Below, in pieces: positions 1 through 64,000 of a stretch of 64,000 nt of DNA (within the stretch, counting starts at the first letter, position 1; each line of letters begins with the position of its first letter). This DNA is from an uncultured Hyphomicrobiales bacterium (lineage in GTDB: Bacteria; Pseudomonadota; Alphaproteobacteria; Rhizobiales; Beijerinckiaceae). Under the pieces are notes generated by a model, which did not search any database, was not told the DNA's origin, and saw only the letters and a list, made by a program, of their open reading frames with translations. Position numbers and translations under genes: made by a program. The stretch covers positions 27,336-91,335 of the forward strand of contig CAINED010000061.1 in NCBI GenBank assembly GCA_903847605.1, given 5' to 3'.

Positions 1-1
1 G

Positions 2-367
2 GACGCCAATGCAACCGTCAGTGGCCGCAAACTCGCCGAGCTTTGGTCCGGCGCGATGATTTTCGCGCCGCACCTGGCGGGTTGCAGCTGCGCCGGGTTC
101 CACGTTCCGCTTGATCCCTCCGCGGTCGAGGAAGACCTGCTCGATTTTCTTGCCTACCGTTACAAGACAGAAGGACGGTTAACGCTTTCCGCGTTTGTGA
201 CGGCCCGGTCGGCGGATCGCTCCACCCATTTCGGGCGCTGGCTCGAAGCGCTGGACAATGCCGATCTTGAGGCTGCGGATCGCGACAGACTGATCTCGGA
301 CCTCTTCAATACGCTCGATTCCATGAACGGCGCGCGCGAGAGCCGCAGCGGATTCGTCTGTTACTAG
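2..367 (+). CDS. Hypothetical protein, 5' end outside the window
   Basis: The reading frame is open from base 2, so the start codon lies upstream. The visible C-terminal part is about 121 residues and ends in Cys-Tyr. An internal ATG at 56 exists, but coding-like sequence continues ahead of it, so a partial gene is more likely. I see a short hydrophobic stretch with a Cys-Ser-Cys pair (PHLAGCSCAGFH), followed by a charged, probably helical C-terminal half. I do not recognise the family. It lies in the same orientation as the carrier-protein operon that begins 214 bases downstream, but the gap argues against simple co-transcription. Confidence 0.55.
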   Translation, partial: DANATVSGRKLAELWSGAMIFAPHLAGCSCAGFHVPLDPSAVEEDLLDFLAYRYKTEGRLTLSAFVTARSADRSTHFGRWLEALDNADLEAADRDRLISDLFNTLDSMNGARESRSGFVCY

Positions 368-581
368 AGAAGCTTGGCGATCCTCAACGCCGTTTAACGT
401 CATTGCCTGCAATCGATTCCGAATTTGTAAACCCTTGCCCAAAGCTCGCCGCTCTTAACCATGTTGGGGCCGACTTTATGCGCTCGCGGTGAAACCTTGT
501 TCATCAATTCATTTGTATTGTCGCGTTAGTTCGATTGCACAGCAAATTTGAACGAAAAAAACTCAACAGCAGGAGCAGGCC
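368..581 (+). promoter_or_regulatory. Intergenic leader ahead of the carrier-protein operon
   Basis: This 214-base non-coding gap is more AT-rich towards its right half than the genes around it. It ends in a Shine-Dalgarno sequence (AGGAG at 571-575), six bases before the ATG of the carrier protein. It is the only room for a promoter for the five-gene operon that follows. I could not pick a convincing -35/-10 pair by eye. Confidence 0.4.
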
Positions 582-824
582 ATGGATAAGATCCGCGCCA
601 TTCTCGATCAATTCGGCAAGCTGAAAGTTCCCGCATCATCGCTCGCGCCGGATGCAGACCTCTACGACGCCGGTCTGACTTCCTTTGCGTCGGTGCAATT
701 GATGCTGGGACTCGAAGAAGCTTTCGATGTCGAATTTCCCGAATCGATGCTGAATCGGAAGACATTCTCAAGCATCGCCGCCATCAACCGCGCCATCGGC
801 GAAATCACGCGCGCAGCCGCCTGA
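582..824 (+). CDS. Acyl/aminoacyl carrier protein
   Basis: An 80-residue phosphopantetheine carrier protein. The DAGLTSFASV motif puts the attachment serine at Ser34 (variant of the usual D-S-L motif), with predicted helices before and after. The sequence is not the acidic fatty-acid AcpP type. Together with the ligase at 2033-2974 it matches the small carrier proteins charged with an amino acid by amino acid:[carrier protein] ligases in Bradyrhizobium and Agrobacterium. The start is set by AGGAG at 571-575. The next gene follows after 19 bases. The amino acid thioester carried here (glycine or alanine in studied homologues) cannot be read from the sequence. Confidence 0.88.
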   Translation: MDKIRAILDQFGKLKVPASSLAPDADLYDAGLTSFASVQLMLGLEEAFDVEFPESMLNRKTFSSIAAINRAIGEITRAAA

Positions 825-843
825 CATTTCGAGGACACGAGCC

Positions 844-2031
844 ATGGCCAACGCTCCGGCGCGCGTCGCCCATTTGCAAACGCCACGTCAACGGCTGGAA
901 TCGGTCATCCAGATCGCACGCGCGCATGCAAGTGAGGTGGATTGCGAAAACCGATTCCCCGCAGAGACTTTCGAAGCGCTGAAGCGCGCCCGCCTGCTCG
1001 GCGTCATGATACCAGCGCAATATGGCGGCGACAGCCTTTCTCTGGCGGACATCGTCGATATGTGCGGCGCGCTTGGGCAGGCCTGCGCATCGTCCGCAAT
1101 GATTTTCGCCATGCATCAAATCAAGGTTTCCAGCCTAGTCACGCACGGCACGGAAAGCGCCTGGCATATCGACTTCATGAAGCGCGTCGCGGCAGAGCAG
1201 TTGCTTCTGGGTTCCGCCACGACCGAAGGCGGCATCGGCGGCGATCTCAGAAGCTCGATCTGCGCCATCGAACGCGACGGCGCGATCTTCCGCCTCGTCA
1301 AGGAAGCCAATGTCATCTCCTACGGACGCCAGTCCGATGCAATCCTGATTACCGCGCGCAGCCATTCCGGCGCTGCGAGTTCGGATCAGGTCATGGCGGT
1401 CGTTCTGCGCGATCAGTATGCGCTGGAAAAGACGATCGATTGGGACACGCTGGGCATGCGCGGCACGTGTTCTGAAGGTTTCCGCTTCACGTGCGAAGCT
1501 CCGGCGGAGCAGATATTTCCTCATCCTTTCGCCGAGATCGCTGCGCAATCCATGCTGGCGATGGCGCATCTGATGTGGGGCGGCGTCTGGTTCGGTATTG
1601 CTGCCGATGCGGTCGCGCGCGCGCAGGCCTATCTGCGCGCCGAAGCGCGCAAGCGTCCCGGAGAAAAGCCGCCCGGCGCGATCCGCCTCGCTGAAACAGT
1701 AGGCGTATTGCAGGAGATGAAATCCGTCATCGTCTCCGGCATCTCGGCCTACGAACGCGCGAAATTGCGCGACGAAGAACTCTCGTCCGTCGGCTTTTCG
1801 GTCGCCATGAACAACGTGAAAGTGACAACCTCGCAGGCCGCCGCAGATATCGTCCGCGACGTTCTGCTGATCAACGGCATCTACGGTTATCGCAACGACA
1901 GCCCTTACAGTGTTGCGCGTCACATGCGCGATGCGCTTTCCGCCGCGATCATGATCAACAATGACCGCATCCTCGGCAACACGTCGAACCTGCTGCTCGT
2001 CAGCAAATTCGACACAAGTCTGGTGGCCTGA
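844..2031 (+). CDS. Acyl-CoA-dehydrogenase-like flavoprotein of the carrier-protein operon
   Basis: A 395-residue protein with full acyl-CoA dehydrogenase architecture: an N-terminal helical domain (PAQYGG near residue 57), a middle beta domain with the FAD-contacting stretch [14 protein letters not shown] (about 124-137), and a C-terminal helical bundle ending in [12 protein letters not shown]. In standard family members a catalytic Glu follows the R..RDA helix in a Y-E-G-T segment. Here the equivalent segment reads MINNDRIL and has no Glu. A carrier-protein-bound aminoacyl or other thioester is therefore a more likely substrate than a normal acyl-CoA (inference). It is followed one base later by the ligase gene, so translation is probably coupled. 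Confidence 0.85.
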
Positions 2032-2032
2032 C

Positions 2033-2974
2033 ATGAACATGCATGCGCGCAACATACCGGTGCAAAAATCCGCGGCAGAGGAATTCCTCGACCAGCTTTT
2101 CGACGCGGGAATCCTCTTCGACACCGGCGTCGATGGGCTCTATGGCCGCAGCGGCACTTTCGAAAATGTCATCAAGGCTTTCGACAATCTTGTGACGAAA
2201 TTCGGCGGCGACGACAATGCGACTCCCATCCATTTTCCGCCGGGCATCGCCCGCCGACTCTTCGAGAAGAGCGGCTATATGAAAAGCTTCCCGCAACTCG
2301 CCGGAACGGTCCACAGTTTCATGGGCGGCGAAAGCGATCACTGTACACTGCTGGCGGAACTCGAGGCTGGATCGGACTGGACGTCGCAGCAGGCTGCAAC
2401 CGAAGTCGTGCTGACCCCGGCGGCCTGTTATCCGCTCTATCCAACGGTCGCCAAACGCGGCCCCCTTCCCGCAGGCGGGCGCCTTTACGATCTGCAATCC
2501 TACTGCTTCCGTCACGAGCCTTCGAAAGATCCCGCGCGCATGCAGATGTTCCGCATGCGCGAATTCGTGCGCATCGGTTCGCCCGAGCAAGTTCGCGCCT
2601 TCCGCGAAAGCTGGCTCGAACGGGGTCAGGAGATGATGGCCTCGCTCGGGGTGCCGCTGACGGTCGACGTAGCCAACGATCCCTTCTTCGGCCGTGCCGG
2701 CAAGATGATGGCCAATAACCAGCGCGATACTGGGTTGAAGTTCGAACTGCTCATCCCCGTCACGTCGGAAGAGAAGCCGACGGCATGCCTCAGCTTCAAC
2801 TATCATCAGAACCATTTCGGTTCGCTCTGGGATATTCGCACTTCAGACGGAGAAGAAGCGCATACGGCCTGCGTCGGCTTCGGCATGGAGCGTGTTGCGC
2901 TGGCGCTCTTCAAGCATCACGGCCCGGATATCGACGCCTGGCCAAAAGCCGTCCGCGACATTCTCTGGGGCTGA
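2033..2974 (+). CDS. Amino acid:[carrier protein] ligase (seryl-tRNA-synthetase-like)
   Basis: A 313-residue class II aminoacyl-tRNA-synthetase core without the tRNA-binding domain. Motif 2 is [10 protein letters not shown] (about 173-182) and motif 3 is [12 protein letters not shown] (about 282-293). Cys132, Glu177 and Cys280 sit where the zinc ligands of this family and of archaeal-type SerRS are found. Family members activate an amino acid (mainly glycine or alanine) with ATP and move it to the phosphopantetheine thiol of a carrier protein instead of a tRNA. The ATG at 2033 is chosen because it lies one base after the upstream stop; an upstream in-frame GTG/ATG would overlap that gene. The carrier protein partner is encoded two genes upstream. 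Confidence 0.92.
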
Positions 2975-2976
2975 CG

Positions 2977-3954
2977 ATGAAATCGGTTCTGGCTGGTCTC
3001 GACCCTGCGAACTATCGGGTTCATGCCCTGCATGATCCCATGCGCGACTGGCCGGAAACCAATTGCTATACCGATCTCTGGATCGAAGTCCTGAACGCTA
3101 TGGGCCTGCCGCCCGAAGCCATGCTCGGGTTCACCCTGCGGCAGGACTTCGAGGGCGATCAGTTTACATTCTTCAAACCGCCGCTTGACGATCTCGAAGA
3201 CTTCTACGGCCTTTCGGTCGGCGAACTCTCGATCTTCGACGACCTCGAGGCGCATGCCGAGATACAGGTTTCCCGGGGCCGTCTTGTGCTTGTTGAAGTC
3301 GATGCTTTCTTCCTGCCGGATACGCGGGAAGTCTCGTATCGCAGCGCGCATAGCAAGACGACGATCGCCATCAACGGCATCGATAGCGGCGCACAACGCC
3401 TCGCCTACTTTCACAATGCCGGTTACTTCGCCCTCGACGGCGAAGACTATGAGGGTCTATTCGCCATGTTCCGCAATTCGCGCGAAGGCGGACACCTCTT
3501 CCCCTATGTGGAGTTTGCGAAGTTGCCGCAATATCCGCAAGCGCCTTCGCGAACCGCGTGCGCGGCCATTCTCGCCCGGCATATGCAGAAGCGCCCGCTC
3601 AATAATCCATTTCGCCAGTGGGGGGATGACCTGCCGCGACAGCTGGACGATCTTGCTGCGCGCCCGGAAGCCTATTTTCACATCTACGCCTTCAATACGT
3701 TGCGGCAGTTCGGCGCCAATTTTGATCTTCTTGCGAGCCATCTCGAATGGCTCGACTCATCGACATATGCGCGCGAGATCGATGCATCCCGGCTGATTTC
3801 GCGCGCGGCGAAGACAATGCAGTTTCAGCTGGCGAGGGCCGTCGCACGCCGCAAATTTGCGGGCCTCGCAGAGGCCGTCGATCCCATGGCCAATGCATGG
3901 GACGCCATCATGCAGGGCCTTGAAGCGAAGACGGGAGCGCGCCTTGCCGCTTGA
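2977..3954 (+). CDS. DUF1839 family protein
   Basis: A 325-residue protein starting at an ATG two bases after the ligase stop. I recognise it as a DUF1839 member from features such as HDPMRDWPETNCYTDLWIEV near the N-terminus, DFEGDQFTFFKPP, and the later HIYAFNTLRQFGANFDLLASHLEWLD. It has no signal peptide or membrane segment. This family is repeatedly found beside amino acid:[carrier protein] ligases. A role as acceptor-side enzyme or aminoacyl transferase acting on the loaded carrier protein has been considered for such neighbours, but nothing in the sequence proves it. Confidence 0.8.
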   Translation: MKSVLAGLDPANYRVHALHDPMRDWPETNCYTDLWIEVLNAMGLPPEAMLGFTLRQDFEGDQFTFFKPPLDDLEDFYGLSVGELSIFDDLEAHAEIQVSRGRLVLVEVDAFFLPDTREVSYRSAHSKTTIAINGIDSGAQRLAYFHNAGYFALDGEDYEGLFAMFRNSREGGHLFPYVEFAKLPQYPQAPSRTACAAILARHMQKRPLNNPFRQWGDDLPRQLDDLAARPEAYFHIYAFNTLRQFGANFDLLASHLEWLDSSTYAREIDASRLISRAAKTMQFQLARAVARRKFAGLAEAVDPMANAWDAIMQGLEAKTGARLAA

Positions 3955-6433
3955 CCGGTACAGCGCGACCAGCATGCCGACCGGTGTCTTCCGGTTCTCG
4001 CAACCGGTTCCAATTACCGACTGGAAAATGACTGTCGTTGCAGCCGATAGCTGCATTTCGCCCGAGCAAGCATTCGCTTCCGGCGACGTGTGCGACGCCC
4101 TTGTTCCCGAAACGGCGGCGCAAAGTCTTCATCGCGCCGGCCGCTGGATTCCGTCATCGCCAGCGCCTCTTCACGACAAGGATATATGGTACCGTTGCGA
4201 AGTGGACGGCAAACGTGGCGCGCGCATTCGTTTCGACGGCCTGGCCACTCTTGCAGATATATTCGTTGATGGCGAGGAGCGCGCCGCATCTTCGAACATG
4301 TTTACGCCGCTGGAGGTTGTCGTTCAGCGGGACGGCCCGCAGGAAGTCGCGATCGCCTTCCGAAGCCTTGAGCGACATCTCGCGCAGGTAAAAGGTCGTC
4401 GCGCCCGCTGGAAAACGCTCCTGATCGACAAGCCCAACTTGCGCTTTGTGCGCACCACGCTTCTCGGTCATATGCCCGGCTGGTGCCCGGCAGTCGATAT
4501 TGTCGGACCCTATCGTCCTGTAGTCCTGCTCCCGCCGGATGCGCTCACTCCACGCGATGTACACCTTCGCCCTGCTTACGATGGAAAGGACGGGAAGATC
4601 GTCGCGTCCATCGAGTCTTCACGTCTACCCGCCATCCCGGAACCGCTCTACCTGCAATGCAGGGACCGGCGTGCGGAATTCCGGCTGGTGGAGAATCAGT
4701 TCGTAGCCGATCTCGATTTGCCTGACATCGAACCGTGGATGCCATGCACGCATGGCGTTCCGGCTCTTCACGATGTTTCCATCTTGCAGGGCGACGCCTC
4801 ACTGGCGCTGGGCAAGACCGGGTTCAGAAAAATCGAGGTCGACAGAGGCGCGGACGGATCGCGATTTCAATTCGTCGTCAACGGCCAAAAAATATTCGCG
4901 CGCGGAGCCTGCTGGACGCATGGCGATCTCTCGGCATCCCGTCTCGACGCGGATTTCTATCGCCGCGAACTTTCCCTGATGCGCGACGCGGGATTCAACT
5001 TGGTCCGCATAGCCGGGATCGCCCATTACGAAGCGCCCGAATTCTACAAGGCTGCAGACGAGTTCGGCATTATGGTCTGGCAGGATCTGCCTTTCGCAAA
5101 CTTTGACTATCCATTCGAAGATCCTGATTTTCAATCGCAGGTTCGGGCCGAACTGGGTGCATTTCTGACCTTGACGTCGGCATCGCCTTCTCTTGTTGCA
5201 GTCTGCGGCGGCAGTGAGGTGATGCAGCAGGCTGCAATGATGGGATTGCCTCGCAAGGTCTGGGACGTCTGCACGAATGCCAGTTCATTTGCGCAAGCAC
5301 TGGAAGGAAATCGTCCCGACGTCGCCTTCGTCGAAAATTCGCCCAGCTGCGGAGCCCTGCCGTTTCATGTCGATAGCGGCGTTGGACATTACTACGGCGT
5401 CGGCGCCTATTTGCGTCCACTCGACGATGCGCGCCGCGCCAATGTGACGTTTGCGGCGGAATGCCTTGCTTTCTCGAATATCCCTAACGACTCGGCGCTC
5501 GCCGCCGCTTACGACGGAGCCACTATAAATCATCCTCACTGGAAGAGCGGTATACCCCGCGATCGCGGCGCCGATTGGGATTTCGAAAACGTCCGCGAGC
5601 ACTACATGAAATTGCTCTATGACGTTGACTGCATGCAGCTCAGGCGAAGCGATCCTGCCGGCTATCTCGCTTATGCGCGCGCCACGACGGCGGAGGTGAT
5701 GGAAACGACCTTTGCCGAATGGCGCAGGCCGCAATCCTCGACGGGCGGGGCGCTCGTCTTCAGCTGGAAAGACCCGAAGCCGGGCGCCGGCTGGGGGCTT
5801 GTGGATTCGACGGGCCAGCCAAAGTCGGTTTGGCATGCCCTGCGCCGTGCCTGCCGGCCGCTCAATCTCACGATGACCGACGAAGGCGTGAACGGACTTC
5901 ATTTGCACATCGTCAACGAGACGCAACACGCTCGTCACGTGGTCGTCGAATTGTCATGCCTTGCCCAAGGCGAGCATGAGGTCGGCGGCGGGGCGCATAT
6001 GATGTGTGTAGAGGCGGGCAGCGGCGTAACCCTCAACGCTGTCGATCTGCTCGGCGCATTCTTCGATGTGAATTACGCTTATCGCTTCGGCCGCCCGGCG
6101 CACAATGTCGTCGTTGCGTCGCTTCGCCACGCGGAAACAAAGGAAGTCCTGGCGCAGGCCTTCTACTTTCCGCTCGGCCGCGCCGCGGCGATGCATGCGC
6201 CGGAACTGGCTGCCGAGATCGTCGTCACGACCGACGGCCCGGCTTTGTCTCTCTCCTGCAAGCGTGTCGCGCAAACCGTGAATATCGACGTTGCAGGAGC
6301 TTTTCCCGCCGACAACTATTTCCACCTTGCTCCGAACTCGCCAAGGCTGATCCGCCTTTCGCCGCAAGACGGCGCGACAGCCCTTTGCGGCGCTGTTTCC
6401 AGTCTCAACGACCGCATATCCGTCCAGTTCTGA
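3944..6433 (+). CDS. Glycoside hydrolase family 2 (beta-mannosidase-like) protein
   Basis: About 829 residues with GH2 layout: N-terminal sugar-binding sandwich (WYRCEVDGKRGARIRFDGLA), an immunoglobulin-like middle domain, then a TIM barrel beginning near FARGACWTHGD. Glu425 in CGGSEV fits the acid/base and Glu506 in FAAECLAFSNIP the nucleophile of the mannosidase branch. The TTG at 3944 is chosen because GGGAG (3933-3937) lies six bases ahead; it overlaps the upstream gene by 11 bases. An ATG at 3974 is the alternative but has no ribosome site. There is no signal peptide, so the enzyme is probably cytoplasmic. Its place in a carrier-protein operon suggests that the final product is a glycoside or that the enzyme builds or trims one. 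Confidence 0.82.
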   Translation: MPLDRYSATSMPTGVFRFSQPVPITDWKMTVVAADSCISPEQAFASGDVCDALVPETAAQSLHRAGRWIPSSPAPLHDKDIWYRCEVDGKRGARIRFDGLATLADIFVDGEERAASSNMFTPLEVVVQRDGPQEVAIAFRSLERHLAQVKGRRARWKTLLIDKPNLRFVRTTLLGHMPGWCPAVDIVGPYRPVVLLPPDALTPRDVHLRPAYDGKDGKIVASIESSRLPAIPEPLYLQCRDRRAEFRLVENQFVADLDLPDIEPWMPCTHGVPALHDVSILQGDASLALGKTGFRKIEVDRGADGSRFQFVVNGQKIFARGACWTHGDLSASRLDADFYRRELSLMRDAGFNLVRIAGIAHYEAPEFYKAADEFGIMVWQDLPFANFDYPFEDPDFQSQVRAELGAFLTLTSASPSLVAVCGGSEVMQQAAMMGLPRKVWDVCTNASSFAQALEGNRPDVAFVENSPSCGALPFHVDSGVGHYYGVGAYLRPLDDARRANVTFAAECLAFSNIPNDSALAAAYDGATINHPHWKSGIPRDRGADWDFENVREHYMKLLYDVDCMQLRRSDPAGYLAYARATTAEVMETTFAEWRRPQSSTGGALVFSWKDPKPGAGWGLVDSTGQPKSVWHALRRACRPLNLTMTDEGVNGLHLHIVNETQHARHVVVELSCLAQGEHEVGGGAHMMCVEAGSGVTLNAVDLLGAFFDVNYAYRFGRPAHNVVVASLRHAETKEVLAQAFYFPLGRAAAMHAPELAAEIVVTTDGPALSLSCKRVAQTVNIDVAGAFPADNYFHLAPNSPRLIRLSPQDGATALCGAVSSLNDRISVQF

Positions 6434-6441
6434 GCACTCAA

Positions 6442-7161
6442 TCAGGAGCGGCCCAGATAGGGCTGATTGACGGGCAGCATCGTCAGTTCGAAGATATTCG
6501 TCTCGTTCGGCAGAGCGGCCATCAGCAGCGCGGCGCGCGCCACGTCTTCCGTCGCCATGGTGACATTTTTCGGCCGCGCTTCCATGTTCTTCGAAAGCTC
6601 GGAAACGGTGGCGCCCGGATGCAGAACCGAGGCGGTGATGCCGAAGTCGCGCGCGTCCAGCGCAAGCGAATGGTTCATCGAATGAATCGCGCCCTTGGTC
6701 GCGGCATAGCCGATGGCGTGGGGACGCGGCATCTCCGCGGAAATGCTGCCGATGGTGATGATGCGGCCGCGGCGCAGCGGCTTCATGCGGCGCAGCGCCT
6801 CGCGCGCGCATAGAAATACGGACGAAAGATTCGTTGCGACGATCCTGTTCCAGGCCTCGAAGCTCAACTCGTCGGTCGGCGTATGATCGGCAAAGCCGGC
6901 GCAGTTGACGACGATGTGCGGGACTCCGAAGGCCCTCTCGGTGGCGTCGAAAAGCGCGATGACGTCAGATTCCTGCGTCACGTCGGTGCGCACGGCAAGA
7001 GCCTTCGCTCCGAATTTCCTGGCGTTCTCCTCAAGTCGTTCGGTGCGCCGTGCTGCCAGCGCGACACTCGCCCCCTCTCTGGCGAAAATGTCGGCGATGC
7101 CAGCGCCAATACCGGAGCTCGCGCCCGTGACGATTGCGATCTTGCCGTCCAGCATGCCCAT
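6442..7161 (-). CDS. SDR family oxidoreductase
   Basis: A 239-residue classical short-chain dehydrogenase. TGASSGIG near residue 13 is the cofactor glycine motif, NCAG near residue 88 is the structural motif, and Ser in IGSIS plus the YAATK motif supply the catalytic Ser-Tyr-Lys. RR after the second beta strand (ALAARR) suggests NADP(H). The start is fixed by a strong AGGAGG six bases ahead of the ATG. It converges with the GH2 gene (eight bases apart) and diverges from ligA. Substrate unknown; the LigAB neighbours make an aromatic or alicyclic alcohol/ketone plausible. Confidence 0.88.
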   Translation of the reverse strand: MGMLDGKIAIVTGASSGIGAGIADIFAREGASVALAARRTERLEENARKFGAKALAVRTDVTQESDVIALFDATERAFGVPHIVVNCAGFADHTPTDELSFEAWNRIVATNLSSVFLCAREALRRMKPLRRGRIITIGSISAEMPRPHAIGYAATKGAIHSMNHSLALDARDFGITASVLHPGATVSELSKNMEARPKNVTMATEDVARAALLMAALPNETNIFELTMLPVNQPYLGRS

Positions 7162-7287
7162 CAGCTTCCTCCTGTTTGCCGGCAATCTAGTCGGCAAGTC
7201 TGTCGTGTGCAATCTGCTGGCGCGGCAATCCTCATCTTGCCGCACAGCGGGGAAGTGGTAGTTTCCGCGCGAACAAGCGGTGAGACC

Positions 7288-7542
7288 ATGAGCGCCTATA
7301 CGCTGAACAAACTTCTGCGGGAAGTAAATCGCAACCCCCAAATCCGCGAGCGTTTCTTCAAGGCGCCGGAAGATGTACTGGATGGCTTCGAGCTAACGAG
7401 CGAGGAGAGGCAAGCCATCATTGCAAGGGACATCGGGGCGCTTTACCGCTTCGGGGTGCATGGGCTTATCTTGCGGCCGTTCACACTATTGCAGGGCATG
7501 CCCGAGCCGGATTACCTGCGCGCGATAAGGGGTGAAGCATGA
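7288..7542 (+). CDS. Extradiol ring-cleavage dioxygenase small subunit, LigA type
   Basis: An 84-residue all-helical protein of the LigA family (protocatechuate 4,5-dioxygenase alpha subunit). It is recognised by LNKLLREVNRNPQIRERF and DVLDGFELTSEERQAI, and by the downstream LigB partner, which it overlaps by four bases (ATGA at 7539-7542). LigA covers the active site of LigB and helps shape substrate specificity. It lacks the longer extensions of canonical LigA, so this is a compact version. It is divergent from the SDR gene with 126 bases between them. Confidence 0.85.
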   Translation: MSAYTLNKLLREVNRNPQIRERFFKAPEDVLDGFELTSEERQAIIARDIGALYRFGVHGLILRPFTLLQGMPEPDYLRAIRGEA

Positions 7543-8351
7543 GCATCGTATTTGCCTGCGCGGCGTCCCACGCTCCCGGCATCAGCGCATGGACGGAGGC
7601 CGCGCCGCAAGAACAGCGCACACGCCTGTTTGCGGGATTCGAGGAAATGAAGGATGCGCTCGCCGAGGCGCGGCCGGATCGGCTCGTTGTCCTCACGTCC
7701 GAACACTGGGCGAATTTTTTTCTCGATCACGTCGGGGCTTTTTGCATCGGACGCGCCGATCATTACGAAGGGCCGGTCGAGCCCTGGTTGAAGATCGCGA
7801 AATCGCGTATTGCTGGCGACCCCGTGCTCTCCTTGCGCATGATCGAGCATTGTTACGCTCACGGGTTCGAACCCTCCTATTCCCATGAGATGCGTCTCGA
7901 TCACGGCACGATGGTGCCCTTGAGTCTCATCGCGCCTGCGTTGGATATTCCCATCGTGCCGATCATGTTCAATACGCTGGCGACCCCGCGTCCATCGGCG
8001 CGCCGCTGTCTCGAACTTGGCAGGATTCTCGCCCCTGTGCTTGAGAACGCCAGTGAACGTATCGCCGTCATCGCCACGGGAGGCCTGTCGCATGATCCGG
8101 CCGAAATCGGCCACGGCTTTATAGATACGCAATTCGACGCACGCTTCATCGACAGGATGAACAACGGCGATCTCGATGCGCTCGGCAGCTATTCGGATTC
8201 CGAATTGCTGAAGGCCGGCGCTGGCACGCTGGAATTGCTCGCCTGGATTTGTCTTGCCGGGGTCATGGGAGGCGCGAAGTCGCGCCTCGTCTGCTACGAA
8301 CCGGTGAAGCCCTGGGCCACAGGCATTGGCATCGTCAGTTACGCGGCCTGA
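7539..8351 (+). CDS. Extradiol ring-cleavage dioxygenase large subunit, LigB type
   Basis: A 270-residue LigB-fold (type II, non-VOC) extradiol dioxygenase. Conserved features are His11 in CAASHAPG and the His pair in SEHWANFFLDH, where the family places Fe(II) ligands. SYSHEMRLDHGTMVPLSLI and ATGGLSHDP carry further conserved His residues, including the likely catalytic base. Family members cleave protocatechuate, gallate or methylgallate next to the diol with O2. Translational coupling to the LigA gene supports an alpha-beta complex. The exact catechol substrate cannot be assigned. Confidence 0.88.
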   Translation: MSIVFACAASHAPGISAWTEAAPQEQRTRLFAGFEEMKDALAEARPDRLVVLTSEHWANFFLDHVGAFCIGRADHYEGPVEPWLKIAKSRIAGDPVLSLRMIEHCYAHGFEPSYSHEMRLDHGTMVPLSLIAPALDIPIVPIMFNTLATPRPSARRCLELGRILAPVLENASERIAVIATGGLSHDPAEIGHGFIDTQFDARFIDRMNNGDLDALGSYSDSELLKAGAGTLELLAWICLAGVMGGAKSRLVCYEPVKPWATGIGIVSYAA

Positions 8352-8352
8352 C

Positions 8353-9141
8353 TCAGGCAGCGGGCGATGCCGGCCGCACCAGGAAGCTCTCGCCGCGATC
8401 CAGAAAATCAAGCATCAGGGCCGATACGCGTTTGGGCTGATCGAACTCCAGCGCATGCGCGGCGTCCCAGATATAGGTGAGATGCGAACTTGGTACGCGC
8501 GCCTTGAGTAGCTGCCCGCTTTCGGATGGGATGACCTTGTCCAGCGTGCCCATCAGCACCAGAGTCCGTGCTTTGATTTCGCCCAGGCGAGCAGCGAGGG
8601 AATCGTCAAAGGCAACGCCACCCGTATATTCGGACATGGCCTTGCGGTTGCCGAGCAACACCTGTTCGCTGCGCTGTTCTTTCGGCGCTTGCTCCGGCTT
8701 GGCGTGCAGCGCCTTGAGTCGTGCTTGTGGGTCTTCGGGCAAGCCCCCTTTGTTGTTGGCCCGCAGCCCTGCCGGCGCTTCCAGAACGAGTTGGCCGACG
8801 CGTTGCGGATGCAGCACGGCCAGCCACAGCGCGATCCAGCCGCCGAAGGATTCGCCGACCACGTCGCATTCGCCACCACACTCTTTCTCGATATAGGCTG
8901 CGACGAGATCGGCAAGGCTTTGCAACGTCTTCACGCCTGCATGCTTCGGCATGCCTTCAAAGCCCGGCATGAACAGTGCATGCACCGTGTGGTGATCCGC
9001 CAGCGCTTCTATGACCTTCGAAATGCGCGGACCCGCCGCGCTGTGCAGGTGAACGAGAGCGCGGCCCGTGCCCGCCTTGCGCACGCGCAGAGGCCCGCTC
9101 GGCATGGCATGATCCGTCTCGGAATGGACAATTGTCGTCAT
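8353..9141 (-). CDS. Alpha/beta hydrolase
   Basis: A 262-residue alpha/beta-hydrolase with an intact triad: nucleophile Ser in VVGESFGGW, Asp in GTLDKVIP and His in WDAAHALEF. The fold resembles carbon-carbon bond and ester hydrolases of aromatic degradation. The ATG at 9141 is used; an in-frame TTG five codons upstream is possible. It lies 24 bases downstream of, and in the same direction as, the luciferase-like monooxygenase at 9166-10302, which suggests one transcript. Its stop adjoins the end of the convergent LigB gene, one base apart. Confidence 0.87.
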   Translation of the reverse strand: MTTIVHSETDHAMPSGPLRVRKAGTGRALVHLHSAAGPRISKVIEALADHHTVHALFMPGFEGMPKHAGVKTLQSLADLVAAYIEKECGGECDVVGESFGGWIALWLAVLHPQRVGQLVLEAPAGLRANNKGGLPEDPQARLKALHAKPEQAPKEQRSEQVLLGNRKAMSEYTGGVAFDDSLAARLGEIKARTLVLMGTLDKVIPSESGQLLKARVPSSHLTYIWDAAHALEFDQPKRVSALMLDFLDRGESFLVRPASPAA

Positions 9142-9165
9142 GTCAGTTGATCCCAAAGTTCATTT

Positions 9166-10302
9166 TCACAGCATGCGCACTTCCGGCAACACGCGCTCGT
9201 GGAAAAGCTTCATGCTGCGCATGACGGACGCCTGCGGCATGGTGCCAAGTTTCATGTTCATGTTGATGTGCCCGGCGCCCAGATGCTGGTTGAGCCGCTT
9301 GATCTGCTTGACCACGCTTTCCGGGCTGCCGCAGAGGATCGTGCCAGCCTCGATCTGCTCCTTGATGCTGCGCTGCTTCAAGGTTTCGAGCCGCTTCACG
9401 AAATATTCGCCAGCGCCGGCGCCCGATGCGCCTTCGCCGAAAAAGCGCGTCTTCTGCACGACGATACGCTGCGCATCCTGTTGCGGGCGCATCAGTACCT
9501 TGTGGAAATAGGCCAGCGCTTCCGCCATTTCTTCCTGCGCCTCTTCGTCCGTCTCGGCGATGCAGGTGCCCTGTCCGACGAGGATATCGTCCGGACCGGG
9601 ATTGCGGCCATGCGCGAGCGAGCTCTCGCGATAGGTGTCGATCAGGCCACGCGCCACGTCGAGATCGCCGATCAGCGTGAGTCCCACCATCGCGGGAAAT
9701 TCGCCGACGAACGCTGCAGATTCCTTGTTGCTGGCCGACATCAGCATGCGCGGATGCGGGTTCTGGTGCGGACGCGGCCAGATGGAAATCGCGCGATACT
9801 GGTAGAACTCGCCCTCCCATCCGAAGGGCTCGGGTTCCGTCCACGCCTTGAGAATGATGTTGAGAGCCTCGCGCATGCGTCCGCGCGATTCATCGGGCGA
9901 AACATTGTAGGCGATGTATTCATGGGGAATACCGCGCACGAAACCTGCGATCAAGCGTCCGCCGCTCATCACGTCGAGCATGGCGTATTCCTCGGCCACA
10001 CGCACCGGATTGAGCAGCGGCAAAAGATTGCCGAGCATGGCGATCTTGATCTTCTGCGTGCGCTGGGTCAGCGCGCCGCCGATCACATTGCAGTTCGACA
10101 TCAGCGAGTAGGGCGAGAAGTGATGTTCGTTCGCGCCCACCCAATCGAAGCCGCAAGCCTCCGCATGGGCCATTGTGTCTATATAGGTCTTGTAGAGTTC
10201 GGTGCCTTTTTCGGCGCGGAATGCGCCGTTGCGCGCCGGCCATTCGGTCGGGGCCTCGTCGAGGTCCGTCCAGGGCATCAAATGAAAGAATGAAAAGTGC
10301 AT
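9166..10302 (-). CDS. Luciferase-like (LLM) flavin-dependent monooxygenase
   Basis: A 378-residue bacterial-luciferase-family TIM barrel. Typical elements are WVGANEHHFSPYSLM, AMLGNLLPLLNPVRVAEEYAMLDVMSGGR and the C-terminal CGSPESVVKQIKRL. Such enzymes use reduced FMN or F420 to oxygenate small organic substrates. AGGAG lies a few bases ahead of the ATG at 10302. It is followed by an alpha/beta hydrolase, the same pairing seen at 46.8-48.8 kb and 59.4-61.6 kb in this window. No flavin reductase gene is nearby, so reduced flavin must come from elsewhere. Confidence 0.9.
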   Translation of the reverse strand: MHFSFFHLMPWTDLDEAPTEWPARNGAFRAEKGTELYKTYIDTMAHAEACGFDWVGANEHHFSPYSLMSNCNVIGGALTQRTQKIKIAMLGNLLPLLNPVRVAEEYAMLDVMSGGRLIAGFVRGIPHEYIAYNVSPDESRGRMREALNIILKAWTEPEPFGWEGEFYQYRAISIWPRPHQNPHPRMLMSASNKESAAFVGEFPAMVGLTLIGDLDVARGLIDTYRESSLAHGRNPGPDDILVGQGTCIAETDEEAQEEMAEALAYFHKVLMRPQQDAQRIVVQKTRFFGEGASGAGAGEYFVKRLETLKQRSIKEQIEAGTILCGSPESVVKQIKRLNQHLGAGHINMNMKLGTMPQASVMRSMKLFHERVLPEVRML

Positions 10303-10333
10303 GGCTCCTGCCTTTCTTTTCTTGTTGTCGGTG

Positions 10334-11191
10334 TCAGCGCGCCGGCGGCTCCATGCCGCGTTCCTCATACCATTTCTCGCATTCGTCGAAAGCCGCCTGG
10401 ATACGCGCATGACGCTCGTCGATCAGGGGCCGCGCCCATGTATGCGTGAAGATGAAGAATTCCTTGTGCCTGATCGCGCGTAGCACGCGCTCGCCGATGA
10501 GATCGGGCGGAAGTCCTTCCTGCAGCAGATGCGCGAACTGCTCGCTCTCCTCGCGCTTGAAAGCGCCGCCCATACGCTCCGGTCTTGCACGGCCCGAATG
10601 GAAAATGCCCGTATTCACTGCAGCCGGCGCGAGAACGGAAACGCCGATATTGGATCCCTCGAGATCCTGCTCCAGTGCCTCGCTGATCCCGACAACGGCG
10701 TATTTCGACATCGAATAGGGGCCGGTGTCCCAGCCCGGCTGGATGCGAAAGCCGCCGATGGAGGCGGTGTTGACGATATGGGCTTCCTCGCCGTGCTCGC
10801 GCATATGCGGAACGAAAGTCTGGAAGCCGTGGATGACGCCATAGAGATTGACGCCGAGCACCCATTCCCAGTCTTTCAGCGGCAGTTTTTCGATGGGCAC
10901 GCCATGCATGGAAATGCCGGCATTATTGCAGACGATATGCACTTTTCCGAAAGCATCGAATGCCTGCTGGGCCGCGCGGCGCACCTGGTCGCCAACGCTC
11001 ACATCGGCTTCGACAGCAATGGCCTGTGCGCCCAGCCTGTTGACCGCGCTCAGGGCCTGATCGAGCGCATCGCGACGGATATCGCACAGCACGACATTCA
11101 TACCATTGCGCGCGAAGGTGCGGGCCATGCCTAGGCCGATGCCGGAACCGGCGCCGGTGATGAAGGCCGTCTTGCCCTGAAAATTCTGCAT
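10334..11191 (-). CDS. SDR family oxidoreductase
   Basis: A 285-residue classical SDR with TGAGSGIG (about residue 12), NNAG (about 90), Ser in NTASIGG and YSMSK for catalysis. CDIRR after strand two suggests an NAD(H) or mixed preference. The C-terminus is longer than the 250-residue norm and has an Arg/Glu-rich tail (RHARIQAAFDECEKWYEE), a pattern seen in SDRs of aromatic and terpene degradation clusters. It is probably the first gene of the unit running leftward through the LLM oxygenase (31-base gap) and the hydrolase. It diverges from the Rieske gene. Confidence 0.88.
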   Translation of the reverse strand: MQNFQGKTAFITGAGSGIGLGMARTFARNGMNVVLCDIRRDALDQALSAVNRLGAQAIAVEADVSVGDQVRRAAQQAFDAFGKVHIVCNNAGISMHGVPIEKLPLKDWEWVLGVNLYGVIHGFQTFVPHMREHGEEAHIVNTASIGGFRIQPGWDTGPYSMSKYAVVGISEALEQDLEGSNIGVSVLAPAAVNTGIFHSGRARPERMGGAFKREESEQFAHLLQEGLPPDLIGERVLRAIRHKEFFIFTHTWARPLIDERHARIQAAFDECEKWYEERGMEPPAR

Positions 11192-11390
11192 TGCCTCGAC
11201 GTCCCGCCCGATTTCTTCATGATGTTGCGCGCCAATATGGCTTTCAGCCATGCTTTGTCCAGAAGCGCATGATGCGGCTATGTTGCGCAGCAACGCGGCA
11301 GGCCGCCAGACGCTGGACTTGCCTTCCGGCCCATGCTCGACTGCAACGAGTATGGGATCGGACCATAAGTTCGGCCACGAGGAGGATGAG
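11192..11390. promoter_or_regulatory. Divergent intergenic region with a short inverted repeat
   Basis: A 199-base gap between divergently transcribed SDR and Rieske oxygenase genes, so it must hold two promoters. It contains the perfect inverted repeat GTTGC-GCA-GCAAC at 11282-11294, which could be an operator half-site pair. The right end holds a GGAGG ribosome site for the Rieske gene. Confidence 0.35.
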
Positions 11391-12713
11391 ATGACATCTG
11401 CCGCCGAAAGCGAAATCCTGACGCGCGTGGGACCGGGTACTCCGGTCGGCGAAATGATGCGGGAATATTGGACGCCCGCCATTATGTCGAGCGAACTCGT
11501 GGCGGATGCGCCGCCCGTGCGTGTCATGCTGCTTGGTGAAAAGCTGATCGCCTTTCGCGACAGCGAAGGACGCGTGGGCGTGATGGATCATCGCTGTCCG
11601 CACCGCTGCGCTTCCTTGTTCTTCGGCCAGAACAGGGAAGGCGGCATCCGTTGCACCTATCACGGCTGGAAGTTCGATGTGGAAGGCAATTGCCTCGAAC
11701 AACCGAACCTGCCGCCGCATCTCACTTTCGCCGACAAGGTGAAGGCGAAGGCCTACCCGGCTGTCGAGCGTTACGGCATAGTCTGGACATACATGGGCAA
11801 ACGCGCCGTGCCGCCGCCCTTGCCGAATTTCGAAGCGGTGATGCTGGCCGATCCCGGCGAACGCAATCTTTTCTGCGCCATGCGCGCGTGCAACTGGCTA
11901 CAGGGCCTCGAGGGCGACATCGACACGTCGCATTTCAGTTTCCTGCACATGGGCGCGGTGAAACCGGAAGAGGTCGATCCCGCCAATTCCGGCCGCTATG
12001 CCGTCATCAATCCCGCGCCGGAATATCACGTCGCCGATACGGACTGGGGCACGATGTACGCTGCCCACCGGCCGGCCAATCCGGGCCAGACCTATTGGCG
12101 CTTTGCCCATTTCATGTTTCCGTTCTGGACCATTCCTCCGGATGGAAATTTCGCGGACCACGTCATCGCGCGCGCCTGGGTGCCAATGGACGACACGCAC
12201 ACGATGTTCTTCCACGTCTCATGGAAGAAAAACGAGCCGGGTCTGCGCAAGCGCAAGGACGGTTCGCAAATTCCCGGCGCCACCATCGGCAACGAATTCC
12301 TGCCAAATACGACGGACTGGTTCGGGCGCTGGCGTCTCGCAGCCAATGCGGACAACGATTACAAGATCGACCGGCAGGCGCAGCAGGATGGCAGCAATTA
12401 TTCCGGCATCACCGGCATCCACTTGCAGGATCAGGCGCTGACGGAAAGCATGGGCGGAATCGTCGACCATACGTTCGAGCATCTCGCTGCAAGCGACCTG
12501 ATGATCAACCGAACCCGCCGGCGCATTCTTCAGGCGGCGCAGGCGGCAGCAAGCGGCATTGCGCCGCCCGGCGTCGACCAGCCCGAATTGTTCCAGGGTG
12601 CGCGCGGCGGCGATTTCATCACGCCGAACACGATCGGCTGGTTGCAGGCCTATTCGGACGAATTGCGAATATCGAAGAACCCGACAGGCGTTCTGAAAAT
12701 GGCTGCGGAATAG
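11391..12713 (+). CDS. Rieske non-heme iron oxygenase, alpha subunit
   Basis: A 440-residue aromatic ring-hydroxylating oxygenase. The Rieske [2Fe-2S] ligands are Cys69 and His71 (CPHRC) and Cys88 and His91 (CTYHGW). The catalytic iron site is in EGDIDTSHFSFLH, with His181 and His186. The architecture resembles the phthalate 4,5-dioxygenase/vanillate O-demethylase group of alpha-only oxygenases, which need a separate reductase; none is encoded nearby. GGAGG lies ahead of the ATG at 11391. The next gene downstream is the housekeeping rph, 58 bases away, so this oxygenase marks the edge of the catabolic block. Confidence 0.92.
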   Translation: MTSAAESEILTRVGPGTPVGEMMREYWTPAIMSSELVADAPPVRVMLLGEKLIAFRDSEGRVGVMDHRCPHRCASLFFGQNREGGIRCTYHGWKFDVEGNCLEQPNLPPHLTFADKVKAKAYPAVERYGIVWTYMGKRAVPPPLPNFEAVMLADPGERNLFCAMRACNWLQGLEGDIDTSHFSFLHMGAVKPEEVDPANSGRYAVINPAPEYHVADTDWGTMYAAHRPANPGQTYWRFAHFMFPFWTIPPDGNFADHVIARAWVPMDDTHTMFFHVSWKKNEPGLRKRKDGSQIPGATIGNEFLPNTTDWFGRWRLAANADNDYKIDRQAQQDGSNYSGITGIHLQDQALTESMGGIVDHTFEHLAASDLMINRTRRRILQAAQAAASGIAPPGVDQPELFQGARGGDFITPNTIGWLQAYSDELRISKNPTGVLKMAAE

Positions 12714-12771
12714 CCGGCTTGCGTTCTCTGCCTTGCCGGGCTACCTGCCGCCATCGAAACGAGGATAAAAA

Positions 12772-13485
12772 ATGAGACCTTCCGGCCGCGCGCCCGACCA
12801 GAAACGCGAAGTGACGCTCGAGCGGAGCGTCGCGCGCTATGCCGAAGGGTCCTGCCTCATCAAGTGCGGCAATACGCATGTGCTGTGCACCGCATCGCTG
12901 GAAGACAAGCCGCCGATGTGGCTGCGCGGGCAGGGGCGCGGCTGGGTGACGGCGGAATATGCGATGCTGCCGCGCGCCACCGAGACGCGCACACGTCGCG
13001 AAGTTTCTTCGGGACGGCCCTCCGGCCGCACGCAGGAAATCCAACGCCTGATCGGCCGCTCGTTGCGCGCTGTCGTCGATTTGCAGGCCCTCGGCGAGCG
13101 CCAGATCACCATCGACTGCGATGTGCTGCAGGCAGACGGCGGCACCCGTACGGCGGCGATCACCGGCGGCTGGATCGCCTTGCACGATTGCCTGAAATGG
13201 ATGCACGGCCGCTCGATGATCAAGACAATGCCGCTGACGGATCATGTCGCCGCCATATCGGTCGGCATCGCAGCAGGCGTCACCGTTCTCGATCTCGATT
13301 ATGTCGAAGATTCTGCTGCGCATACGGATTCGAATTTCGTGATGACGGGCAAGGGCAATCTCGTCGAAGTGCAGGCGACGGCGGAAGGCGCGACTTTCTC
13401 CGAAACGCAATTGCAGGAAATGTTGACGCTGGCGCGCAAGGGCATTGCTGAACTCGTTGTGTTGCAGAAGCAGGCGATCGGCTGA
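12772..13485 (+). CDS. rph: Ribonuclease PH
   Basis: A 237-residue phosphorolytic 3'-5' exoribonuclease that trims the 3' ends of tRNA precursors. The start is typical ([11 protein letters not shown]), and the phosphate-binding [12 protein letters not shown] near residue 125 and the C-terminal [12 protein letters not shown] block are intact. Length is normal. The start has a GAGGA ribosome site. It lies 13 bases upstream of rdgB, the usual rph-rdgB pair. In many alphaproteobacteria hrcA lies upstream of rph, but here a Rieske oxygenase does. Confidence 0.96.
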
Positions 13486-13498
13486 AGCGGAGTTGCGC

Positions 13499-14146
13499 GT
13501 GTCGGGGAAAGCTCATCGCAAACTTGCGGGCAAGATCGTCATCGCGACGCATAACCCCGGCAAGTTGCGCGAAATGCGCGAACTGCTCGAGCCTTACGGT
13601 ATATCTGCTGTTTCCGCGGGCGAGTTGAATCTGCCTGAGCCCGATGAGACCGGCACGACATTCATTGAGAATGCCCTGATCAAGGCGCGCGCTTCGGCAA
13701 CAGCGTCAAGCCTGCCGGCCTTCGCCGATGATTCCGGCCTTTGTGTCGATGCGCTCGATGGTGATCCCGGTATCTATTCTGCGCGCTGGGCAAAGGAAGC
13801 CGGGGATTTCGCGAAGGCGATGGCGCTGGTCGACCGGAAGATGCGCGAGTGCGGCGCAACAGCGTCAACCCAGCGCCGGGGACATTTCGTCTCTGCGCTC
13901 GCGCTTGTCTGGCCCGACGGGCACGAAGAGACATTCGAAGCAAAAGTCTTCGGCGAAATCGTCTGGCCGCCGCGCGGCGAACGTGGCTTCGGCTACGATC
14001 CGTTCTTTCTGCCCGATGGGTATGATCGCACCTTCGGCGAAATGGACAGCCAGGAAAAGCACGGCATTCCCGCCGATGGATCGCAGGCTTTGTCGCATCG
14101 CGCGCGCGCGTTTCAGATGCTGGCGCGGGCCTGCTTGTCCGACTGA
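13499..14146 (+). CDS. rdgB: XTP/dITP diphosphatase (non-canonical purine NTP pyrophosphatase)
   Basis: A 215-residue Ham1/RdgB housecleaning enzyme that hydrolyses ITP, dITP and XTP to the monophosphates. Signature residues are [15 protein letters not shown] near the N-terminus, [34 protein letters not shown] and GFGYDPFF. The GTG start at 13499 is chosen because GCGGAG lies six bases ahead, and it follows the rph stop by 13 bases. In many Proteobacteria hemW is the next gene. Here hemW is about 25 kb further on. Confidence 0.95.
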
Positions 14147-14284
14147 AGCCCTACGAAATCTATTGTATGCGCTCGCATATTTGCTGCGCCGCAATACATT
14201 TTTGGACTGCTTCCTTGTACAATTCGATGGTCGGCGCTCCCCAAAATGGTAGTCTTTCTCCCGGAGAAATACGGGGAGGACTTC

Positions 14285-16249
14285 ATGACAAAGCATTCCG
14301 AAAAGCCGACGTCAGCCGAGCCGATTAGCGCCGACCGCCGCTCGTTCCTGAAAGGCGCAGCGATTGCGGGCGCAGCAGTTGCGATGCCTTCGCCGAACAA
14401 TAACGAGGCGCAAGCGCAAATCTCCGCGGGCACGCGCAAGGCTGCGCCGCCGCCGACTTCGGAACTCCTCGAACATGTCGCCGTTCCCGTCGGCGCCGGA
14501 CATGGCGAAGGACGTCCCGGCGGCGATTTCATGGTCGATGTGCTGCGTGCATTGAAAATCGAATATGTCGCGACCAATCCGGCATCGAGCTGCCGCGGCC
14601 TGCACGAATCCATCAACAATTATGCGATGAACAAAAGCCCGGAACTTCTCACAGTCATGCACGAGGAGTCCGGTGCAGCAATGGCGCATGGCTATGCCAA
14701 AGTGACCGGCAAGCCGATGGCGTGCCTGTTTCACGGCACCGTCGGCATGCAGCACGCGACGATGGCCATGTACAACGCCTGGTGCGATCGCGTGCCGATG
14801 ATCGTCATGGCCGGCAATCATCTTGATGCTGCGGATCGCTTGCCCGGCGTGCCGACGACACATGCCGCGCAGGACCCCATGGCGATCGTGCGCGACTTCA
14901 CGAAATGGGACGACCAACCGATGTCGCTGCAGGCTTTTGCCGAAGCGATGACCCGCGCCTATCAGATCACCATGACGCCGCTGCAAGCTCCCGTCGCTAT
15001 ATCCATCGACGGCCACATGCAGGATCATCCGATACCGGCGAACGCGAAGCTGCGCATTCCCAAGCTCATCATGCCCTCGGTGCCGCAGGGCGAAACCGGC
15101 GCCGTGAAGGATGCTGCGAAGCTGCTCGTCGGCGCGCAGAATCCGGTCATCGTCGTCGACCGCGCCGCACGCACGCACAAGGGACAGGGCCTGATCGTCG
15201 AACTGGCGGAATCGCTCAATGCGGCGGTCATCGATCAACTGGGACGGCAGAACTTCCCCAACCGCCATTACCTGCACGGCGAAGGCCGGGTCGATTCCCT
15301 CATTCGCGATGCGGACGTCATCATCGGCCTCGAGTTGACCGACTTCTGGGGCACGGTGAACGGCATCACCGACAATCCGGAACAGCCGCAATCGACGCGC
15401 ATCAAGGAGGGCACGAAGCTCATCAGCATTACTGCCAAGGATCTCTATATCCGCGCGAACTATCAGGACTTCCAGCGCTTCCAGCAGGTGGATATCCCCA
15501 TCGCGGCAGACGCCGAGGCGACGTTGCCATCGCTCATCGAGGCGATCAGGTCGGCGATGGACCCCGCCGCCAAGGCCCGCGTCGAGAAGCGCGGCGAGCT
15601 GCACCGCAAGGCCCGCGCTGCGGCGCGCGAGCGGATGATGACGGCGGCGACGCTGGCCTGGGACGCAAGCCCGATTTCAACGGCGCGCCTTTCCGCCGAA
15701 ATCTGGGCCGCGGTGAAAGATCACGACTGGGCCATGGTGTCGCGCGATTCGAGCCTGAGCAACTGGCCGCACCGCATCTGGAATTTCGACAAGCCCTACC
15801 AGTTCATCGGCGGCCCGGGCGGCGCTGGCGTCGGCTACAATCTTCCGGCTTCCGTTGGCGCAGCGCTTGCCCATCGCGAACATGGACGCCTTGCGGTGAA
15901 TATCCAGAACGACGGCGACGCCATGTTCGCGCCGGGCGTATTGTGGACGGCGATGCATCACAAGATTCCGCTTTTGACGGTGATGCACAACAACCGCGCC
16001 TATCATCAGGAAGTCATGCATTTGCAGCGTCTCGCAAGTTGGCGCGGGCGCGGCGCGGATCGTCAGTGGATCGGCACGATCATCGACCGGCCCGCCATCG
16101 ACTTCGCAATGCTCGCCAGGAGCATGGGTATGTCGAGCTTCGGACCGATCAGCAATCCGAACGAACTCGGCCCTGTGCTCAAGCGCGCGGTCGCCATGGT
16201 GAAATCCGGCGAGCCGGTTCTCATCGACGCCATCACGCAGCCGCGCTGA
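14285..16249 (+). CDS. Tat-exported thiamine-diphosphate-dependent enzyme
   Basis: A 654-residue acetolactate-synthase/benzoylformate-decarboxylase-fold enzyme with a twin-arginine signal (RRSFLK, Arg18-Arg19), a hydrophobic Ala-rich stretch and a likely cleavage near AQAQ (42-45). The PYR domain has the cofactor-activating Glu in MHEESGAAMAHGYA. The PP domain carries the ThDP/Mg motif from NDGDAMF to HNNRAYHQE. Most homologues of this fold are cytoplasmic; export through Tat fits a protein folded around its cofactor. It is the first gene of an operon with a c-type cytochrome (11 bases) and an LVIVD-repeat protein, which points to oxidation of a 2-oxo acid or similar substrate in the periplasm (inference). 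Confidence 0.88.
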   Translation: MTKHSEKPTSAEPISADRRSFLKGAAIAGAAVAMPSPNNNEAQAQISAGTRKAAPPPTSELLEHVAVPVGAGHGEGRPGGDFMVDVLRALKIEYVATNPASSCRGLHESINNYAMNKSPELLTVMHEESGAAMAHGYAKVTGKPMACLFHGTVGMQHATMAMYNAWCDRVPMIVMAGNHLDAADRLPGVPTTHAAQDPMAIVRDFTKWDDQPMSLQAFAEAMTRAYQITMTPLQAPVAISIDGHMQDHPIPANAKLRIPKLIMPSVPQGETGAVKDAAKLLVGAQNPVIVVDRAARTHKGQGLIVELAESLNAAVIDQLGRQNFPNRHYLHGEGRVDSLIRDADVIIGLELTDFWGTVNGITDNPEQPQSTRIKEGTKLISITAKDLYIRANYQDFQRFQQVDIPIAADAEATLPSLIEAIRSAMDPAAKARVEKRGELHRKARAAARERMMTAATLAWDASPISTARLSAEIWAAVKDHDWAMVSRDSSLSNWPHRIWNFDKPYQFIGGPGGAGVGYNLPASVGAALAHREHGRLAVNIQNDGDAMFAPGVLWTAMHHKIPLLTVMHNNRAYHQEVMHLQRLASWRGRGADRQWIGTIIDRPAIDFAMLARSMGMSSFGPISNPNELGPVLKRAVAMVKSGEPVLIDAITQPR

Positions 16250-16260
16250 GGGAGCCGGAA

Positions 16261-16608
16261 ATGTTCAAGACTGTCATCCACGCCTGCGCCGCGGGCGCAC
16301 TCCTCCTTTCGGTCTCCGGTGCGCAAGCCCAGGACGCAGCCAAGGGCCGCGAAATTTACGTCGCAAAGGGCTGCTATTCCTGTCACGGCTACAATGGACA
16401 AGGCGGCGTGACCGGTCCCAAGCTCGCGCCCGATCCGCTCGCGCCCGATGCCATTGCAGCTTTCGTTCGCAATGCTGGCCCAACGCGCATGCCGCAATAT
16501 GTGGAGAAGGAACTTTCCAACGAGGAAGTCGGGCATATCCACGCTTGGCTTGCGAGTCAGCCCAAGCCGAAAAACTGGAAAGATATTCCCCTTCTGAATC
16601 AAGAGTAG
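16261..16608 (+). CDS. Periplasmic c-type cytochrome
   Basis: A 115-residue protein with a Sec signal peptide ending AQAQ (about residue 24) and one heme-binding CYSCH motif (Cys38, Cys41, His42). Met77 in TRMP is the probable sixth ligand, and GPKLAP the usual proline loop. It looks like a class I electron carrier. It sits between the exported ThDP enzyme and the LVIVD-repeat protein, so it is the obvious electron acceptor for that unit. ATG follows GGAG. Confidence 0.9.
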   Translation: MFKTVIHACAAGALLLSVSGAQAQDAAKGREIYVAKGCYSCHGYNGQGGVTGPKLAPDPLAPDAIAAFVRNAGPTRMPQYVEKELSNEEVGHIHAWLASQPKPKNWKDIPLLNQE

Positions 16609-16635
16609 CGATACGTCGACGAGGAGGAGCAGGCC

Positions 16636-18195
16636 ATGACTCACCACGGTAAAGGCCTGCGGCCTTTCGTTTCCCTCGTTGCGCTTGGGCTGGCGACTTC
16701 GGTCGCCGTTGCACAAGTACCGGCGCGCAGCGCGAACGCGCCGGTCAACGACCCCGATGCGGCCGCAACTGAAGAACGCGCGCGCAAGGCCTACAACGCA
16801 TCTGCGCAACAGTCGAAGAACATGCGGCTGGTGGGCGCGAACGATCTTGCCGGACGCACGGCCTACCAGCCCACAATCAAGGAACAGAACGGACGCTGGA
16901 TTCTCTACGTGGGTCATCACGGCGGTCGCGCCGTCAATCCGCTGACCAAAGAAATGGAAGAGAATGGAACCTCGATTCTCGACGTGACGAATCCTGCCAG
17001 TCCGAAGCTTCTCGTTCATGTGCCCGGGGACAAGGGCCGCGAGGTGCCGGGCCGCGAGGTAGGGGGCGCGCAGATGGTGCGCGTCTGTCGTGGCGACGAA
17101 TTGCCGAAGGGCGACAAGTCGAAGGTCTACATGCTCCGCAGCTTCGGCGACACCGGGCAGGAGATGTACGATGTCTCAAAGCCCGAAGCGCCCGTGCGTT
17201 TGTGGCGTCTCGACAACATCAAGAGCACGCACAAGAATTTCTGGGAATGCGACACGGGCATAGCCTATCTCGTTCATACCGGTGACGAGAGCAAATGGCG
17301 TATTCAGCGCATCACGAACATCTACGACCTCTCGGATCCCGCGAAGCCGCTAAAAATTCGAGAGTTCGGATTGCCCGAGCAATTGAAGACTTCGACTGGC
17401 TATCTCCCCGCTGCCATTCACGGCCCGATCTCGGCAGGACCTTCCGGCAATCGCGTCTTCTTTGGCTACGGGACGAACAGGCGCGGCGTCGCGCAGATCG
17501 TCGATCGCGAAAAGCTTTTGAAAGGGCCGGCCGAGATCACCGAGGAAAATCTGCGCGCAGCGGAGGTCGGGCGCATCACGCTGCCCGAATTCATCGGCGC
17601 GCATACGGCCTTCCCGCTCTATAATATCAAAGTGCCCGGCTTTGCCTCGGACACCGAGAAGGGAACTCGCAATTTCGTTGTCGTCGTCAACGAGACGAAT
17701 ATCACTGTCTGCGCCGAGCCGCGTCAGCTCGTCTATTTCGTCGATGTAACAGACGAATCGCGCCCGATCGGCGTGGCGACTTACGAGCCTAACGAGCGCA
17801 GCGGAAAATTCTGCGATCGCGGCGGGCGCTTCGGCGCGCACGCCAGCCATGAAAACATGACGCCGATATTCCATGGCAAGATCATGTTCTTCAGCTGGTT
17901 CAACGCTGGCGTGCGCATGGTCGATGTGCGCGATCCATACAAGCCCAGGGAACTCGGCTATTTCATTCCCGCAGTGAACCGTACAACCGATTATCGCTGC
18001 GCCGACGAGCGCAACAAGCGCGGCTGCGTCCGCGTCGTGCAGATCAACAACATGGAAGTGGACGACCGCGGCTACGTCTATGCCGTCGACCGCGCCAATT
18101 CCGGCGTTTTTGTTCTCGAAGTCACCGGTGAGGCCAGACGTATCGCCGACTTCAAATCGGCCAATGCCGCACGCAATCGCCAGGCACAGCGATAG
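16636..18195 (+). CDS. Exported LVIVD-repeat (beta-propeller-like) protein
   Basis: A 519-residue protein with an N-terminal signal peptide (hydrophobic stretch to about residue 26, AVAQ). Repeated units of the LVIVD type, a D-V-x-(D/N)-P pattern followed by a strand, occur near residues 112 (ILDVTNPASP), 176 (YDVSKPEAP), 228 (YDLSDPAKP), 366 (VDVTDESRP), 428 (VDVRDPYKP) and 490. Six such units suggest a propeller. Several Cys residues lie in the mature part, consistent with a periplasmic location. It could be a binding or scaffold subunit for the exported ThDP enzyme and cytochrome; a catalytic role is not evident. Confidence 0.8.
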   Translation: MTHHGKGLRPFVSLVALGLATSVAVAQVPARSANAPVNDPDAAATEERARKAYNASAQQSKNMRLVGANDLAGRTAYQPTIKEQNGRWILYVGHHGGRAVNPLTKEMEENGTSILDVTNPASPKLLVHVPGDKGREVPGREVGGAQMVRVCRGDELPKGDKSKVYMLRSFGDTGQEMYDVSKPEAPVRLWRLDNIKSTHKNFWECDTGIAYLVHTGDESKWRIQRITNIYDLSDPAKPLKIREFGLPEQLKTSTGYLPAAIHGPISAGPSGNRVFFGYGTNRRGVAQIVDREKLLKGPAEITEENLRAAEVGRITLPEFIGAHTAFPLYNIKVPGFASDTEKGTRNFVVVVNETNITVCAEPRQLVYFVDVTDESRPIGVATYEPNERSGKFCDRGGRFGAHASHENMTPIFHGKIMFFSWFNAGVRMVDVRDPYKPRELGYFIPAVNRTTDYRCADERNKRGCVRVVQINNMEVDDRGYVYAVDRANSGVFVLEVTGEARRIADFKSANAARNRQAQR

Positions 18196-18200
18196 GCGAG

Positions 18201-18959
18201 CTATCCGAGGAACCTTCCGCCATCGACGATGATGCGGCCGCCCGTCGTCATCGGCATGTGCGTGATGCAGGCCATGATGGCGAGCGCGACGTCTTCGGGC
18301 TCGGTCACGCGCTTCATCGGCGCCGAGGCGGCGATCTTTTCGAGTTCAGGCCGCCCGCGTCCCGCGACGAAATCCGTTGCGACCGCACCGGGCGAAACGC
18401 ACATCACCCGAATTTGCGGCCCGAGCACGCGCGCGAGCGCCAGCGATATATTGTCGATCGCGGCCTTCGAAGCGACATAAGCGATACTGCTGCCGGAACC
18501 CGTGAACGCCGAAACGGACGACACATTCACGATGACCGCGTTGCCCGTCTCTTTCATCAGCGGCGCACAGGAACGGATCATGGAGAAAGGTCCGCGCACA
18601 TTGGCAATGAGCATCTTGTCCATGAAGGCATCGTCGAGCGCATCGAGATTGCCGTGCGGGATGGGCCTGGTGAAGCCCGCCGAATTCACGAGGATATCGA
18701 GACGTCCGAAGGCATCGCGCGCCACCTTGCCCGATGCAGAAGTCGAAGCGCTATCCGCAAGATCGATCTTCAGGACAGCGTGACCCGAGCCCGGCAATTC
18801 CGACATCAGCTTGCGCGCGCGCTCTTCGCCACTGTTATAGCCGATCATCACGCGCGCGCCGGCGTCTGCGAGCATCCTCACGGTCGCCGCGCCGATGCCG
18901 TTGCTGCCGCCCGTCACCAGCGCGCATTTTCCCGTGAGATCGCCCGGCTTCGCTCTCAT
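18201..18959 (-). CDS. SDR family oxidoreductase
   Basis: A 252-residue classical SDR: TGGSNGIG near residue 16, NSAG near 95, Ser in NVSSVS and YVASK for catalysis, and a C-terminal GGRIIVDGG. It follows the molybdenum hydroxylase gene by 13 bases in the same direction, so the two are probably one transcript. It converges with the LVIVD-repeat gene, five bases away. Substrate not predictable. Confidence 0.88.
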   Translation of the reverse strand: MRAKPGDLTGKCALVTGGSNGIGAATVRMLADAGARVMIGYNSGEERARKLMSELPGSGHAVLKIDLADSASTSASGKVARDAFGRLDILVNSAGFTRPIPHGNLDALDDAFMDKMLIANVRGPFSMIRSCAPLMKETGNAVIVNVSSVSAFTGSGSSIAYVASKAAIDNISLALARVLGPQIRVMCVSPGAVATDFVAGRGRPELEKIAASAPMKRVTEPEDVALAIMACITHMPMTTGGRIIVDGGRFLG

Positions 18960-18972
18960 CTCGCCACCCCTG

Positions 18973-21273
18973 TTACAAGTGCTTGACGCCGCCAGCCTGA
19001 CGGATCGCCTGCCAGATGCGATGCGACGTATAGGGCAGGTCGAGCGTATGTACGCCGAGCGGACGCAAGGCGTCGATGACGGCGTTGGTGATAGTCGGCA
19101 CTGCGCCGGTCGCCCCGGCTTCGCCAACGCCCTTCGCGCCAAGTGGATTGGTCGGCGAAGGCACAGGCCTGTCGATCAGGGTCATCGGCGGAAGATCGGC
19201 TGCGCGCGGCATGAAATAATCCATGAACGAGCCGGACACGATCTGTCCGCCATCGTCATAGATGTAATGCTCGCCCATCACCTGGCCGAGGCCCTGCATG
19301 AAGCCTCCGACGACCTGCCCCTCGGCGAGCATGTGATTGATGATGTTGCCGCCGTCGTCGACCGCGATATAGGCGACGATGTCGATTTCGCCTGTCGCCG
19401 GATCGATCTCCACTTCCGCCACATGCGCCCCCGAAGGGAAGGAGTTCGCCACGGGAAGCTTTTCCGCGGCATCCAGCGGATTGCCCTCTTTCGTCGCGTA
19501 CTTCTTGGCGAGTTCGAGCAGTCCAACGGAAAGATCGGTGCCGCGCACGCGATACTTGCCCTTGTCGAATTCGATATCGCCAACGCCGGCTTCGAGATGT
19601 TTCGCTGCGAGTTCCTTGCCCTTGCGCACGACTTCATGGGCCGTCTTCACGAGAACGCCGCCATGATTCATCATCGAGCGCGAACCGATCGTGCCCGAAC
19701 CCGTGAGTTGCGACATTTCGGGATCGCCAGCACGGTAGGTGATGAGCTCGGGATCGATGCCGAAGACCTGTGCAACGACCTCCGGAAACACGGTTTCGTG
19801 GCCCTGTCCCGAAGGTCCGGAGACCGTGTAAAGCACGGGATTGCCTGATTCCCCGAACTTGATCATGCCGTCTTCCGGCGCAACGCCGCCGCCCGAGGGT
19901 TCGACAAACGTGCAGCAGCTGATGCCGCGCAATTTACCGTTCTTCGCCGATTGCTTGCGGCGTTTTTCGAAACCCTTCCAGTCCGCCGCCTTCAAGGCGT
20001 CAGCGAGAAGTCCCGGCGGATCGCCGCTGTCGTAAACGGCTCCGGTCGGAATCGTGTAGGGGAAAGCCTTCTTCGGAATGAGGTTGCGCTTGCGCAACTC
20101 GATACGGTCAATGCCGATTTCCCGCGCCGCCTCGTCGACAAGACGCTCGACGAGATAGGTCACGTTGGGGCGCGCCGCGCCGCGATAGGCGGTGGTCGGC
20201 GTCGTATTCGTCAGGACGAGCTGATGCACGCCGTAGAAGGCGGGGATCGTGTAGATATTGGTCGGATGCCGCGACGGTCCCGCCGTATTGATGAAAGCGC
20301 CGGCGCCCGACTGATAGCCGCCGACATCGACGATCCAGTGCGCCCGCAGGCCGAGCATCTTGCCGTCCTTGTCGAGTGCCAATTCGCCCGAGAGTTTCGC
20401 GGCGCGCGCATGATGATCGCTGATCATCGTTTCGGTGCGCGTCGACACCCATTTCACGGGCCGGCCCGTGAGTTTCGATGCGTACATGACGACGGGATAT
20501 TCCGCGTATGGTTCGCTGCGCACGCCGAAACCGCCGCCGACATCGAACGTATGCACCTTTACCTTGTCTTCTGTGACACCGACGGCGCTGGCGAGGCCGG
20601 GCCGCATCATCGTGATACCCTGCGTCGGCACATAGACGTCGTAGATGTCGCGCTTCTTGTCGTAATGGGCGACGGTGGCTTTCGGCTCCATGGGATTGCC
20701 GACGATGCGCGGCGCGTCGAGCACGATTTTCGTAACATGCGCCGCTTTGGCGAAGGCCTCATCCGCGGCTTTCTCGTTGCCGTATTCGAATTCGTAACAG
20801 ATGTTGCCGGGAATATGATCGTAGAGCTGCGGTGCGCCCGGTTTCATCGCGTCCCCGGTATCGATGACGCAGGGAAGCACATTGTAGTCGATGACGATCT
20901 TCTCGGCCGCATCCATCGCCGCCTCGAGACTGGTTGCGACGACAAAGGCGACACCCTGACCTGAGAACACGACCTTCTTCACTGCGAGAACGTCACGGCC
21001 CGTCGGAATGATCTTCTTGCCGCCGCGTCCTGGCGTCTGTTGCAATTGCGGCAGGGGTGCGAAATCGGCGGTGTCCTGCCCCGTGATGACTGCAAGCACG
21101 CCCGGATGCGCCTTGGCTTCGCTCGTATCGATGGAAAGGATTTCGGCGTGCGCGTGATCGGCGCGCAGGAAGACACCATGGGCCTCATTCGGAAGCGACC
21201 AGTCGGACGTATATTTTCCCTGCCCCGTCACCAGACGAAAATCTTCGCGGCGGCCTTTGAATTTTGCGCTCAT
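18973..21273 (-). CDS. Molybdenum hydroxylase large subunit (xanthine dehydrogenase/CoxL family)
   Basis: A 766-residue molybdopterin-binding subunit. It has the N-terminal a/b hammerhead-type domain (GQGKYTSDWSLP), the cofactor loop AYRGAAR near residue 360 and the active-site Glu718 in GVGEAGATGAVP. The loop is not the AYxCSFR of true carbon monoxide dehydrogenase, so another substrate is likely, such as an N-heterocycle, aldehyde or aromatic acid derivative. Full-length enzymes need an FAD subunit and a [2Fe-2S] subunit; neither is in this window. It is flanked by a TctC binding protein (33 bases upstream) and an SDR. Confidence 0.9.
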   Translation of the reverse strand: MSAKFKGRREDFRLVTGQGKYTSDWSLPNEAHGVFLRADHAHAEILSIDTSEAKAHPGVLAVITGQDTADFAPLPQLQQTPGRGGKKIIPTGRDVLAVKKVVFSGQGVAFVVATSLEAAMDAAEKIVIDYNVLPCVIDTGDAMKPGAPQLYDHIPGNICYEFEYGNEKAADEAFAKAAHVTKIVLDAPRIVGNPMEPKATVAHYDKKRDIYDVYVPTQGITMMRPGLASAVGVTEDKVKVHTFDVGGGFGVRSEPYAEYPVVMYASKLTGRPVKWVSTRTETMISDHHARAAKLSGELALDKDGKMLGLRAHWIVDVGGYQSGAGAFINTAGPSRHPTNIYTIPAFYGVHQLVLTNTTPTTAYRGAARPNVTYLVERLVDEAAREIGIDRIELRKRNLIPKKAFPYTIPTGAVYDSGDPPGLLADALKAADWKGFEKRRKQSAKNGKLRGISCCTFVEPSGGGVAPEDGMIKFGESGNPVLYTVSGPSGQGHETVFPEVVAQVFGIDPELITYRAGDPEMSQLTGSGTIGSRSMMNHGGVLVKTAHEVVRKGKELAAKHLEAGVGDIEFDKGKYRVRGTDLSVGLLELAKKYATKEGNPLDAAEKLPVANSFPSGAHVAEVEIDPATGEIDIVAYIAVDDGGNIINHMLAEGQVVGGFMQGLGQVMGEHYIYDDGGQIVSGSFMDYFMPRAADLPPMTLIDRPVPSPTNPLGAKGVGEAGATGAVPTITNAVIDALRPLGVHTLDLPYTSHRIWQAIRQAGGVKHL

Positions 21274-21305
21274 GGGAGTTCCTGTCGATCCGATGTGAAG
21301 GTGGG

Positions 21306-22331
21306 TTATTCGATAAGCGCTTTGGCGCGCTCGGCAAGATGCCTTGGCGTCGCCAGAACATTGGCGACGACTTTCTGGATGTCTTCGCCACGCACGGGCT
21401 CGACTTCGATCTGAAGTTTATTGGCTTCGGCCTGAAAGTCCTTGTCCTGCATGGTTTGATCGAAGGCGGCGCGCAAGGCGGCGAGCCGGTCTGCGGGTAT
21501 GCCGTTCGTCGCGAGCGGGCGGCCCAGCATCGTTCCGGAGACAACGAGATCAACGATTTTCTTCTCGTCTTCCGTCTTCACGAGTTCGGATACGGAGGGC
21601 ACGCCCGGCAAATCGGAAGGTTTCGGGCCGGCATAGACGAGCACCTTGATGTCGCCATTGCGGAGCCAGTCGGGCTTCGTCACTTTCCAGCTCGACCAGG
21701 TGTTGTTGCGCGCCTGAACCTCGTTGCGTTCCATCGCGAGATTGATGGCGTTGCCGCCCTGGTATCCCGTGACGATCTTGAATTTCGTGCCGACGAGTTC
21801 GTTGAGCATGAGAGGGAAGGAATAGGTGATCGCCCCCCTGCCACTGGCGCCTGCGACGATCTCTTTTTTCATCGCCTCCTGAATGGATGAGACGCCGGCA
21901 GTCTTCCATACCGTCATCGTTTCGACGGTTGGCGAGATCGAGCCGATCCACTGCAACTGCGCGGTATCGAAGATGATCGCCGAAACGCCCGCCGCCTGCA
22001 TGGCCGGGAAATTGTTGGCGATCATGCCGATATGGGTGCCGTCCTTTGGCGCAACCTGCAGCAGGTAGGCCACCATCTTCACGCCGCCCGCGCCAAGCAT
22101 GTTTTGCGGCACGATGTTCGGATTGCCGGGAATATGCTTGCCGATATAGCGCGCTACCAGGCGCGCATGCAGGTCGTATTCGCCGCCTACGCCGACACCA
22201 ATCAGCACATTGACCGTCTTGCCCTTGTAGAAAGAAGCTACCGGCTCGTTGACGGGCTGAGCAAGGGCCGCAATCGAGAAGGAAGACGCAAACAGGATCG
22301 CTGCAAAGCTTGGCGGTATCCAACCCTTCAA
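21306..22331 (-). CDS. TctC/Bug-type periplasmic solute-binding protein
   Basis: About 341 residues with a signal peptide (to about SIAALAQ) and the tripartite tricarboxylate transporter binding-protein fold. It belongs to the longer, divergent branch with FYKGKTV, GGEYDLHARLVARYIGKHIPGNP and NMLGAGG. The TTG start at 22331 is preferred because GGGGAGG lies five bases ahead; an ATG seven codons upstream has no ribosome site. It is the promoter-proximal gene of a unit with the molybdenum hydroxylase and SDR, so its ligand may be that enzyme's substrate. Confidence 0.87.
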   Translation of the reverse strand: MKGWIPPSFAAILFASSFSIAALAQPVNEPVASFYKGKTVNVLIGVGVGGEYDLHARLVARYIGKHIPGNPNIVPQNMLGAGGVKMVAYLLQVAPKDGTHIGMIANNFPAMQAAGVSAIIFDTAQLQWIGSISPTVETMTVWKTAGVSSIQEAMKKEIVAGASGRGAITYSFPLMLNELVGTKFKIVTGYQGGNAINLAMERNEVQARNNTWSSWKVTKPDWLRNGDIKVLVYAGPKPSDLPGVPSVSELVKTEDEKKIVDLVVSGTMLGRPLATNGIPADRLAALRAAFDQTMQDKDFQAEANKLQIEVEPVRGEDIQKVVANVLATPRHLAERAKALIE

Positions 22332-22371
22332 GAAAACCTCCCCGCGGTTCATCGCCGCACATTTCCTATCT

Positions 22372-22388
22372 GTTCCGGTATAAGGAAC
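22372..22388. promoter_or_regulatory. Inverted repeat in a divergent promoter region
   Basis: GTTCC and GGAAC form a perfect 5-base inverted repeat with a 7-base spacer, in the 196-base gap between two divergent TctC genes. Size and placement suit a dimeric repressor or activator site. No regulator is encoded nearby to pair with it. Confidence 0.3.
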
Positions 22389-22527
22389 ATCCTTGCATTA
22401 TAGGCGGTTCGGCCTGCCCCTTACAACGATTGTGGCGTTTTCTCCGGGATTGTCCCTATTTGCAGTCGAAGGCAAGTCCTGCCAAAAGGCCCGCAGAATG
22501 GGAACGGTGACCGTGAGGAGACGAAAC

Positions 22528-23556
22528 ATGCGCAACGGCCTCAAAACATCCGCCATAGCCGGTCTGGCAATCGGACTGTCTGTTTCGCAGGCAGCCCTCG
22601 CCCAGTCGTCCGATCAATTCTACAAGGGAAAGACCGTCACGATCACCATCGGGTTTTCCGCTGGCGGCACATACGATCTCTTCGGCCGACTGGTCTCCCG
22701 CCACATCGGCAAGCACATTCCCGGCAATCCCACGGTCATCGCGCAGAGCATGCCGGGCGCCGGCTCTTTCGTCGCCGCCAACTGGCTGTTCACTGTCGCG
22801 CCGAAGGACGGCACGGCCATCGGAATCGTCTCGCAGACGATCGCAATGGAAGAAGCGCTGAAGAACAAGGGCGTGCGCTACAAATCCGCCGAGTTCAACT
22901 GGATCGGCCGTGCCACATCCAACAACGAAGTGCAGGTCTTCTGGCACACATCCAAGGGCACAACGACTGACGGCGCCAAGACCGCCGAAATTCCCGTCGC
23001 CTCGACCGGTCCTGGTTCGCCATCGGAAACCTATCCCAAGCTGCTCAACGCCCTGATTGGCACGAAGTACAAGATCATCCGCGGCTACACCGGCTCGACT
23101 GCGGGTCTGCTCGCGATGGAGCGCGGCGAAGTCGATGGCGCGTTGACCTCGTGGAATACGATGAAGACGACGCGCAAGGCGCAGCTCGACGAGAAAAAGG
23201 CGTTTATTGCCGTTCAGTACGTTCTGAAGCGCGCTGCAGAACTGCCAAACGTGCCCGCCATCGTGGAATTGGCGAATAACGACACGGACCGCGCGCTTCT
23301 TACCTTCGCGGCGGCCAGCGGCGATATCGGCCGCGCCTTTCTCGCGCCTCCCGGCGTGCCGGCTGAGCGCATCAAGGCCTTGCGCGACGCCTTTGACGCC
23401 ACGATGAAGGATCCGGAATTGCTGGCCGAGGTGAACAAGGCGCAGCTCGATTTCGAGCCGGCGCCGGCCGCCGAAGTCGAACGGCTGGTAAAGGTGACTC
23501 TGGCGACACCTCCGGCCCTGATCGAGAAGATGGAAAAAATCCTCGCAGCGGAATGA
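22528..23556 (+). CDS. TctC/Bug-type periplasmic solute-binding protein
   Basis: A 342-residue binding protein of the same long branch as its divergent neighbour: signal peptide ending ALAQ, then FYKGKTVTITIGFSAGG, GKHIPGNPTVIAQSMPGAG and a conserved GYTGSTAGLLAMERGEVDG. GAGGAG lies seven bases ahead of the ATG at 22528, which decides this start over an upstream ATG at 22498. It is alone on its strand; the next gene converges on it after five bases. Confidence 0.9.
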   Translation: MRNGLKTSAIAGLAIGLSVSQAALAQSSDQFYKGKTVTITIGFSAGGTYDLFGRLVSRHIGKHIPGNPTVIAQSMPGAGSFVAANWLFTVAPKDGTAIGIVSQTIAMEEALKNKGVRYKSAEFNWIGRATSNNEVQVFWHTSKGTTTDGAKTAEIPVASTGPGSPSETYPKLLNALIGTKYKIIRGYTGSTAGLLAMERGEVDGALTSWNTMKTTRKAQLDEKKAFIAVQYVLKRAAELPNVPAIVELANNDTDRALLTFAAASGDIGRAFLAPPGVPAERIKALRDAFDATMKDPELLAEVNKAQLDFEPAPAAEVERLVKVTLATPPALIEKMEKILAAE

Positions 23557-23561
23557 GGTTC

Positions 23562-24536
23562 CTACTTCTTCGCCAAGCCCAATTTCTGAATGAGCGCGCC
23601 GATCTCCGCGCGGTCGGCAACGAGATACTTGTCCAACGCAGCGCCGGTTAATTCCATGGGATCGAAGAGTTCGTTCTTCTTCGCCATGTCCATATAAACC
23701 GGCGTTTTCGTTGCAGCGAGGAAGGCGTCGATGAGCTTCTTGCGCACGTCCGGCGGCAGGCCCTTGGGCGCAAGCATATATTGAATGGCGTTGCCCCTGT
23801 ACGGATAGCCCATCTCCATGAAGGTGGGGACATCCGGCGCTACATCGATACGGTCGGCTTCTCCCGACGCCAGCAGGCGCATCTTGCCGGCGCGGATATG
23901 TTCGCTGAAGGCAGCCGCCGAACCCATCCCCGCCGTGACGTGATTGGCGAGCACCGCATTGGTCACAGGCGCATCGCCATTGAGCGGCACGAGGTTCACA
24001 TCCAGCTTCTCGTGAATTAACACGGCGCGCGTGATGATGCCGCCCATTGTGCCCGGCCCGATATAGCCGATCGAGAGCTTGCCGGGATTGGCGCGCGCCT
24101 GCGCAACGAAGTCCTTGAAGGTCCTGATCGGGCTTTCGGCATTGATCATCACGCCCGCGCGCTGACGCCCGACCATGAGCAGCGCGTCGGTCTTTTCGAG
24201 CTGATCGGGCGCGACGTTGATGAAAAACGGCGCAATGGTAAGCGTCGAACTCGGCGTCGTGGCCACAGTATAGCCGTCCGCCGGCGCAGTGATCAGTTCG
24301 TTGATCGCCACGGACCCCGCCGCGCCGGCCTTGTTCACGACGATGATGTCGCGTCCCAGCGTTTTGCTGGCCTCCTGCGCAATCACGCGCGAAAGCACGT
24401 CGGTGGAGCCGCCTGCCGGAAAGCCCACCAGAATTCTGATCGGGCGGTTGGGAAACTCGCTTTGCGCATTCAACGTTGAGGAGACACAGACTCCTGCCAA
24501 CACGATTGCAGTCGCAATTCCGACGCGCGTACGCAT
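23562..24536 (-). CDS. TctC/Bug-type periplasmic solute-binding protein
   Basis: A 324-residue classical Bug protein: signal peptide (to LNAQ), then FPNRPIRILVGFPAGGSTDVLSR and NKAGAAGSVA, the loops that close over a carboxylate ligand. It has a GGGAGG ribosome site. It lies in tandem after another classical Bug gene (24582-25553) with 45 bases between, and the two are alike along their length, suggesting a duplication. The cargo is probably a small carboxylic or amino acid, uptake via TctAB or signalling being possible. Confidence 0.9.
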   Translation of the reverse strand: MRTRVGIATAIVLAGVCVSSTLNAQSEFPNRPIRILVGFPAGGSTDVLSRVIAQEASKTLGRDIIVVNKAGAAGSVAINELITAPADGYTVATTPSSTLTIAPFFINVAPDQLEKTDALLMVGRQRAGVMINAESPIRTFKDFVAQARANPGKLSIGYIGPGTMGGIITRAVLIHEKLDVNLVPLNGDAPVTNAVLANHVTAGMGSAAAFSEHIRAGKMRLLASGEADRIDVAPDVPTFMEMGYPYRGNAIQYMLAPKGLPPDVRKKLIDAFLAATKTPVYMDMAKKNELFDPMELTGAALDKYLVADRAEIGALIQKLGLAKK

Positions 24537-24581
24537 ATCGACCTCCCGTTTCGTCCGGCGCTTGCAGTTTGCTGCAGGCGC

Positions 24582-25553
24582 TTAGTTCTTTCCGAGTCCG
24601 AGCCTCTTCACCAATGCGATCGATTCCTCGCGATCCTTCTGGAAATAGGCGTCGAGTTCATCGCCCTTCATTTTTGTCGGCCAGTGCAGCACGTTTCGTT
24701 TCGCGATTTCTACAAAGGCTGGCGATTGCACCGCCTTCTCCAGCGCGTCGATGAGCTTCGCCTTGATCTCAGGGGGCGTCTTCTTCGGCGCCATGAAATA
24801 TTGCAGCGTGCCGGAATAAAGATTGTAGCCCTGCTCGATCAGCGTGGGCACATCCGGCGCGACATCGAGCCGCTCGTTGTCCATCGAAGCGATGAGGCGG
24901 AACGTGCCACCGCGAATCTGCTCGGCGAAACCGGCTGCCGATGTAGTGCCCGCCGCGACGTGGTTGCCCATCAACGCCTGCACGACAGGCGCATCGCCCT
25001 GCATGGGCACGAGATTGATGTCGGACTTTTCCTGCAGGATTATCGCCTGCATGAGCACCGCGACGCCGGTGCCGACGCCTGGCGTGCCGATCGAAATTGT
25101 ACCGGGTTTTGCTTTCGCCGCAGCGAGCAGATCCTTGACGTTGCGCAGCGGACTGTCGGCTCTCACGACAAGTCCCGTCCGCTGGCGTCCGGCGACGACG
25201 AGCGCCGAAGTCACGTCCAGCAAATCGCCGCGCACGTTCTGAAACAGCGGCGTCATCGTCATCACGCCGCTCGGCGTGAGCCCGATCGTATATCCGTCGG
25301 GATCGGCGTTGGCGACATCGGCCATCGCGATCGTCGCGGCGGCGCCGGGCTTGTTCACCACAAGCAGTTCCTGGCCGAGATGCTTGCGCGCTTCCTGCGC
25401 CGCCACACGCGCGAGCACGTCGGTCGAACCGCCCGGAGCGAAACCGACCATGATGCGAATGGGCTTACTGGGAAAATTCGCTTGCGCGAATGCGGATGCC
25501 GATCCCAACGCGATACTGCATGCGGCGAGCGCAACGACGAATTTTCCGGCCAT
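24582..25553 (-). CDS. TctC/Bug-type periplasmic solute-binding protein
   Basis: A 323-residue classical Bug protein with signal peptide (to AFAQ), FPSKPIRIMVGFAPGGSTDVLAR and NKPGAAATIA. It resembles the next gene downstream (23562-24536) through shared blocks such as GRQRTGLVVRADSPLR / GRQRAGVMINAESPIR, so the pair is a tandem duplicate. The start has a GGGAGG ribosome site. The quinone-oxidoreductase-like gene lies 94 bases upstream in the same direction. Confidence 0.9.
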   Translation of the reverse strand: MAGKFVVALAACSIALGSASAFAQANFPSKPIRIMVGFAPGGSTDVLARVAAQEARKHLGQELLVVNKPGAAATIAMADVANADPDGYTIGLTPSGVMTMTPLFQNVRGDLLDVTSALVVAGRQRTGLVVRADSPLRNVKDLLAAAKAKPGTISIGTPGVGTGVAVLMQAIILQEKSDINLVPMQGDAPVVQALMGNHVAAGTTSAAGFAEQIRGGTFRLIASMDNERLDVAPDVPTLIEQGYNLYSGTLQYFMAPKKTPPEIKAKLIDALEKAVQSPAFVEIAKRNVLHWPTKMKGDELDAYFQKDREESIALVKRLGLGKN

Positions 25554-25647
25554 CTATTCCTCCCTCCAGGCGGCCGCACGCGTGCGCCGACTTTGATTGG
25601 AAGGTTACGGGAGCCGTCGCCGCTGCACAAGCGTGAGATGTGCGAGA

Positions 25648-26703
25648 CTATCCCAGCGTCGGATCGAGCACGATCTTGCCCATGCCGGGATCGGCTTCCA
25701 TCATGCGATGCGCCTCGGCGGCCTGCGAGAGCGGCATGATATGCGCAATGCGCACCTTGATCTTGCCCTGGGCCGCCGCGTCAAAACACTTCGGCAGATC
25801 TTCGTCGCGCGAACCTGGCATGCCCTTGATGGTGATGCGCCGGTCGTAGAGGTGGAAAAAATCGATGGGGACGACAGGTCCGCCATGCGCGCCGGCTGTT
25901 ACCAGCCGGCCCTCGTAACCCAGCGCGTGAAAAGCTTCGGGCAGCACTTTGGGATTGGCGATATTGTCATAGATGACATTCACGCCCTTGCCGCCGGTGA
26001 TTTTCATCACCTCGTCCTTCAGGTTCTGTGTCGAATAGTCGATGGCGTGATCGGCGCCGAGTTCGAGCCCGACATCGGCGCGAGCGCGGGTGCCCGCCGT
26101 TGCGATGACCTTCGCGCCTATGATGTTCTTCGCGATCTGGATGCCGACCGTGCCGAGATTGCCGCTCGCGCCCATGATCAGGACCCATTCGTCCTTCTTG
26201 AGTTCGGCGACATTGAACAGGAGATTCCACGCCGTCGGGCAATGTCGCATCACGACCGAAGCCTCGCGGAAATCGAGGTCTTTCGGCAGCGCAACGACAT
26301 CGGTCGAGGGAATACACACGAGTTCGGCAAATCCGCCGGGGCGGCGAATGCCCATCATGCCGCGCGGACCTTTGTAGGGCGCGCCATCTGTCCCCTTGCC
26401 GTCTTCGGTGATGATGTCGAGCGGCATGCCGCCGGCAGCAGCCACATGATCGCCGACTTTCCACTTGCTCACGCCCGGACCAACGGCATCGATAACGCCG
26501 GCGCAATCGACGCCGGGAATGCAAGGCAGCACGGCGTTGCGCTGCATCTGCGCGCCGCGCCGCAAAGCGACATCGAGCACGCGATTGACGGTCGCCGCAT
26601 GAACGCGAATCCGCACTTCGCCCAGGCGCGGCTGCGGGTCGGGAACGTCCTCGTATCGCAGAGCTTCCGGCGGCCCATATTCGCGGAAAATGGCGGCTTT
26701 CAT
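25648..26703 (-). CDS. Zinc-type alcohol dehydrogenase / quinone oxidoreductase-like protein (MDR superfamily)
   Basis: A 351-residue medium-chain dehydrogenase/reductase. The N-terminal catalytic domain (MKAAIFREYGPPEAL) has no four-Cys structural zinc lobe, and the Rossmann motif is GASGNLGTVGIQIAK near residue 180. That is more like quinone reductase or zinc-independent enoyl reductase members than true alcohol dehydrogenases. It lies between the tctAB permease (upstream, separated by a terminator) and two Bug proteins (downstream). Substrate unknown. Confidence 0.87.
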   Translation of the reverse strand: MKAAIFREYGPPEALRYEDVPDPQPRLGEVRIRVHAATVNRVLDVALRRGAQMQRNAVLPCIPGVDCAGVIDAVGPGVSKWKVGDHVAAAGGMPLDIITEDGKGTDGAPYKGPRGMMGIRRPGGFAELVCIPSTDVVALPKDLDFREASVVMRHCPTAWNLLFNVAELKKDEWVLIMGASGNLGTVGIQIAKNIIGAKVIATAGTRARADVGLELGADHAIDYSTQNLKDEVMKITGGKGVNVIYDNIANPKVLPEAFHALGYEGRLVTAGAHGGPVVPIDFFHLYDRRITIKGMPGSRDEDLPKCFDAAAQGKIKVRIAHIMPLSQAAEAHRMMEADPGMGKIVLDPTLG

Positions 26704-26740
26704 GTTTCCCCCGAAAATTGTTCTTCACTTGCGCCGTCAT

Positions 26741-26774
26741 GAAACGGAAAACGGCCAGGCGCAAGCCCGGCCGT
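26741..26774 (-). terminator. Rho-independent terminator after the TctA-TctB gene
   Basis: Read on the minus strand, a GC-rich stem (ACGGCC at one end, GGCCGT at the other, with an inner GGC/GCC pair around a TTGC loop) is followed directly by TTTTCC and more T residues. It begins 22 bases past the stop of the permease gene and ends its transcript before the MDR gene. Confidence 0.75.
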
Positions 26775-26796
26775 CCCCGTAAAATAATGTCTTGCG

Positions 26797-28869
26797 TCAG
26801 AGCGAGGGAATGATCCCGCGCAGGCCCGGGAACCAGCCGACGAGGAGCGTCGGCGGCCACGGAATCGTCAGCAGCTTGTCGAAGACGACCCAAATGAAGA
26901 GCGTCAGACCCACGGCTTGCGGGAGAACGAGCTTCCACGGCTCGTTGCCTTCGATGCGCATCAGCGCGACCACGAAGATTGGAACGGTCGGAATAAGTCC
27001 GATCACCCACATCGACGCCATGAAGCCGAGCAGCCACAGGAAGAAGACAAGAGCACGCTGCATGACCACGCTGTTGGGCAGATGGTCCGTGCCGGAATCG
27101 ACGTCCATGTGGATTTTCTTCTCGACGGATTTTTCAGCGGCCGCCGCAAGGCTGATGTCAACCATATGCGCCGGATCGCGGAAGATCTCGTTGAGCAGGC
27201 TGATCGTGCAGAAGGTGAGGGCCAAGCCGCCCACAATCATCGGCACGATCTTCGCCGAGAAATTCCATGTCGACGCTTCGTTCACCATCCAGCCGATCAG
27301 GCAGATGAAGAACACGTGCATCAGCATCTTCGGTTCAAAGCGCGGCTTGCCGAAGCCGGACAACATGCCCTTGAAGCCGCCGTGCGCCCGCACGTCCGCG
27401 ATAAATGGACGGAAGAGGCCGAGCGCCGCGATCGCAAAGAGCACCAGCACAATCGGACGCCAGAACCAGTCGACGCCGTAACGCTGGATCGAAATGAACA
27501 TGTAGCGTTCGACGATATCGCCGAGCACGAGGCCGAGAATCAGCGGCGGACGCGGCCATTTCAACTGCTTCATCGTCCAGCCGAGTATGCCGAAGATCAG
27601 CAGCGTCCAAAGATCGCCCCAGTTGCGCGAGCCCTGGAACGCCCCGATGTAGATGATGCCGAGCACCGACGGCATGATCAGCGTGTAGCGCAGGGTCGCG
27701 AGCTTGGCGAACTGGCCGGAGAACAGGTAGCAGAGACCCGCGCCCAGGATATTGGCGAGCGCCACCGACCACACCATCGCGTAGGTGACGCTCAGATGCT
27801 TTCCGAGCATGTCCGGGCCGGGAACAAGGCCGTGGATCATGAACGCGCCGAGCAGGATCGCCATGCCGGCGGAGCCGGGCACACCGAAAGCCACGGTCGG
27901 CACGAGCGCGCCGCCTTCGCGGGAGTTGTTCGCGGATTCCGAAGCGATAACACCGCGTACGTCGCCGGTGCCGAAGGTCTGCGAGGCGCCCTTTTCGGTA
28001 CGCATCGCATGGCCGTAAGCGAGCCAGTCGACAACCGCGCCACCGATGCCGGGGACCGCGCCGAGCGCTGCGCCGAGCCAGGAGCAGCGCAGCACCAGCC
28101 ACCAATGGGTGAAGCAGTCGCGCGCGCCCTGGATCATGCCGCTGACGCTGGTTTCGAGCTGTTTCGAACCGGCGGCAATGGAAGTGCGGGTAATCGCAAG
28201 GTCGGCGAGTTCAGGCAGGGCGAAAAGGCCGAGCACGATCGGAACGAGCGGCGGGCCTTCCCACAGATAGAGCGAGTCGAGCGTCCAGCGCAAAGTGCCG
28301 GTTTGCGGATCGGAACCCACCATCGAGCACATCAGGCCGAAACAGGCGGCCACAAGCCCTCGTAATGGCGCATTGCCGGCGAGCACCGACACCATGGATA
28401 TGCCGAGCACGGCAAAGGCCAGGAGTTCCGGCGATCCGATATAGAGCATGATCGGGCGCAGGATGGGCAGCGAAATGCCCATCAGGATCGCGCCGAAAAT
28501 GCCGCCCATCATTGACGACATATAGGCGGCTGAAAGCGCGCGGCCGGCTTCGCCGCGCTTGGCCATGGGCAAACCGTCAAGCACGGTTGCCGCGGACCCC
28601 GCGCCGCCGGGCACGCCGAACAGAATGGCCGGGATGGGATCGCCTGTCGCTGTGGTCGAGCCGAGGCCGAGCAGCAACGCCATCGCGGCGTAAGGGTCCA
28701 TGTTGAAGGTGAAGGGCAGAAGCAACGCGGTGCCCGCGAGGCCGCCGATACCGGGCAGAATGCCCAGCACCAGTCCGAGAATAACGCCCGAGAACAGCAT
28801 CAATAGCCGGAACGGGTCCATCAGCATAACGAAGGCCTGTCCGGCCGCTTGCAGCATACTGGCTTCCAT
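26797..28869 (-). CDS. Tripartite tricarboxylate transporter permease, TctA fused to a TctB-like domain
   Basis: About 690 residues, against roughly 500 for TctA alone. Residues 1 to about 500 are a multi-span TctA (LGILPGIGGLAGTALLLPF, ILFGVPGGAGSAATVLDGLPMA). From about 510 the protein continues with four more hydrophobic segments (for example FFICLIGWMV and VLPQAVGLTLFIWVVF) and a C-terminal LTIPWPPTLL, the layout of the small TctB subunit. It therefore seems to carry both membrane subunits in one chain. The ATG at 28869 is used; an ATG four codons later is possible. It is the only TctA in the window, for nine TctC proteins. Confidence 0.87.
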   Translation of the reverse strand: MEASMLQAAGQAFVMLMDPFRLLMLFSGVILGLVLGILPGIGGLAGTALLLPFTFNMDPYAAMALLLGLGSTTATGDPIPAILFGVPGGAGSAATVLDGLPMAKRGEAGRALSAAYMSSMMGGIFGAILMGISLPILRPIMLYIGSPELLAFAVLGISMVSVLAGNAPLRGLVAACFGLMCSMVGSDPQTGTLRWTLDSLYLWEGPPLVPIVLGLFALPELADLAITRTSIAAGSKQLETSVSGMIQGARDCFTHWWLVLRCSWLGAALGAVPGIGGAVVDWLAYGHAMRTEKGASQTFGTGDVRGVIASESANNSREGGALVPTVAFGVPGSAGMAILLGAFMIHGLVPGPDMLGKHLSVTYAMVWSVALANILGAGLCYLFSGQFAKLATLRYTLIMPSVLGIIYIGAFQGSRNWGDLWTLLIFGILGWTMKQLKWPRPPLILGLVLGDIVERYMFISIQRYGVDWFWRPIVLVLFAIAALGLFRPFIADVRAHGGFKGMLSGFGKPRFEPKMLMHVFFICLIGWMVNEASTWNFSAKIVPMIVGGLALTFCTISLLNEIFRDPAHMVDISLAAAAEKSVEKKIHMDVDSGTDHLPNSVVMQRALVFFLWLLGFMASMWVIGLIPTVPIFVVALMRIEGNEPWKLVLPQAVGLTLFIWVVFDKLLTIPWPPTLLVGWFPGLRGIIPSL

Positions 28870-28978
28870 GAGAGTCAGCCTTTTGTTTCGAATGATCGTT
28901 GGTGTTGGTTCTGTCGGGCACCGCGCCACTTGCGCGCGCCGGAAGGATCATTCGCGATGAACATGCATCGCGAAGAAA

Positions 28979-29314
28979 TCAGAGGACGGCGGGCGGTCCG
29001 CGCGGGTCGAATGCGGTGAACGGGTCCTGCGGCGCATCCGTTGCGACACGCCGGATTGACGAAACATACCGACCTTCCGGCCTGACGGCAGGAAGCGAAG
29101 GCAAAACCGGAATTTCGTCGATACCGGAAGGCGCGATCCAGTCTTCCGCCACGTCGAGGAGCGCAACCGGCCCGCTGCGTGTGAAGCTCAATTCCTGTGC
29201 GGGCTGCGCGACAGGAAAGAGGTGGATCATCAGGTAGGTGAAGACGATCAGCCAATAGGCAACGCACGGCGCACGCGCCGCATCAGCCCTGGCCTTGATC
29301 CCTTCCAAATCCAT
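28979..29314 (-). CDS. Hypothetical single-span membrane protein
   Basis: A 111-residue ORF with one hydrophobic segment (VAYWLIVFTYLMIHLFP, about residues 18-34) and a Pro-rich C-terminal tail. It lies 109 bases upstream of, and in line with, the TctA-TctB gene, where a separate tctB often sits. It is not a TctB: it has one membrane span rather than four. An AGCAAGGG stretch lies close to the ATG but is a poor ribosome site. It could be an accessory peptide of the transporter or not a gene. Confidence 0.5.
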   Translation of the reverse strand: MDLEGIKARADAARAPCVAYWLIVFTYLMIHLFPVAQPAQELSFTRSGPVALLDVAEDWIAPSGIDEIPVLPSLPAVRPEGRYVSSIRRVATDAPQDPFTAFDPRGPPAVL

Positions 29315-29578
29315 CCCTTGCTCGCCCCCTCAAGCGGCAGGTTGTTGGTTTTCACTCAGACACTTGTCGCCACATGCAGAGCCATTGACCGCATGCATCC
29401 AGAACTATTGCGAAAGCGAAATGAGCGATCCTCCCCTGCGCAGACTGACGCCCTTCACACGGGCCTGTTCTTCTTGCCTCAGATTATTCCCTAGCCGGTT
29501 TCCCTGCCGGTTAGAAGCCCTAATTTCTGCATGTTTTCGACGAAAGTAGCAAGCCGTGTCGAGTGCGTAACAGGCGAC
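29315..29578. other. Intergenic region between small membrane protein and MFS genes
   Basis: A 264-base gap. It contains CTAGCCGG and CCGGTTAG (29491-29514), a stem-loop with one G-U pair on the plus strand, without a T run. It should hold the 3' end of the MFS transcript and the promoter of the small membrane protein/tctAB unit. I see no ORF worth calling. Confidence 0.35.
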
Positions 29579-30763
29579 TTAGCGTTGCTTCAGCACAGCT
29601 TTCACCCCGCCGCCGGCGCCGAAGAGAAGGACGGCGATGACCAGAAATACGCCACCGACCCCGGAAGCGCCCGCAATCAGGGCGCCCGCGAAGGGAATGA
29701 CGAACTGGCCGATGCGGTTGCCGGTCAGTCGCATGGTCAGCGCTGTGCCGCGCGCTTGCGCCGGCGCGAGATCGACGACATTCGACAGGCAAACGGTGAC
29801 CGCAAGCCCGAGCCCGAAGCCCATCAGCACGCAGGCGACAAACATCCAGAACAGCGGCAGATTCAGGCCGATCATCACATAACCGGCAGCGGCGAGCGCC
29901 ATGCTCCAAAACGTCAGTGGCGTGCGCCCGAACATGCGCAAAAGCGGGCCGTAGAGCACGCGGGAGAATATGGACGCGATCGCGCGCACAACGAGCATCG
30001 AGCCGATCAATCCGGCGTCGATGTGCCGTTCGACGCCGAGTAGCGGCAGATAAATGACGGCGAGGTCGAGCGAGGCCACCGTCATCACGCTGGCGACAAT
30101 GACTGCGACTAGACCGCGCACACGCAGAATTTCGCCCAGCGGCACAGGCGTCTGGTCTTTCTTGACGCGCTCGGCGGCTTTCGACGGCCGCATCGACAGG
30201 GCAAGCGCCATTGCGGCAAGCGAGCAGGCCATCGCCAGCGCGAAAAGCGGTTGCGTTGGCGGCAGACGCGCCGACCCTGCCATCCAGCCGATGAGCGCGG
30301 GCGCGATCATTTGTCCAACCGAAAGCACCACCATGTACCAGCCGAAGACGCCTTCCCGGCTGACAGGACCGGCGCAGCGCAAAGTCAGCGTCTGGTGTCC
30401 GGCCATGACGAACAGATGGCCGATGCCTGCGATGACCGAATAGAAAGTCAGCACGAAGGCATTATCTGGCCAAAGCCAGAAGCCGACATTCGCTGCAAGC
30501 TGAAACCCGGAACCTGCCCAGATCGCCGCCGAATCGTTGCCGCGGTCGATATAGCGGCCCAGCGGTATGGCAAGAAAGATCGGCAGCAGCGCATAACCCG
30601 AGGAAATGGCGCCGTACCAGACATAGGAAACGTCGATTTCGATGGCGCGATAGGATGTCGTGATCCGCGTGAGGCCGGTCACGACCTGAAACAGCAGCGC
30701 GTGCATGAGGAACGGCGTCAAAAGCCGCAAGTCATAATCGTGCCGAGGCCGCCCTTCCGCCAT
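29579..30763 (-). CDS. Major facilitator superfamily transporter
   Basis: A 394-residue protein with about 12 hydrophobic helices. LGRYIDRGNDSAAIW after helix two matches the MFS loop 2-3 signature, and a charged central linker (MRPSKAAERVKKDQTP) separates the two halves. The ATG at 30763 follows a GGGAGG that is unusually close. It diverges from the GMC oxidoreductase operon, so it may export or import a substrate of that pathway. Cargo not predictable. Confidence 0.86.
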   Translation of the reverse strand: MAEGRPRHDYDLRLLTPFLMHALLFQVVTGLTRITTSYRAIEIDVSYVWYGAISSGYALLPIFLAIPLGRYIDRGNDSAAIWAGSGFQLAANVGFWLWPDNAFVLTFYSVIAGIGHLFVMAGHQTLTLRCAGPVSREGVFGWYMVVLSVGQMIAPALIGWMAGSARLPPTQPLFALAMACSLAAMALALSMRPSKAAERVKKDQTPVPLGEILRVRGLVAVIVASVMTVASLDLAVIYLPLLGVERHIDAGLIGSMLVVRAIASIFSRVLYGPLLRMFGRTPLTFWSMALAAAGYVMIGLNLPLFWMFVACVLMGFGLGLAVTVCLSNVVDLAPAQARGTALTMRLTGNRIGQFVIPFAGALIAGASGVGGVFLVIAVLLFGAGGGVKAVLKQR

Positions 30764-30931
30764 CCTCCCGCTGCGCCTTTCCTGCGTTTCGCTTGAAAGG
30801 CGCCAAGAATCCGCCTGCGTCAAGAAGCGGTCCCGGTTTGCTGCCCTGCAATGTATGCAGCGCTGATGCCGTATGGCTTTGCGTCGCATGCGCCCTGCTG
30901 TAGGCTGAGCGCCGGAGGAAACGGGGGAAAA

Positions 30932-32560
30932 ATGAGCGGCTCGAGTTTACCTGATGGCGCAGAATTCGATTACATCGTGGTCGGCGCCGGTTCTGCGGGT
31001 TGCGTGCTTGCCAACAGATTGAGCGCTGATCCCAAAAATCGCGTCTTGCTGCTGGAAGCCGGCGGCATGGACAACTGGATCTGGTTTCATATCCCCGTCG
31101 GCTATCTTTTCGCCATCGGCAACCCGCGCGCAGACTGGTTGTTCAAGACCGAGTCCGAGGGCGGTTTGAACGGGCGTTCGCTCGCCTATCCGCGCGGCAA
31201 GGTGATCGGCGGCTGCTCGGCGATCAACGGTATGATCTACATGCGCGGACAGGCCGCGGATTACGACCGCTGGCGGCAGATGGGTCTCGACGGCTGGAGC
31301 TGGGAGGATGTCCTGCCGTTGTTCAAGAAACAGCAGGATCACTATGCCGGCGCGAACGACATCCACGGCGCGGGCGGCGAATGGCGCATCGAGGAGCCGC
31401 GCATCCGATGGAAAATTCTGGACGCCGTTCAGGAGGCGGCGGAAACCGTCGGCATTCCGCGCACGCGGGATTTCAACACCGGCAATAATGAAGGCTCTTC
31501 CTACTTTCAGGTGAATCATAAGCGTGGCCGCCGCTGGAGCGCAGCTACCGGCTTCCTGAAACCGATCCTGAACCGGCCCAATCTGACGCTCGTGGCTGGC
31601 GTTCATGTGGAAGGCATCGCCTTCGAGGGCAAGCGCGCCCGCGCCGTCGTCTATCGCAAGGATGGCGTTCTGGCGAAATCGCGCGCAGCCGGCGAAATCG
31701 TGATGAGCGCCGGCAGCATCGGCACGCCGCAAATTCTCGAACTCTCGGGTATCGGCAATTTCGAGCGCTTCAATGCGATGGGCATCGTCGGCGTTCACCA
31801 TTTGCCGGGCGTGGGCGAGAATTTGCAGGATCATCTGCAACTGCGCACTATCTACAAGGTCGATAACGTGCGCACGCTGAATGTCGACTATCAGTCGCCC
31901 GTCAAGCGAGCATGGATGGGCCTGGAGTATGCTTTATTCCGCAAGGGGCCGATGAGCATGGCGCCCTCGCAGCTCGGCATGTTCGCGAAGTCGAGCAGCG
32001 AGTACGAGACGCCCAACATCCAGTACCACGCACAACCGTTATCGCTCGACAAATTCGGCGATCCCCTGCACACATTCCCCGCGATCACGATGAGCGTGTG
32101 CAATTTGCGGCCGACCAGCCGCGGCAGCGTACATCTGAAATCGACGGATCCACGCGATCCTCCAGCGATCGCGCCGAAATATCTTTCGTCCGAAGCCGAT
32201 CGTCGCGTCGCCGTCGATTCCATTCGCCTCACGCGGCGCATCATGGCTTCGCCGACGCTTGCGCCCTATCAGCCGCGCGAACATCTGCCGGGCGCGCATA
32301 TATCCAGCGACGACGATCTCGAGCGCGCCGCCGGCGAAATCGGCACGACGATTTTCCATCCTGTCGGCACAACGAAAATGGGTCTGCCCGACGATGCGAT
32401 GGCGGTCGTCGACAAGAGATTGCGCGTTTATGGAGTCGAGGGCCTGCGTGTTGCGGATGCCTCGATCATGCCGGCGATTACGTCGGGCAATACGGCTGCG
32501 CCCGTCATGATGATTGCCGAAAAGGCGGCGCAGATGATGCTGGAGGACGCCCGGCGCTGA
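30932..32560 (+). CDS. GMC family FAD-dependent oxidoreductase (choline/alcohol dehydrogenase type)
   Basis: A 542-residue glucose-methanol-choline flavoprotein. The dinucleotide motif VVGAGSAGCVLANRLS is near residue 16, and the GMC signature follows from PRGKVIGGCSAINGMIYMRG. The catalytic His is in FHPVGTTKMG (near 475), with NTAAPVMMIAEKAA at the C-terminus. Such enzymes oxidise alcohols to aldehydes or acids. It is first in a five-gene unit: GMC, VOC, TctC, TctC, VOC, with gaps of 18, 37, -4 and 22 bases. The upstream GGAGGAAACGGGGGA region supplies the ribosome site. Confidence 0.92.
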   Translation: MSGSSLPDGAEFDYIVVGAGSAGCVLANRLSADPKNRVLLLEAGGMDNWIWFHIPVGYLFAIGNPRADWLFKTESEGGLNGRSLAYPRGKVIGGCSAINGMIYMRGQAADYDRWRQMGLDGWSWEDVLPLFKKQQDHYAGANDIHGAGGEWRIEEPRIRWKILDAVQEAAETVGIPRTRDFNTGNNEGSSYFQVNHKRGRRWSAATGFLKPILNRPNLTLVAGVHVEGIAFEGKRARAVVYRKDGVLAKSRAAGEIVMSAGSIGTPQILELSGIGNFERFNAMGIVGVHHLPGVGENLQDHLQLRTIYKVDNVRTLNVDYQSPVKRAWMGLEYALFRKGPMSMAPSQLGMFAKSSSEYETPNIQYHAQPLSLDKFGDPLHTFPAITMSVCNLRPTSRGSVHLKSTDPRDPPAIAPKYLSSEADRRVAVDSIRLTRRIMASPTLAPYQPREHLPGAHISSDDDLERAAGEIGTTIFHPVGTTKMGLPDDAMAVVDKRLRVYGVEGLRVADASIMPAITSGNTAAPVMMIAEKAAQMMLEDARR

Positions 32561-32578
32561 ACAAGAATGGGAGGAAAC

Positions 32579-33394
32579 ATGTTCGCCAAGATCAATCACG
32601 TCGCCATCGTCAGCGATAATTATGCCGAACTGGCCAAGTTCTACGAAGCCGTCTTCGGTATGCGCACCTCGCCGAATACGCGCGCGGCGCGCGCAACGAC
32701 GGTGGGCGATGGCTATGTCGGCCTCAACATCAATCCGCGCCGTGCGGGCCGCTCGGCAGGGCTCGATCATTTCGGAATTGAAGTGGAGAATTCCGACGAA
32801 GCTTTTTCCCGAATCGCCAAAAAATATCCGACCGTGAAATGGCTCAAGCGGCCGTCGACACGACCTTTTGCGGGAATCTCGACACACGATCCCGATGGCA
32901 ACATGTTCGACATTTCCCAGAAGAACATGACGAACCGCACATCCGTCTATGTCGAGAACGACGGCAAGGCTAACCCGCGCCATATCGATCATGTCGCGTT
33001 CCGGACGATGAACCCGGACGCGATGGCGGAATTTTATCGCGACGTCTTCGAACTTGCCCCTGCCAACATCAACCGCAAGCCGGGCGACAACAATCATTAC
33101 CTCACCGACGGGCATATGACGCTCGTGATCATGCCCTGGGACATCACCGATTACGATGGGACCGGGATCATAACGCAGGGCATGGATCATGTGGGCTTCA
33201 AGGTCGAAAGCCTCGATGCGCTCAAAACCGATGTCGAACGGATCGGCGGCGACAATCCGCGCCTTGCGCCCGCGCCGCTTGCGACCGGCGCCGAAGGAAA
33301 GGCGCTCGCGGCATTGTTCGCAAGATCGTGTTCTCTCGGCCAATACCAGATGACGGATTGCGATGGCACGCTGATCGACATTCACGAAGACTGA
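32579..33394 (+). CDS. VOC family protein (glyoxalase/extradiol dioxygenase fold), first copy
   Basis: A 271-residue vicinal-oxygen-chelate protein with two tandem modules: module one begins INHVAIVSDNYAEL, and module two begins IDHVAFRTMNPDAM near residue 140. His residues in NHVAIV and LDHFGIEV, and the DPDGN turn, fit metal-binding positions of the fold. It closely resembles the gene at 35556-36371 over its whole length. The start is set by GGGAGG before the ATG at 32579. It could be an extradiol dioxygenase, epimerase or isomerase; operon context with a GMC enzyme and binding proteins suggests catabolism. Confidence 0.88.
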   Translation: MFAKINHVAIVSDNYAELAKFYEAVFGMRTSPNTRAARATTVGDGYVGLNINPRRAGRSAGLDHFGIEVENSDEAFSRIAKKYPTVKWLKRPSTRPFAGISTHDPDGNMFDISQKNMTNRTSVYVENDGKANPRHIDHVAFRTMNPDAMAEFYRDVFELAPANINRKPGDNNHYLTDGHMTLVIMPWDITDYDGTGIITQGMDHVGFKVESLDALKTDVERIGGDNPRLAPAPLATGAEGKALAALFARSCSLGQYQMTDCDGTLIDIHED

Positions 33395-33431
33395 GAATAT
33401 TCGGCGCGTGATGGGTTTAGGGGAGGTTGAT

Positions 33432-34484
33432 GTGATCGAAGGATTTCATGCCCGAATTCTGTCGGCAGCCCTTGCTGCCATCGTCATCGGCGCACCCGGA
33501 ACAGCGCGCGCCGATGCGATCGAAGATTTCTACAAGGGCAGAACGGTGACATGGATCTTGAGCGCAGGCGAAGGCGGCGGCTATTCCAGCTATGCCCGCG
33601 TCTTTGCGCAGGCGCTCGAGCGCAGCATACCCGGCAATCCCAAGGTCGTGATCCAGAATATGCCCGGCGCGGGCGGTATCCGCGCCTCGATGCATCTGTA
33701 TCAAATCGCGCCGAAGGACGGCTCCGTCATCGGTCTCATCCATTCCAGCGTCCCCTTTGCGCCGCTCTACGGCATCAAGGGCGCGAATTTCGATCCGCGG
33801 CAGTTCAACTGGATCGGCTCGATGGCCGTCGAAACGGCGATGTGCGTGTCATGGCGCGCTTCGGGTGTGACGCAGTCGAAGGACTTGTTCGAGGAACGCA
33901 AGTATATCGTGGGCGGCACGGGGGCGGGTTCACAGATGGAAACCCTGCCGGCTCTGCTCAACAAACTTATTGGAACGAAGATCAGGATCGTGTCCGGCTA
34001 CAAGGGCGGTAACGATGTTTATCTCGCCATGGAGCGCGGCGAGGTGACGGGACGATGCGGCGGGCTGTTTTCTTCCATAAGTTCGACGCGTCCGGAATGG
34101 TTCGCGAAAAACCTTGTCGCCGTGCCGATCGTCATTGCCCTGAAACGCTCGCATCGTTTTCCCGATGTTCCCGCGGTCATCGAATTCGCCAAGGACGAGA
34201 AGACGCGCAAGGTGCTGGAATTGTCTCTTGCGCCGCAGGGCATGGACCGGCCATTGCTCGCGCCGCCCGGCACGCCCCCGGACAAGGTCGCGGCGCTGCG
34301 CGCAGCTTTTCACAAGGCGATGAAGGACCCGGCCTTCGTCGACGAAGCCGCCAAACAAAAGCTTGAGATCGAGGAAGTCTCGGGAGAAGAGGTCGCCAAT
34401 GTCATCAGGCAGGCCTATGCCTCGCCGCCCGACATCGTGCAGGCTGCCAAGGATGCGATGAATCTCACGGGCAGCGGGCCATGA
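33432..34484 (+). CDS. TctC/Bug-type periplasmic solute-binding protein, first of a duplicated pair
   Basis: A 350-residue long-branch binding protein: signal peptide ending ARADA, then FYKGRTVTWILSAGEGGGYSSYARVF, NMPGAGGIRASM and GYKGGNDVYLAMERGEVTGRCGG. The GTG start at 33432 is chosen for the GGGAGG five bases ahead; an upstream ATG has no such site. Its stop overlaps the next gene (ATGA, 34481-34484), and the two proteins are obvious paralogues. Confidence 0.9.
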   Translation: MIEGFHARILSAALAAIVIGAPGTARADAIEDFYKGRTVTWILSAGEGGGYSSYARVFAQALERSIPGNPKVVIQNMPGAGGIRASMHLYQIAPKDGSVIGLIHSSVPFAPLYGIKGANFDPRQFNWIGSMAVETAMCVSWRASGVTQSKDLFEERKYIVGGTGAGSQMETLPALLNKLIGTKIRIVSGYKGGNDVYLAMERGEVTGRCGGLFSSISSTRPEWFAKNLVAVPIVIALKRSHRFPDVPAVIEFAKDEKTRKVLELSLAPQGMDRPLLAPPGTPPDKVAALRAAFHKAMKDPAFVDEAAKQKLEIEEVSGEEVANVIRQAYASPPDIVQAAKDAMNLTGSGP

Positions 34485-35533
34485 GAATTGCAACGAGGAG
34501 ACTTGCAACGGGCGCGCAAGCATTCATTGCCGGCTTGATGATTTTGCTCGTCGCTGCGGCGCCGGCGCGTGCAGACTCGGTTGCGGAATTCTATCAGGGC
34601 CGGCAGATCAACTGGATTTTGAGCGCGGGAGAAGGCGGCGGCTATTCAAGCTACGCGCGCGTGTTCGCGCCGTATCTTTCCGCAGCCATGCCCGGCAAGC
34701 CCAAGATCGTCATCCAGAACATGCCCGGCGCGGGCGGCATCCGCGCCATGCTTTATCTGAACTCCACTGCGCCCAGGGACGGGTCGGTCATCGGTCTTGT
34801 CCATTCCGGCGTGCCGCTCGCGCCGGTCTTCGGCATCAAGGCGGCGGCCTACGACGCACGCCAGTTCAACTGGATCGGCTCGCTCGCGCGGTCCGACGCC
34901 GTCTGCGTCGCCTGGCATACGGCGGCCATTCGCACGGCGCGCGATCTCTTCGACAAGGAATTCGTCGTCGGCGGAACGGGCGGCGGCTCGCAGATGGAAA
35001 CATATCCTGTGATGCTCAACCGCCTGCTCGGCACGAAGATCAGGATCGTGTCGGGCTACAAGGGCGGCAACGATGTCTATCTCGCAATGGAACGCGGCGA
35101 AGTGCAGGGCCGCTGTGGCGGCGGCCTGAACTCGATCAACGCCACGCGCCCGGCGTGGATCGAGGAAAAGAAGATCGTCATTCCCATCGTCTTCGCCATG
35201 AAGCGTAGCCGCGATATGCCCGAGGTGCAAACAATCATGGAACTCGCGCGCGATGAACGCACGAAACAGGTGATTGAAGCTGTGCTGGCGCCGCAGGAAA
35301 TGGATCGCCCTTTGCTTGCGCCGCCCGCCACGCCCGCCGATCGTGTCGCAGCGCTGCGTAAGGCTTTTCACGCCGCCATCAGCGAACCCGCGTTTCTGGC
35401 AGAGATGAAAAAGCAGCGTCTTGAAGTCGAGGAAGTCAGCGGCGAGGACGTCGCAAGGATCATCGCGCGCGTATACGCCATGCCGCCGGATGTTCTGGCC
35501 TCGGCGCGCGAAGCCATCGGAATGAGCGAATAA
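34481..35533 (+). CDS. TctC/Bug-type periplasmic solute-binding protein, second of a duplicated pair
   Basis: A 350-residue paralogue of the preceding gene, sharing NWILSAGEGGGYSSYARVF, NMPGAGGIRAM and GYKGGNDVYLAMERGEVQGRCGG. It starts inside the upstream stop codon (ATGA), so translation is coupled. The signal peptide ends near ARADS. Two nearly matched receptors side by side suggest either two related ligands or recent amplification. Confidence 0.9.
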   Translation: MRIATRRLATGAQAFIAGLMILLVAAAPARADSVAEFYQGRQINWILSAGEGGGYSSYARVFAPYLSAAMPGKPKIVIQNMPGAGGIRAMLYLNSTAPRDGSVIGLVHSGVPLAPVFGIKAAAYDARQFNWIGSLARSDAVCVAWHTAAIRTARDLFDKEFVVGGTGGGSQMETYPVMLNRLLGTKIRIVSGYKGGNDVYLAMERGEVQGRCGGGLNSINATRPAWIEEKKIVIPIVFAMKRSRDMPEVQTIMELARDERTKQVIEAVLAPQEMDRPLLAPPATPADRVAALRKAFHAAISEPAFLAEMKKQRLEVEEVSGEDVARIIARVYAMPPDVLASAREAIGMSE

Positions 35534-35555
35534 GAAAGAACAAGGGAGAAAACAT

Positions 35556-36371
35556 ATGTTTGCCAAAATCAATCATGTCGCCATCGTCAGCGAGAAATAT
35601 TCGCTCCTCGCGGCCTTCTATCAATCCGTCTTCAACATGAAGACGTCGGACAAGCATCGCCCGACGCGTGCCGTCACGGTCGGTGACGGCTATGTCGGCC
35701 TCAACATCAATCCGCGCAAGGCCGGGCGGCCCGCGGGCCTCGATCATTTCGGCGTCGAAGTCGAGGATATCGAAACCGTATTCGACCGTATGCGCACGAA
35801 ATATCCGCAGGCGGACTGGATTCAGCGGCCATCGACACGGCCCTATGCCGGCATCACCGCCAATGATCCCGATGGCAACGTCTTCGATCTCTCGCAGAAA
35901 CAGATGAAGAACCGCCTCGGCGTTTACGTCGACAACGAAAATGCGGAGCAGGCCGACCGTCATATTTCCCATGTCGCGATGCGCACCATGCGCCCGGATG
36001 AAATGGCGCGCTTTTATTCCGATGTCCTGGAATTGCAGGAGCAGAATGCCGGTCCGGGCGATCCCAATCACTATCTGACCGATGGCAAGATGACGCTCGT
36101 CATCATGCCCTGGCGCATTAAAAACTACGATAATCAGTCGATCCTGCCGACAGGCATGGATCACATCGGCTTCACGGTCGAAAGCATCGATAAATTCAAG
36201 GAAGACGTCGATGAAACCGTCGGGGTCAATCCCGTGATGAACCCGATCCCCGTCGGCAAGGGCAAGGAGCAGGGCGCACGGCTGGAGCTTCTCAAGCGTC
36301 AGTGCCCGATGGGCGAATATTTTCTCTCCGATCCCGACTTCACGTTGATAGCCGTGCGCGAGCGAAGGTAA
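35556..36371 (+). CDS. VOC family protein, second copy
   Basis: A 271-residue paralogue of 32579-33394 (same length, same two-module layout, shared blocks MFAKINHVAIVS, VGDGYVGLNINPRKAG, RPSTRPYAGI, MTLVIMPW). The C-terminal third differs most, which is where substrate contacts could vary. AAGGGAG lies ahead of the ATG. It is the last gene of the GMC operon and adjoins the convergent Asp/Glu-racemase-fold gene, with no spacer. Confidence 0.88.
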   Translation: MFAKINHVAIVSEKYSLLAAFYQSVFNMKTSDKHRPTRAVTVGDGYVGLNINPRKAGRPAGLDHFGVEVEDIETVFDRMRTKYPQADWIQRPSTRPYAGITANDPDGNVFDLSQKQMKNRLGVYVDNENAEQADRHISHVAMRTMRPDEMARFYSDVLELQEQNAGPGDPNHYLTDGKMTLVIMPWRIKNYDNQSILPTGMDHIGFTVESIDKFKEDVDETVGVNPVMNPIPVGKGKEQGARLELLKRQCPMGEYFLSDPDFTLIAVRERR

Positions 36372-37118
36372 CTACTTCATCTCGCGCAGGAGCTTGTTGC
36401 GGCCGGGCATTGGCCGCCGCATGTTCAATAATCCGAGAATGTCCCACATTTGCGCGGTCTGATTGCAGATCACGAGCTTGCCGGTCTCTTCTTCGAGCAG
36501 GCGCGTAACGGGCTCTGAAATCCACGTGCCGCCGCCGAGATAAATGCCGTCGCAATCGGGGTTGTCGCGCAAAGCCTTCTTGCCGAGTTCATAGGCCATC
36601 TGGATGTGATCGTCGGCGGGAATGCGCACAAAATCCGAGGGCGGCATTTCCCGCGTGACCGTTCCGCAAACTTCGATGCCTTCGCGCGCATAAAAGTCGG
36701 CCAGCGTGCGGTTCATCGCATCCGACCACTTGTTGACGAGCGCGATCTTTTTCATCCCGAGATGGCGCGCCGCGCGCGTCACGGAAAGAACCGTCGACGT
36801 CGCGGGCTTGCCGGTATACGCCTGCATGTGCGCGATCATGCGGTCGTGCGCCTTGACGCCCATCAGCACGGCGAGAGGCGTCCCCGCCTGCAAGACGAGA
36901 TCGACATGCCGGCCCATGAGCTGATCGAGCAAAGCGTCGAGCGGCGCGAAGACGCGATCCATTTCCTTGCCCGAGAATTCTGTTACGCCAACGGAAATGA
37001 ACACGGCCATCATGCCGGGCGGCGCAAGGCGATACCATTCGAAGGCTGCATTATCGATGACGGCGAGCGGCGAGAGATAGCCGATCCGAACCTTTGCGAT
37101 TTCGTCTTCGAGTTTCAC
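36372..37118 (-). CDS. Asp/Glu racemase superfamily protein (arylmalonate decarboxylase/maleate isomerase-like)
   Basis: A 248-residue two-lobed alpha/beta protein like arylmalonate decarboxylase, maleate isomerase and hydantoin racemase. The first half has LQAGTPLAVLMG and the second YLGGGTWISEPVTRLLEEETG. Superfamily enzymes use one or two Cys at these two positions. Here the first site reads A-G-T-P and the second G-G-G-T, so both lack Cys. The activity is thus uncertain: decarboxylase or isomerase by another mechanism, or a binding protein. GTG start at 37118. It may share a transcript with the TctC gene upstream (13 bases). Confidence 0.82.
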   Translation of the reverse strand: MKLEDEIAKVRIGYLSPLAVIDNAAFEWYRLAPPGMMAVFISVGVTEFSGKEMDRVFAPLDALLDQLMGRHVDLVLQAGTPLAVLMGVKAHDRMIAHMQAYTGKPATSTVLSVTRAARHLGMKKIALVNKWSDAMNRTLADFYAREGIEVCGTVTREMPPSDFVRIPADDHIQMAYELGKKALRDNPDCDGIYLGGGTWISEPVTRLLEEETGKLVICNQTAQMWDILGLLNMRRPMPGRNKLLREMK

Positions 37119-37131
37119 CCTTAGCCCCTTT

Positions 37132-38172
37132 TCACGGAGTGATCATGGCGCGGATGCGCGCAACCAGCGCCGGCGGCGTCGCCTGCACGCCCTGAATCAT
37201 TTTCGTCGTTGTCGCCCCGTCTATCGGCTTGATTTCCAGCCCAATCTTTTTTGCGTCCGCAAGGAAGGCTTCGTCCTTCATCGTGGCGTCGAAGGCGTCG
37301 CGCAGAATCTTGACGCGGTCGGCAGGCGTATCGGGCGGAAGGGCGAGCGGCCGCGCCAATGCATATTTCGCAGCGATGAATCGCAGAACCTCCGCCGCCT
37401 CCGCATCGGGCGCAAGTTCGATGGCAGTCGGCAAGTCGGGAAATTCAGGCGCACGCTCGAAACCGAATTGCATCAGTGGCGTGATCCTGTTCTCGCGCAG
37501 CCACTGCGCGCGATTGACCATCAGTGTGGAAAGGGCCGCGCTGACGCCTTGCACTTCGCCGCGATCCATCGCCAGAAAGATTTCGGAGGGTGACTTGTAG
37601 CCGGTGACCATTTCGATTTTCGCCCCCCACACGCGGCTCACCAGCATCGGTAGCATGAAATTGTCGGCGCCCGTACCGGACGACCCGAACACGGTCTTGA
37701 TGTTGCGCATGTCGCCAAGGGATTTTGCAGGCCCATCGCGCCACAGCGCCATGATCTGCGGTTCCTGCACCGGCGTGCCGATCCAGATCAGTCTGTCGAG
37801 GTCGAACTGGATATTGCCGCCTTCGCGCGACAGCAATTTCAGGGTCGGTTCGAATATGACATTGGTGTTCGGCATGCCGATCGTCGTGCCGTCGCGGCGC
37901 GAGCGGTTGTAAAAATGATTGGTCATGATCAGGCTGGAAGCGCCCGGCATGTTCTCGACGTGAAACGAGGGATTGCCGGGAATATGCCGGCCCATGTGAC
38001 GCGCCACTGCGCGGCCGACGAAATCGTAGGAGACGCCAGCCGCGCCGCCGATCAGCAGCTGGATCGACTTGCCGCGATAGAATTCCTCGGCGCTTTGAGC
38101 GCGCGCCGTTGGCGCAAGGACAGTGGCTGCAAAGGCGACCAATGCGAATCGAAGCAACAGATTGCGCGCCAT
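37132..38172 (-). CDS. TctC/Bug-type periplasmic solute-binding protein
   Basis: A 346-residue long-branch binding protein. The signal peptide ends TARAQS, then come FYRGKSIQLLIGGAAGVSYDFVGRAV, GRHIPGNPSFHVENMPGASSLIMTNH and GYKSPSEIFLAMDRGEVQG. GGAGGA lies ahead of the ATG. It sits between a classical Bug gene (upstream, 35 bases) and the racemase-fold gene. The trio likely forms one unit for uptake and first conversion of a dicarboxylate-like compound (inference). Confidence 0.9.
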   Translation of the reverse strand: MARNLLLRFALVAFAATVLAPTARAQSAEEFYRGKSIQLLIGGAAGVSYDFVGRAVARHMGRHIPGNPSFHVENMPGASSLIMTNHFYNRSRRDGTTIGMPNTNVIFEPTLKLLSREGGNIQFDLDRLIWIGTPVQEPQIMALWRDGPAKSLGDMRNIKTVFGSSGTGADNFMLPMLVSRVWGAKIEMVTGYKSPSEIFLAMDRGEVQGVSAALSTLMVNRAQWLRENRITPLMQFGFERAPEFPDLPTAIELAPDAEAAEVLRFIAAKYALARPLALPPDTPADRVKILRDAFDATMKDEAFLADAKKIGLEIKPIDGATTTKMIQGVQATPPALVARIRAMITP

Positions 38173-38207
38173 TGCCGATCCTCCACCGTTATGCCCCGCA
38201 ACTCTTG

Positions 38208-39185
38208 TTATTGCTGCACGGGATTGATCTTCGCCGCCTTCAGCACGGGCGGCCAGGCCTTCATCTGTTCGATGAGGAATTTGTCGGCTTCCTCCGGCGT
38301 GCCGGGCATCGGATTCATGCCGAGCTTGTCGAGCGTTGCGCGAACTTCGGCGGAGTTCAGGCTTGCGTTAAACATCTCGTTCAGCTTGCGAACGATGGCG
38401 TCAGGCGTCTTCGCCGGCGCGTAGGCCGCGAGCCACGTGTCGGGATTGAAGCCGATTTGCGGATAGCCGCTCTCGGCCATCGAGGGCACGTCGGGCATCT
38501 GGCGATCCCGCGTCGAACCGGTCACTGCGAGCACGCGCACCTGCTGCAACAGCGGCGCGACATTCGAGAGCGGTACAAAATTGATATCGATCTGACCGGC
38601 CAGCAAGTCCTGCCGCGCATTCTCGCCGCCCTTGTAGGGCACGCTTAAAATGTCGACGCCCGCGACAGTCTTGAAATATTCGCCGAGAATCTGCGGACTG
38701 GTGCCGAGACCGAAGCCGAAACTCAGTTTGCCCGGATTCTTTTTCGCGTGCTCAACCAACTCCGCCAGCGATTTCACCGGCATCTTGTTGGGCACGATCA
38801 TGAAATGCGACCAGCCTGCGAGCGAGCCGATGGAGACCAAGTTCTTGACCGGATCGAGGTCGAGCTTGGGATAGAAATAGGGCACGACAGCAAGGCCCTG
38901 TCCGGAGAGCAGCAGCGTATAACCGTCGGGATCGGCAGTTGCGGCGGCGCGCGTGCCGATCGTGGTGCCTGCGCCCGGCCGATTCTCGATGACGATCAGC
39001 TGGCCGAGGCGCGTCGAGACATTCTGGAAAAGAACGCGGGCGAAGACATCGACCGGCGATCCCGCCACATAAGGCACGATCATGCGAACGGATCGCGTCG
39101 GATAGTCCTGCGCCGACACCGGCGGGCCTGCCGCCAGAAGGCCGCAGATGGAAAAGAATGCCGCTGCGAGAAATTTGCGAGCCAT
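38208..39185 (-). CDS. TctC/Bug-type periplasmic solute-binding protein
   Basis: A 325-residue classical Bug protein: signal peptide ending VSAQ, then YPTRSVRMIVPYVAGSPVDVFARVL and NRPGAGTTIGTRAAATADPDGYTLLL. The usual GG in the first loop is G-S-P here, a common variant. GGAGGA lies ahead of the ATG. It is the first gene of a leftward unit with the TctC at 37132 and the racemase-fold gene, and diverges from hemW with a 125-base gap. Confidence 0.9.
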   Translation of the reverse strand: MARKFLAAAFFSICGLLAAGPPVSAQDYPTRSVRMIVPYVAGSPVDVFARVLFQNVSTRLGQLIVIENRPGAGTTIGTRAAATADPDGYTLLLSGQGLAVVPYFYPKLDLDPVKNLVSIGSLAGWSHFMIVPNKMPVKSLAELVEHAKKNPGKLSFGFGLGTSPQILGEYFKTVAGVDILSVPYKGGENARQDLLAGQIDINFVPLSNVAPLLQQVRVLAVTGSTRDRQMPDVPSMAESGYPQIGFNPDTWLAAYAPAKTPDAIVRKLNEMFNASLNSAEVRATLDKLGMNPMPGTPEEADKFLIEQMKAWPPVLKAAKINPVQQ

Positions 39186-39310
39186 GCTTGCGATCCTCCG
39201 GATGAACGGCTCTGCGGCCTCATTTCGATCAGGCTAGCCTGCAATCACGTTGCAGCAAAAGGAATTTTTGCACGACTGACGAAGCCCCCGACTCGTGCCA
39301 TAAGGCGGCC

Positions 39311-40477
39311 ATGGCTTCCGGCACACCGACATCCGACCCCGGCTTTGGCGTTTACGTCCATTGGCCCTTCTGCCTGTCGAAATGTCCCTATTGCGATTTC
39401 AACAGCCATGTTCGCGCTGTCGCCATCGATGAAGAGAAGTTCGTCGAGGCATTCCGGCGCGAAATCGCCCATCGCGCCGCGCTCGCGCCGGGACGCACGG
39501 TTTCGTCGATCTTCTTCGGCGGCGGCACACCGTCGCTGATGAAGCCCTCGACCGTCGCCGCCATCCTCGATGCCATCGGTTCAAGCTGGTCCGTGGCCGG
39601 CGATGCCGAGGTCACCCTCGAGGCCAATCCGACTTCGGTGGAAGCCGAACGTTTCGCCGGTTATCGGGCGGCGGGCGTCAATCGCGTGTCGCTCGGCGTG
39701 CAGGCGCTGAATGACCGCGATCTGAAGGCGCTGGGGCGCATGCATAGCGTCGACGAAGCCATGGCCGCGCTGGAAATTGCTGCGCAGCATTTTTCCCGTT
39801 TCAGTTACGACCTGATCTATGCGCGGCCCGGCCAGTCGCCGGAGCAGTGGCGTGAGGAATTGCGTGAAGGGCTGCGTCGCGCCGGGGGACATCTGTCGCT
39901 CTATCAACTCACCATCGAGCCCGACACGATCTTCGAACGGCTCTATCGCGCCGGGAAGATCGCGATGCCTGACGAGGACACAGCGCGGGCGCTGTGGGAC
40001 ATTACCCAGGAAGAGACGGAACGGGCCGGTATGCCCGCCTACGAGGTATCGAACCATGCGCGCCCCGGCGAGGAAAGCCGTCACAACCTCATTTACTGGC
40101 GCTACGGAGAATATGCAGGCATCGGCCCCGGCGCGCATGGGCGGTTGCTGACACCCAAAGGCCGGCTCGCGCAGGCGACGGAAAAACATCCGGAAATGTG
40201 GTCGACCATCGTAATGTCCGATGGGCATGGCATTATCGAAGAAGAAATTCTGAATGCCGAAGCGCAAGCCGACGAATTCCTGCTTATCGGCATGCGCTTG
40301 CGCGAAGGAATCGATCCTCGCCGCTACGAGGCGCTGCGCGGCCATCCGCTCAGTTCCGCGCGCATCCGGTCGCTTCGCGAAGATGGCATGATCGAGGTAA
40401 CCGGCGGAGAGCGCATTCGCGTGACGCGCGAGGGCATGGCTGTCCTCGACGCCGTCGTCGCCGATCTCGCGTCGTGA
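39311..40477 (+). CDS. hemW: HemW heme chaperone-like radical SAM protein
   Basis: A 388-residue radical SAM protein. The cluster-binding motif CLSKCPYC has Cys21, Cys25 and Cys28, followed by GGGTPSLM and EANPTS. HemW binds heme and delivers it to membrane hemoproteins; the missing N-terminal extension sets it apart from coproporphyrinogen dehydrogenase HemN. In many Proteobacteria it follows rdgB. Here a 25-kb accessory block separates them. It converges with the lipoprotein gene with no gap. Confidence 0.93.
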   Translation: MASGTPTSDPGFGVYVHWPFCLSKCPYCDFNSHVRAVAIDEEKFVEAFRREIAHRAALAPGRTVSSIFFGGGTPSLMKPSTVAAILDAIGSSWSVAGDAEVTLEANPTSVEAERFAGYRAAGVNRVSLGVQALNDRDLKALGRMHSVDEAMAALEIAAQHFSRFSYDLIYARPGQSPEQWREELREGLRRAGGHLSLYQLTIEPDTIFERLYRAGKIAMPDEDTARALWDITQEETERAGMPAYEVSNHARPGEESRHNLIYWRYGEYAGIGPGAHGRLLTPKGRLAQATEKHPEMWSTIVMSDGHGIIEEEILNAEAQADEFLLIGMRLREGIDPRRYEALRGHPLSSARIRSLREDGMIEVTGGERIRVTREGMAVLDAVVADLAS

Positions 40478-41695
40478 TCAGGTCCCGGAACGCCCGCCGG
40501 TAAAGCTGCGCGGCGCAGGACTGACTACCGTCGTCTGGCCTGCCCTGATCTGCTGAACGGAAAGTCCGCGATCGTTGAGACCATCGCCGCGCAACCGGAA
40601 CAGGCCATCGGCGCCGACTGCGCCATTGCCGTCCGTCAGCGAAGCCTCGTTCAGCCGCTGCGCTCCGGCGAGCGCACCGACGAATGTGACGGTGTCATAG
40701 GCGAGCGAGGCGAGGCGCACAGGGTCGGAATTGAACTTGGCGCGATAGCGCTGCGCAAAGTCGTTGAAGCCCGAATTTTCGGGCGAAGAAAACCACGCGC
40801 CCTGCAACAGAGGCAGATTGAGCACCCGGGAATCCGCCCAGACGCCGGTGCCGAGCACCTGAATCGTTCCGGGTTTCACGCCTGCGGCCGTGAGTGCGCG
40901 CGAAACGCCCGCCATATTGGCGGCCTGTTCCGGAATGAACAGGCTGTCGATCTGGCCAGCGATGCCGCCGATTTTCTGCGCCGCCGCCTGCGGATTGCCC
41001 TCGGGGTAGCGCTCTATCGTGACGACGCGAAGTCCACGCCGGCCGGCGGCGCTCTGGAAGGCTGCCAGCGCCGCGTTGCCGTAATCGCTTTCCGGCACCA
41101 TGGCGGCGATGCTGCGCTTGCCACGATCAGCAGCATAATCGACGACGCGATTGACGTAACTCTCGACGAGGAAGGAGAGCAGGTAAACGCCGCGCGCCGC
41201 GACGGAAGAGTCGGTTGAGAAGGCGATGACCGGACGGTTGGCACGGCGGCCGATCATGCCGACCTCGCGCACATTGCCGGCATAGAGGGGGCCGATGAAG
41301 GCCTGCGCCCCTTCCTGCAAGGCCGCTTCCGCGGCGGCGCGCGCGCCAGCGGGCGAGGAGCCGTCATCCTTGATGATGAGCGTGATCGAGGAGCCCGCTT
41401 GTTCCATCGCCAGTTCGGCTGCATTGCGCAGGGATGCGCCAACGGCGCTCGGCTGCCCGCCCTGCGTGATCGGCAAAATGATGGCTACGCGCGTCGGACC
41501 CGTGCCAAGGACATCGCCGCTTGGCGGCGTCAAGGGCTGCGTCTGCTGTACCGGAGGCGGCGGCGGCTCCGAACTGCCGAGACCCGGAATCGTGCTGCCG
41601 CATCCGCCGAGAAGTCCGGTCAGCCCGAGCGCGCCGCCGAGCGCTGCCGCACGGGCCAAGCCCCTCGCCGTCAGGAGTCCTGCCATCGCCGCCAT
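40478..41695 (-). CDS. Penicillin-binding protein activator-like lipoprotein (LpoA/periplasmic Leu-Ile-Val-binding fold)
   Basis: A 405-residue lipoprotein with lipobox LLGGC (Cys32), a Pro/Gln-rich linker (EPPPPPVQQTQPLTPP) and a type I periplasmic binding fold (VAIILPITQGGQPSAVGASL). It corresponds to the C-terminal half of enterobacterial LpoA (YraM), which activates the bifunctional peptidoglycan synthase PBP1a, and it lacks the N-terminal TPR half. Its place next to rsmI and yraN repeats the yraL-yraM-yraN neighbourhood of E. coli, although here it is divergent. ATG at 41695 is used; a GTG one codon earlier is possible. Confidence 0.88.
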   Translation of the reverse strand: MAAMAGLLTARGLARAAALGGALGLTGLLGGCGSTIPGLGSSEPPPPPVQQTQPLTPPSGDVLGTGPTRVAIILPITQGGQPSAVGASLRNAAELAMEQAGSSITLIIKDDGSSPAGARAAAEAALQEGAQAFIGPLYAGNVREVGMIGRRANRPVIAFSTDSSVAARGVYLLSFLVESYVNRVVDYAADRGKRSIAAMVPESDYGNAALAAFQSAAGRRGLRVVTIERYPEGNPQAAAQKIGGIAGQIDSLFIPEQAANMAGVSRALTAAGVKPGTIQVLGTGVWADSRVLNLPLLQGAWFSSPENSGFNDFAQRYRAKFNSDPVRLASLAYDTVTFVGALAGAQRLNEASLTDGNGAVGADGLFRLRGDGLNDRGLSVQQIRAGQTTVVSPAPRSFTGGRSGT

Positions 41696-41827
41696 CACAA
41701 TTCCATCCTGAATCTAGGTCAATCGTCTGCGACCCGATTGCAGACAATTTGCATTATCGCAATCGCGCACGCGAAAAGTAAACATAAGGTTAGTGCGCGC
41801 CATTTGTGGCGCTTTATTGTGCGGGGC

Positions 41828-41847
41828 CTGTTGTCGTTACACAACAG
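41828..41847. promoter_or_regulatory. Inverted repeat between the lipoprotein and rsmI genes
   Basis: CTGTTGT and ACAACAG form a perfect 7-base inverted repeat with a 6-base spacer. It lies in an AT-rich part of the 238-base divergent region, a few bases before a TATATA stretch (41855-41860) that could be part of a -10 element for rsmI. It fits an operator for a dimeric regulator. Confidence 0.35.
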
Positions 41848-41933
41848 ATCGTTCTATATAACAAACAAATCGATTTTCATAACGAACCGTCCCTGCGATT
41901 GCATCGGGGCGGCTTCGGAGCCAGGATTTGCGC

Positions 41934-42902
41934 ATGACCCGCGAAAGCCACCACCCGGCGCAACCAACCCCGCGACCGGCGACCTTCACCGCCTTCGGCC
42001 TGCAGGCGGAGGGGCAACCTCTCGCTCCCGGGTTGCATGTGGTCGCAACGCCCATTGGCAACCTTGGCGATATCTCCCTGCGCGCCCTGGGGACGCTGGC
42101 GGCTGCCGACGCGATTATCGCCGAAGACACTCGGGTGACGCGCACATTGCTGGCGCACTATGGCATCACCACGCCGCTCGTTGCCTACCACGAGCACAAT
42201 GCGGAAGTGGTGCGGCCCCATCTCCTGGCCCGACTGGCCTCGGGCGCAAAACTGGCTCTCGTCTCCGACGCGGGCACGCCGCTTGTCTCCGACCCGGGCT
42301 TCAAGCTTGTCATCGAGTCAGTCGCTGCCGGGCATAAGGTGACGACGGTTCCCGGCGCGTCGGCGGTGCTCGCGGCGCTTGTCGTCGCGGGACTGCCGAC
42401 TGATCGCTTCTATTTCGAGGGTTTTCTGCCGCAAAAGCAGGGCGCGCGGCGAACGCGCATCGCCGAAATCGCGGCAGTGCCGGGAACGCTGGTTTTCTTC
42501 GAATCGCCGCGCCGCCTGGCCGCCATGCTGGCGGATCTGGCTGCCGTTCTCGGCGACCGCGAGGCCGCCATCGCGCGCGAACTCACCAAACTCTATGAAA
42601 ACGTCCGGCGCGGACGGCTGCCGGGACTCGCCGAGCAATATGCGCAGGAAGAGCCGCCCAAGGGCGAGATTGTCGTTCTCGTGGCCCCGCCCGGCGAAGA
42701 CGATGCCGCCGACGCCGCGACCATCGACGAGCGCCTTCGCGAAGCGCTGAAAATCCATTCGGTGAAGGACGCTGCCGCGCTTGTCGCAGCGGAAACGGGA
42801 GCCAAGCGACGCGATGTCTATGCGCGCGCCATCGTCCTGGCAGCCGCCACGCGCACCGAGGAAACCGCTTCCGATATTGGCGAGATCGGGGATGGCGGCT
42901 GA
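41934..42902 (+). CDS. rsmI: 16S rRNA (cytidine1402-2'-O)-methyltransferase RsmI
   Basis: A 322-residue tetrapyrrole-methylase-fold enzyme that 2'-O-methylates C1402 in the decoding centre. Family blocks are VVATPIGNLGDISLRAL, IAEDTRVTRTLL, VSDAGTPLVSDPG, VPGASAVLAAL and FYFEGFLPQKQGAR. AGGA precedes the ATG at 41934, chosen over a TTG at 41928. It overlaps yraN by one base. It is longer at the N-terminus than E. coli RsmI by a Pro-rich segment. Confidence 0.95.
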   Translation: MTRESHHPAQPTPRPATFTAFGLQAEGQPLAPGLHVVATPIGNLGDISLRALGTLAAADAIIAEDTRVTRTLLAHYGITTPLVAYHEHNAEVVRPHLLARLASGAKLALVSDAGTPLVSDPGFKLVIESVAAGHKVTTVPGASAVLAALVVAGLPTDRFYFEGFLPQKQGARRTRIAEIAAVPGTLVFFESPRRLAAMLADLAAVLGDREAAIARELTKLYENVRRGRLPGLAEQYAQEEPPKGEIVVLVAPPGEDDAADAATIDERLREALKIHSVKDAAALVAAETGAKRRDVYARAIVLAAATRTEETASDIGEIGDGG

Positions 42903-43312
42903 TGCGCGACGGGCCGCAGGGTCGGGGAGAACCGCCTGAACAGGCGGGACGCGACCGACGCAAGGCCTTCGTTTTCGGCCTGCGGGCGGAAACCGCCGCG
43001 GCGCTTCTCCTGCGGTGCAAGGGCTATTCGATCCTCGCCCGGCGATATCTCGGCGCAGGCGGGGAAATCGACATCATCGCATCGCGCGGCGACACCATCG
43101 CCTTCGTCGAGGTGAAAGCCCGCCCGACACTCGACGAGGGCGCTTTCTCCATCACACACGAAAAGTCCCGCCGCATGTCGCGCGCCGCGCGTCACTGGCT
43201 GGCGCGCAACCCATCCGCCAACGGCAAAACCTGGCGCGGCGACGCCATTTTCATGGCTCCATGGAAGTTGCCCCGTCATGCGCCCGGCTTCGTGGAACTC
43301 GAAATCACCTGA
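42902..43312 (+). CDS. yraN: YraN family (UPF0102) nuclease-like protein
   Basis: A 136-residue protein of the YraN family with a PD-(D/E)xK-like core: GGEIDIIA followed by IAFVEVKAR, carrying the Glu, Asp, Glu and Lys expected to bind metal. The biochemical role is not settled; distant similarity is to Holliday-junction resolvases. The start overlaps the rsmI stop by one base (TGATG), showing translational coupling. In related bacteria gshB often follows. Here gshB is 6 kb away. Confidence 0.92.
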   Translation: MRDGPQGRGEPPEQAGRDRRKAFVFGLRAETAAALLLRCKGYSILARRYLGAGGEIDIIASRGDTIAFVEVKARPTLDEGAFSITHEKSRRMSRAARHWLARNPSANGKTWRGDAIFMAPWKLPRHAPGFVELEIT

Positions 43313-43328
43313 ACTGGCCGCTTCTTAA

Positions 43329-43345
43329 AGCGGGCTTTACCCGCT
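43329..43345 (+). terminator. Small hairpin after yraN
   Basis: AGCGGG and CCCGCT form a 6-base stem with loop CTTTA, 17 bases after the yraN stop. There is no T run behind it, so it may be a weak or factor-dependent terminator, or a processing site. Confidence 0.3.
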
Positions 43346-43372
43346 GAGCTTAACGTCATCAGCACCTTCGCA

Positions 43373-45655
43373 ATGCGGGACGCGAGAATGACGTCGGTAG
43401 ACCTGAATGCCGTGCGCGCAGCGCCAGCGATGCCGCATCGCGCCGGCCTCCTGACGGCGGCCTTCGCCTCGACGCTCTTTCTGTCGGCCTTTCTCCTGTT
43501 TTCCGTCCAGCCGATGTTCACCAAGATGGTTTTGCCGGCGCTCGGCGGATCGCCCGGCGTGTGGTCGGTTGCGATGGTCTTCTTTCAGGCGCTGCTGCTC
43601 GGCGGCTATCTCTGGGCGCATATCCTGACCCGCACGCTCAGCCTTCGCCTCGCCGTCGGACTGCATCTGCTTTTGACTGCCGCGGCGCTCTTCGCCCTGC
43701 CGATAGCCCTGCCGGCCGTGAGCCAGTCGCCTCCCGAGAGTGGACAGTCGCTTTGGCTGATCGGAATCTTTGCAGCTTCCGTCGGCATACCCTTTTTCGC
43801 CCTGTCGGCGAACGGACCGCTGCTGCAAGCCTGGTTCGCGCGCACCGATCATCCGGCAGCAGCCAATCCCTATACCTTGTATGGCGCGTCCAACATCGGC
43901 TCGTTCGGCGCACTCCTCGCCTATCCGTTTTTGATTGAACCCTTGATCGGCCTTTCAGGCCAGAGCCGGCTATGGTCGCTTGGCTTCGCGGCTCTCATCA
44001 TTTGCCTGCTTGTCTGTGGCCTGATGGCCGCGCGCGGCGCACGTGAGCAAGCAAACTCTCATTCAGCTTCTCTATCCATCGCGGGCGCGTGGAGCTGGCG
44101 CGATTTCGCGGGATGGACTCTTCTCGCCGCCGTCCCATCGGGTCTTCTTGTTGCGGTCACCGCACACATCTCGACCGATATCGCCGCTGCGCCATTGCTC
44201 TGGGTGCTGCCGCTCGCGCTCTATCTTTTGACCTTCGTGATCGCATTTCGCGACCGCTTCCTCCTGAGCGAAAATGCGATTGTACCGGTCCAGATATTTG
44301 CGACACTGCTGATGCTGGCCTTCATGGCTCTGAGCGGGTTGTCGCTTCTGCTGGGCCTCGCCGTGCATCTCGTATTTTTCTTTGTCAGCGTTCTGCTGTG
44401 TCATCGCGCGTTATATCTGCGACGCCCAGCGACGGCCGATCTGACAGCCTTTTATGTGGCCATGTCTCTGGGCGGCGTCCTCGGCGGTCTCTTTGCAGGC
44501 CTTCTCGCGCCGCATCTCTTCAACAGTATCGTCGAATATCCTCTGCTGATTGCTGCTATCCTGCTCTGCCAGCCAGCGTTTCTGAAAGCCGTGAAGGCAG
44601 CCGAGGCCCGGGACTATATCCTGCCATTTCTGGCTTCGCTTGCGATCATCGCAGCCGCGTGGATCGGCGCCGATGCCATTGTGCCCGCGCAACGCGCCAT
44701 CGCCCTCTGTGGAGCCGGACTCTTTGCGCTTGCAATTCTGCGCTGGCGATCCGCGGCGCATGTAGCCACATGCTCAGTCGCGCTCTGCGTTGCAACGGCC
44801 TGGCTGCCGCAGGACGTTTCCAACGCGCAATCCTGGCGGTCCTTTTTCGGCGTGCACAAGGTGCGTGAACTCGTTCATCAAGATGGGAAATTTCGCACGC
44901 TGATGCATGGCACGACCATGCATGGGGCAGTTCGCATCGACGAGCGCGGCGCGCCGACGCCGGCGGGAAATCCTCTGCCTGCCACGTACTATGCTTTCGA
45001 AGGCCCCATCGGCGAAGCGATTGCAAGCGTCCGTGCGCGCAGGGGTGTGTTGCCCATCGTACACGCCGTGGGCCTCGGCGTTGGAACGCTGGCGTGTCAT
45101 CGCAAGCCAGGCGAGAAATTCGTCTTCTTCGAGATCGATCCGGAAGTCGTGCGCCTTGCGAAGACGCCGTTGCTGTTCAGCTTCATGTCTTCATGCGCGC
45201 CGCAAGCGCGCATCGTGTTGGGCGATGCGCGACTGACATTGGCCAAGGAAAGCACAGTGGCAAATGCCATCGTCATCGATGCCTTTTCGTCCGATGCCAT
45301 ACCCGTGCATCTGCTGACGCGCGAAGCCTTCGCCGTTTATCTTTCGAAGCTGGCGCCCGAGGGCGCGCTCATATTCCACATTTCCAACAACACGATGGAT
45401 CTGTCGCCGGTGATCGCCCGCATCGCCGCGGAATTCGGGCTCGCTGCCTATCGCCGTGTGGACGTCGTAAAGGGCGGCGCGGATGCGAACATGCGGGCTT
45501 CGAGCATCGCGATGGCGCTGGCGCGCGACAGCGCTTATCTCGGTGCAATCGCCAGCGATCCGAAATGGCGCCGGATACAGCCGGACATGGCGCGCCGGGT
45601 CTGGACGGACGAATATTCGACGATCATCGAACCGATCCTCGACGCCCGGCGCTGA
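43373..45655 (+). CDS. Membrane-anchored spermidine-synthase-like protein
   Basis: A 760-residue fusion. Residues to about 500 contain many hydrophobic helices (for example TAAFASTLFLSAFLLFSVQPMF, given here in two parts: TAAFASTLFL and SAFLLFSVQPMF). Residues from about 560 form a Rossmann methyltransferase/spermidine-synthase domain with VGLGVGTLACHRKPGEKF, FFEIDPEVV, GDARLTLAK and DAFSSDAIPVHLLTREA. Such proteins may move propylamine or methyl groups at the membrane, but the substrate is unknown. An ATG at 43388 is an equally possible start. It is the first gene of the insert between yraN and gshB. Confidence 0.85.
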   Translation: MRDARMTSVDLNAVRAAPAMPHRAGLLTAAFASTLFLSAFLLFSVQPMFTKMVLPALGGSPGVWSVAMVFFQALLLGGYLWAHILTRTLSLRLAVGLHLLLTAAALFALPIALPAVSQSPPESGQSLWLIGIFAASVGIPFFALSANGPLLQAWFARTDHPAAANPYTLYGASNIGSFGALLAYPFLIEPLIGLSGQSRLWSLGFAALIICLLVCGLMAARGAREQANSHSASLSIAGAWSWRDFAGWTLLAAVPSGLLVAVTAHISTDIAAAPLLWVLPLALYLLTFVIAFRDRFLLSENAIVPVQIFATLLMLAFMALSGLSLLLGLAVHLVFFFVSVLLCHRALYLRRPATADLTAFYVAMSLGGVLGGLFAGLLAPHLFNSIVEYPLLIAAILLCQPAFLKAVKAAEARDYILPFLASLAIIAAAWIGADAIVPAQRAIALCGAGLFALAILRWRSAAHVATCSVALCVATAWLPQDVSNAQSWRSFFGVHKVRELVHQDGKFRTLMHGTTMHGAVRIDERGAPTPAGNPLPATYYAFEGPIGEAIASVRARRGVLPIVHAVGLGVGTLACHRKPGEKFVFFEIDPEVVRLAKTPLLFSFMSSCAPQARIVLGDARLTLAKESTVANAIVIDAFSSDAIPVHLLTREAFAVYLSKLAPEGALIFHISNNTMDLSPVIARIAAEFGLAAYRRVDVVKGGADANMRASSIAMALARDSAYLGAIASDPKWRRIQPDMARRVWTDEYSTIIEPILDARR

Positions 45656-45682
45656 AATTCAGCTCTTGCGAGGAATAACGCG

Positions 45683-46708
45683 TTACTTGCCGCCGAAAAT
45701 CTGACGCACCCGCTCGCGCACTTCCTCGGGGACATTTGCAGCGGCCGATACGGTCTTTTCGAGAAAGACGTGATCGGCAGGCTCGAGATCGAGTTTCGCC
45801 TTGTCGAGTTCGGCCTTGAGTTCCGGATCCTTCGCCATGGCCTGAAAGGCGTCGCGCAGGGCTTTGGCTATCGGCGCTGGTAAATCCGGCGGCGCGGAAT
45901 AAGAGCGGCCAATGGCGCCGCCCGAGGCATAAACGCCCAATAACTGCTTGTCGCTTTCCGTCTTCGCAAATTCGAGCAGCGCGGGAACATCCGGCAATTC
46001 CGGGTCGCGAGAAGGAAGATCCTGAAGAATGATCTTCACCTTCTTGTCCCGTAGCCAATCCTGCTTTGTAGCCTTCACGATCGCCCAAGACGTGCCGGCG
46101 CCATCGACTTCGCCGCGCTCCATCGCCAGCATGCCCGGCCCCGAGGACGCATAGCCGGTGATGACCCTGAATTTCGTTCCGGCAATGGCGTTCAACAGTT
46201 TGGGCACCGTTTCAGCCAGATTGGCAGGACCTGTGCCTGCGACAGTCTGCTCGTAGAGCTTCGTATCCTCGACCGACTGCGCTTTCGCGGTGTGCCAGAC
46301 GAGGTGGATATTGTTCGACGAAGCGATGCGCCCGATCCACGTATATTTCGTGGTGTCGTACTTCACGCCGGGATTGCGCAAGGCCTGTTCCATCGCGACG
46401 GTTTCGCCGAGCGCGCCTATCGCCGTGCCGTCCTTCGGAGCCACGGAGTAGAGAAAATTCGCCGCCTGTAACGACCCTGCGCCGGGCATGTTATTCGGCA
46501 CGACTGCGGGATTGCCAGGTATATGTTTGCCGAAATGACGCGCCACGAGCCGGGCGTAGAGATCGTAGCTGCCGCCCGGCGCGTAGCCGATATACATGTT
46601 GATGGTCTTTCGGGACTTGTAGAAGTCCTCGACGCTCTGCTGCGCGTTCACGCCCGATGCGGACAACGCAACAGCAGAAGCAGCCACAAACACGCGCGCA
46701 ACGTTCAT
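45683..46708 (-). CDS. TctC/Bug-type periplasmic solute-binding protein
   Basis: A 341-residue long-branch member: signal peptide ending VNAQ, then FYKSRKTINMYIGYAPGGSYDLYARLV, GKHIPGNPAVVPNNMPGAGSLQ and GYASSGPGMLAMERGEVDG. The KSRKT variant of the usual K-G-K-T loop is notable. GGGAGG lies ahead of the ATG. It follows the alpha/beta-hydrolase (44 bases upstream stop to start) in a leftward LLM-hydrolase-TctC unit. Confidence 0.9.
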   Translation of the reverse strand: MNVARVFVAASAVALSASGVNAQQSVEDFYKSRKTINMYIGYAPGGSYDLYARLVARHFGKHIPGNPAVVPNNMPGAGSLQAANFLYSVAPKDGTAIGALGETVAMEQALRNPGVKYDTTKYTWIGRIASSNNIHLVWHTAKAQSVEDTKLYEQTVAGTGPANLAETVPKLLNAIAGTKFRVITGYASSGPGMLAMERGEVDGAGTSWAIVKATKQDWLRDKKVKIILQDLPSRDPELPDVPALLEFAKTESDKQLLGVYASGGAIGRSYSAPPDLPAPIAKALRDAFQAMAKDPELKAELDKAKLDLEPADHVFLEKTVSAAANVPEEVRERVRQIFGGK

Positions 46709-46752
46709 CTCAGTCCCTCCCGAAGCCGCGCGTGTTCTTGCGCGTCACGGCC

Positions 46753-47592
46753 TTACTTCTTTAGCAGGTCCAGCATGATGTCCGCCACCGCATCCGGCGC
46801 TTCCATCTGCGCGGCATTTCCTGCGCCGGCGATCACCTTGAGCTTGCCTGCGCCGGAAAGGCCGGCGGCATAGGCTTCGCCGTGAGCGCGCGGCACGAAA
46901 CGATCATGCTCGCCCCACACCACGGCCGCAGGCATTTTTGCGCGATGCAGGCGGCTGACCAGCGAACGGTTGTAGAGATAGGGCGGTTTGAAGCCGACAA
47001 AGGAGGCAAAGCGAATCATCTCGTAACGGCGCGTTTCCTCGTCGAGATCGCCACGCCCATTGGGATAATAACGCCGCGCGAGCGGTGCATCGGCGCTTGA
47101 GAAGAGCATTTCGCGCAGCGTCGCATAGTCGATGCCGCGTTCGGGCTGCGTATGCATGAAGATGTCGGCGATGTGCTCGCCCGAAACGAAGAGGCCGGTT
47201 GCGCCGATGAGGCCGAGCTTCTTCACACGCTCGGGATATCGCACCGCGATTTCCGCGGCGATCCAGCCGCCTGCGCTCTGACCGATGAGATTGAATTCTT
47301 TCAGCCCCATCGCGTCGAAAAATTCGAGGTAGTGAAAGACAGCATCGTCAGGCCCGTAGCCCTCGGAAAGGTCCGCCGTACCGCTGCAGCCGGGATGGGC
47401 CGGCGCGATCAGACGCGTCGCGCTCGCGAGCTTGTCGTGAAAGGGAAGAAAATCGCCGGCAACGCCATGCACATCGGCAAAGCCGTGCAGGTAAACGGTC
47501 GGCGCGCCTGTTCCTTTTTCGAGATAGGATATGCTGCGGCCGTTGGTCTCGACCATCTTGAGATTTGTCTTTTCGAGAACTGCGCTGGTCAC
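46753..47592 (-). CDS. Alpha/beta hydrolase with altered catalytic triad
   Basis: A 279-residue alpha/beta hydrolase. The nucleophile Ser is in LIGQSAGGW and the acid in WGEHDRFVP. The position normally held by the catalytic His reads GAGNAAQMEAP where relatives have G-A-G-H. The codon is AAT, one base from CAT. The enzyme may be inactive, use another base, or act on CoA/ring compounds differently. The GTG start overlaps the LLM gene stop by four bases, so the two are translationally coupled. Confidence 0.85.
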   Translation of the reverse strand: MTSAVLEKTNLKMVETNGRSISYLEKGTGAPTVYLHGFADVHGVAGDFLPFHDKLASATRLIAPAHPGCSGTADLSEGYGPDDAVFHYLEFFDAMGLKEFNLIGQSAGGWIAAEIAVRYPERVKKLGLIGATGLFVSGEHIADIFMHTQPERGIDYATLREMLFSSADAPLARRYYPNGRGDLDEETRRYEMIRFASFVGFKPPYLYNRSLVSRLHRAKMPAAVVWGEHDRFVPRAHGEAYAAGLSGAGKLKVIAGAGNAAQMEAPDAVADIMLDLLKK

Positions 47593-48833
47593 TTGGCTGT
47601 CTCCACCTGTCTTGTTGATTCATTGTCGAACATTTCGGAATATTTTTTGCCCGTCGCTTCTTTCAATCGCGGCGCGACTTCGTTCCAGAACAGTCTCTGG
47701 CTCTTGCGCGCGCATTCGTCGGGCATGTTGCCCATGTGGAACTGGATCAGCAAATGCCCGACAGGGGCATGCTCCAGCACATCCATGAAGCGCTGATAGA
47801 CCGTATCGGGCGAGCCCACGATGATCGACTGCGAACGTTGCAGATCGCTCCAGTCCTGGGTGTCGCCGAGCAAGGGCGTCGTCGGATCGGAATTCTTGAG
47901 ATATTCGCGAAACTCGTTCGGCGGGATGTAGGGAACGCCCGGCCCAAAGGTGAGCTGCCGTCCCACGCGCCGCTGGTGGCCTTTCAGGCAGTTGCGCAGG
48001 AAGTACCAGATGCCCTCGCGCGATTCTTCCTGCGCGATCGCATCGGTCTCGCCGACATAGGTCGACATGAGAATGCCCATGCGGCGCGGCAGATAGGTAT
48101 CGCCATGCGCCTTGAGAACGTCGGCAAAGCGCTGCACGGACTTGCCGGTCTCGCGGCCGTGACTGCGCGAAGAGAGAAAATAGCAGTAGCCGTTCTTCGC
48201 AATCTGCGTGAGCGTGTCGCGCGAACGTGCGCCGGGAATCCAGATTTGCGGATGCGGCGACTGAGTGGGCTGCGGCCACGGATTCACATAGCGTAACGGA
48301 TAATGCTTGCCCTCGAAGGCGAAGGGGCCTTCGCGCGTCCAGGCCTGACGGATGAGTTCGACGGCTTCCCAAAACTGGTCGCGCGACTTCGCGGAGGAGA
48401 CATCGTAGTTGAACGTCTCCGGCCCCGAGCCCGGCGCAAAGCCCGCGACGATGCGCCCGTCCGACATGTTGTCGAGCATCGCATATTCTTCCGCCACGCG
48501 CAGCGGATTGGCATGCAGCGGCAGGAGATTGCCGAGGACGACGATCTTGCCGCGTTTGGTCTTCTGTGTCAGCGCGGCGGCGATAATGTTGGGCGAGGGC
48601 ATCAGCCCGTAGATGTTCTGGTGGTGCTCGTTGAGCACCATGCCGTCGAAACCCAGTTCATCGGCGTAGGCGAGCTGGTCGATATATTCGTTGAGGAGGC
48701 CGCGCGAGCGCTGCTTGTCCCACAGCTTGTTGGGCACGGTCACCCAGCCGCTGTCGTATTTTTCGTCGAAATCCGCCGGCAGATGCGGATAGGACATGAA
48801 ATGCCAGCAATAGAGCTGGACGGGATCGATCAT
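47589..48833 (-). CDS. Luciferase-like (LLM) flavin-dependent monooxygenase
   Basis: A 414-residue LLM oxygenase: QLYCWHFMSYPHLPADFDEKYD, GFDGMVLNEHHQNIYGLMPSPN, VLGNLLPLHANPLRVAEEYAMLDNMSDGR and VGSPDTVYQRFMDVLEHAP. It is a close paralogue of the gene at 59396-60631, colinear over the full length. GGAGGAAACG precedes the ATG at 48833. It heads a leftward unit with an alpha/beta hydrolase and a TctC protein, suggesting uptake, oxygenation and hydrolysis of one compound. Confidence 0.92.
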   Translation of the reverse strand: MIDPVQLYCWHFMSYPHLPADFDEKYDSGWVTVPNKLWDKQRSRGLLNEYIDQLAYADELGFDGMVLNEHHQNIYGLMPSPNIIAAALTQKTKRGKIVVLGNLLPLHANPLRVAEEYAMLDNMSDGRIVAGFAPGSGPETFNYDVSSAKSRDQFWEAVELIRQAWTREGPFAFEGKHYPLRYVNPWPQPTQSPHPQIWIPGARSRDTLTQIAKNGYCYFLSSRSHGRETGKSVQRFADVLKAHGDTYLPRRMGILMSTYVGETDAIAQEESREGIWYFLRNCLKGHQRRVGRQLTFGPGVPYIPPNEFREYLKNSDPTTPLLGDTQDWSDLQRSQSIIVGSPDTVYQRFMDVLEHAPVGHLLIQFHMGNMPDECARKSQRLFWNEVAPRLKEATGKKYSEMFDNESTRQVETAK

Positions 48834-48954
48834 CGTTTCCTCCGGATTATTTTGAGCATTATTGCAAGCTGGCGTTCCCCCGTAAATGCCCGTCGCGCAA
48901 ACGGGGAACTTTAGGCGCATCCGGGTGGTTCACTGGCCGAACGGAGTGAATCAC

Positions 48955-49443
48955 ATGCCCACACCTCAGGAACTCACAGAATCATTCTGGTCGGCGCTGA
49001 AATCGGACATGACGGTGATGCTGGGCCTCGCTGGCGTCGAAAATGCCCATACGCGGCCCATGGCGGCGCAACTGGATGGCGAACACAGTCCGATCTGGTT
49101 TTTCACCAGCCGAGACGCCTCCCTCGTCAACAATGTCGCTCAATCGAGCAAGGCGTTTGCCACCTTCGCTTCGAAGGATCACGACCTTTTTGCCTGCTTG
49201 CACGGAACGCTGGTCGTCGACAATGACCACGCCATGATCGACAAGCTGTGGAATCGTTACATCGCGGCCTGGTACGAACAGGGCAAGGATGACCCCAAGC
49301 TCGTTCTGCTGCGCTTCGATGCGCAGGAGGCCGAGATCTGGCAGGACGCCTCCAGCATGGTCGCCGGCCTCAAGATGCTTCTGGGCGCGGGCGATCCCAA
49401 GCAGGATTACAAGGACAGTACAGCGAAAGTCTCGCTGTCCTGA
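48955..49443 (+). CDS. Pyridoxamine 5'-phosphate oxidase-fold (general stress protein 26-like) protein
   Basis: A 162-residue flavin-binding split-barrel protein of the COG3871 type, with THxRPMA-like HTRPMAAQLDGE, IWFFTSRDASLVNNV and FATFASKDHDLFACLHG. Family members bind FMN, FAD or F420. GGAG lies eight bases ahead of the ATG at 48955. It is transcribed away from the LLM operon and towards gshB. A role in flavin supply to LLM enzymes is possible but untested. Confidence 0.86.
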   Translation: MPTPQELTESFWSALKSDMTVMLGLAGVENAHTRPMAAQLDGEHSPIWFFTSRDASLVNNVAQSSKAFATFASKDHDLFACLHGTLVVDNDHAMIDKLWNRYIAAWYEQGKDDPKLVLLRFDAQEAEIWQDASSMVAGLKMLLGAGDPKQDYKDSTAKVSLS

Positions 49444-49524
49444 TTCCATTCCCGCGCTTGACGGCGGCAGCGCCGTCATGCGTTCTCTCCGTCGCCGCAT
49501 TGCGGCGGGCAAGAGGACAGGCGG

Positions 49525-50472
49525 ATGGCGCTCAGAGTTGCGGTCCAGATGGACCCTATCGAACGGATCAATATCGCAGGCGATTCAACGTTTGCGCTGC
49601 TCCTGGCTGCCCAGGAACGCGGCTACGAGGTCCACTATTATACGCCTGAACGCCTGACGCTTTCCGAAGGAAAGGTGTTCGCGGACACCCAGCCGCTCCA
49701 GGTTCGCGACATCGCCGGGGACCATTTTACACTGGGCGCCAAGGCGCGCACAGATCTCGGCGAACTCGACGCGGTGCTGCTGCGGCAGGATCCGCCTTTC
49801 GACTCCGGCTATCTCACGACCACGCACCTCCTTGAGATGATTCATCCCCGGACGCTCGTGGTGAACGATCCGACCAGTGTCCGCAATGCGCCGGAGAAGC
49901 TCTTTGTGATGCAGTTTCCGCAGTTGATGCCGCCGACACTCATTTCGCGCAGCCGCGAGGAGATCGACGCCTTCCGCAAGGCGCACGGCGACGTCGTGAT
50001 GAAGCCCCTTTACGGCAATGGCGGCGCAGCGGTATTCAAGGTCGCGCCGAAAGACCCGAATTTTGGCTCGCTGTTCGACCTGTTTTCCGCAACCTTCCGC
50101 GAGCCATGGGTCATCCAGCGCTTCCTGCCGAAAGTGACCGAAGGCGACAAGCGCATCATCCTCGTGGATGGCGTCGCGATGGGCGCAGTGAACCGGGTAC
50201 CTGCTGAAAACGACATCCGCTCCAATATGGTGCGCGGCGGTTCGCCTGCAGTCACCGACCTGACCCCGCGCGAACGCGAAATCTGCGACACGATCGGCCC
50301 GGAATTGAAGAAGCGCGGCCTGATTTTCGTCGGGATCGACGTCATCGACGGCAATCTCACGGAAATCAACGTCACATCGCCAACAGGACTGCGCGCCATT
50401 CGCAAGCTCGGAGGCCCCGATCTCGCCCACGCGATCTGGGACGCGATTGAGGCGAGGCGCAAGCCGGCCTGA
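49525..50472 (+). CDS. gshB: Glutathione synthetase
   Basis: A 315-residue ATP-grasp enzyme joining gamma-glutamylcysteine and glycine. It starts [23 protein letters not shown] and has [36 protein letters not shown] and [21 protein letters not shown]. Length is normal. The start is the ATG at 49525. In related genomes it directly follows yraN. It is 37 bases upstream of glnD here. Glutathione it makes could feed the GST at 57.7 kb. Confidence 0.96.
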
Positions 50473-50509
50473 CACTGCCGCGTCTGCACGGATCATGCTA
50501 GAAGGCGAC

Positions 50510-53362
50510 ATGAGCCTCGCCACATCGCAGCCCGCCGCGCCATCCCGCCGCCGCACCGCCCCCAAACGCCCCCTCGAGGCGCATGCCGCCATTCTCGACC
50601 GCAAGGCGCTCGACGCACGTCTGAGCCGCGCGGCCAATGATCATGCGAGCGACAAGGCGGCGCTGCGCGCGGCGGCGCTCGAAATATTCAAACAGGCGCT
50701 GGAAACAGGGCGCGAGGCCGCGCGGGAGATGCTCGATGCGGACGGGCGCGGCTACGATTGCGCCGCCAACATCAGCTGGCTCGAAGACGAGATCATAGGC
50801 GCGCTGCACGGCTTTATTCTCGCGCATATGCCCCCGGCGGGGTCTGCCGGTCCGGCGGATAGAATCGCGATCTGCGCGGTCGGCGGCTATGGCCGCGGCA
50901 CGCTTGCTCCCGGTTCCGACATCGACCTTCTTTTTCTCATTCATGGCAAGGAAACGCCGTGGATGAAGAGCGTCGTCGAAGCGCTCCTCTATTTTCTCTG
51001 GGATTTGCGGCAGAAGGTCGGGCATTCCACACGTTCGGTGGACGAATGTCTGCGTCAGGCGCGCGAGGACATGACGGTCCGCACGGCTCTATTGGAAGCG
51101 CGCCTGATCCTCGGCGACGAAAATCTCTTTGAGGATATGTACAAGCGTTTCGACAAGGAAATCGTTGCGAAGACGGCTCGCGAATTCGTCACCGCGAAAC
51201 TCGCCGAACGCGACGCCCGCATCACCAAAGCCGGGTCTTCGCGCTATCTCGTCGAACCCAATGTCAAGGAAGGCAAGGGCGGGCTACGCGACCTCAACAC
51301 GCTCTTCTGGATTTCGAAATACGTTTATCGCGTGAAAAGTTCCGACGAACTCGTAACGGCCGGCGTCTTCACGGCGCGCGAGGCGCAGACGTTCCGGCGC
51401 TGCGAAGATTTCTTGTGGACCGTGCGTTGCCAGTTGCATTTCGTCACCGGCCGCTCCGAGGAGCGCCTCAGCTTCAACTACCAGCGCGAGATCGCCAAAC
51501 GACTTGGCTATGCCACCCATGGCGGATTGAGCGAAGTCGAGCGCTTCATGAAGCACTATTTTCTCATTGCGAAGGATGTTGGCGATCTCACCGCTATCGT
51601 CTGCGCTGCACTTGAAGAACGCGAGACCAAGTCAAAACCAGTCCTGAATCGCTTCATGGGCAAGCTGCGTCGCAGCAAGCGGACTCTCGAACACAAGGAC
51701 TTCACGATCGAGAACGACCGCGTGACCATCGCCGCGAACGATGTATTCGATCGCGATCCCGTAAATCTCATTCGCCTTTATTGGCTCGCCAACAAGCACG
51801 GTCTGGCTATCCATCCCGATGCGATGCGGCTCGTGACGCTTTCATTGAAACGTATCGACGCCGCGATGCGCAACAGCGCCGAGGCCAATCGGCTGTTCAT
51901 GGAAATTCTGGTATCGTCCAATATGCCGGAAACCGTGTTGCGCCTGATGAACGAGGCCGGCGTGCTCGGCCGGTTCATTCCCGATTTCGGCCGTATCGTC
52001 GCGATGATGCAATTCAATATGTATCACCATTATACGGTGGACGAGCATCTTCTCCGGTGCATCGGGATACTCGCGCAGATCGACGCCGGCACGCTGGCGG
52101 AAGAACACCCGCTTTCCAGCGAAATCATGCCGGGCATTTCCAACAGGCGCTCGCTCTATGTTGCAATGCTTCTGCACGACATCGCCAAAGGGCGGCCGGA
52201 AGATCATTCGATCGCCGGCGCGGAGGTTGCGCGCAAGCTGTGCCCGCGTCTCGGTCTCACGCCCGCCGAAACGGATACGGTGGCCTGGCTCGTGCTGCAT
52301 CATCTCGACATGTCGAACACGGCGCAGAGCCGCGATCTCGCCGATCCCGTGACGATCTCGACTTTCGCCAAGACCGTGCAGACACTCGAACGCCTGCGCA
52401 TGCTGCTCATTCTCACGGTCTGCGATATCCGCGGCGTGGGGCCTGGCGTCTGGAACGGCTGGAAGGGCCAGCTGCTGCGCACCCTCTATTACGAAACCGA
52501 GATCGTGCTCAGCGGCGGCCATACGGCTGTCAACCGCAAGCAGCGTGTCACGCATGCACAGGAAGAATTGCGCAAGGCTTTGCCGGGCTGGTCCGATCCC
52601 GATTTCGACGCCTACGCCTCGCGCCACTATCCCGCCTATTGGCTCAAGGTCGATCTGGTCCAAAAGATCCGTCATGCGGGCCTGCTGCGCCTCACCGAAG
52701 TAGAGGTGCGCTCGCTGGCGACGGAAGTGACGACCGACGCCTTCACTGGCGTCACGCAGATCATTGTCGTCGCGCCCGATCATCCACGCATGTTGTCGAT
52801 CATCACGGGTGCCTGCGCGGCTGCCGGCGCCAACATCGCCGACGCACAGATTTACACAACGACCGACGGCCTCGCGCTCGACACCATTTCCGTGAACCGC
52901 GCCTTCGACCGCGATGAAGACGAACTCAGACGCGGCCAGCGTATCGCAGATACGATCGAAAAGGCTCTGCGCGGCGAAATCCGCCTTGCGGCCGTTGTCG
53001 CGGAGAAGGAAAAGCCTTCCCGCGGGCGGGAGAAAACCTTTCCGATTGTTCCGGAAGTCACGCTCGATAACAGCCTGTCGGATCGATACACCGTCATCGA
53101 AGTGTCCGGCCTCGACCGGCCCGGCCTCCTTTACGACCTGACTTCCGCGATTTCGAAGCTGAACCTCAATATCGGTTCGGCTCATATCGTGACCTTCGGT
53201 GAAAAGGCCGTCGACGCCTTCTATGTGACGGACCTGACCGGCCTCAAGATCACGAGTCCGGCCCGTCAGGGAGCGATTCGCAAGGCCCTGCTGGACGCCT
53301 TCGAAATGCAGGCCGAAGGCAACGCGCGCGTTCAGGCCGTTTCCAGCCGCCCCGGCGGCTGA
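50510..53362 (+). CDS. glnD: Bifunctional [protein-PII] uridylyltransferase/uridylyl-removing enzyme
   Basis: A 950-residue nitrogen sensor. The nucleotidyltransferase motif GSDIDLLF is near residue 135, an HD domain has LLHDIAKGRPEDHS near 555, and two ACT domains begin near 748 and 860 (VSGLDRPGLLYDLTSAI) to sense glutamine. It uridylylates or deuridylylates PII proteins. The ATG at 50510 has AAGG ahead; an ATG at 50495 is possible. Both catalytic domains are complete. Confidence 0.96.
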   Translation: MSLATSQPAAPSRRRTAPKRPLEAHAAILDRKALDARLSRAANDHASDKAALRAAALEIFKQALETGREAAREMLDADGRGYDCAANISWLEDEIIGALHGFILAHMPPAGSAGPADRIAICAVGGYGRGTLAPGSDIDLLFLIHGKETPWMKSVVEALLYFLWDLRQKVGHSTRSVDECLRQAREDMTVRTALLEARLILGDENLFEDMYKRFDKEIVAKTAREFVTAKLAERDARITKAGSSRYLVEPNVKEGKGGLRDLNTLFWISKYVYRVKSSDELVTAGVFTAREAQTFRRCEDFLWTVRCQLHFVTGRSEERLSFNYQREIAKRLGYATHGGLSEVERFMKHYFLIAKDVGDLTAIVCAALEERETKSKPVLNRFMGKLRRSKRTLEHKDFTIENDRVTIAANDVFDRDPVNLIRLYWLANKHGLAIHPDAMRLVTLSLKRIDAAMRNSAEANRLFMEILVSSNMPETVLRLMNEAGVLGRFIPDFGRIVAMMQFNMYHHYTVDEHLLRCIGILAQIDAGTLAEEHPLSSEIMPGISNRRSLYVAMLLHDIAKGRPEDHSIAGAEVARKLCPRLGLTPAETDTVAWLVLHHLDMSNTAQSRDLADPVTISTFAKTVQTLERLRMLLILTVCDIRGVGPGVWNGWKGQLLRTLYYETEIVLSGGHTAVNRKQRVTHAQEELRKALPGWSDPDFDAYASRHYPAYWLKVDLVQKIRHAGLLRLTEVEVRSLATEVTTDAFTGVTQIIVVAPDHPRMLSIITGACAAAGANIADAQIYTTTDGLALDTISVNRAFDRDEDELRRGQRIADTIEKALRGEIRLAAVVAEKEKPSRGREKTFPIVPEVTLDNSLSDRYTVIEVSGLDRPGLLYDLTSAISKLNLNIGSAHIVTFGEKAVDAFYVTDLTGLKITSPARQGAIRKALLDAFEMQAEGNARVQAVSSRPGG

Positions 53363-53483
53363 TGCGGCTTCGAAGCCCTGCTGCGAACAGAGGTCCAGCT
53401 TGATTTTTACCGCCCGGGACATGATATCGGCGGCATCGAGCCGGTTCGGCTCCACCCAAATCCTTGATTTTTGAAGCAGGCTC

Positions 53484-54116
53484 ATGAACGAGAAGACCTA
53501 TAGCGAAGCCGGTTCCGGCCCCAACGACGCCGAAACGGCGAAAGCTTCCCCGCAATCAGAACCCGTCGATTTCGTCGCGGCGGCCCAGGAAAGGGCCGCC
53601 CAGGAGCGCGTCGCTCAGGAACAGCCCGATCCCTTTGCCGTGCTGGAAAAGCTCAACACCGAAAATGCGGAGCTCAAGGACCGGCACCTGCGCACGCTCG
53701 CCGAGATGGAGAACCTGCGCCGGCGTACGGAAAAGGAAGTCTCCGACGCGCGCGCCTATGGCGTCACACGTTTTGCGCAGGACATTCTCCCCTTCGCCGA
53801 CAATCTGCGCCGGGCGGTCGAGAACGTTCCCGCCGAAGCGCGTGCAGCGGACGGCCCGTTGAAGACGCTGGTCGAAGGTCTCGAAGTTACCGAGCGCGAT
53901 TTCCTGTCCCGACTCGCGCGACATGGCGTGAAAAAGCTCGAGCCCAAGGGACAGAAGTTCGACCCGAACATGCACGAGGCCCTGTTCGAAGTGCCCGATC
54001 CCAGCGTCCCCAACGGTACGGTCGTTCAGGTCGTCGAGGACGGCTATTCGATAGGCGAGCGTTGCCTGCGGCCAGCAAAAGTCGGCGTCGCCCGCGGCGG
54101 GCCGAAGCCGGAATAG
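53484..54116 (+). CDS. grpE: GrpE nucleotide exchange factor
   Basis: A 210-residue DnaK co-chaperone. It has a disordered Ala/Glu-rich N-terminus, a long coiled coil ([23 protein letters not shown]) and the C-terminal beta domain with HEALFEVPD and [23 protein letters not shown]. It accelerates ADP release from DnaK and acts as thermosensor. dnaK is not in the window. No heat-shock (sigma32 or CIRCE) element was recognised in the 121-base gap upstream. Confidence 0.95.
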
Positions 54117-54124
54117 CGTCGCAA

Positions 54125-54625
54125 ATGAAGCGGGCGCTGCTCACGCTGTTTGTCATAGCATTGGCGGGTCCGGTCTGTGCGCAAGAGTGCCCTATCGGGC
54201 GGGCAGTTTATGGACCGGTCGGCGCGGCGGGAGAGTTGGTTCCGACAGCTTATGAATTGACGCATGGCGACCGGCAGGAGCTGCGACGGCAATCGAACCT
54301 CTCCGTGACGATCCGCAACACGGAGATCAGCCGCGCCTACGACTTCACTTACGCCTTTTCCAATGGCTATGGCCGCACGCATCTCGTCTATGCAGGGCGC
54401 AGCGGGGAAACGCGCCGACAAAAGTCGGAACAGGGGACGCCCGGTTCCCCGATCCTGTTCTTCGACGAACAGATAAAAACCGTGCAACCCGTCTACGCGA
54501 TGAAGGACAAGGCGCCTGCCTATCTTCTCATGCCCGAAATGGGTGTCACCTTCTGGTACGGTGGCGACAGCGATCGTAAATTCGTTCCGCCGGACGGCCT
54601 TTGGAAGATCGTATCCTGCAAATGA
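54125..54625 (+). CDS. Exported hypothetical protein
   Basis: A 166-residue protein with a Sec signal peptide ending PVCAQ. The mature part has a few Cys residues (AQECPIG at the N-terminus and VSCK at the C-terminus), which could form a disulfide, and many short beta-strand-like segments. The ATG at 54125 is used because a longer in-frame start would bury the signal sequence inside grpE. I do not recognise the family. It lies eight bases after grpE. Confidence 0.65.
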   Translation: MKRALLTLFVIALAGPVCAQECPIGRAVYGPVGAAGELVPTAYELTHGDRQELRRQSNLSVTIRNTEISRAYDFTYAFSNGYGRTHLVYAGRSGETRRQKSEQGTPGSPILFFDEQIKTVQPVYAMKDKAPAYLLMPEMGVTFWYGGDSDRKFVPPDGLWKIVSCK

Positions 54626-54687
54626 AAGCTCCCGGGTTGTGATGCACACGCCCTTGCGGCATGCTGAACGCAAAACGGGAGGACATC

Positions 54688-55086
54688 ATGACTGCAGGCA
54701 TGAGTGCCGCTGACGCTCGCTTTCTGGGAAGCTGGAAGCTTGTCGGCGTCAATCGCGAGGAAGTTGCGACCGGCAGGAAGCTCGACACCGATCTGCAGCA
54801 AACCGGCTATATTTCCTACACACCCGATGGCCGCATGATGGTGATGATTGCCCGTCATTTCCCCGACAAAGACGACGAGATAACCGCCTATGCAGGCAAT
54901 TGGCGTGTTGATGGGGATAGCGTCATCCACGACGTCGAAATGGCGGTGCGCGCGCCGTGGAAAGGCACACGCCAGGTGCGCGGCTATCGTTTCGAAGGCA
55001 ATCGCCTGACCCTGAGCCCACCGGTTTCGGAAGACTACATCCACGGCTCCGTCACGCGCCGCAGCCTCGAATGGGAAAAGCTGTAA
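54688..55086 (+). CDS. Lipocalin-like domain protein
   Basis: A 132-residue protein matching the lipocalin-like (DUF/ligand-binding) group: FLGSWKLVGVNREE at the start, GYISYTPDGRMMVMI, then ITAYAGNWRVDGDSVIHDVEMA. GGGAGGA lies before the ATG at 54688. Members are often found beside catabolic genes, and bind or isomerise small hydrophobic molecules, but function is undefined. Its stop faces alkB, seven bases away. Confidence 0.75.
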   Translation: MTAGMSAADARFLGSWKLVGVNREEVATGRKLDTDLQQTGYISYTPDGRMMVMIARHFPDKDDEITAYAGNWRVDGDSVIHDVEMAVRAPWKGTRQVRGYRFEGNRLTLSPPVSEDYIHGSVTRRSLEWEKL

Positions 55087-55093
55087 CGCCGCT

Positions 55094-55711
55094 TCATGCG
55101 GGCCGCGTTACGCGGCGCATGGTCAGATTGATGCGCCCGCCATCCGGCAGCAAGGTCGATGTCCGCGGATAAATCTTGTCGACGCCGTGAAAGCACAGGC
55201 GCGACGCGCCGCCGATGACGAGTACATCGCCCGAGTTCAGGCGGAACGATTTCGTCTTGCCGCTGCGGGATTCGCTGCCTGCGCGAAAGAGGCAGGAGTC
55301 GCCGAGCGAAATCGACACGACCGGCGCTTCCAGCGCAGCCTCGTCGCGGTCCTGATGCAGGCCCATGCGTGCGTCGGCATCATAAAAATTGAGGAGACAG
55401 GCTTCCGGCGAATGCGCATAGTCGGATGCTTCACGCCATGCCTTCAAGACAAGTTCGGGAATAGCAGGCCAAGCGGCGCTCGTCTCGGGATGAACAGAGT
55501 CGTAGCGATAGCCGCGCTCCCGATCGGACACCCACCCGAGCGAACCGAAATTCGTCATGCGAACGGAGAAGGCCTTGCCTGTTCGCGGCATGCGCGGCGT
55601 GAACAGCGGCGCGGCCTTCACACCAGCACGCAGCAGCGCGAGCATTTCTTCCTGCTCGGCGCGTGCATAAAAGTCCGGAAAATAAACAAGGCCGGGAGCG
55701 AGTTCGATCAT
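55094..55711 (-). CDS. alkB: DNA oxidative demethylase AlkB
   Basis: A 205-residue Fe(II)/2-oxoglutarate dioxygenase that repairs N1-methyladenine and N3-methylcytosine. The metal ligands are in MGLHQDRDE (His-x-Asp) and LCFHGVDKI (distal His). RINLTMRRV binds 2-oxoglutarate. LNFYDADARMGLHQD is a hallmark. The ATG at 55711 gives a normal family length. It diverges from the Rieske gene by 107 bases. Confidence 0.93.
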   Translation of the reverse strand: MIELAPGLVYFPDFYARAEQEEMLALLRAGVKAAPLFTPRMPRTGKAFSVRMTNFGSLGWVSDRERGYRYDSVHPETSAAWPAIPELVLKAWREASDYAHSPEACLLNFYDADARMGLHQDRDEAALEAPVVSISLGDSCLFRAGSESRSGKTKSFRLNSGDVLVIGGASRLCFHGVDKIYPRTSTLLPDGGRINLTMRRVTRPA

Positions 55712-55818
55712 CGGTCTATTATGGCGCGGCGCGCGCGAACTTTCATCCGCTTGTTGCCATACACGGCCGCCTCTCCTAGCATTTGGCAAGACATGCCGGA
55801 TTGGGGAGGTGCAACTCG

Positions 55819-57039
55819 ATGAACGTTCTTGACAAGCCCGCATCGGCGCGCGGCGCGCGCAAGGTTGGTGCAATTTCCCCCCGCGCGATACAAGGCAAGG
55901 CGTTCGACGTCGATCTCGCGACGACCAAGCCCGGTACGCCCGGCGGCATCTTCATGCGCCAGTTCTGGCTCGCGGTTCAACGCAGCGAAGATATCGCCAG
56001 GGGCGAAGCCAAGCCCATTCGCATCATGAGCGAGGACTTCACGCTTTATCGCGGCGAGGGAGGCCGCGCGCAGGTGATCGATTCGGCTTGCCCGCATCGC
56101 TTCGCGCCCATGCACCTCGGCTGGGTGGAGGGCGACGACATCCGCTGCGTCTATCACGGCTGGAAATACGATTGCTCCGGCCAGTGTATCGAGCAGCCGG
56201 CGGAGGAAGCAGGCTTCGCGCGCAAGGTGAAGATCGGCGCCTATCCGACGCAGGAATATCTGGGTCTGATCTGGTGCTATTTCGGGGCCGGCAAGCCGCC
56301 GCAGTTTCCGCCGTTTCCGCATCGCGAGACGGATGGCGTTATCCAGACGTGGAATGTCGAACACGTGCCCTGCAACTACCTGCAGAGTTTCGAAAACAGC
56401 ATGGACGAAGTGCATGTCGCCTTCACCCATGCGCCGGGCGGCTCGCACGCCAAACTCTCTGCCGATCTTCCGATCATTTCGACTGAAGAGATGGATTGGG
56501 GCATGATGCGCTTTGGCAAGCGCAAGACGGGCCTCGTGCGGCAGACGCTTCACTATGCGCCGAATGTAACGCGGGTAATCGTTCCGCCCGTCGCGGGTAT
56601 GGAAGGCGTGGGCGGCTGGCCGGAAATCTATTTCAGCTTCACGCCCGTTGACGATGAGAACCATCTCTGGCTGATCACTTCGCATGTCGAACTGAAGTCG
56701 AAGAAAGAACGCGACGCCTATGCGCGTCAACGTGCAAAATACGAAAAGGAACTCGCGGGCGCCCGCCCCTCCGTAGATGTCGCCAGGGAATTGATGGCGG
56801 GTGTCGGCAGATACGCGGAAACCCGCCATCCCGACCTCGCCATCGTGCAGGATATCGCCGTGCAAGCGGGACAGGGCCGCATCGCCAACCGCACGTGTGA
56901 AAGGCTCGGCCGGTCCGATGCCGGCATCATCGGCTGGCGAAAGATTCTTGCGCGCGAGTTGCGGCTCATCGCGGAAGGCAGGAAGCCGAAAAGATGGAAG
57001 ACGCCACCCGCCGACGTGAAACCGACGCTGGGATTTTGA
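55819..57039 (+). CDS. Rieske non-heme iron oxygenase, alpha subunit
   Basis: A 406-residue ring-hydroxylating oxygenase. The Rieske ligands are Cys91 and His93 (CPHRF) and Cys110 and His113 (CVYHGW). The catalytic iron site is SFENSMDEVHVAFTH with His199 and His204. The first Rieske motif ends in F rather than the second Cys found in many relatives, which is allowed. It is distinct from the oxygenase at 11391. GGGAGG precedes the ATG at 55819. No ferredoxin or reductase gene is nearby. Confidence 0.91.
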   Translation: MNVLDKPASARGARKVGAISPRAIQGKAFDVDLATTKPGTPGGIFMRQFWLAVQRSEDIARGEAKPIRIMSEDFTLYRGEGGRAQVIDSACPHRFAPMHLGWVEGDDIRCVYHGWKYDCSGQCIEQPAEEAGFARKVKIGAYPTQEYLGLIWCYFGAGKPPQFPPFPHRETDGVIQTWNVEHVPCNYLQSFENSMDEVHVAFTHAPGGSHAKLSADLPIISTEEMDWGMMRFGKRKTGLVRQTLHYAPNVTRVIVPPVAGMEGVGGWPEIYFSFTPVDDENHLWLITSHVELKSKKERDAYARQRAKYEKELAGARPSVDVARELMAGVGRYAETRHPDLAIVQDIAVQAGQGRIANRTCERLGRSDAGIIGWRKILARELRLIAEGRKPKRWKTPPADVKPTLGF

Positions 57040-57071
57040 ACGCTTTCCAATCGCAAGCACGAAAGGATGTC

Positions 57072-57764
57072 ATGAACATCGGCTTCCCGCTTTTCGCAAA
57101 TCTGACCCAGCTCGATCTTGCAGGGCCGTGGGAAGTGCTGACGCGCATTCCCGGAGCCAAATGTCATCTCATTGCCGACCGGATCGAGCCCGTGGCCAGC
57201 GCGAATGGCGGCCTCGCCATCATGACGACGCACACGTTCGAAAGCGCCCCGCAACTCGACCTGCTCTGCGTGCCCGGAGGGCCCGGCCACCTCGCTGCAA
57301 TGACCGACGAACGGCTGCTGAATTTCGTTTCTCATCAAGCCCAGAGCTGCGCCTATGTCACATCCGTTTGCACTGGCGCGATGGTTCTGGCGGCTGCGGG
57401 GCTTCTGCGTGGCTACTGCGCAACCACGCACTGGATGTCCTTGGATCGCCTCGCCCAATTCGGCGCAACACCTGTAGAAGAACGCGTCGTCATCGACCGC
57501 AATCGAATTACCGGCGGCGGTGTCACCGCCGGCATCGATTTCGGCCTGACGGTCCTTGCGGAGATTGCCGGCGAGAAACTTGCGCGCGAATGCGCGCTGC
57601 AACTCGAATATGCGCCAGCGCCGCCCTTCGATGGATCGCCGCGCACAGCGGATCCCACATTGCTCGATGCATCCAGGCAAAAGGCGGCCGGATATTTCGC
57701 CCGCATGCGCGAAGCCGACGAGCGCGCGCTTGCGCGGCTCAGATCGCAGCCAAAGACGACTTGA
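57072..57764 (+). CDS. DJ-1/PfpI family protein
   Basis: A 230-residue DJ-1/PfpI protein. The nucleophile-elbow Cys is in TSVCTGAMVLAAAGLL, with Glu in AGPWEVL and His in TTHWMSLDRL around it. The closest functional class by motifs is isonitrile hydratase or the amidotransferase-like part of AraC-type regulators, though no DNA-binding domain follows. AAGGATG lies ahead of the ATG at 57072. It follows the Rieske gene by 32 bases and overlaps the convergent GST gene by 26 bases. Confidence 0.87.
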   Translation: MNIGFPLFANLTQLDLAGPWEVLTRIPGAKCHLIADRIEPVASANGGLAIMTTHTFESAPQLDLLCVPGGPGHLAAMTDERLLNFVSHQAQSCAYVTSVCTGAMVLAAAGLLRGYCATTHWMSLDRLAQFGATPVEERVVIDRNRITGGGVTAGIDFGLTVLAEIAGEKLARECALQLEYAPAPPFDGSPRTADPTLLDASRQKAAGYFARMREADERALARLRSQPKTT

Positions 57765-58542
57765 ACCCCGCAGCGACCTGCGGCCAGAGCGGCTCCGTGA
57801 TTGCACGATATTTTTCGTGATCGCTGGCGGGGATATAGCCGATGATGGCGTCCCTGAAGCTGGGTCTCGCCTTGCTGCGCTCGTACCAGTTCGATACGCG
57901 CGGGAAATTCTCGCGCCACATGCCCGCGCATTCCAGCATTTCCAGACGGTAGAAGAAGGACAAGAGCCCCGTGTCCGCGAGCGTGAACTGATCGCCCGCG
58001 AGCCACAGCTGACGCGACAGCGATTTTTCCATATCGGAAAAATGCCGCGCGAGCCGCGTGAGCGCGTCTGCGACGATGGAAGATTTTAAACCCTCGTCCA
58101 TCATGCGCCGCCATTTTTCGCGGCGCGCAGGATCGGGCATTTTCGAATAGCGCGCCTCGCGCTCGGCGGGCGATTTCTGCAGAAGGTCGTGGCGGAAGAC
58201 CATTGTCGCCGTCATCGTGTTGATGGTGTCGTGGATGGAATCTTCCTTCTTCGTCCACAATCGGACACGCGCATGGCCGAGCGCGCCGGCCGGCCGCAAG
58301 GGCCAGTCCGTAAAAGCTTCGTCGAGATACTCGCTGATGACAGTCGATTCAATCAGCACATTGCCGTCATGCACCAGCGTCGGCACCACGGCGTTCGGGT
58401 TCAGTTTCAGATATTCCGGCTTGAACTGGTCCCCGAGATGCAGGTTGATCATATGGCCTTCGAACGGCAGAGCCTTTTCGGCCAAGACGACGCGCACCTT
58501 GGCGGCGCAGACGGCAGTGGGCGCATGATATAAAGTCAGCAT
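57739..58542 (-). CDS. Glutathione S-transferase family protein
   Basis: A 267-residue two-domain GST: an N-terminal thioredoxin fold (LYHAPTAVCAAKVRVVLAEK, with NPNAVVPTLVHDG and ESTVISEYLDE for the glutathione site) and a helical C-terminal domain (GDQFTLADTGLLSFFYRL). It is longer than the typical 200-220 residues, with an extended helical insert rich in Arg/Lys. Such enzymes conjugate or dehalogenate electrophiles. It has a GGGAGG ribosome site and is divergent from the dienelactone hydrolase. Confidence 0.9.
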   Translation of the reverse strand: MLTLYHAPTAVCAAKVRVVLAEKALPFEGHMINLHLGDQFKPEYLKLNPNAVVPTLVHDGNVLIESTVISEYLDEAFTDWPLRPAGALGHARVRLWTKKEDSIHDTINTMTATMVFRHDLLQKSPAEREARYSKMPDPARREKWRRMMDEGLKSSIVADALTRLARHFSDMEKSLSRQLWLAGDQFTLADTGLLSFFYRLEMLECAGMWRENFPRVSNWYERSKARPSFRDAIIGYIPASDHEKYRAITEPLWPQVAAGFKSSLAAI

Positions 58543-58676
58543 TCGTTCCTCCCAATTTGATGGCCACTATACGCGAAACCGCAATCCGAACACCTCGAAA
58601 GTTCTTGAAAAATCGATTGCATGCGCAATACCCTTCCCTAATATCCGGCATCCGCCGCAGAGCAACGGGAGGGCAC

Positions 58677-59357
58677 ATGGCTGGCAAGGACGTGAAATTT
58701 TCCACGCGTAACAATGAAAGCTACGACGGCTATATTTCCGCGCCCGAGGGCTCGGCAAAAGCGCCGGGCATATTGCTGATCACAGCGATTTTCGGCACCG
58801 ACGATGAAATGCGCGAAGCCGCAGACGCCTATGCAAAAGATGGTTTTCTCGTTTATGTGCCCGACGTTTTCTGGCGCACCATTCCCGGCCCGACGGCAGA
58901 CTTCCTCACCGCCTTCAAGCGTTACGAAAGTTTCGACCGCGATCAGGGTCTCAAGGACATGGAGGATCTGCTGGAAGCCATGCGGGCCGATCCGCGCTGC
59001 AACGGCAAGGTCGCGATGCTCGGCTTCTGCTTCGGCGGCCTCTACGCCTATCTCGGCGCGGCGCGTCTCGGCGCCGATGCAGCAGGGTCATATCATGGCA
59101 CCATGATCGGCGATTATCTCGGCGAAGTCGACAAGGTCAAAGTGCCGGTCAGTTTTCATTACGGCAAGGACGATCCGATCGTACCGCTCGCCGAGGTCGC
59201 CGCCGTGCAGAAGGCTTTCGCCGGACGCGCGAATGCGGAAGTTACGCTGCATGAAGGCGCAACACACAACTTCTCCATGGCGAAAAAGGACGGCTATCAT
59301 CCCGAAGTCGCGAAGAAGTCGCGCGACGCCGTGCTGAAAGCATTCCGCGCTATGTGA
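58677..59357 (+). CDS. Dienelactone hydrolase family protein
   Basis: A 226-residue alpha/beta hydrolase with the dienelactone hydrolase triad: Cys in LGFCFGGLYAYL, Asp in GKDDPIVPLAE and His in EGATHNFSM. These enzymes open the lactone rings made during chlorocatechol degradation. GGGAGGG precedes the ATG at 58677. It sits between a GST and an LLM oxygenase, both also consistent with handling of halogenated or aromatic compounds. Confidence 0.92.
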   Translation: MAGKDVKFSTRNNESYDGYISAPEGSAKAPGILLITAIFGTDDEMREAADAYAKDGFLVYVPDVFWRTIPGPTADFLTAFKRYESFDRDQGLKDMEDLLEAMRADPRCNGKVAMLGFCFGGLYAYLGAARLGADAAGSYHGTMIGDYLGEVDKVKVPVSFHYGKDDPIVPLAEVAAVQKAFAGRANAEVTLHEGATHNFSMAKKDGYHPEVAKKSRDAVLKAFRAM

Positions 59358-59395
59358 CGGATTGCGGCCGGTTGCGACGGGCCGCTTTCACTCCG

Positions 59396-60631
59396 TTAAG
59401 CCGGAACGGCTTCGAGTTCGGGATAATTCTTCGCAAACAGCTCGGCCGAATCCTTGCGCAGGCGCGGCGCGACTTCCGTCGCGAACAGGCGCATGGAGTT
59501 GCGTGCGATCGCGTCCGGCATGTTGCCCATGTGAAACTGGATGAGCAGCGTGCCGGCCTGAGCCTGCTCGATGATGCCCATGATCTGCTTATAGACCGTG
59601 TCGGGCGATCCCACGATGATGGACTGCGTCTTGAGCAGTTCCGGCCAATCCTTGACGTCGCCAAGCATCGCGCCGCCGGGCTTGCTGTGTTCGAGTATCT
59701 GGCGGAACCCGCGCGGGTCCATGTTCGGAATGCCGGCGCCCATTGTCATCGAACGTCCCTTCTCGCTGCGCAGATGACCCTTCAGGCAATACTTCAGAAA
59801 ATACCACACGCCCTCGTGGGATTCAGCCTGCGCCTTCTCGTCGGTTTCGCCGACATGCACGCTCATCAGCATGCCCATCTTGAAGGGATCGTACTTTGAT
59901 CCGTGCTGGCGCAGCACGGAGTCGAAGGTCGTGCGCACTTTGGCGACTTCTCCGCCAGTCACGCGCGAAGAAAGGAAGTACGAGAAGCCGCGCTTTGCGA
60001 CCTGCTGCATCGTGTCGGGCGAACGCGCGCCCGGCACCCAGATCGGCGGATGTGGACGCTGCGTCGGCTGCGGCCATGGGTTCACATAACGCAGAGGATA
60101 ATGCTTGCCCTCGAAGGCGAAGGGGCCCTTGCGCGTCCAGGCCTGCTGGATGAGATCGACAGCTTCCCAGAACTGCTCGCGCTGAAACGCTGCAGGCGTA
60201 TTGTAATTGAAGGTTTCCTGTCCGCCTCCCGGCGCAAGACCGGCAACCACGCGCCCGCCGGACATGTTGTCGAGCATCGCATATTCTTCGGCGACACGCA
60301 GCGGATTGCCATGCAGCGGCAGGAGATTGCCGAGCACGACGATCTTGCCATGCTTCGTCTTCTGCGTCAGCGCCGCGGCGAGAAGATTTGGAGAAGGCAT
60401 AAGCCCGTAGATGTTCTGATGATGCTCGTTCAGCACCATGCCGTCGAAGCCGATCGTGTCGGCATAGGCGAGTTGGTCGATATATTCGTTGAGAAGTCCG
60501 TTGGACTGTTCGCGATCGTAGAGTTCGTTGGGAACGGTGATCCATGCCGTATCGTATTTCTCGTCGAAATCCTTGGGCAGATAAGGATAGGACATGAAAT
60601 GCCAGGCGTAGAGTTGTACGGGTTTTGTCAT
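59396..60631 (-). CDS. Luciferase-like (LLM) flavin-dependent monooxygenase
   Basis: A 411-residue LLM oxygenase, close paralogue of 47589-48833: QLYAWHFMSYPYLPKDFDEKYD, GFDGMVLNEHHQNIYGLMPSP, VLGNLLPLHGNPLRVAEEYAMLDNMSGGR and VGSPDTVYKQIMGIIEQAQ. It is the last of a leftward trio with an alpha/beta hydrolase and another LLM gene, but a 130-base gap with a palindromic repeat separates it from them. It converges with the dienelactone hydrolase gene. Confidence 0.92.
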   Translation of the reverse strand: MTKPVQLYAWHFMSYPYLPKDFDEKYDTAWITVPNELYDREQSNGLLNEYIDQLAYADTIGFDGMVLNEHHQNIYGLMPSPNLLAAALTQKTKHGKIVVLGNLLPLHGNPLRVAEEYAMLDNMSGGRVVAGLAPGGGQETFNYNTPAAFQREQFWEAVDLIQQAWTRKGPFAFEGKHYPLRYVNPWPQPTQRPHPPIWVPGARSPDTMQQVAKRGFSYFLSSRVTGGEVAKVRTTFDSVLRQHGSKYDPFKMGMLMSVHVGETDEKAQAESHEGVWYFLKYCLKGHLRSEKGRSMTMGAGIPNMDPRGFRQILEHSKPGGAMLGDVKDWPELLKTQSIIVGSPDTVYKQIMGIIEQAQAGTLLIQFHMGNMPDAIARNSMRLFATEVAPRLRKDSAELFAKNYPELEAVPA

Positions 60632-60654
60632 ATTGTTTCCTTTGTTTCTTCTGT

Positions 60655-60751
60655 GTCATCCCGGACGCGCACCGCGCGATCCGGGATCGTGTTGTTATCG
60701 CTCGCCCGACGCGATCCCCGGATAAAACGGTCCGCACTTTTCCGGGATGAC
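60655..60751. repeat. Palindromic intergenic repeat
   Basis: The 97-base element is bounded by GTCATCCCGG (60655-60664) and its exact complement CCGGGATGAC (60742-60751). Inside are GC-rich palindromic pieces, including a second CCGGGAT. This is the form of the short interspersed palindromes common in Bradyrhizobium- and Rhodopseudomonas-type genomes. It fills nearly all of the gap between two LLM-module genes and may fold in RNA or terminate transcription. Confidence 0.75.
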
Positions 60752-60761
60752 AATACTGTGG

Positions 60762-61568
60762 TCAGCCATGCTTTAACGCGCCCGCAGGCACGAGATTGTT
60801 GCGCTTCAAGAAAGCGATCATGGCCGAATCGAATCCTGTGGGGTCTTCGATGCAGCAGGCATGGCCCGTATTCTTCAGAACGAAATGCTCGGCGCCGGGG
60901 ATCAGCGACGCGCTGTATTTTCCCGCTTCGAGCGACACGTCGTATTCGCCATTGATGATGAGCGTCGGCACTTTCATGCCGGCAAGCCGCTCCGTCATGT
61001 CGTAGCTGCCGCGCGCACGAAAAATCTGGCCGATGCATTTCGCCGAGAGATTTCGCGAATTCTCTACAAAGAGATTCAGCAGCCACGAGCCCAGTTTCGT
61101 GTCGGCAAAACCGGGCGCCACATAGCCGCGCATGAGGCTCATCAGATATTCGCCGAGATCGCGATTTTGAAAGCCTGCAACAATCGCTTCGGCATCGCGC
61201 GGACCCGAACTCGATCCCCCGACGAGGACGACGGCCTGCGCGAGTTGCGGATGCTCGAGGCCGATCAACATGGAAATACCGGAGCCGACGCTGCAGCCGC
61301 AGAAGATGGCTTTCTCGATGCCTTCATCCTTGCAGATGCCGAGAACGTCGTCCGTCATATCGCGCAGGGTAAAGGCTGTTTCCGGTTTGTCGGAGAGGCC
61401 ATAGCCGCGCAGATCGACGGAGATGACGCGATAGAAGGGCGAGAAGCGCGCCACCTGATACATCCACAGCCGGCGGTCGAAGGGATTGGCATGGACGAAG
61501 ATCAGGGCGGGGCCTTGGCCATGAACCTCGTAGTGAATCTTCAATCCGTTGCGTGTGCTGAATGGCAT
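60762..61568 (-). CDS. Alpha/beta hydrolase
   Basis: A 268-residue alpha/beta hydrolase with nucleophile Ser in CGCSVGSG, Asp in NGEYDVSLE and His in NTGHACC. MPFSTRNGLKIHYEVHGQGP at the start and SVDLRGYGLSDKP are typical of lactone and ring-fission product hydrolases. The ATG at 61568 is preferred, giving a normal N-terminus. It is ten bases downstream of an LLM gene in the same direction, the third LLM-hydrolase pair in this window. Confidence 0.9.
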   Translation of the reverse strand: MPFSTRNGLKIHYEVHGQGPALIFVHANPFDRRLWMYQVARFSPFYRVISVDLRGYGLSDKPETAFTLRDMTDDVLGICKDEGIEKAIFCGCSVGSGISMLIGLEHPQLAQAVVLVGGSSSGPRDAEAIVAGFQNRDLGEYLMSLMRGYVAPGFADTKLGSWLLNLFVENSRNLSAKCIGQIFRARGSYDMTERLAGMKVPTLIINGEYDVSLEAGKYSASLIPGAEHFVLKNTGHACCIEDPTGFDSAMIAFLKRNNLVPAGALKHG

Positions 61569-61578
61569 TTTTATCGCC

Positions 61579-62694
61579 TCACTCGGCCGCAACGCGGGAT
61601 GTCTTATTGCCCGCATTGACCAGCGGCATGACCTCCTTCGCCAGGCGGCGGAGCGACTCCGATTCCCATTCTTCGTTCGGTCCGCTCCAATCCGCGCCCG
61701 TTACAAGAAAGGTTCCGACGGGGCCGCATTGTTCGCGCAAGGCCAGCAGCTTTTGCGCCACGGTTTGCGGCGATCCAAAGATCACGCGCTCCTCGATGAT
61801 GCCGTTTACGGTGATCTCGTCGTCGCGCATATCCGGGCGCGACTTCAACGAATCGAGCTTGCCTATGTTTTTGAACACCGTGCGCATGTAGCCGAGGTAA
61901 TGCTGGTAGGCGCTACGCGGATCCATGATGCGCTTGCGTGCTTCCTCGTCCGTTCCTGCGACGAAGATGTTGCGCGAGAGCCGCCACTTGCGTCCGTCGG
62001 GCTCGTGCCCGCCTTCTTCGCAGCCGCGCAGATATTCCGTCCATTGCGTCGCGACGAGTTTTGGCGGCAGCAGCGAGCTAGTGACGAAACTCCAGCCGCG
62101 CTGTCCGGCGAGCCGGACCGTCGCCGAATTCGGACTGGCGGACGGAAGGCAGATTTCCGGATGCGGCTGCTGGAAGGGCTTGGGCATTTCGCCGAGGCCA
62201 AGCTCCTCGCTGATCGATTTCTGGATACGCGTCGTCCAGAATTCGCCCTCGATGTCGTAGGGCGGCTTGCTCGACCAAATCTTCAGGATCGTATCGAGCG
62301 ACTCGACCAGCATGCGCTGGCGGCGCGCCGCATCGCCAACCTGAAACAATTCGTAGTCGGACCCGAGGCTTCCGGTGCCCGCGCCAAAAATCAGCCGGCC
62401 GCGACTCAAATGGTCGAACTGGGCGATCTCGCCCGCGATGACGGCCGGGTGCCGGTTCGGCAGGTTGATGACGCCAGTCGCGAACCGGATGTTTTTGGTC
62501 TGCGGAATCAGGTTCGCCATGAACATCAGCGGCGACGGATAGGGCTCGCTGATCGCCGAGAAGTGCTCGCCGAGCCAAAGCTCATCATAGCCCAACTCCT
62601 CCAGAAGTAGGCACTTGCGCGTATCCTGATCGATGTGGACGTGCATTGGCGGCCCCGGCGGATGCAGGGGCATCATGAAAAGGCCAAGGCGCAT
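61579..62694 (-). CDS. Luciferase-like (LLM) flavin-dependent monooxygenase
   Basis: A 371-residue LLM oxygenase of a branch distinct from the other three: LGLFMMPLHPPGPPMHVHID, LGYDELWLGEHFSAISEPYP, TGVINLPNRHPAVIAGEIAQFDHLSRGR and FGSPQTVAQKLLALREQ. This N-terminal MPLHPP pattern resembles limonene or alkane-type monooxygenase relatives. It is followed by an alpha/beta hydrolase ten bases later. The GGAGGAAATG sequence gives the ribosome site. Confidence 0.9.
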   Translation of the reverse strand: MRLGLFMMPLHPPGPPMHVHIDQDTRKCLLLEELGYDELWLGEHFSAISEPYPSPLMFMANLIPQTKNIRFATGVINLPNRHPAVIAGEIAQFDHLSRGRLIFGAGTGSLGSDYELFQVGDAARRQRMLVESLDTILKIWSSKPPYDIEGEFWTTRIQKSISEELGLGEMPKPFQQPHPEICLPSASPNSATVRLAGQRGWSFVTSSLLPPKLVATQWTEYLRGCEEGGHEPDGRKWRLSRNIFVAGTDEEARKRIMDPRSAYQHYLGYMRTVFKNIGKLDSLKSRPDMRDDEITVNGIIEERVIFGSPQTVAQKLLALREQCGPVGTFLVTGADWSGPNEEWESESLRRLAKEVMPLVNAGNKTSRVAAE

Positions 62695-62893
62695 TGCATT
62701 TCCTCCGCGGTCTTTTTTGCGACCTTAACCCGCCCGCCGCCATGCGCAAGGCACAGGGCCAAATTCCCGGCATGCGGAAATCAGGGTTCAGTCATGCATG
62801 TCAGGTACTTTTGCTGCATCTGCGAAAGGATTATATTGCATTGCACAATCGGCCGTGGCCATCCGCCCTCCGGCCTGAACAGGATAGCCGATA

Positions 62894-63103
62894 ATGCGCA
62901 CCACCTCTTACGAAAACACCCTCGCTTTCGTTCACGCGCTGAACAGGAAGCCCCGCCGGACCAGTCTGTTACAAAGGGTTGTCTGGTTTTTCGACACGAT
63001 GTCCGAAGGCGTTCACAGCGCCGCTGCCTATGACGAGCTGGTTCGCAAGGGCATGCGGCCGGAGCAGGCGGTACGCCGGGTCTTCGAGACGATGAAGCGC
63101 TAA
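62894..63103 (+). CDS. Hypothetical small protein
   Basis: A 69-residue, Arg-rich protein with two predicted helices (FDTMSEGVHSAAAYDELVRKG and PEQAVRRVFETMKR, about residues 33-68). No signal peptide or membrane segment. An AGGATAG stretch lies 14 bases ahead of the ATG, a weak ribosome site. I do not recognise a family. The composition fits a genuine protein, but it could be a chance ORF. Confidence 0.5.
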   Translation: MRTTSYENTLAFVHALNRKPRRTSLLQRVVWFFDTMSEGVHSAAAYDELVRKGMRPEQAVRRVFETMKR

Positions 63104-63289
63104 ACTGCTGGCTGAGCCTGGAGTTCGCCTGATCGTGGTGAACTTCTCATATTCGACCGCGCGCCTGAGCGAGCAGCGTTTCGGTGGCTATCCGGCTTGC
63201 TGCGTCCACGCAGTCTGTCGGGAAAGAGGCGGATTTCCGAAATCAGGCGCCGATCTGCGGCGCCCGCTTTCGCGCCAAACTATCCTCGG

Positions 63290-63547
63290 TCATTGAGCAG
63301 GATCGTTTCTGCGGATCAGGCGTTTGATTGCGACTGCTTTTCCCGAACCGGATTTGAAATATGTTTCAAGCTCTCTGGCATGTTGTTCCGTTGGAACGGC
63401 GACATAAGATTTCAGTATGACCGGTAAATATGCCTTCGTTGAGAGAACGTGACCCGACTGATGCGAGGATAAACGCCGCCTTAAATTGTTGGTCGAACCG
63501 ACGTAAATATCGCCGTTGCTCAATTGAAGAAAATAAACATACCACAT
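63290..63547 (-). CDS. GIY-YIG nuclease domain protein
   Basis: An 85-residue single-domain GIY-YIG protein. YVYFLQLSNGDIYVGSTNNLRRRL carries the two strand motifs (YVY and IYVG) and the catalytic Arg region (shown as two parts, YVYFLQLSNGD and IYVGSTNNLRRRL). The Glu in ARELETYFKSGSG is the metal ligand. Small proteins of this UPF0213-type group are widespread in rhizobia and have no set function. It lies just downstream of tRNA-Ser and a palindrome. Confidence 0.88.
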   Translation of the reverse strand: MWYVYFLQLSNGDIYVGSTNNLRRRLSSHQSGHVLSTKAYLPVILKSYVAVPTEQHARELETYFKSGSGKAVAIKRLIRRNDPAQ

Positions 63548-63590
63548 TGGCTCTAGGGTCTCCCTGCGCGGCCTCGCCGCTTCGGGAGAT

Positions 63591-63646
63591 CACCCTACGC
63601 CATTGGAATTCCTTGGCCAGCCACCCGAAGCCAAAGGCGTAGGGTG
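63591..63646. repeat. Inverted repeat at the 3' end of tRNA-Ser
   Basis: CACCCTACGCC (63591-63601) and its exact complement GGCGTAGGGTG (63636-63646) bound a 34-base middle part. The pairing extends inward with one mismatch (ATTGG against CCAAA). The right arm runs into the CCA end of tRNA-Ser. It could be the tRNA transcript's terminator or a palindromic repeat element that settled at the tRNA 3' end. Confidence 0.6.
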
Positions 63647-63734
63647 GCGGAGAGGGAGGGATTTGAACCCCCGGTACCCTTGCGGGTACTCCGCATTTCG
63701 AGTGCGGTGCGATCGACCACTCTGCCACCTCTCC
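63645..63734 (-). tRNA. tRNA-Ser (anticodon CGA)
   Basis: Read on the minus strand: 5' acceptor GGAGAGG pairs with CCTCTCC, followed by discriminator G and an encoded CCA (63645-63647). The anticodon loop CTCGAAA gives CGA, for UCG codons. A long variable arm (GTACCCGCAAGGGTAC) marks a class II serine tRNA, and the T-arm GGTTCAAATCC is normal. Confidence 0.96.
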
Positions 63735-63915
63735 GCGGCGGGTTGCGGCGCTTAGCCGTACCCATTGGTCGTGAGCGCGCCAGATATCACGGGGCGAGGC
63801 AGCGGCACAAGTTTTTTGCGCTGCAAACTCCCGTTCGGCCGAAACACCTCGCCTGTGTTGACCCGGGGGGGCCGATCCTATAGTTCCGCCGCTTGCGCCG
63901 GGGGCTCCCGTGCGC

Positions 63916-64000
63916 GCCCCTGTGGCGGAATTGGTAGACGCGCTCGACTCAAAATCGAGTTCCGCAAGGAGTGCTGGTTCGATCCCGGCCAGGGGCACCA
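63916..64000 (+). tRNA. tRNA-Leu (anticodon CAA)
   Basis: The acceptor GCCCCTG pairs with CAGGGGC, then A and encoded CCA, which ends exactly at the window edge. The anticodon stem CTCGA/TCGAG encloses loop CTCAAAA, so the anticodon is CAA for UUG codons. The variable arm (TTCCGCAAGGAG region) and T-arm GGTTCGATCC fit a class II leucine tRNA. Confidence 0.96.

Follow-up and report, generated by a model that had tools for sequence, protein, structure and literature searches.

Why should a ThDP-dependent enzyme carry an export signal and be encoded directly ahead of a cytochrome c when, to our knowledge, enzymes of its fold are cytoplasmic? The question is raised by three genes at 14285-18195 on the forward strand of the 64,000-nucleotide stretch analyzed here (the window). 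They encode the ThDP enzyme (14285..16249 including the stop; 654 aa), a cytochrome c (16261..16608; 115 aa) and, as an accessory neighbor, a predicted secreted LVIVD-like beta-propeller protein (16636..18195; 519 aa), and the gaps between their ORFs are 11 and 27 nt, just as a preliminary description had it. That description went on to treat all three as a single periplasmic oxidation system. We find its twin-arginine signal, ThDP site and paired haem-c gene sound, and part from it over the third gene. We took position 14285, which is preceded by GGGGAGGA, as the start of the enzyme; in the ORF list it opens at an earlier ATG, 14246. A scan for promoters and terminators gave no more matches than were obtained in shuffled sequence.

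The first protein has the benzoylformate-decarboxylase/acetolactate-synthase fold. Its TPP_enzyme N, M and C domains (PF02776, PF00205 and PF02775) score 76.1, 41.6 and 76.8 bits against cut-offs of 26.8, 30.4 and 21.9, and all three domains are matched (E 0.01) by each of 63 aligned family members, which had been chosen for carrying an RR pair. The ThDP motif is intact, as originally proposed: E127, D543-G544 and N569-N570 are all present, with NDG replacing the usual GDG, and the ThDP/Mg segment (15911..15994), running from D543-G544-D545 (15911-15919) to N569-N570 (15989-15994), is marked by conservation in the alignment, D543 and G544 being kept in 63/63 members and N569 and N570 in all 62 that have letters there. 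Within 14585..14734, residues S101 (14585-14587), E127 (14663-14665) and H150 (14732-14734) align with Ser26, Glu47 and His70 of benzoylformate decarboxylase, which we take to be active-site residues of that enzyme, and are kept in 61, 62 and 63 of the 63 members, respectively. Foldseek places an AlphaFold2 model of the enzyme (pLDDT 82.9; no ligand) closest to benzaldehyde lyase, catabolic acetolactate synthase and benzoylformate decarboxylase, and formolase is also among the nearest folds. The protein falls below the cut-offs of the models for acetolactate synthase (TIGR00118, 129.6 vs 538.35 bits), benzoylformate decarboxylase (PRK07092, 161.2 vs 493 bits) and pyruvate oxidase (NF006377, 88 vs 742 bits), and below that of its closest NCBIfam model, the PRK08327 thiamine-requiring protein (NF006203, 213 vs 456 bits). 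A homologue search scored 7,993 hits, of which 120 were listed, and database entries label the homologues just acetolactate synthase or benzoylformate decarboxylase.

The predicted Tat signal peptide (14285..14416) has its arginines at residues 18-19 (14336-14341) in the motif RRSFL (residues 18-22), then a hydrophobic stretch, and an A-x-A at residues 42-44 where the leader is presumably cleaved. The Pfam TAT_signal model (PF10518) gives the window protein 21.6 bits, just under its cut-off of 22.7, and matches only 28 of the 63 aligned members (E 0.01); R18 and R19 are kept in 63/63, all of which were selected for that pair. A broader view comes from 101 distinct family loci (80 wider loci, 18 new congeneric loci, two plasmid loci and the window), 97 of which have the RR motif and a hydrophobic stretch, so that the signal seen at the outset is borne out. 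The motif is found in 77/80 wider loci, 17/18 new congeneric loci and both plasmid loci; of the four loci without it, two (L045 and L115) start at the edge of a contig and two (L010 and L073) have no motif. From these sequence features we predict export of the enzyme by the Tat pathway. The window's genome encodes both TatC and CcmE.

The second gene is predicted, from Pfam matches and conserved ligands, to specify a secreted monohaem class I cytochrome c, in agreement with the preliminary description. The protein exceeds the cut-offs of PF13442 (Cytochrome_CBB3; 50.2 bits vs 27) and PF00034 (Cytochrom_C; 40.6 vs 21.3), a hydrophobic N-terminal signal can be read from its sequence, the haem site CYSCH occupies residues 38-42 (16372-16386), and Met77 (16489-16491) is the likely axial ligand. 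Residues C38, C41, H42, M77 and P78 are invariant in 36 aligned cytochrome relatives. Enzyme and cytochrome did not complement each other in charge in the pairs compared (opposite pI in 16/35; charge correlation 0.08, p 0.63).

Of the 101 distinct loci, window included, which come from Alpha- and Betaproteobacteria and Acidobacteriota, 99 have a haem-c gene behind the ThDP gene. A cultured bacterium, Limnohabitans sp. 15K (L019), is among the carriers. The haem-c gene lies directly downstream in 78/80 wider loci (the best 80 of 138 found), and the two misses, L031 and L050, are on contigs that run out 179 and 147 nt past the enzyme. It is also directly downstream in all 29 congeneric loci taken in (4 further matches were left out), 11 of which are the same DNA as loci among the 80, and in two plasmid loci from 5 matches examined (H1, H2, H6, H8 and H9) out of 20. 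The 80-locus sample leans toward the exported clade, because it was found with peptide patterns from the window protein, one of them within the signal region. No signal-bearing haem-c ORF lies within 4 kb of eleven relatives that themselves lack a signal (8 from the 18 other matching places in the window's own genome, some of which are pieces of one gene, and 3 from plasmids), and for 3 more non-exported relatives, taken from other genomes, nothing within 1.5 kb matches this cytochrome. In a same-DNA control, a haem-c ORF stood behind 78/80 exported-ThDP ORFs vs 8 of 344 other long ORFs, a set that was built from the longest ORFs and in GC-rich DNA includes some that are not real genes; 4 of the 8 proved to be family members missed by the filter, leaving about 4/340. 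A single branch sets the exported group apart (SH-aLRT 94; 98/94 in a careful tree). The arrangement of the first two genes is not due to chance, and these two genes are the conserved module; the third lies outside it.

Some individual cases bear mention. The RR flagged by script in one non-exported relative (L168) stands before the likely start, and that protein has no signal; another (L164) has K-R-N-F aligned with the Tat motif, but without a hydrophobic stretch. Natural fusions of enzyme and cytochrome were considered and rejected: P0070, at 767 aa the single long homologue inspected, contains an internal duplication but no CxxCH, and the long ORFs in the cytochrome frame are in a different frame from the enzyme's.

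Tat tags also mark a second ThDP lineage, which has diverged far from the first (26% identity): RR is present in 119/120 among the homologues listed and in 21/21 loci that have an N-terminus. The lineage's ThDP motifs were read directly in one member (L077). A haem-c ORF lies upstream and/or downstream in 17/23 loci, and one locus holds this lineage and the window family within one operon. No haem-c ORF was found in the DNA examined around the other 6, all of which are among the 8 loci from two acidobacterial genomes; in L194, one of these 6, the gene is truncated.

We suggest, at a probability of roughly 55%, that the module pairs a ThDP enzyme predicted to be exported by Tat with a predicted secreted cytochrome c; in the periplasm the enzyme would oxidize a 2-oxo acid (or aldehyde), with this cytochrome as the likely electron acceptor. 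More specifically, these sequences point to an enzyme that is probably a periplasmic decarboxylating 2-oxo-acid oxidase reducing its own cytochrome c; we infer the export, the electron transfer and the substrate alike. The enzyme would fold and load ThDP in the cytoplasm, and would therefore depend on Tat, not Sec, to cross the membrane in folded form. A 2-oxo acid, probably aromatic, would then be decarboxylated to the ThDP-bound enamine, from which cytochrome c would take two electrons in successive single steps; hydrolysis of acyl-ThDP would free the carboxylate, and the cytochrome would feed a terminal oxidase. If the enzyme is an exported ThDP oxidase served by a cytochrome of its own, one expects a Tat signal, a complete set of ThDP-site residues and a haem-c gene following, as found. 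The earlier proposal left a choice between carboligase and 2-oxo acid oxidase. We favor the oxidase and consider the carboligase less likely, because the counterparts of Ser26, Glu47 and His70 are conserved and because a non-redox ligation has no use for a cytochrome partner.

The proposal that the third protein serves the other two as a scaffold or substrate receptor seems to us very improbable. It draws on the gene order, and outside the window the third gene sits next to the pair in only two congeneric genomes (L139 and L140); it is missing from all 80 wider loci (E 1e-4), 65 of which extend 2 kb or more past the enzyme, and its homologues in 6 further congeneric stretches lie away from the ThDP-cytochrome pair. 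With three adjacent cases, the window's among them, and 0/80 elsewhere, the three genes are not conserved as a unit, and we reject the LVIVD-like gene as a core part; it is probably a later local addition. The label "LVIVD-repeat protein" also fails, since PF08309 (8.4 vs 20.2 bits) and TIGR04312 (29.2 vs 100) are below cut-off; an all-beta model (pLDDT 90.3) predicts a beta-propeller instead. The closest fold is a hydrolase rather than a receptor: the phosphotriesterase, or haloalkylphosphorus hydrolase, of Sphingobium sp. TCM1 (5hrm, 5ioj), itself a beta-propeller, is both the best structural match (5hrm; E 4.8e-19, TM 0.60) and the sole sequence match under E 0.01, a likeness of fold and sequence match only, at 16% identity over the fold. 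We give as little credence to the notion that the Tat-like leader does not bring about export, for example because it anchors the protein or is cleaved off, and that the enzyme acts in the cytoplasm. The near miss of the Pfam model and the usual location of this fold are in keeping with that notion, but the leader is retained in 97 loci and lacking in the 11 relatives, and haem can be attached to the partner cytochrome only in the periplasm.

More serious, if still unlikely, is the alternative that the exported ThDP protein is a lyase, decarboxylase or carboligase that performs no redox chemistry, its cytochrome c being merely linked and serving another enzyme or general respiration. The structural neighbors are all non-oxidative ThDP enzymes or synthases, the absence of a demonstrated relay cofactor counts in its favor, as does the lack of charge complementarity, and some acidobacterial genes of the second lineage have no neighboring cytochrome. 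It must nevertheless contend with a linkage that spans two phyla and leaves no other neighbor conserved, with the same pairing in a second ThDP lineage, and with its absence from the non-exported relatives. We rate somewhat lower a periplasmic aldehyde oxidase, in which an aldehyde, possibly aromatic, would form the same enamine without decarboxylation and pass electrons to the cytochrome. Benzaldehyde lyase and formolase, both aldehyde binders, are among the nearest folds, and aromatic-catabolism genes surround some family loci; those neighbors are not conserved, however, and the kept Ser/Glu/His set is a decarboxylase's.

Several known systems come close to the decarboxylating oxidase that we favor. 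Benzoylformate decarboxylase (MdlC of P. putida; PDB 1bfd) shares the fold, the ThDP motif and the three aligned residues, but is not known to have an export signal or cytochrome partner. PoxB, the quinone-linked pyruvate oxidase formerly called pyruvate:cytochrome b1 oxidoreductase, belongs to the same superfamily and, if our reading is right, acts similarly, in that it carries out an oxidative decarboxylation with ThDP and sends electrons to the respiratory chain; it is, however, a cytoplasmic or peripheral protein that carries FAD and reduces quinone. The gene layout resembles that of the periplasmic PQQ methanol dehydrogenases (MxaF/MxaG, XoxF/XoxG), in which a secreted dehydrogenase gene is accompanied by one for a dedicated monohaem cytochrome cL, but enzyme fold and cofactor (PQQ vs ThDP) are unrelated. 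The proposed one-electron steps have a parallel in the 2-oxo-acid:ferredoxin oxidoreductases, where a metal centre oxidizes the ThDP intermediate in this way, although these are cytoplasmic, CoA-dependent enzymes of another architecture with an internal [4Fe-4S] cluster.

Searches of open papers brought up no description of an exported ThDP enzyme with its own cytochrome c. More tentatively, such enzymes may represent a new class of respiratory dehydrogenase, arisen in at least two ThDP lineages, that would oxidize 2-oxo acids or aldehydes at the cell surface and pass enamine electrons directly to a dedicated cytochrome c without a flavin, nicotinamide or iron-sulphur relay. Periplasmic respiration uses PQQ, FAD, Mo, Cu and haem as cofactors; if true, thiamine would join this small set, Tat would be shown to export ThDP-loaded proteins, and bacteria would have a new route for oxidizing organic acids or aldehydes on the outer side of the inner membrane. 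A function would also be at hand for a large set of genes whose sole database label is acetolactate synthase or benzoylformate decarboxylase, and direct thiamine-to-haem electron transfer could be tested on a pair of small soluble proteins.

On a wider view the module is rare. Among 398 genomes of the phylum, with the best 3 candidates per genome considered, an exported member (E 1e-80) occurs only in the window's own genome and the second lineage has no match; nor has it any on plasmids. Across 81 loci no conserved neighbor beyond enzyme and cytochrome points to a substrate. The largest real neighbor cluster after these two is formed by TctC-type (Bug) receptors, in 29/81 loci; we rejected them as partners and regard them as background, because the genome carries at least 150 copies (best 150 of 300 candidates). 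The aromatic-catabolism genes near some family loci are of UbiD, FAD-hydroxylase and amidohydrolase type, together with a Rieske oxygenase.

The three genes of the preliminary description stand in the window as an enzyme, a cytochrome and a third ORF in that order on the forward strand: a ThDP enzyme gene (14285-16249), a cytochrome c gene 11 nt behind it (16261-16608) and, after a further 27 nt, a third gene encoding a 519-residue protein (16636-18195). All three TPP_enzyme domains of the first product score above cut-off, as do PF13442 and PF00034 in the second. The enzyme opens with a twin-arginine leader, MTKHSEKPTSAEPISADRRSFLKGAAIAGAAVAMPS..AQAQ; the signal first reported is present as a motif, but the Pfam TAT_signal score of 21.6 bits falls just below the 22.7 cut-off. 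TatC and the haem-maturation protein CcmE are encoded in the same genome.

The enzyme gene and the cytochrome gene are a conserved module. In a species-level scan (one genome per species), a cytochrome relative lies directly 3′ of the enzyme gene in 78 of the 80 loci retained as the best of 138 relatives, and the sequence of the other two, L031 and L050, stops 179 and 147 nt past the enzyme. The twin-arginine motif occurs in 77 of these best 80; L045 starts at a contig edge, and L010 and L073 are without it. The named sources of the 80 are Alphaproteobacteria, Betaproteobacteria and Acidobacteriota, and the sample leans to the exported clade because the search peptides came from the window protein, one of them from its signal region. 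A survey of 61 genomes around the window's own (enzyme threshold E 1e-150) found the enzyme in 25: the window's genome itself and 24 of 36 congeners. None of the 24 genomes from other families of the order has it at that threshold. The congeneric loci analysed, which leave out 4 further matches of this survey, carry the cytochrome in 29 of 29 cases and the motif in 28, the exception (L115) being cut; 11 of these loci duplicate DNA already counted in the set of 80 (L093 and L014 are one such pair). With the window and two plasmid loci, from Caballeronia zhejiangensis and Novosphingobium sp., the motif is found in 97 of 101 distinct loci and the cytochrome beside the enzyme in 99. Across the 36 cytochromes aligned, out of 77 with a usable start, the two haem-binding cysteines, the histidine and Met77-Pro78 never vary. 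On the C. zhejiangensis plasmid (L155), close to an aromatic-ring-hydroxylating dioxygenase cluster, the partner is an annotated c-type cytochrome of 206 residues with two matched cytochrome stretches.

Within the same DNA, a haem-c ORF lies 60-500 nt behind 78 of 80 exported-ThDP ORFs versus 8 of 344 other long ORFs. Of these eight, L010, L045, L076 and L141 end like the window's enzyme and are family members missed by the filter; without them the background is 4/340. The window's genome matches the enzyme in 18 other places, and neither the eight of these loci examined nor three plasmid relatives (34-36% identity) have an export leader or a signal-bearing haem-c ORF within 4 kb. Within 1.5 kb of three further relatives (33-35% identity), drawn from other genomes in the phylum, nothing matches the window's cytochrome. 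In a 76-sequence tree from a short search, a branch with SH-aLRT 94 sets the 65 exported sequences apart from the rest; in a careful tree the 24 exported rows group with 98/94 support, and 7 cytosolic relatives stand next to them. In L063 (8076-10158) and L073 (5277-7359) a haem-c ORF also follows a long ORF of another kind, whose C-terminus resembles, by eye, those of PQQ dehydrogenases.

The AlphaFold2 model of the enzyme (pLDDT 82.9) matches benzaldehyde lyase, catabolic acetolactate synthase, BbmA and benzoylformate decarboxylase, and benzoylformate decarboxylases rank first in profile comparison; the model cut-offs for acetolactate synthase, benzoylformate decarboxylase, pyruvate oxidase and PRK08327 are missed. 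The ThDP motif, rightly called intact, is kept across the family, with catalytic E127 in 62 of 63 aligned members, D543-G544 in 63 of 63 and N569-N570 in 62 of 62. Ser26, Glu47 and His70, active-site residues of benzoylformate decarboxylase, are matched in the window's enzyme by S101, E127 and H150 (conserved in 61, 62 and 63 of 63). Benzoylformate decarboxylase, benzaldehyde lyase and catabolic acetolactate synthase, the solved enzymes closest to it in sequence and fold, are not known to carry FAD. A set of residues marks the exported group, each present in at least 93% of its 65 members and in no more than 20% of the 11 non-exported relatives; among them are R321, N392-Y393-Q394, W482, R497, Y518, H574-Q575-E576, M578 and R654. 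The last is C-terminal: all 65 aligned exported members end in arginine at that column, usually as TQPR, as do at most 20% of the 11 non-exported relatives.

In L077, a betaproteobacterial MAG locus, a further ThDP gene stands upstream of the module; its product, 26% identical to the window's enzyme, begins MRDLVQGYLSKAISRRGFL and belongs to a second, far-diverged lineage with a twin-arginine leader. An operon-like run (3269-11218) is headed there by a Rieske oxygenase gene and continues with the second-lineage gene between haem-c ORFs (CFQCH before, CAKCH after), the window-family module and an amidohydrolase gene, making two different Tat-tagged ThDP enzymes and three haem-c ORFs; the CFQCH ORF has no Pfam match at E 1e-4. 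The lineage is found at E 1e-60 in 17 of 48 genomes, all preselected for holding the first family, and the RR motif in 119 of the 120 homologues listed. Twenty-one of 23 loci reach the N-terminus, every one with RR, and 17 of the 23 have a leader-bearing haem-c ORF upstream, downstream or both. Such a neighbour accompanies 15 of 15 loci at 68% identity or more, and two of the eight loci (one truncated) of two acidobacterial genomes. One acidobacterial genome, G481 (L189-L194), has seven copies; among the five with an N-terminus, none, or only L192, has a haem-c ORF in the DNA examined. Non-exported enzymes lie between the two exported groups in the careful tree, though long branches meet there.

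The module is best filed as a probable ThDP oxidase relocated to the periplasm with its own cytochrome c. Tat is a route for folded proteins, and loading of ThDP in the cytoplasm would explain its use. In the periplasm a 2-oxo acid would be decarboxylated to the ThDP enamine, which could become acyl-ThDP by two one-electron steps to the cytochrome; water would release acyl-ThDP as a carboxylic acid, and the cytochrome would reduce a terminal oxidase. 2-Oxo-acid:ferredoxin oxidoreductases are known to form ThDP radicals. Against this mechanism count the lack of charge complementarity between enzyme and cytochrome (opposite pI in 16 of 35 pairs), the lack of a conserved neighbour naming the substrate among the family loci, and some second-lineage genes without a nearby cytochrome. 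The module is apparently new. Searches of open-access papers brought up no description of an exported ThDP enzyme paired with a cytochrome, weak evidence of absence in that subscription papers fell mostly outside the search.

The preliminary description holds as an observation. Its interpretation was right at the core, the exported ThDP enzyme and its cytochrome; for the third gene, read as an LVIVD-repeat scaffold or substrate receptor, it was wrong or lacks support. The PF08309-type LVIVD score is 8.4 bits against a cut-off of 20.2, below what that name requires, and the protein has no Pfam match at E 0.01. Three loci have the gene next to the pair: the window, L139 (G008) and L140 (G010, where the contig end cuts it); six further congeneric stretches hold a homologue without the pair, and none of 80 wider loci has one at E 1e-4, at least 2 kb past the enzyme being available in 65. 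The phosphotriesterase of Sphingobium sp. TCM1 is the best match of its model (pLDDT 90.3) and its sole PDB sequence match under E 0.01. That the protein serves the ThDP-cytochrome system as a scaffold is less probable than that it is a secreted propeller, which may be a hydrolase.

Some family loci sit amid aromatic-catabolism genes (UbiD, FAD hydroxylase, amidohydrolase, Rieske), and the window's surroundings include Rieske/LigXa-like, LLM monooxygenase, molybdenum hydroxylase and TctC receptor genes. These neighbours, non-conserved as they are, hint that the substrates of the exported enzyme may be aromatic. TctC (Bug) receptor genes number at least 150 in the 5.3-Mb genome (150 scored of 300 candidates), with examples in the window at 22393-25553; a fused-looking TctA-TctB ORF lies at 26797-28929.
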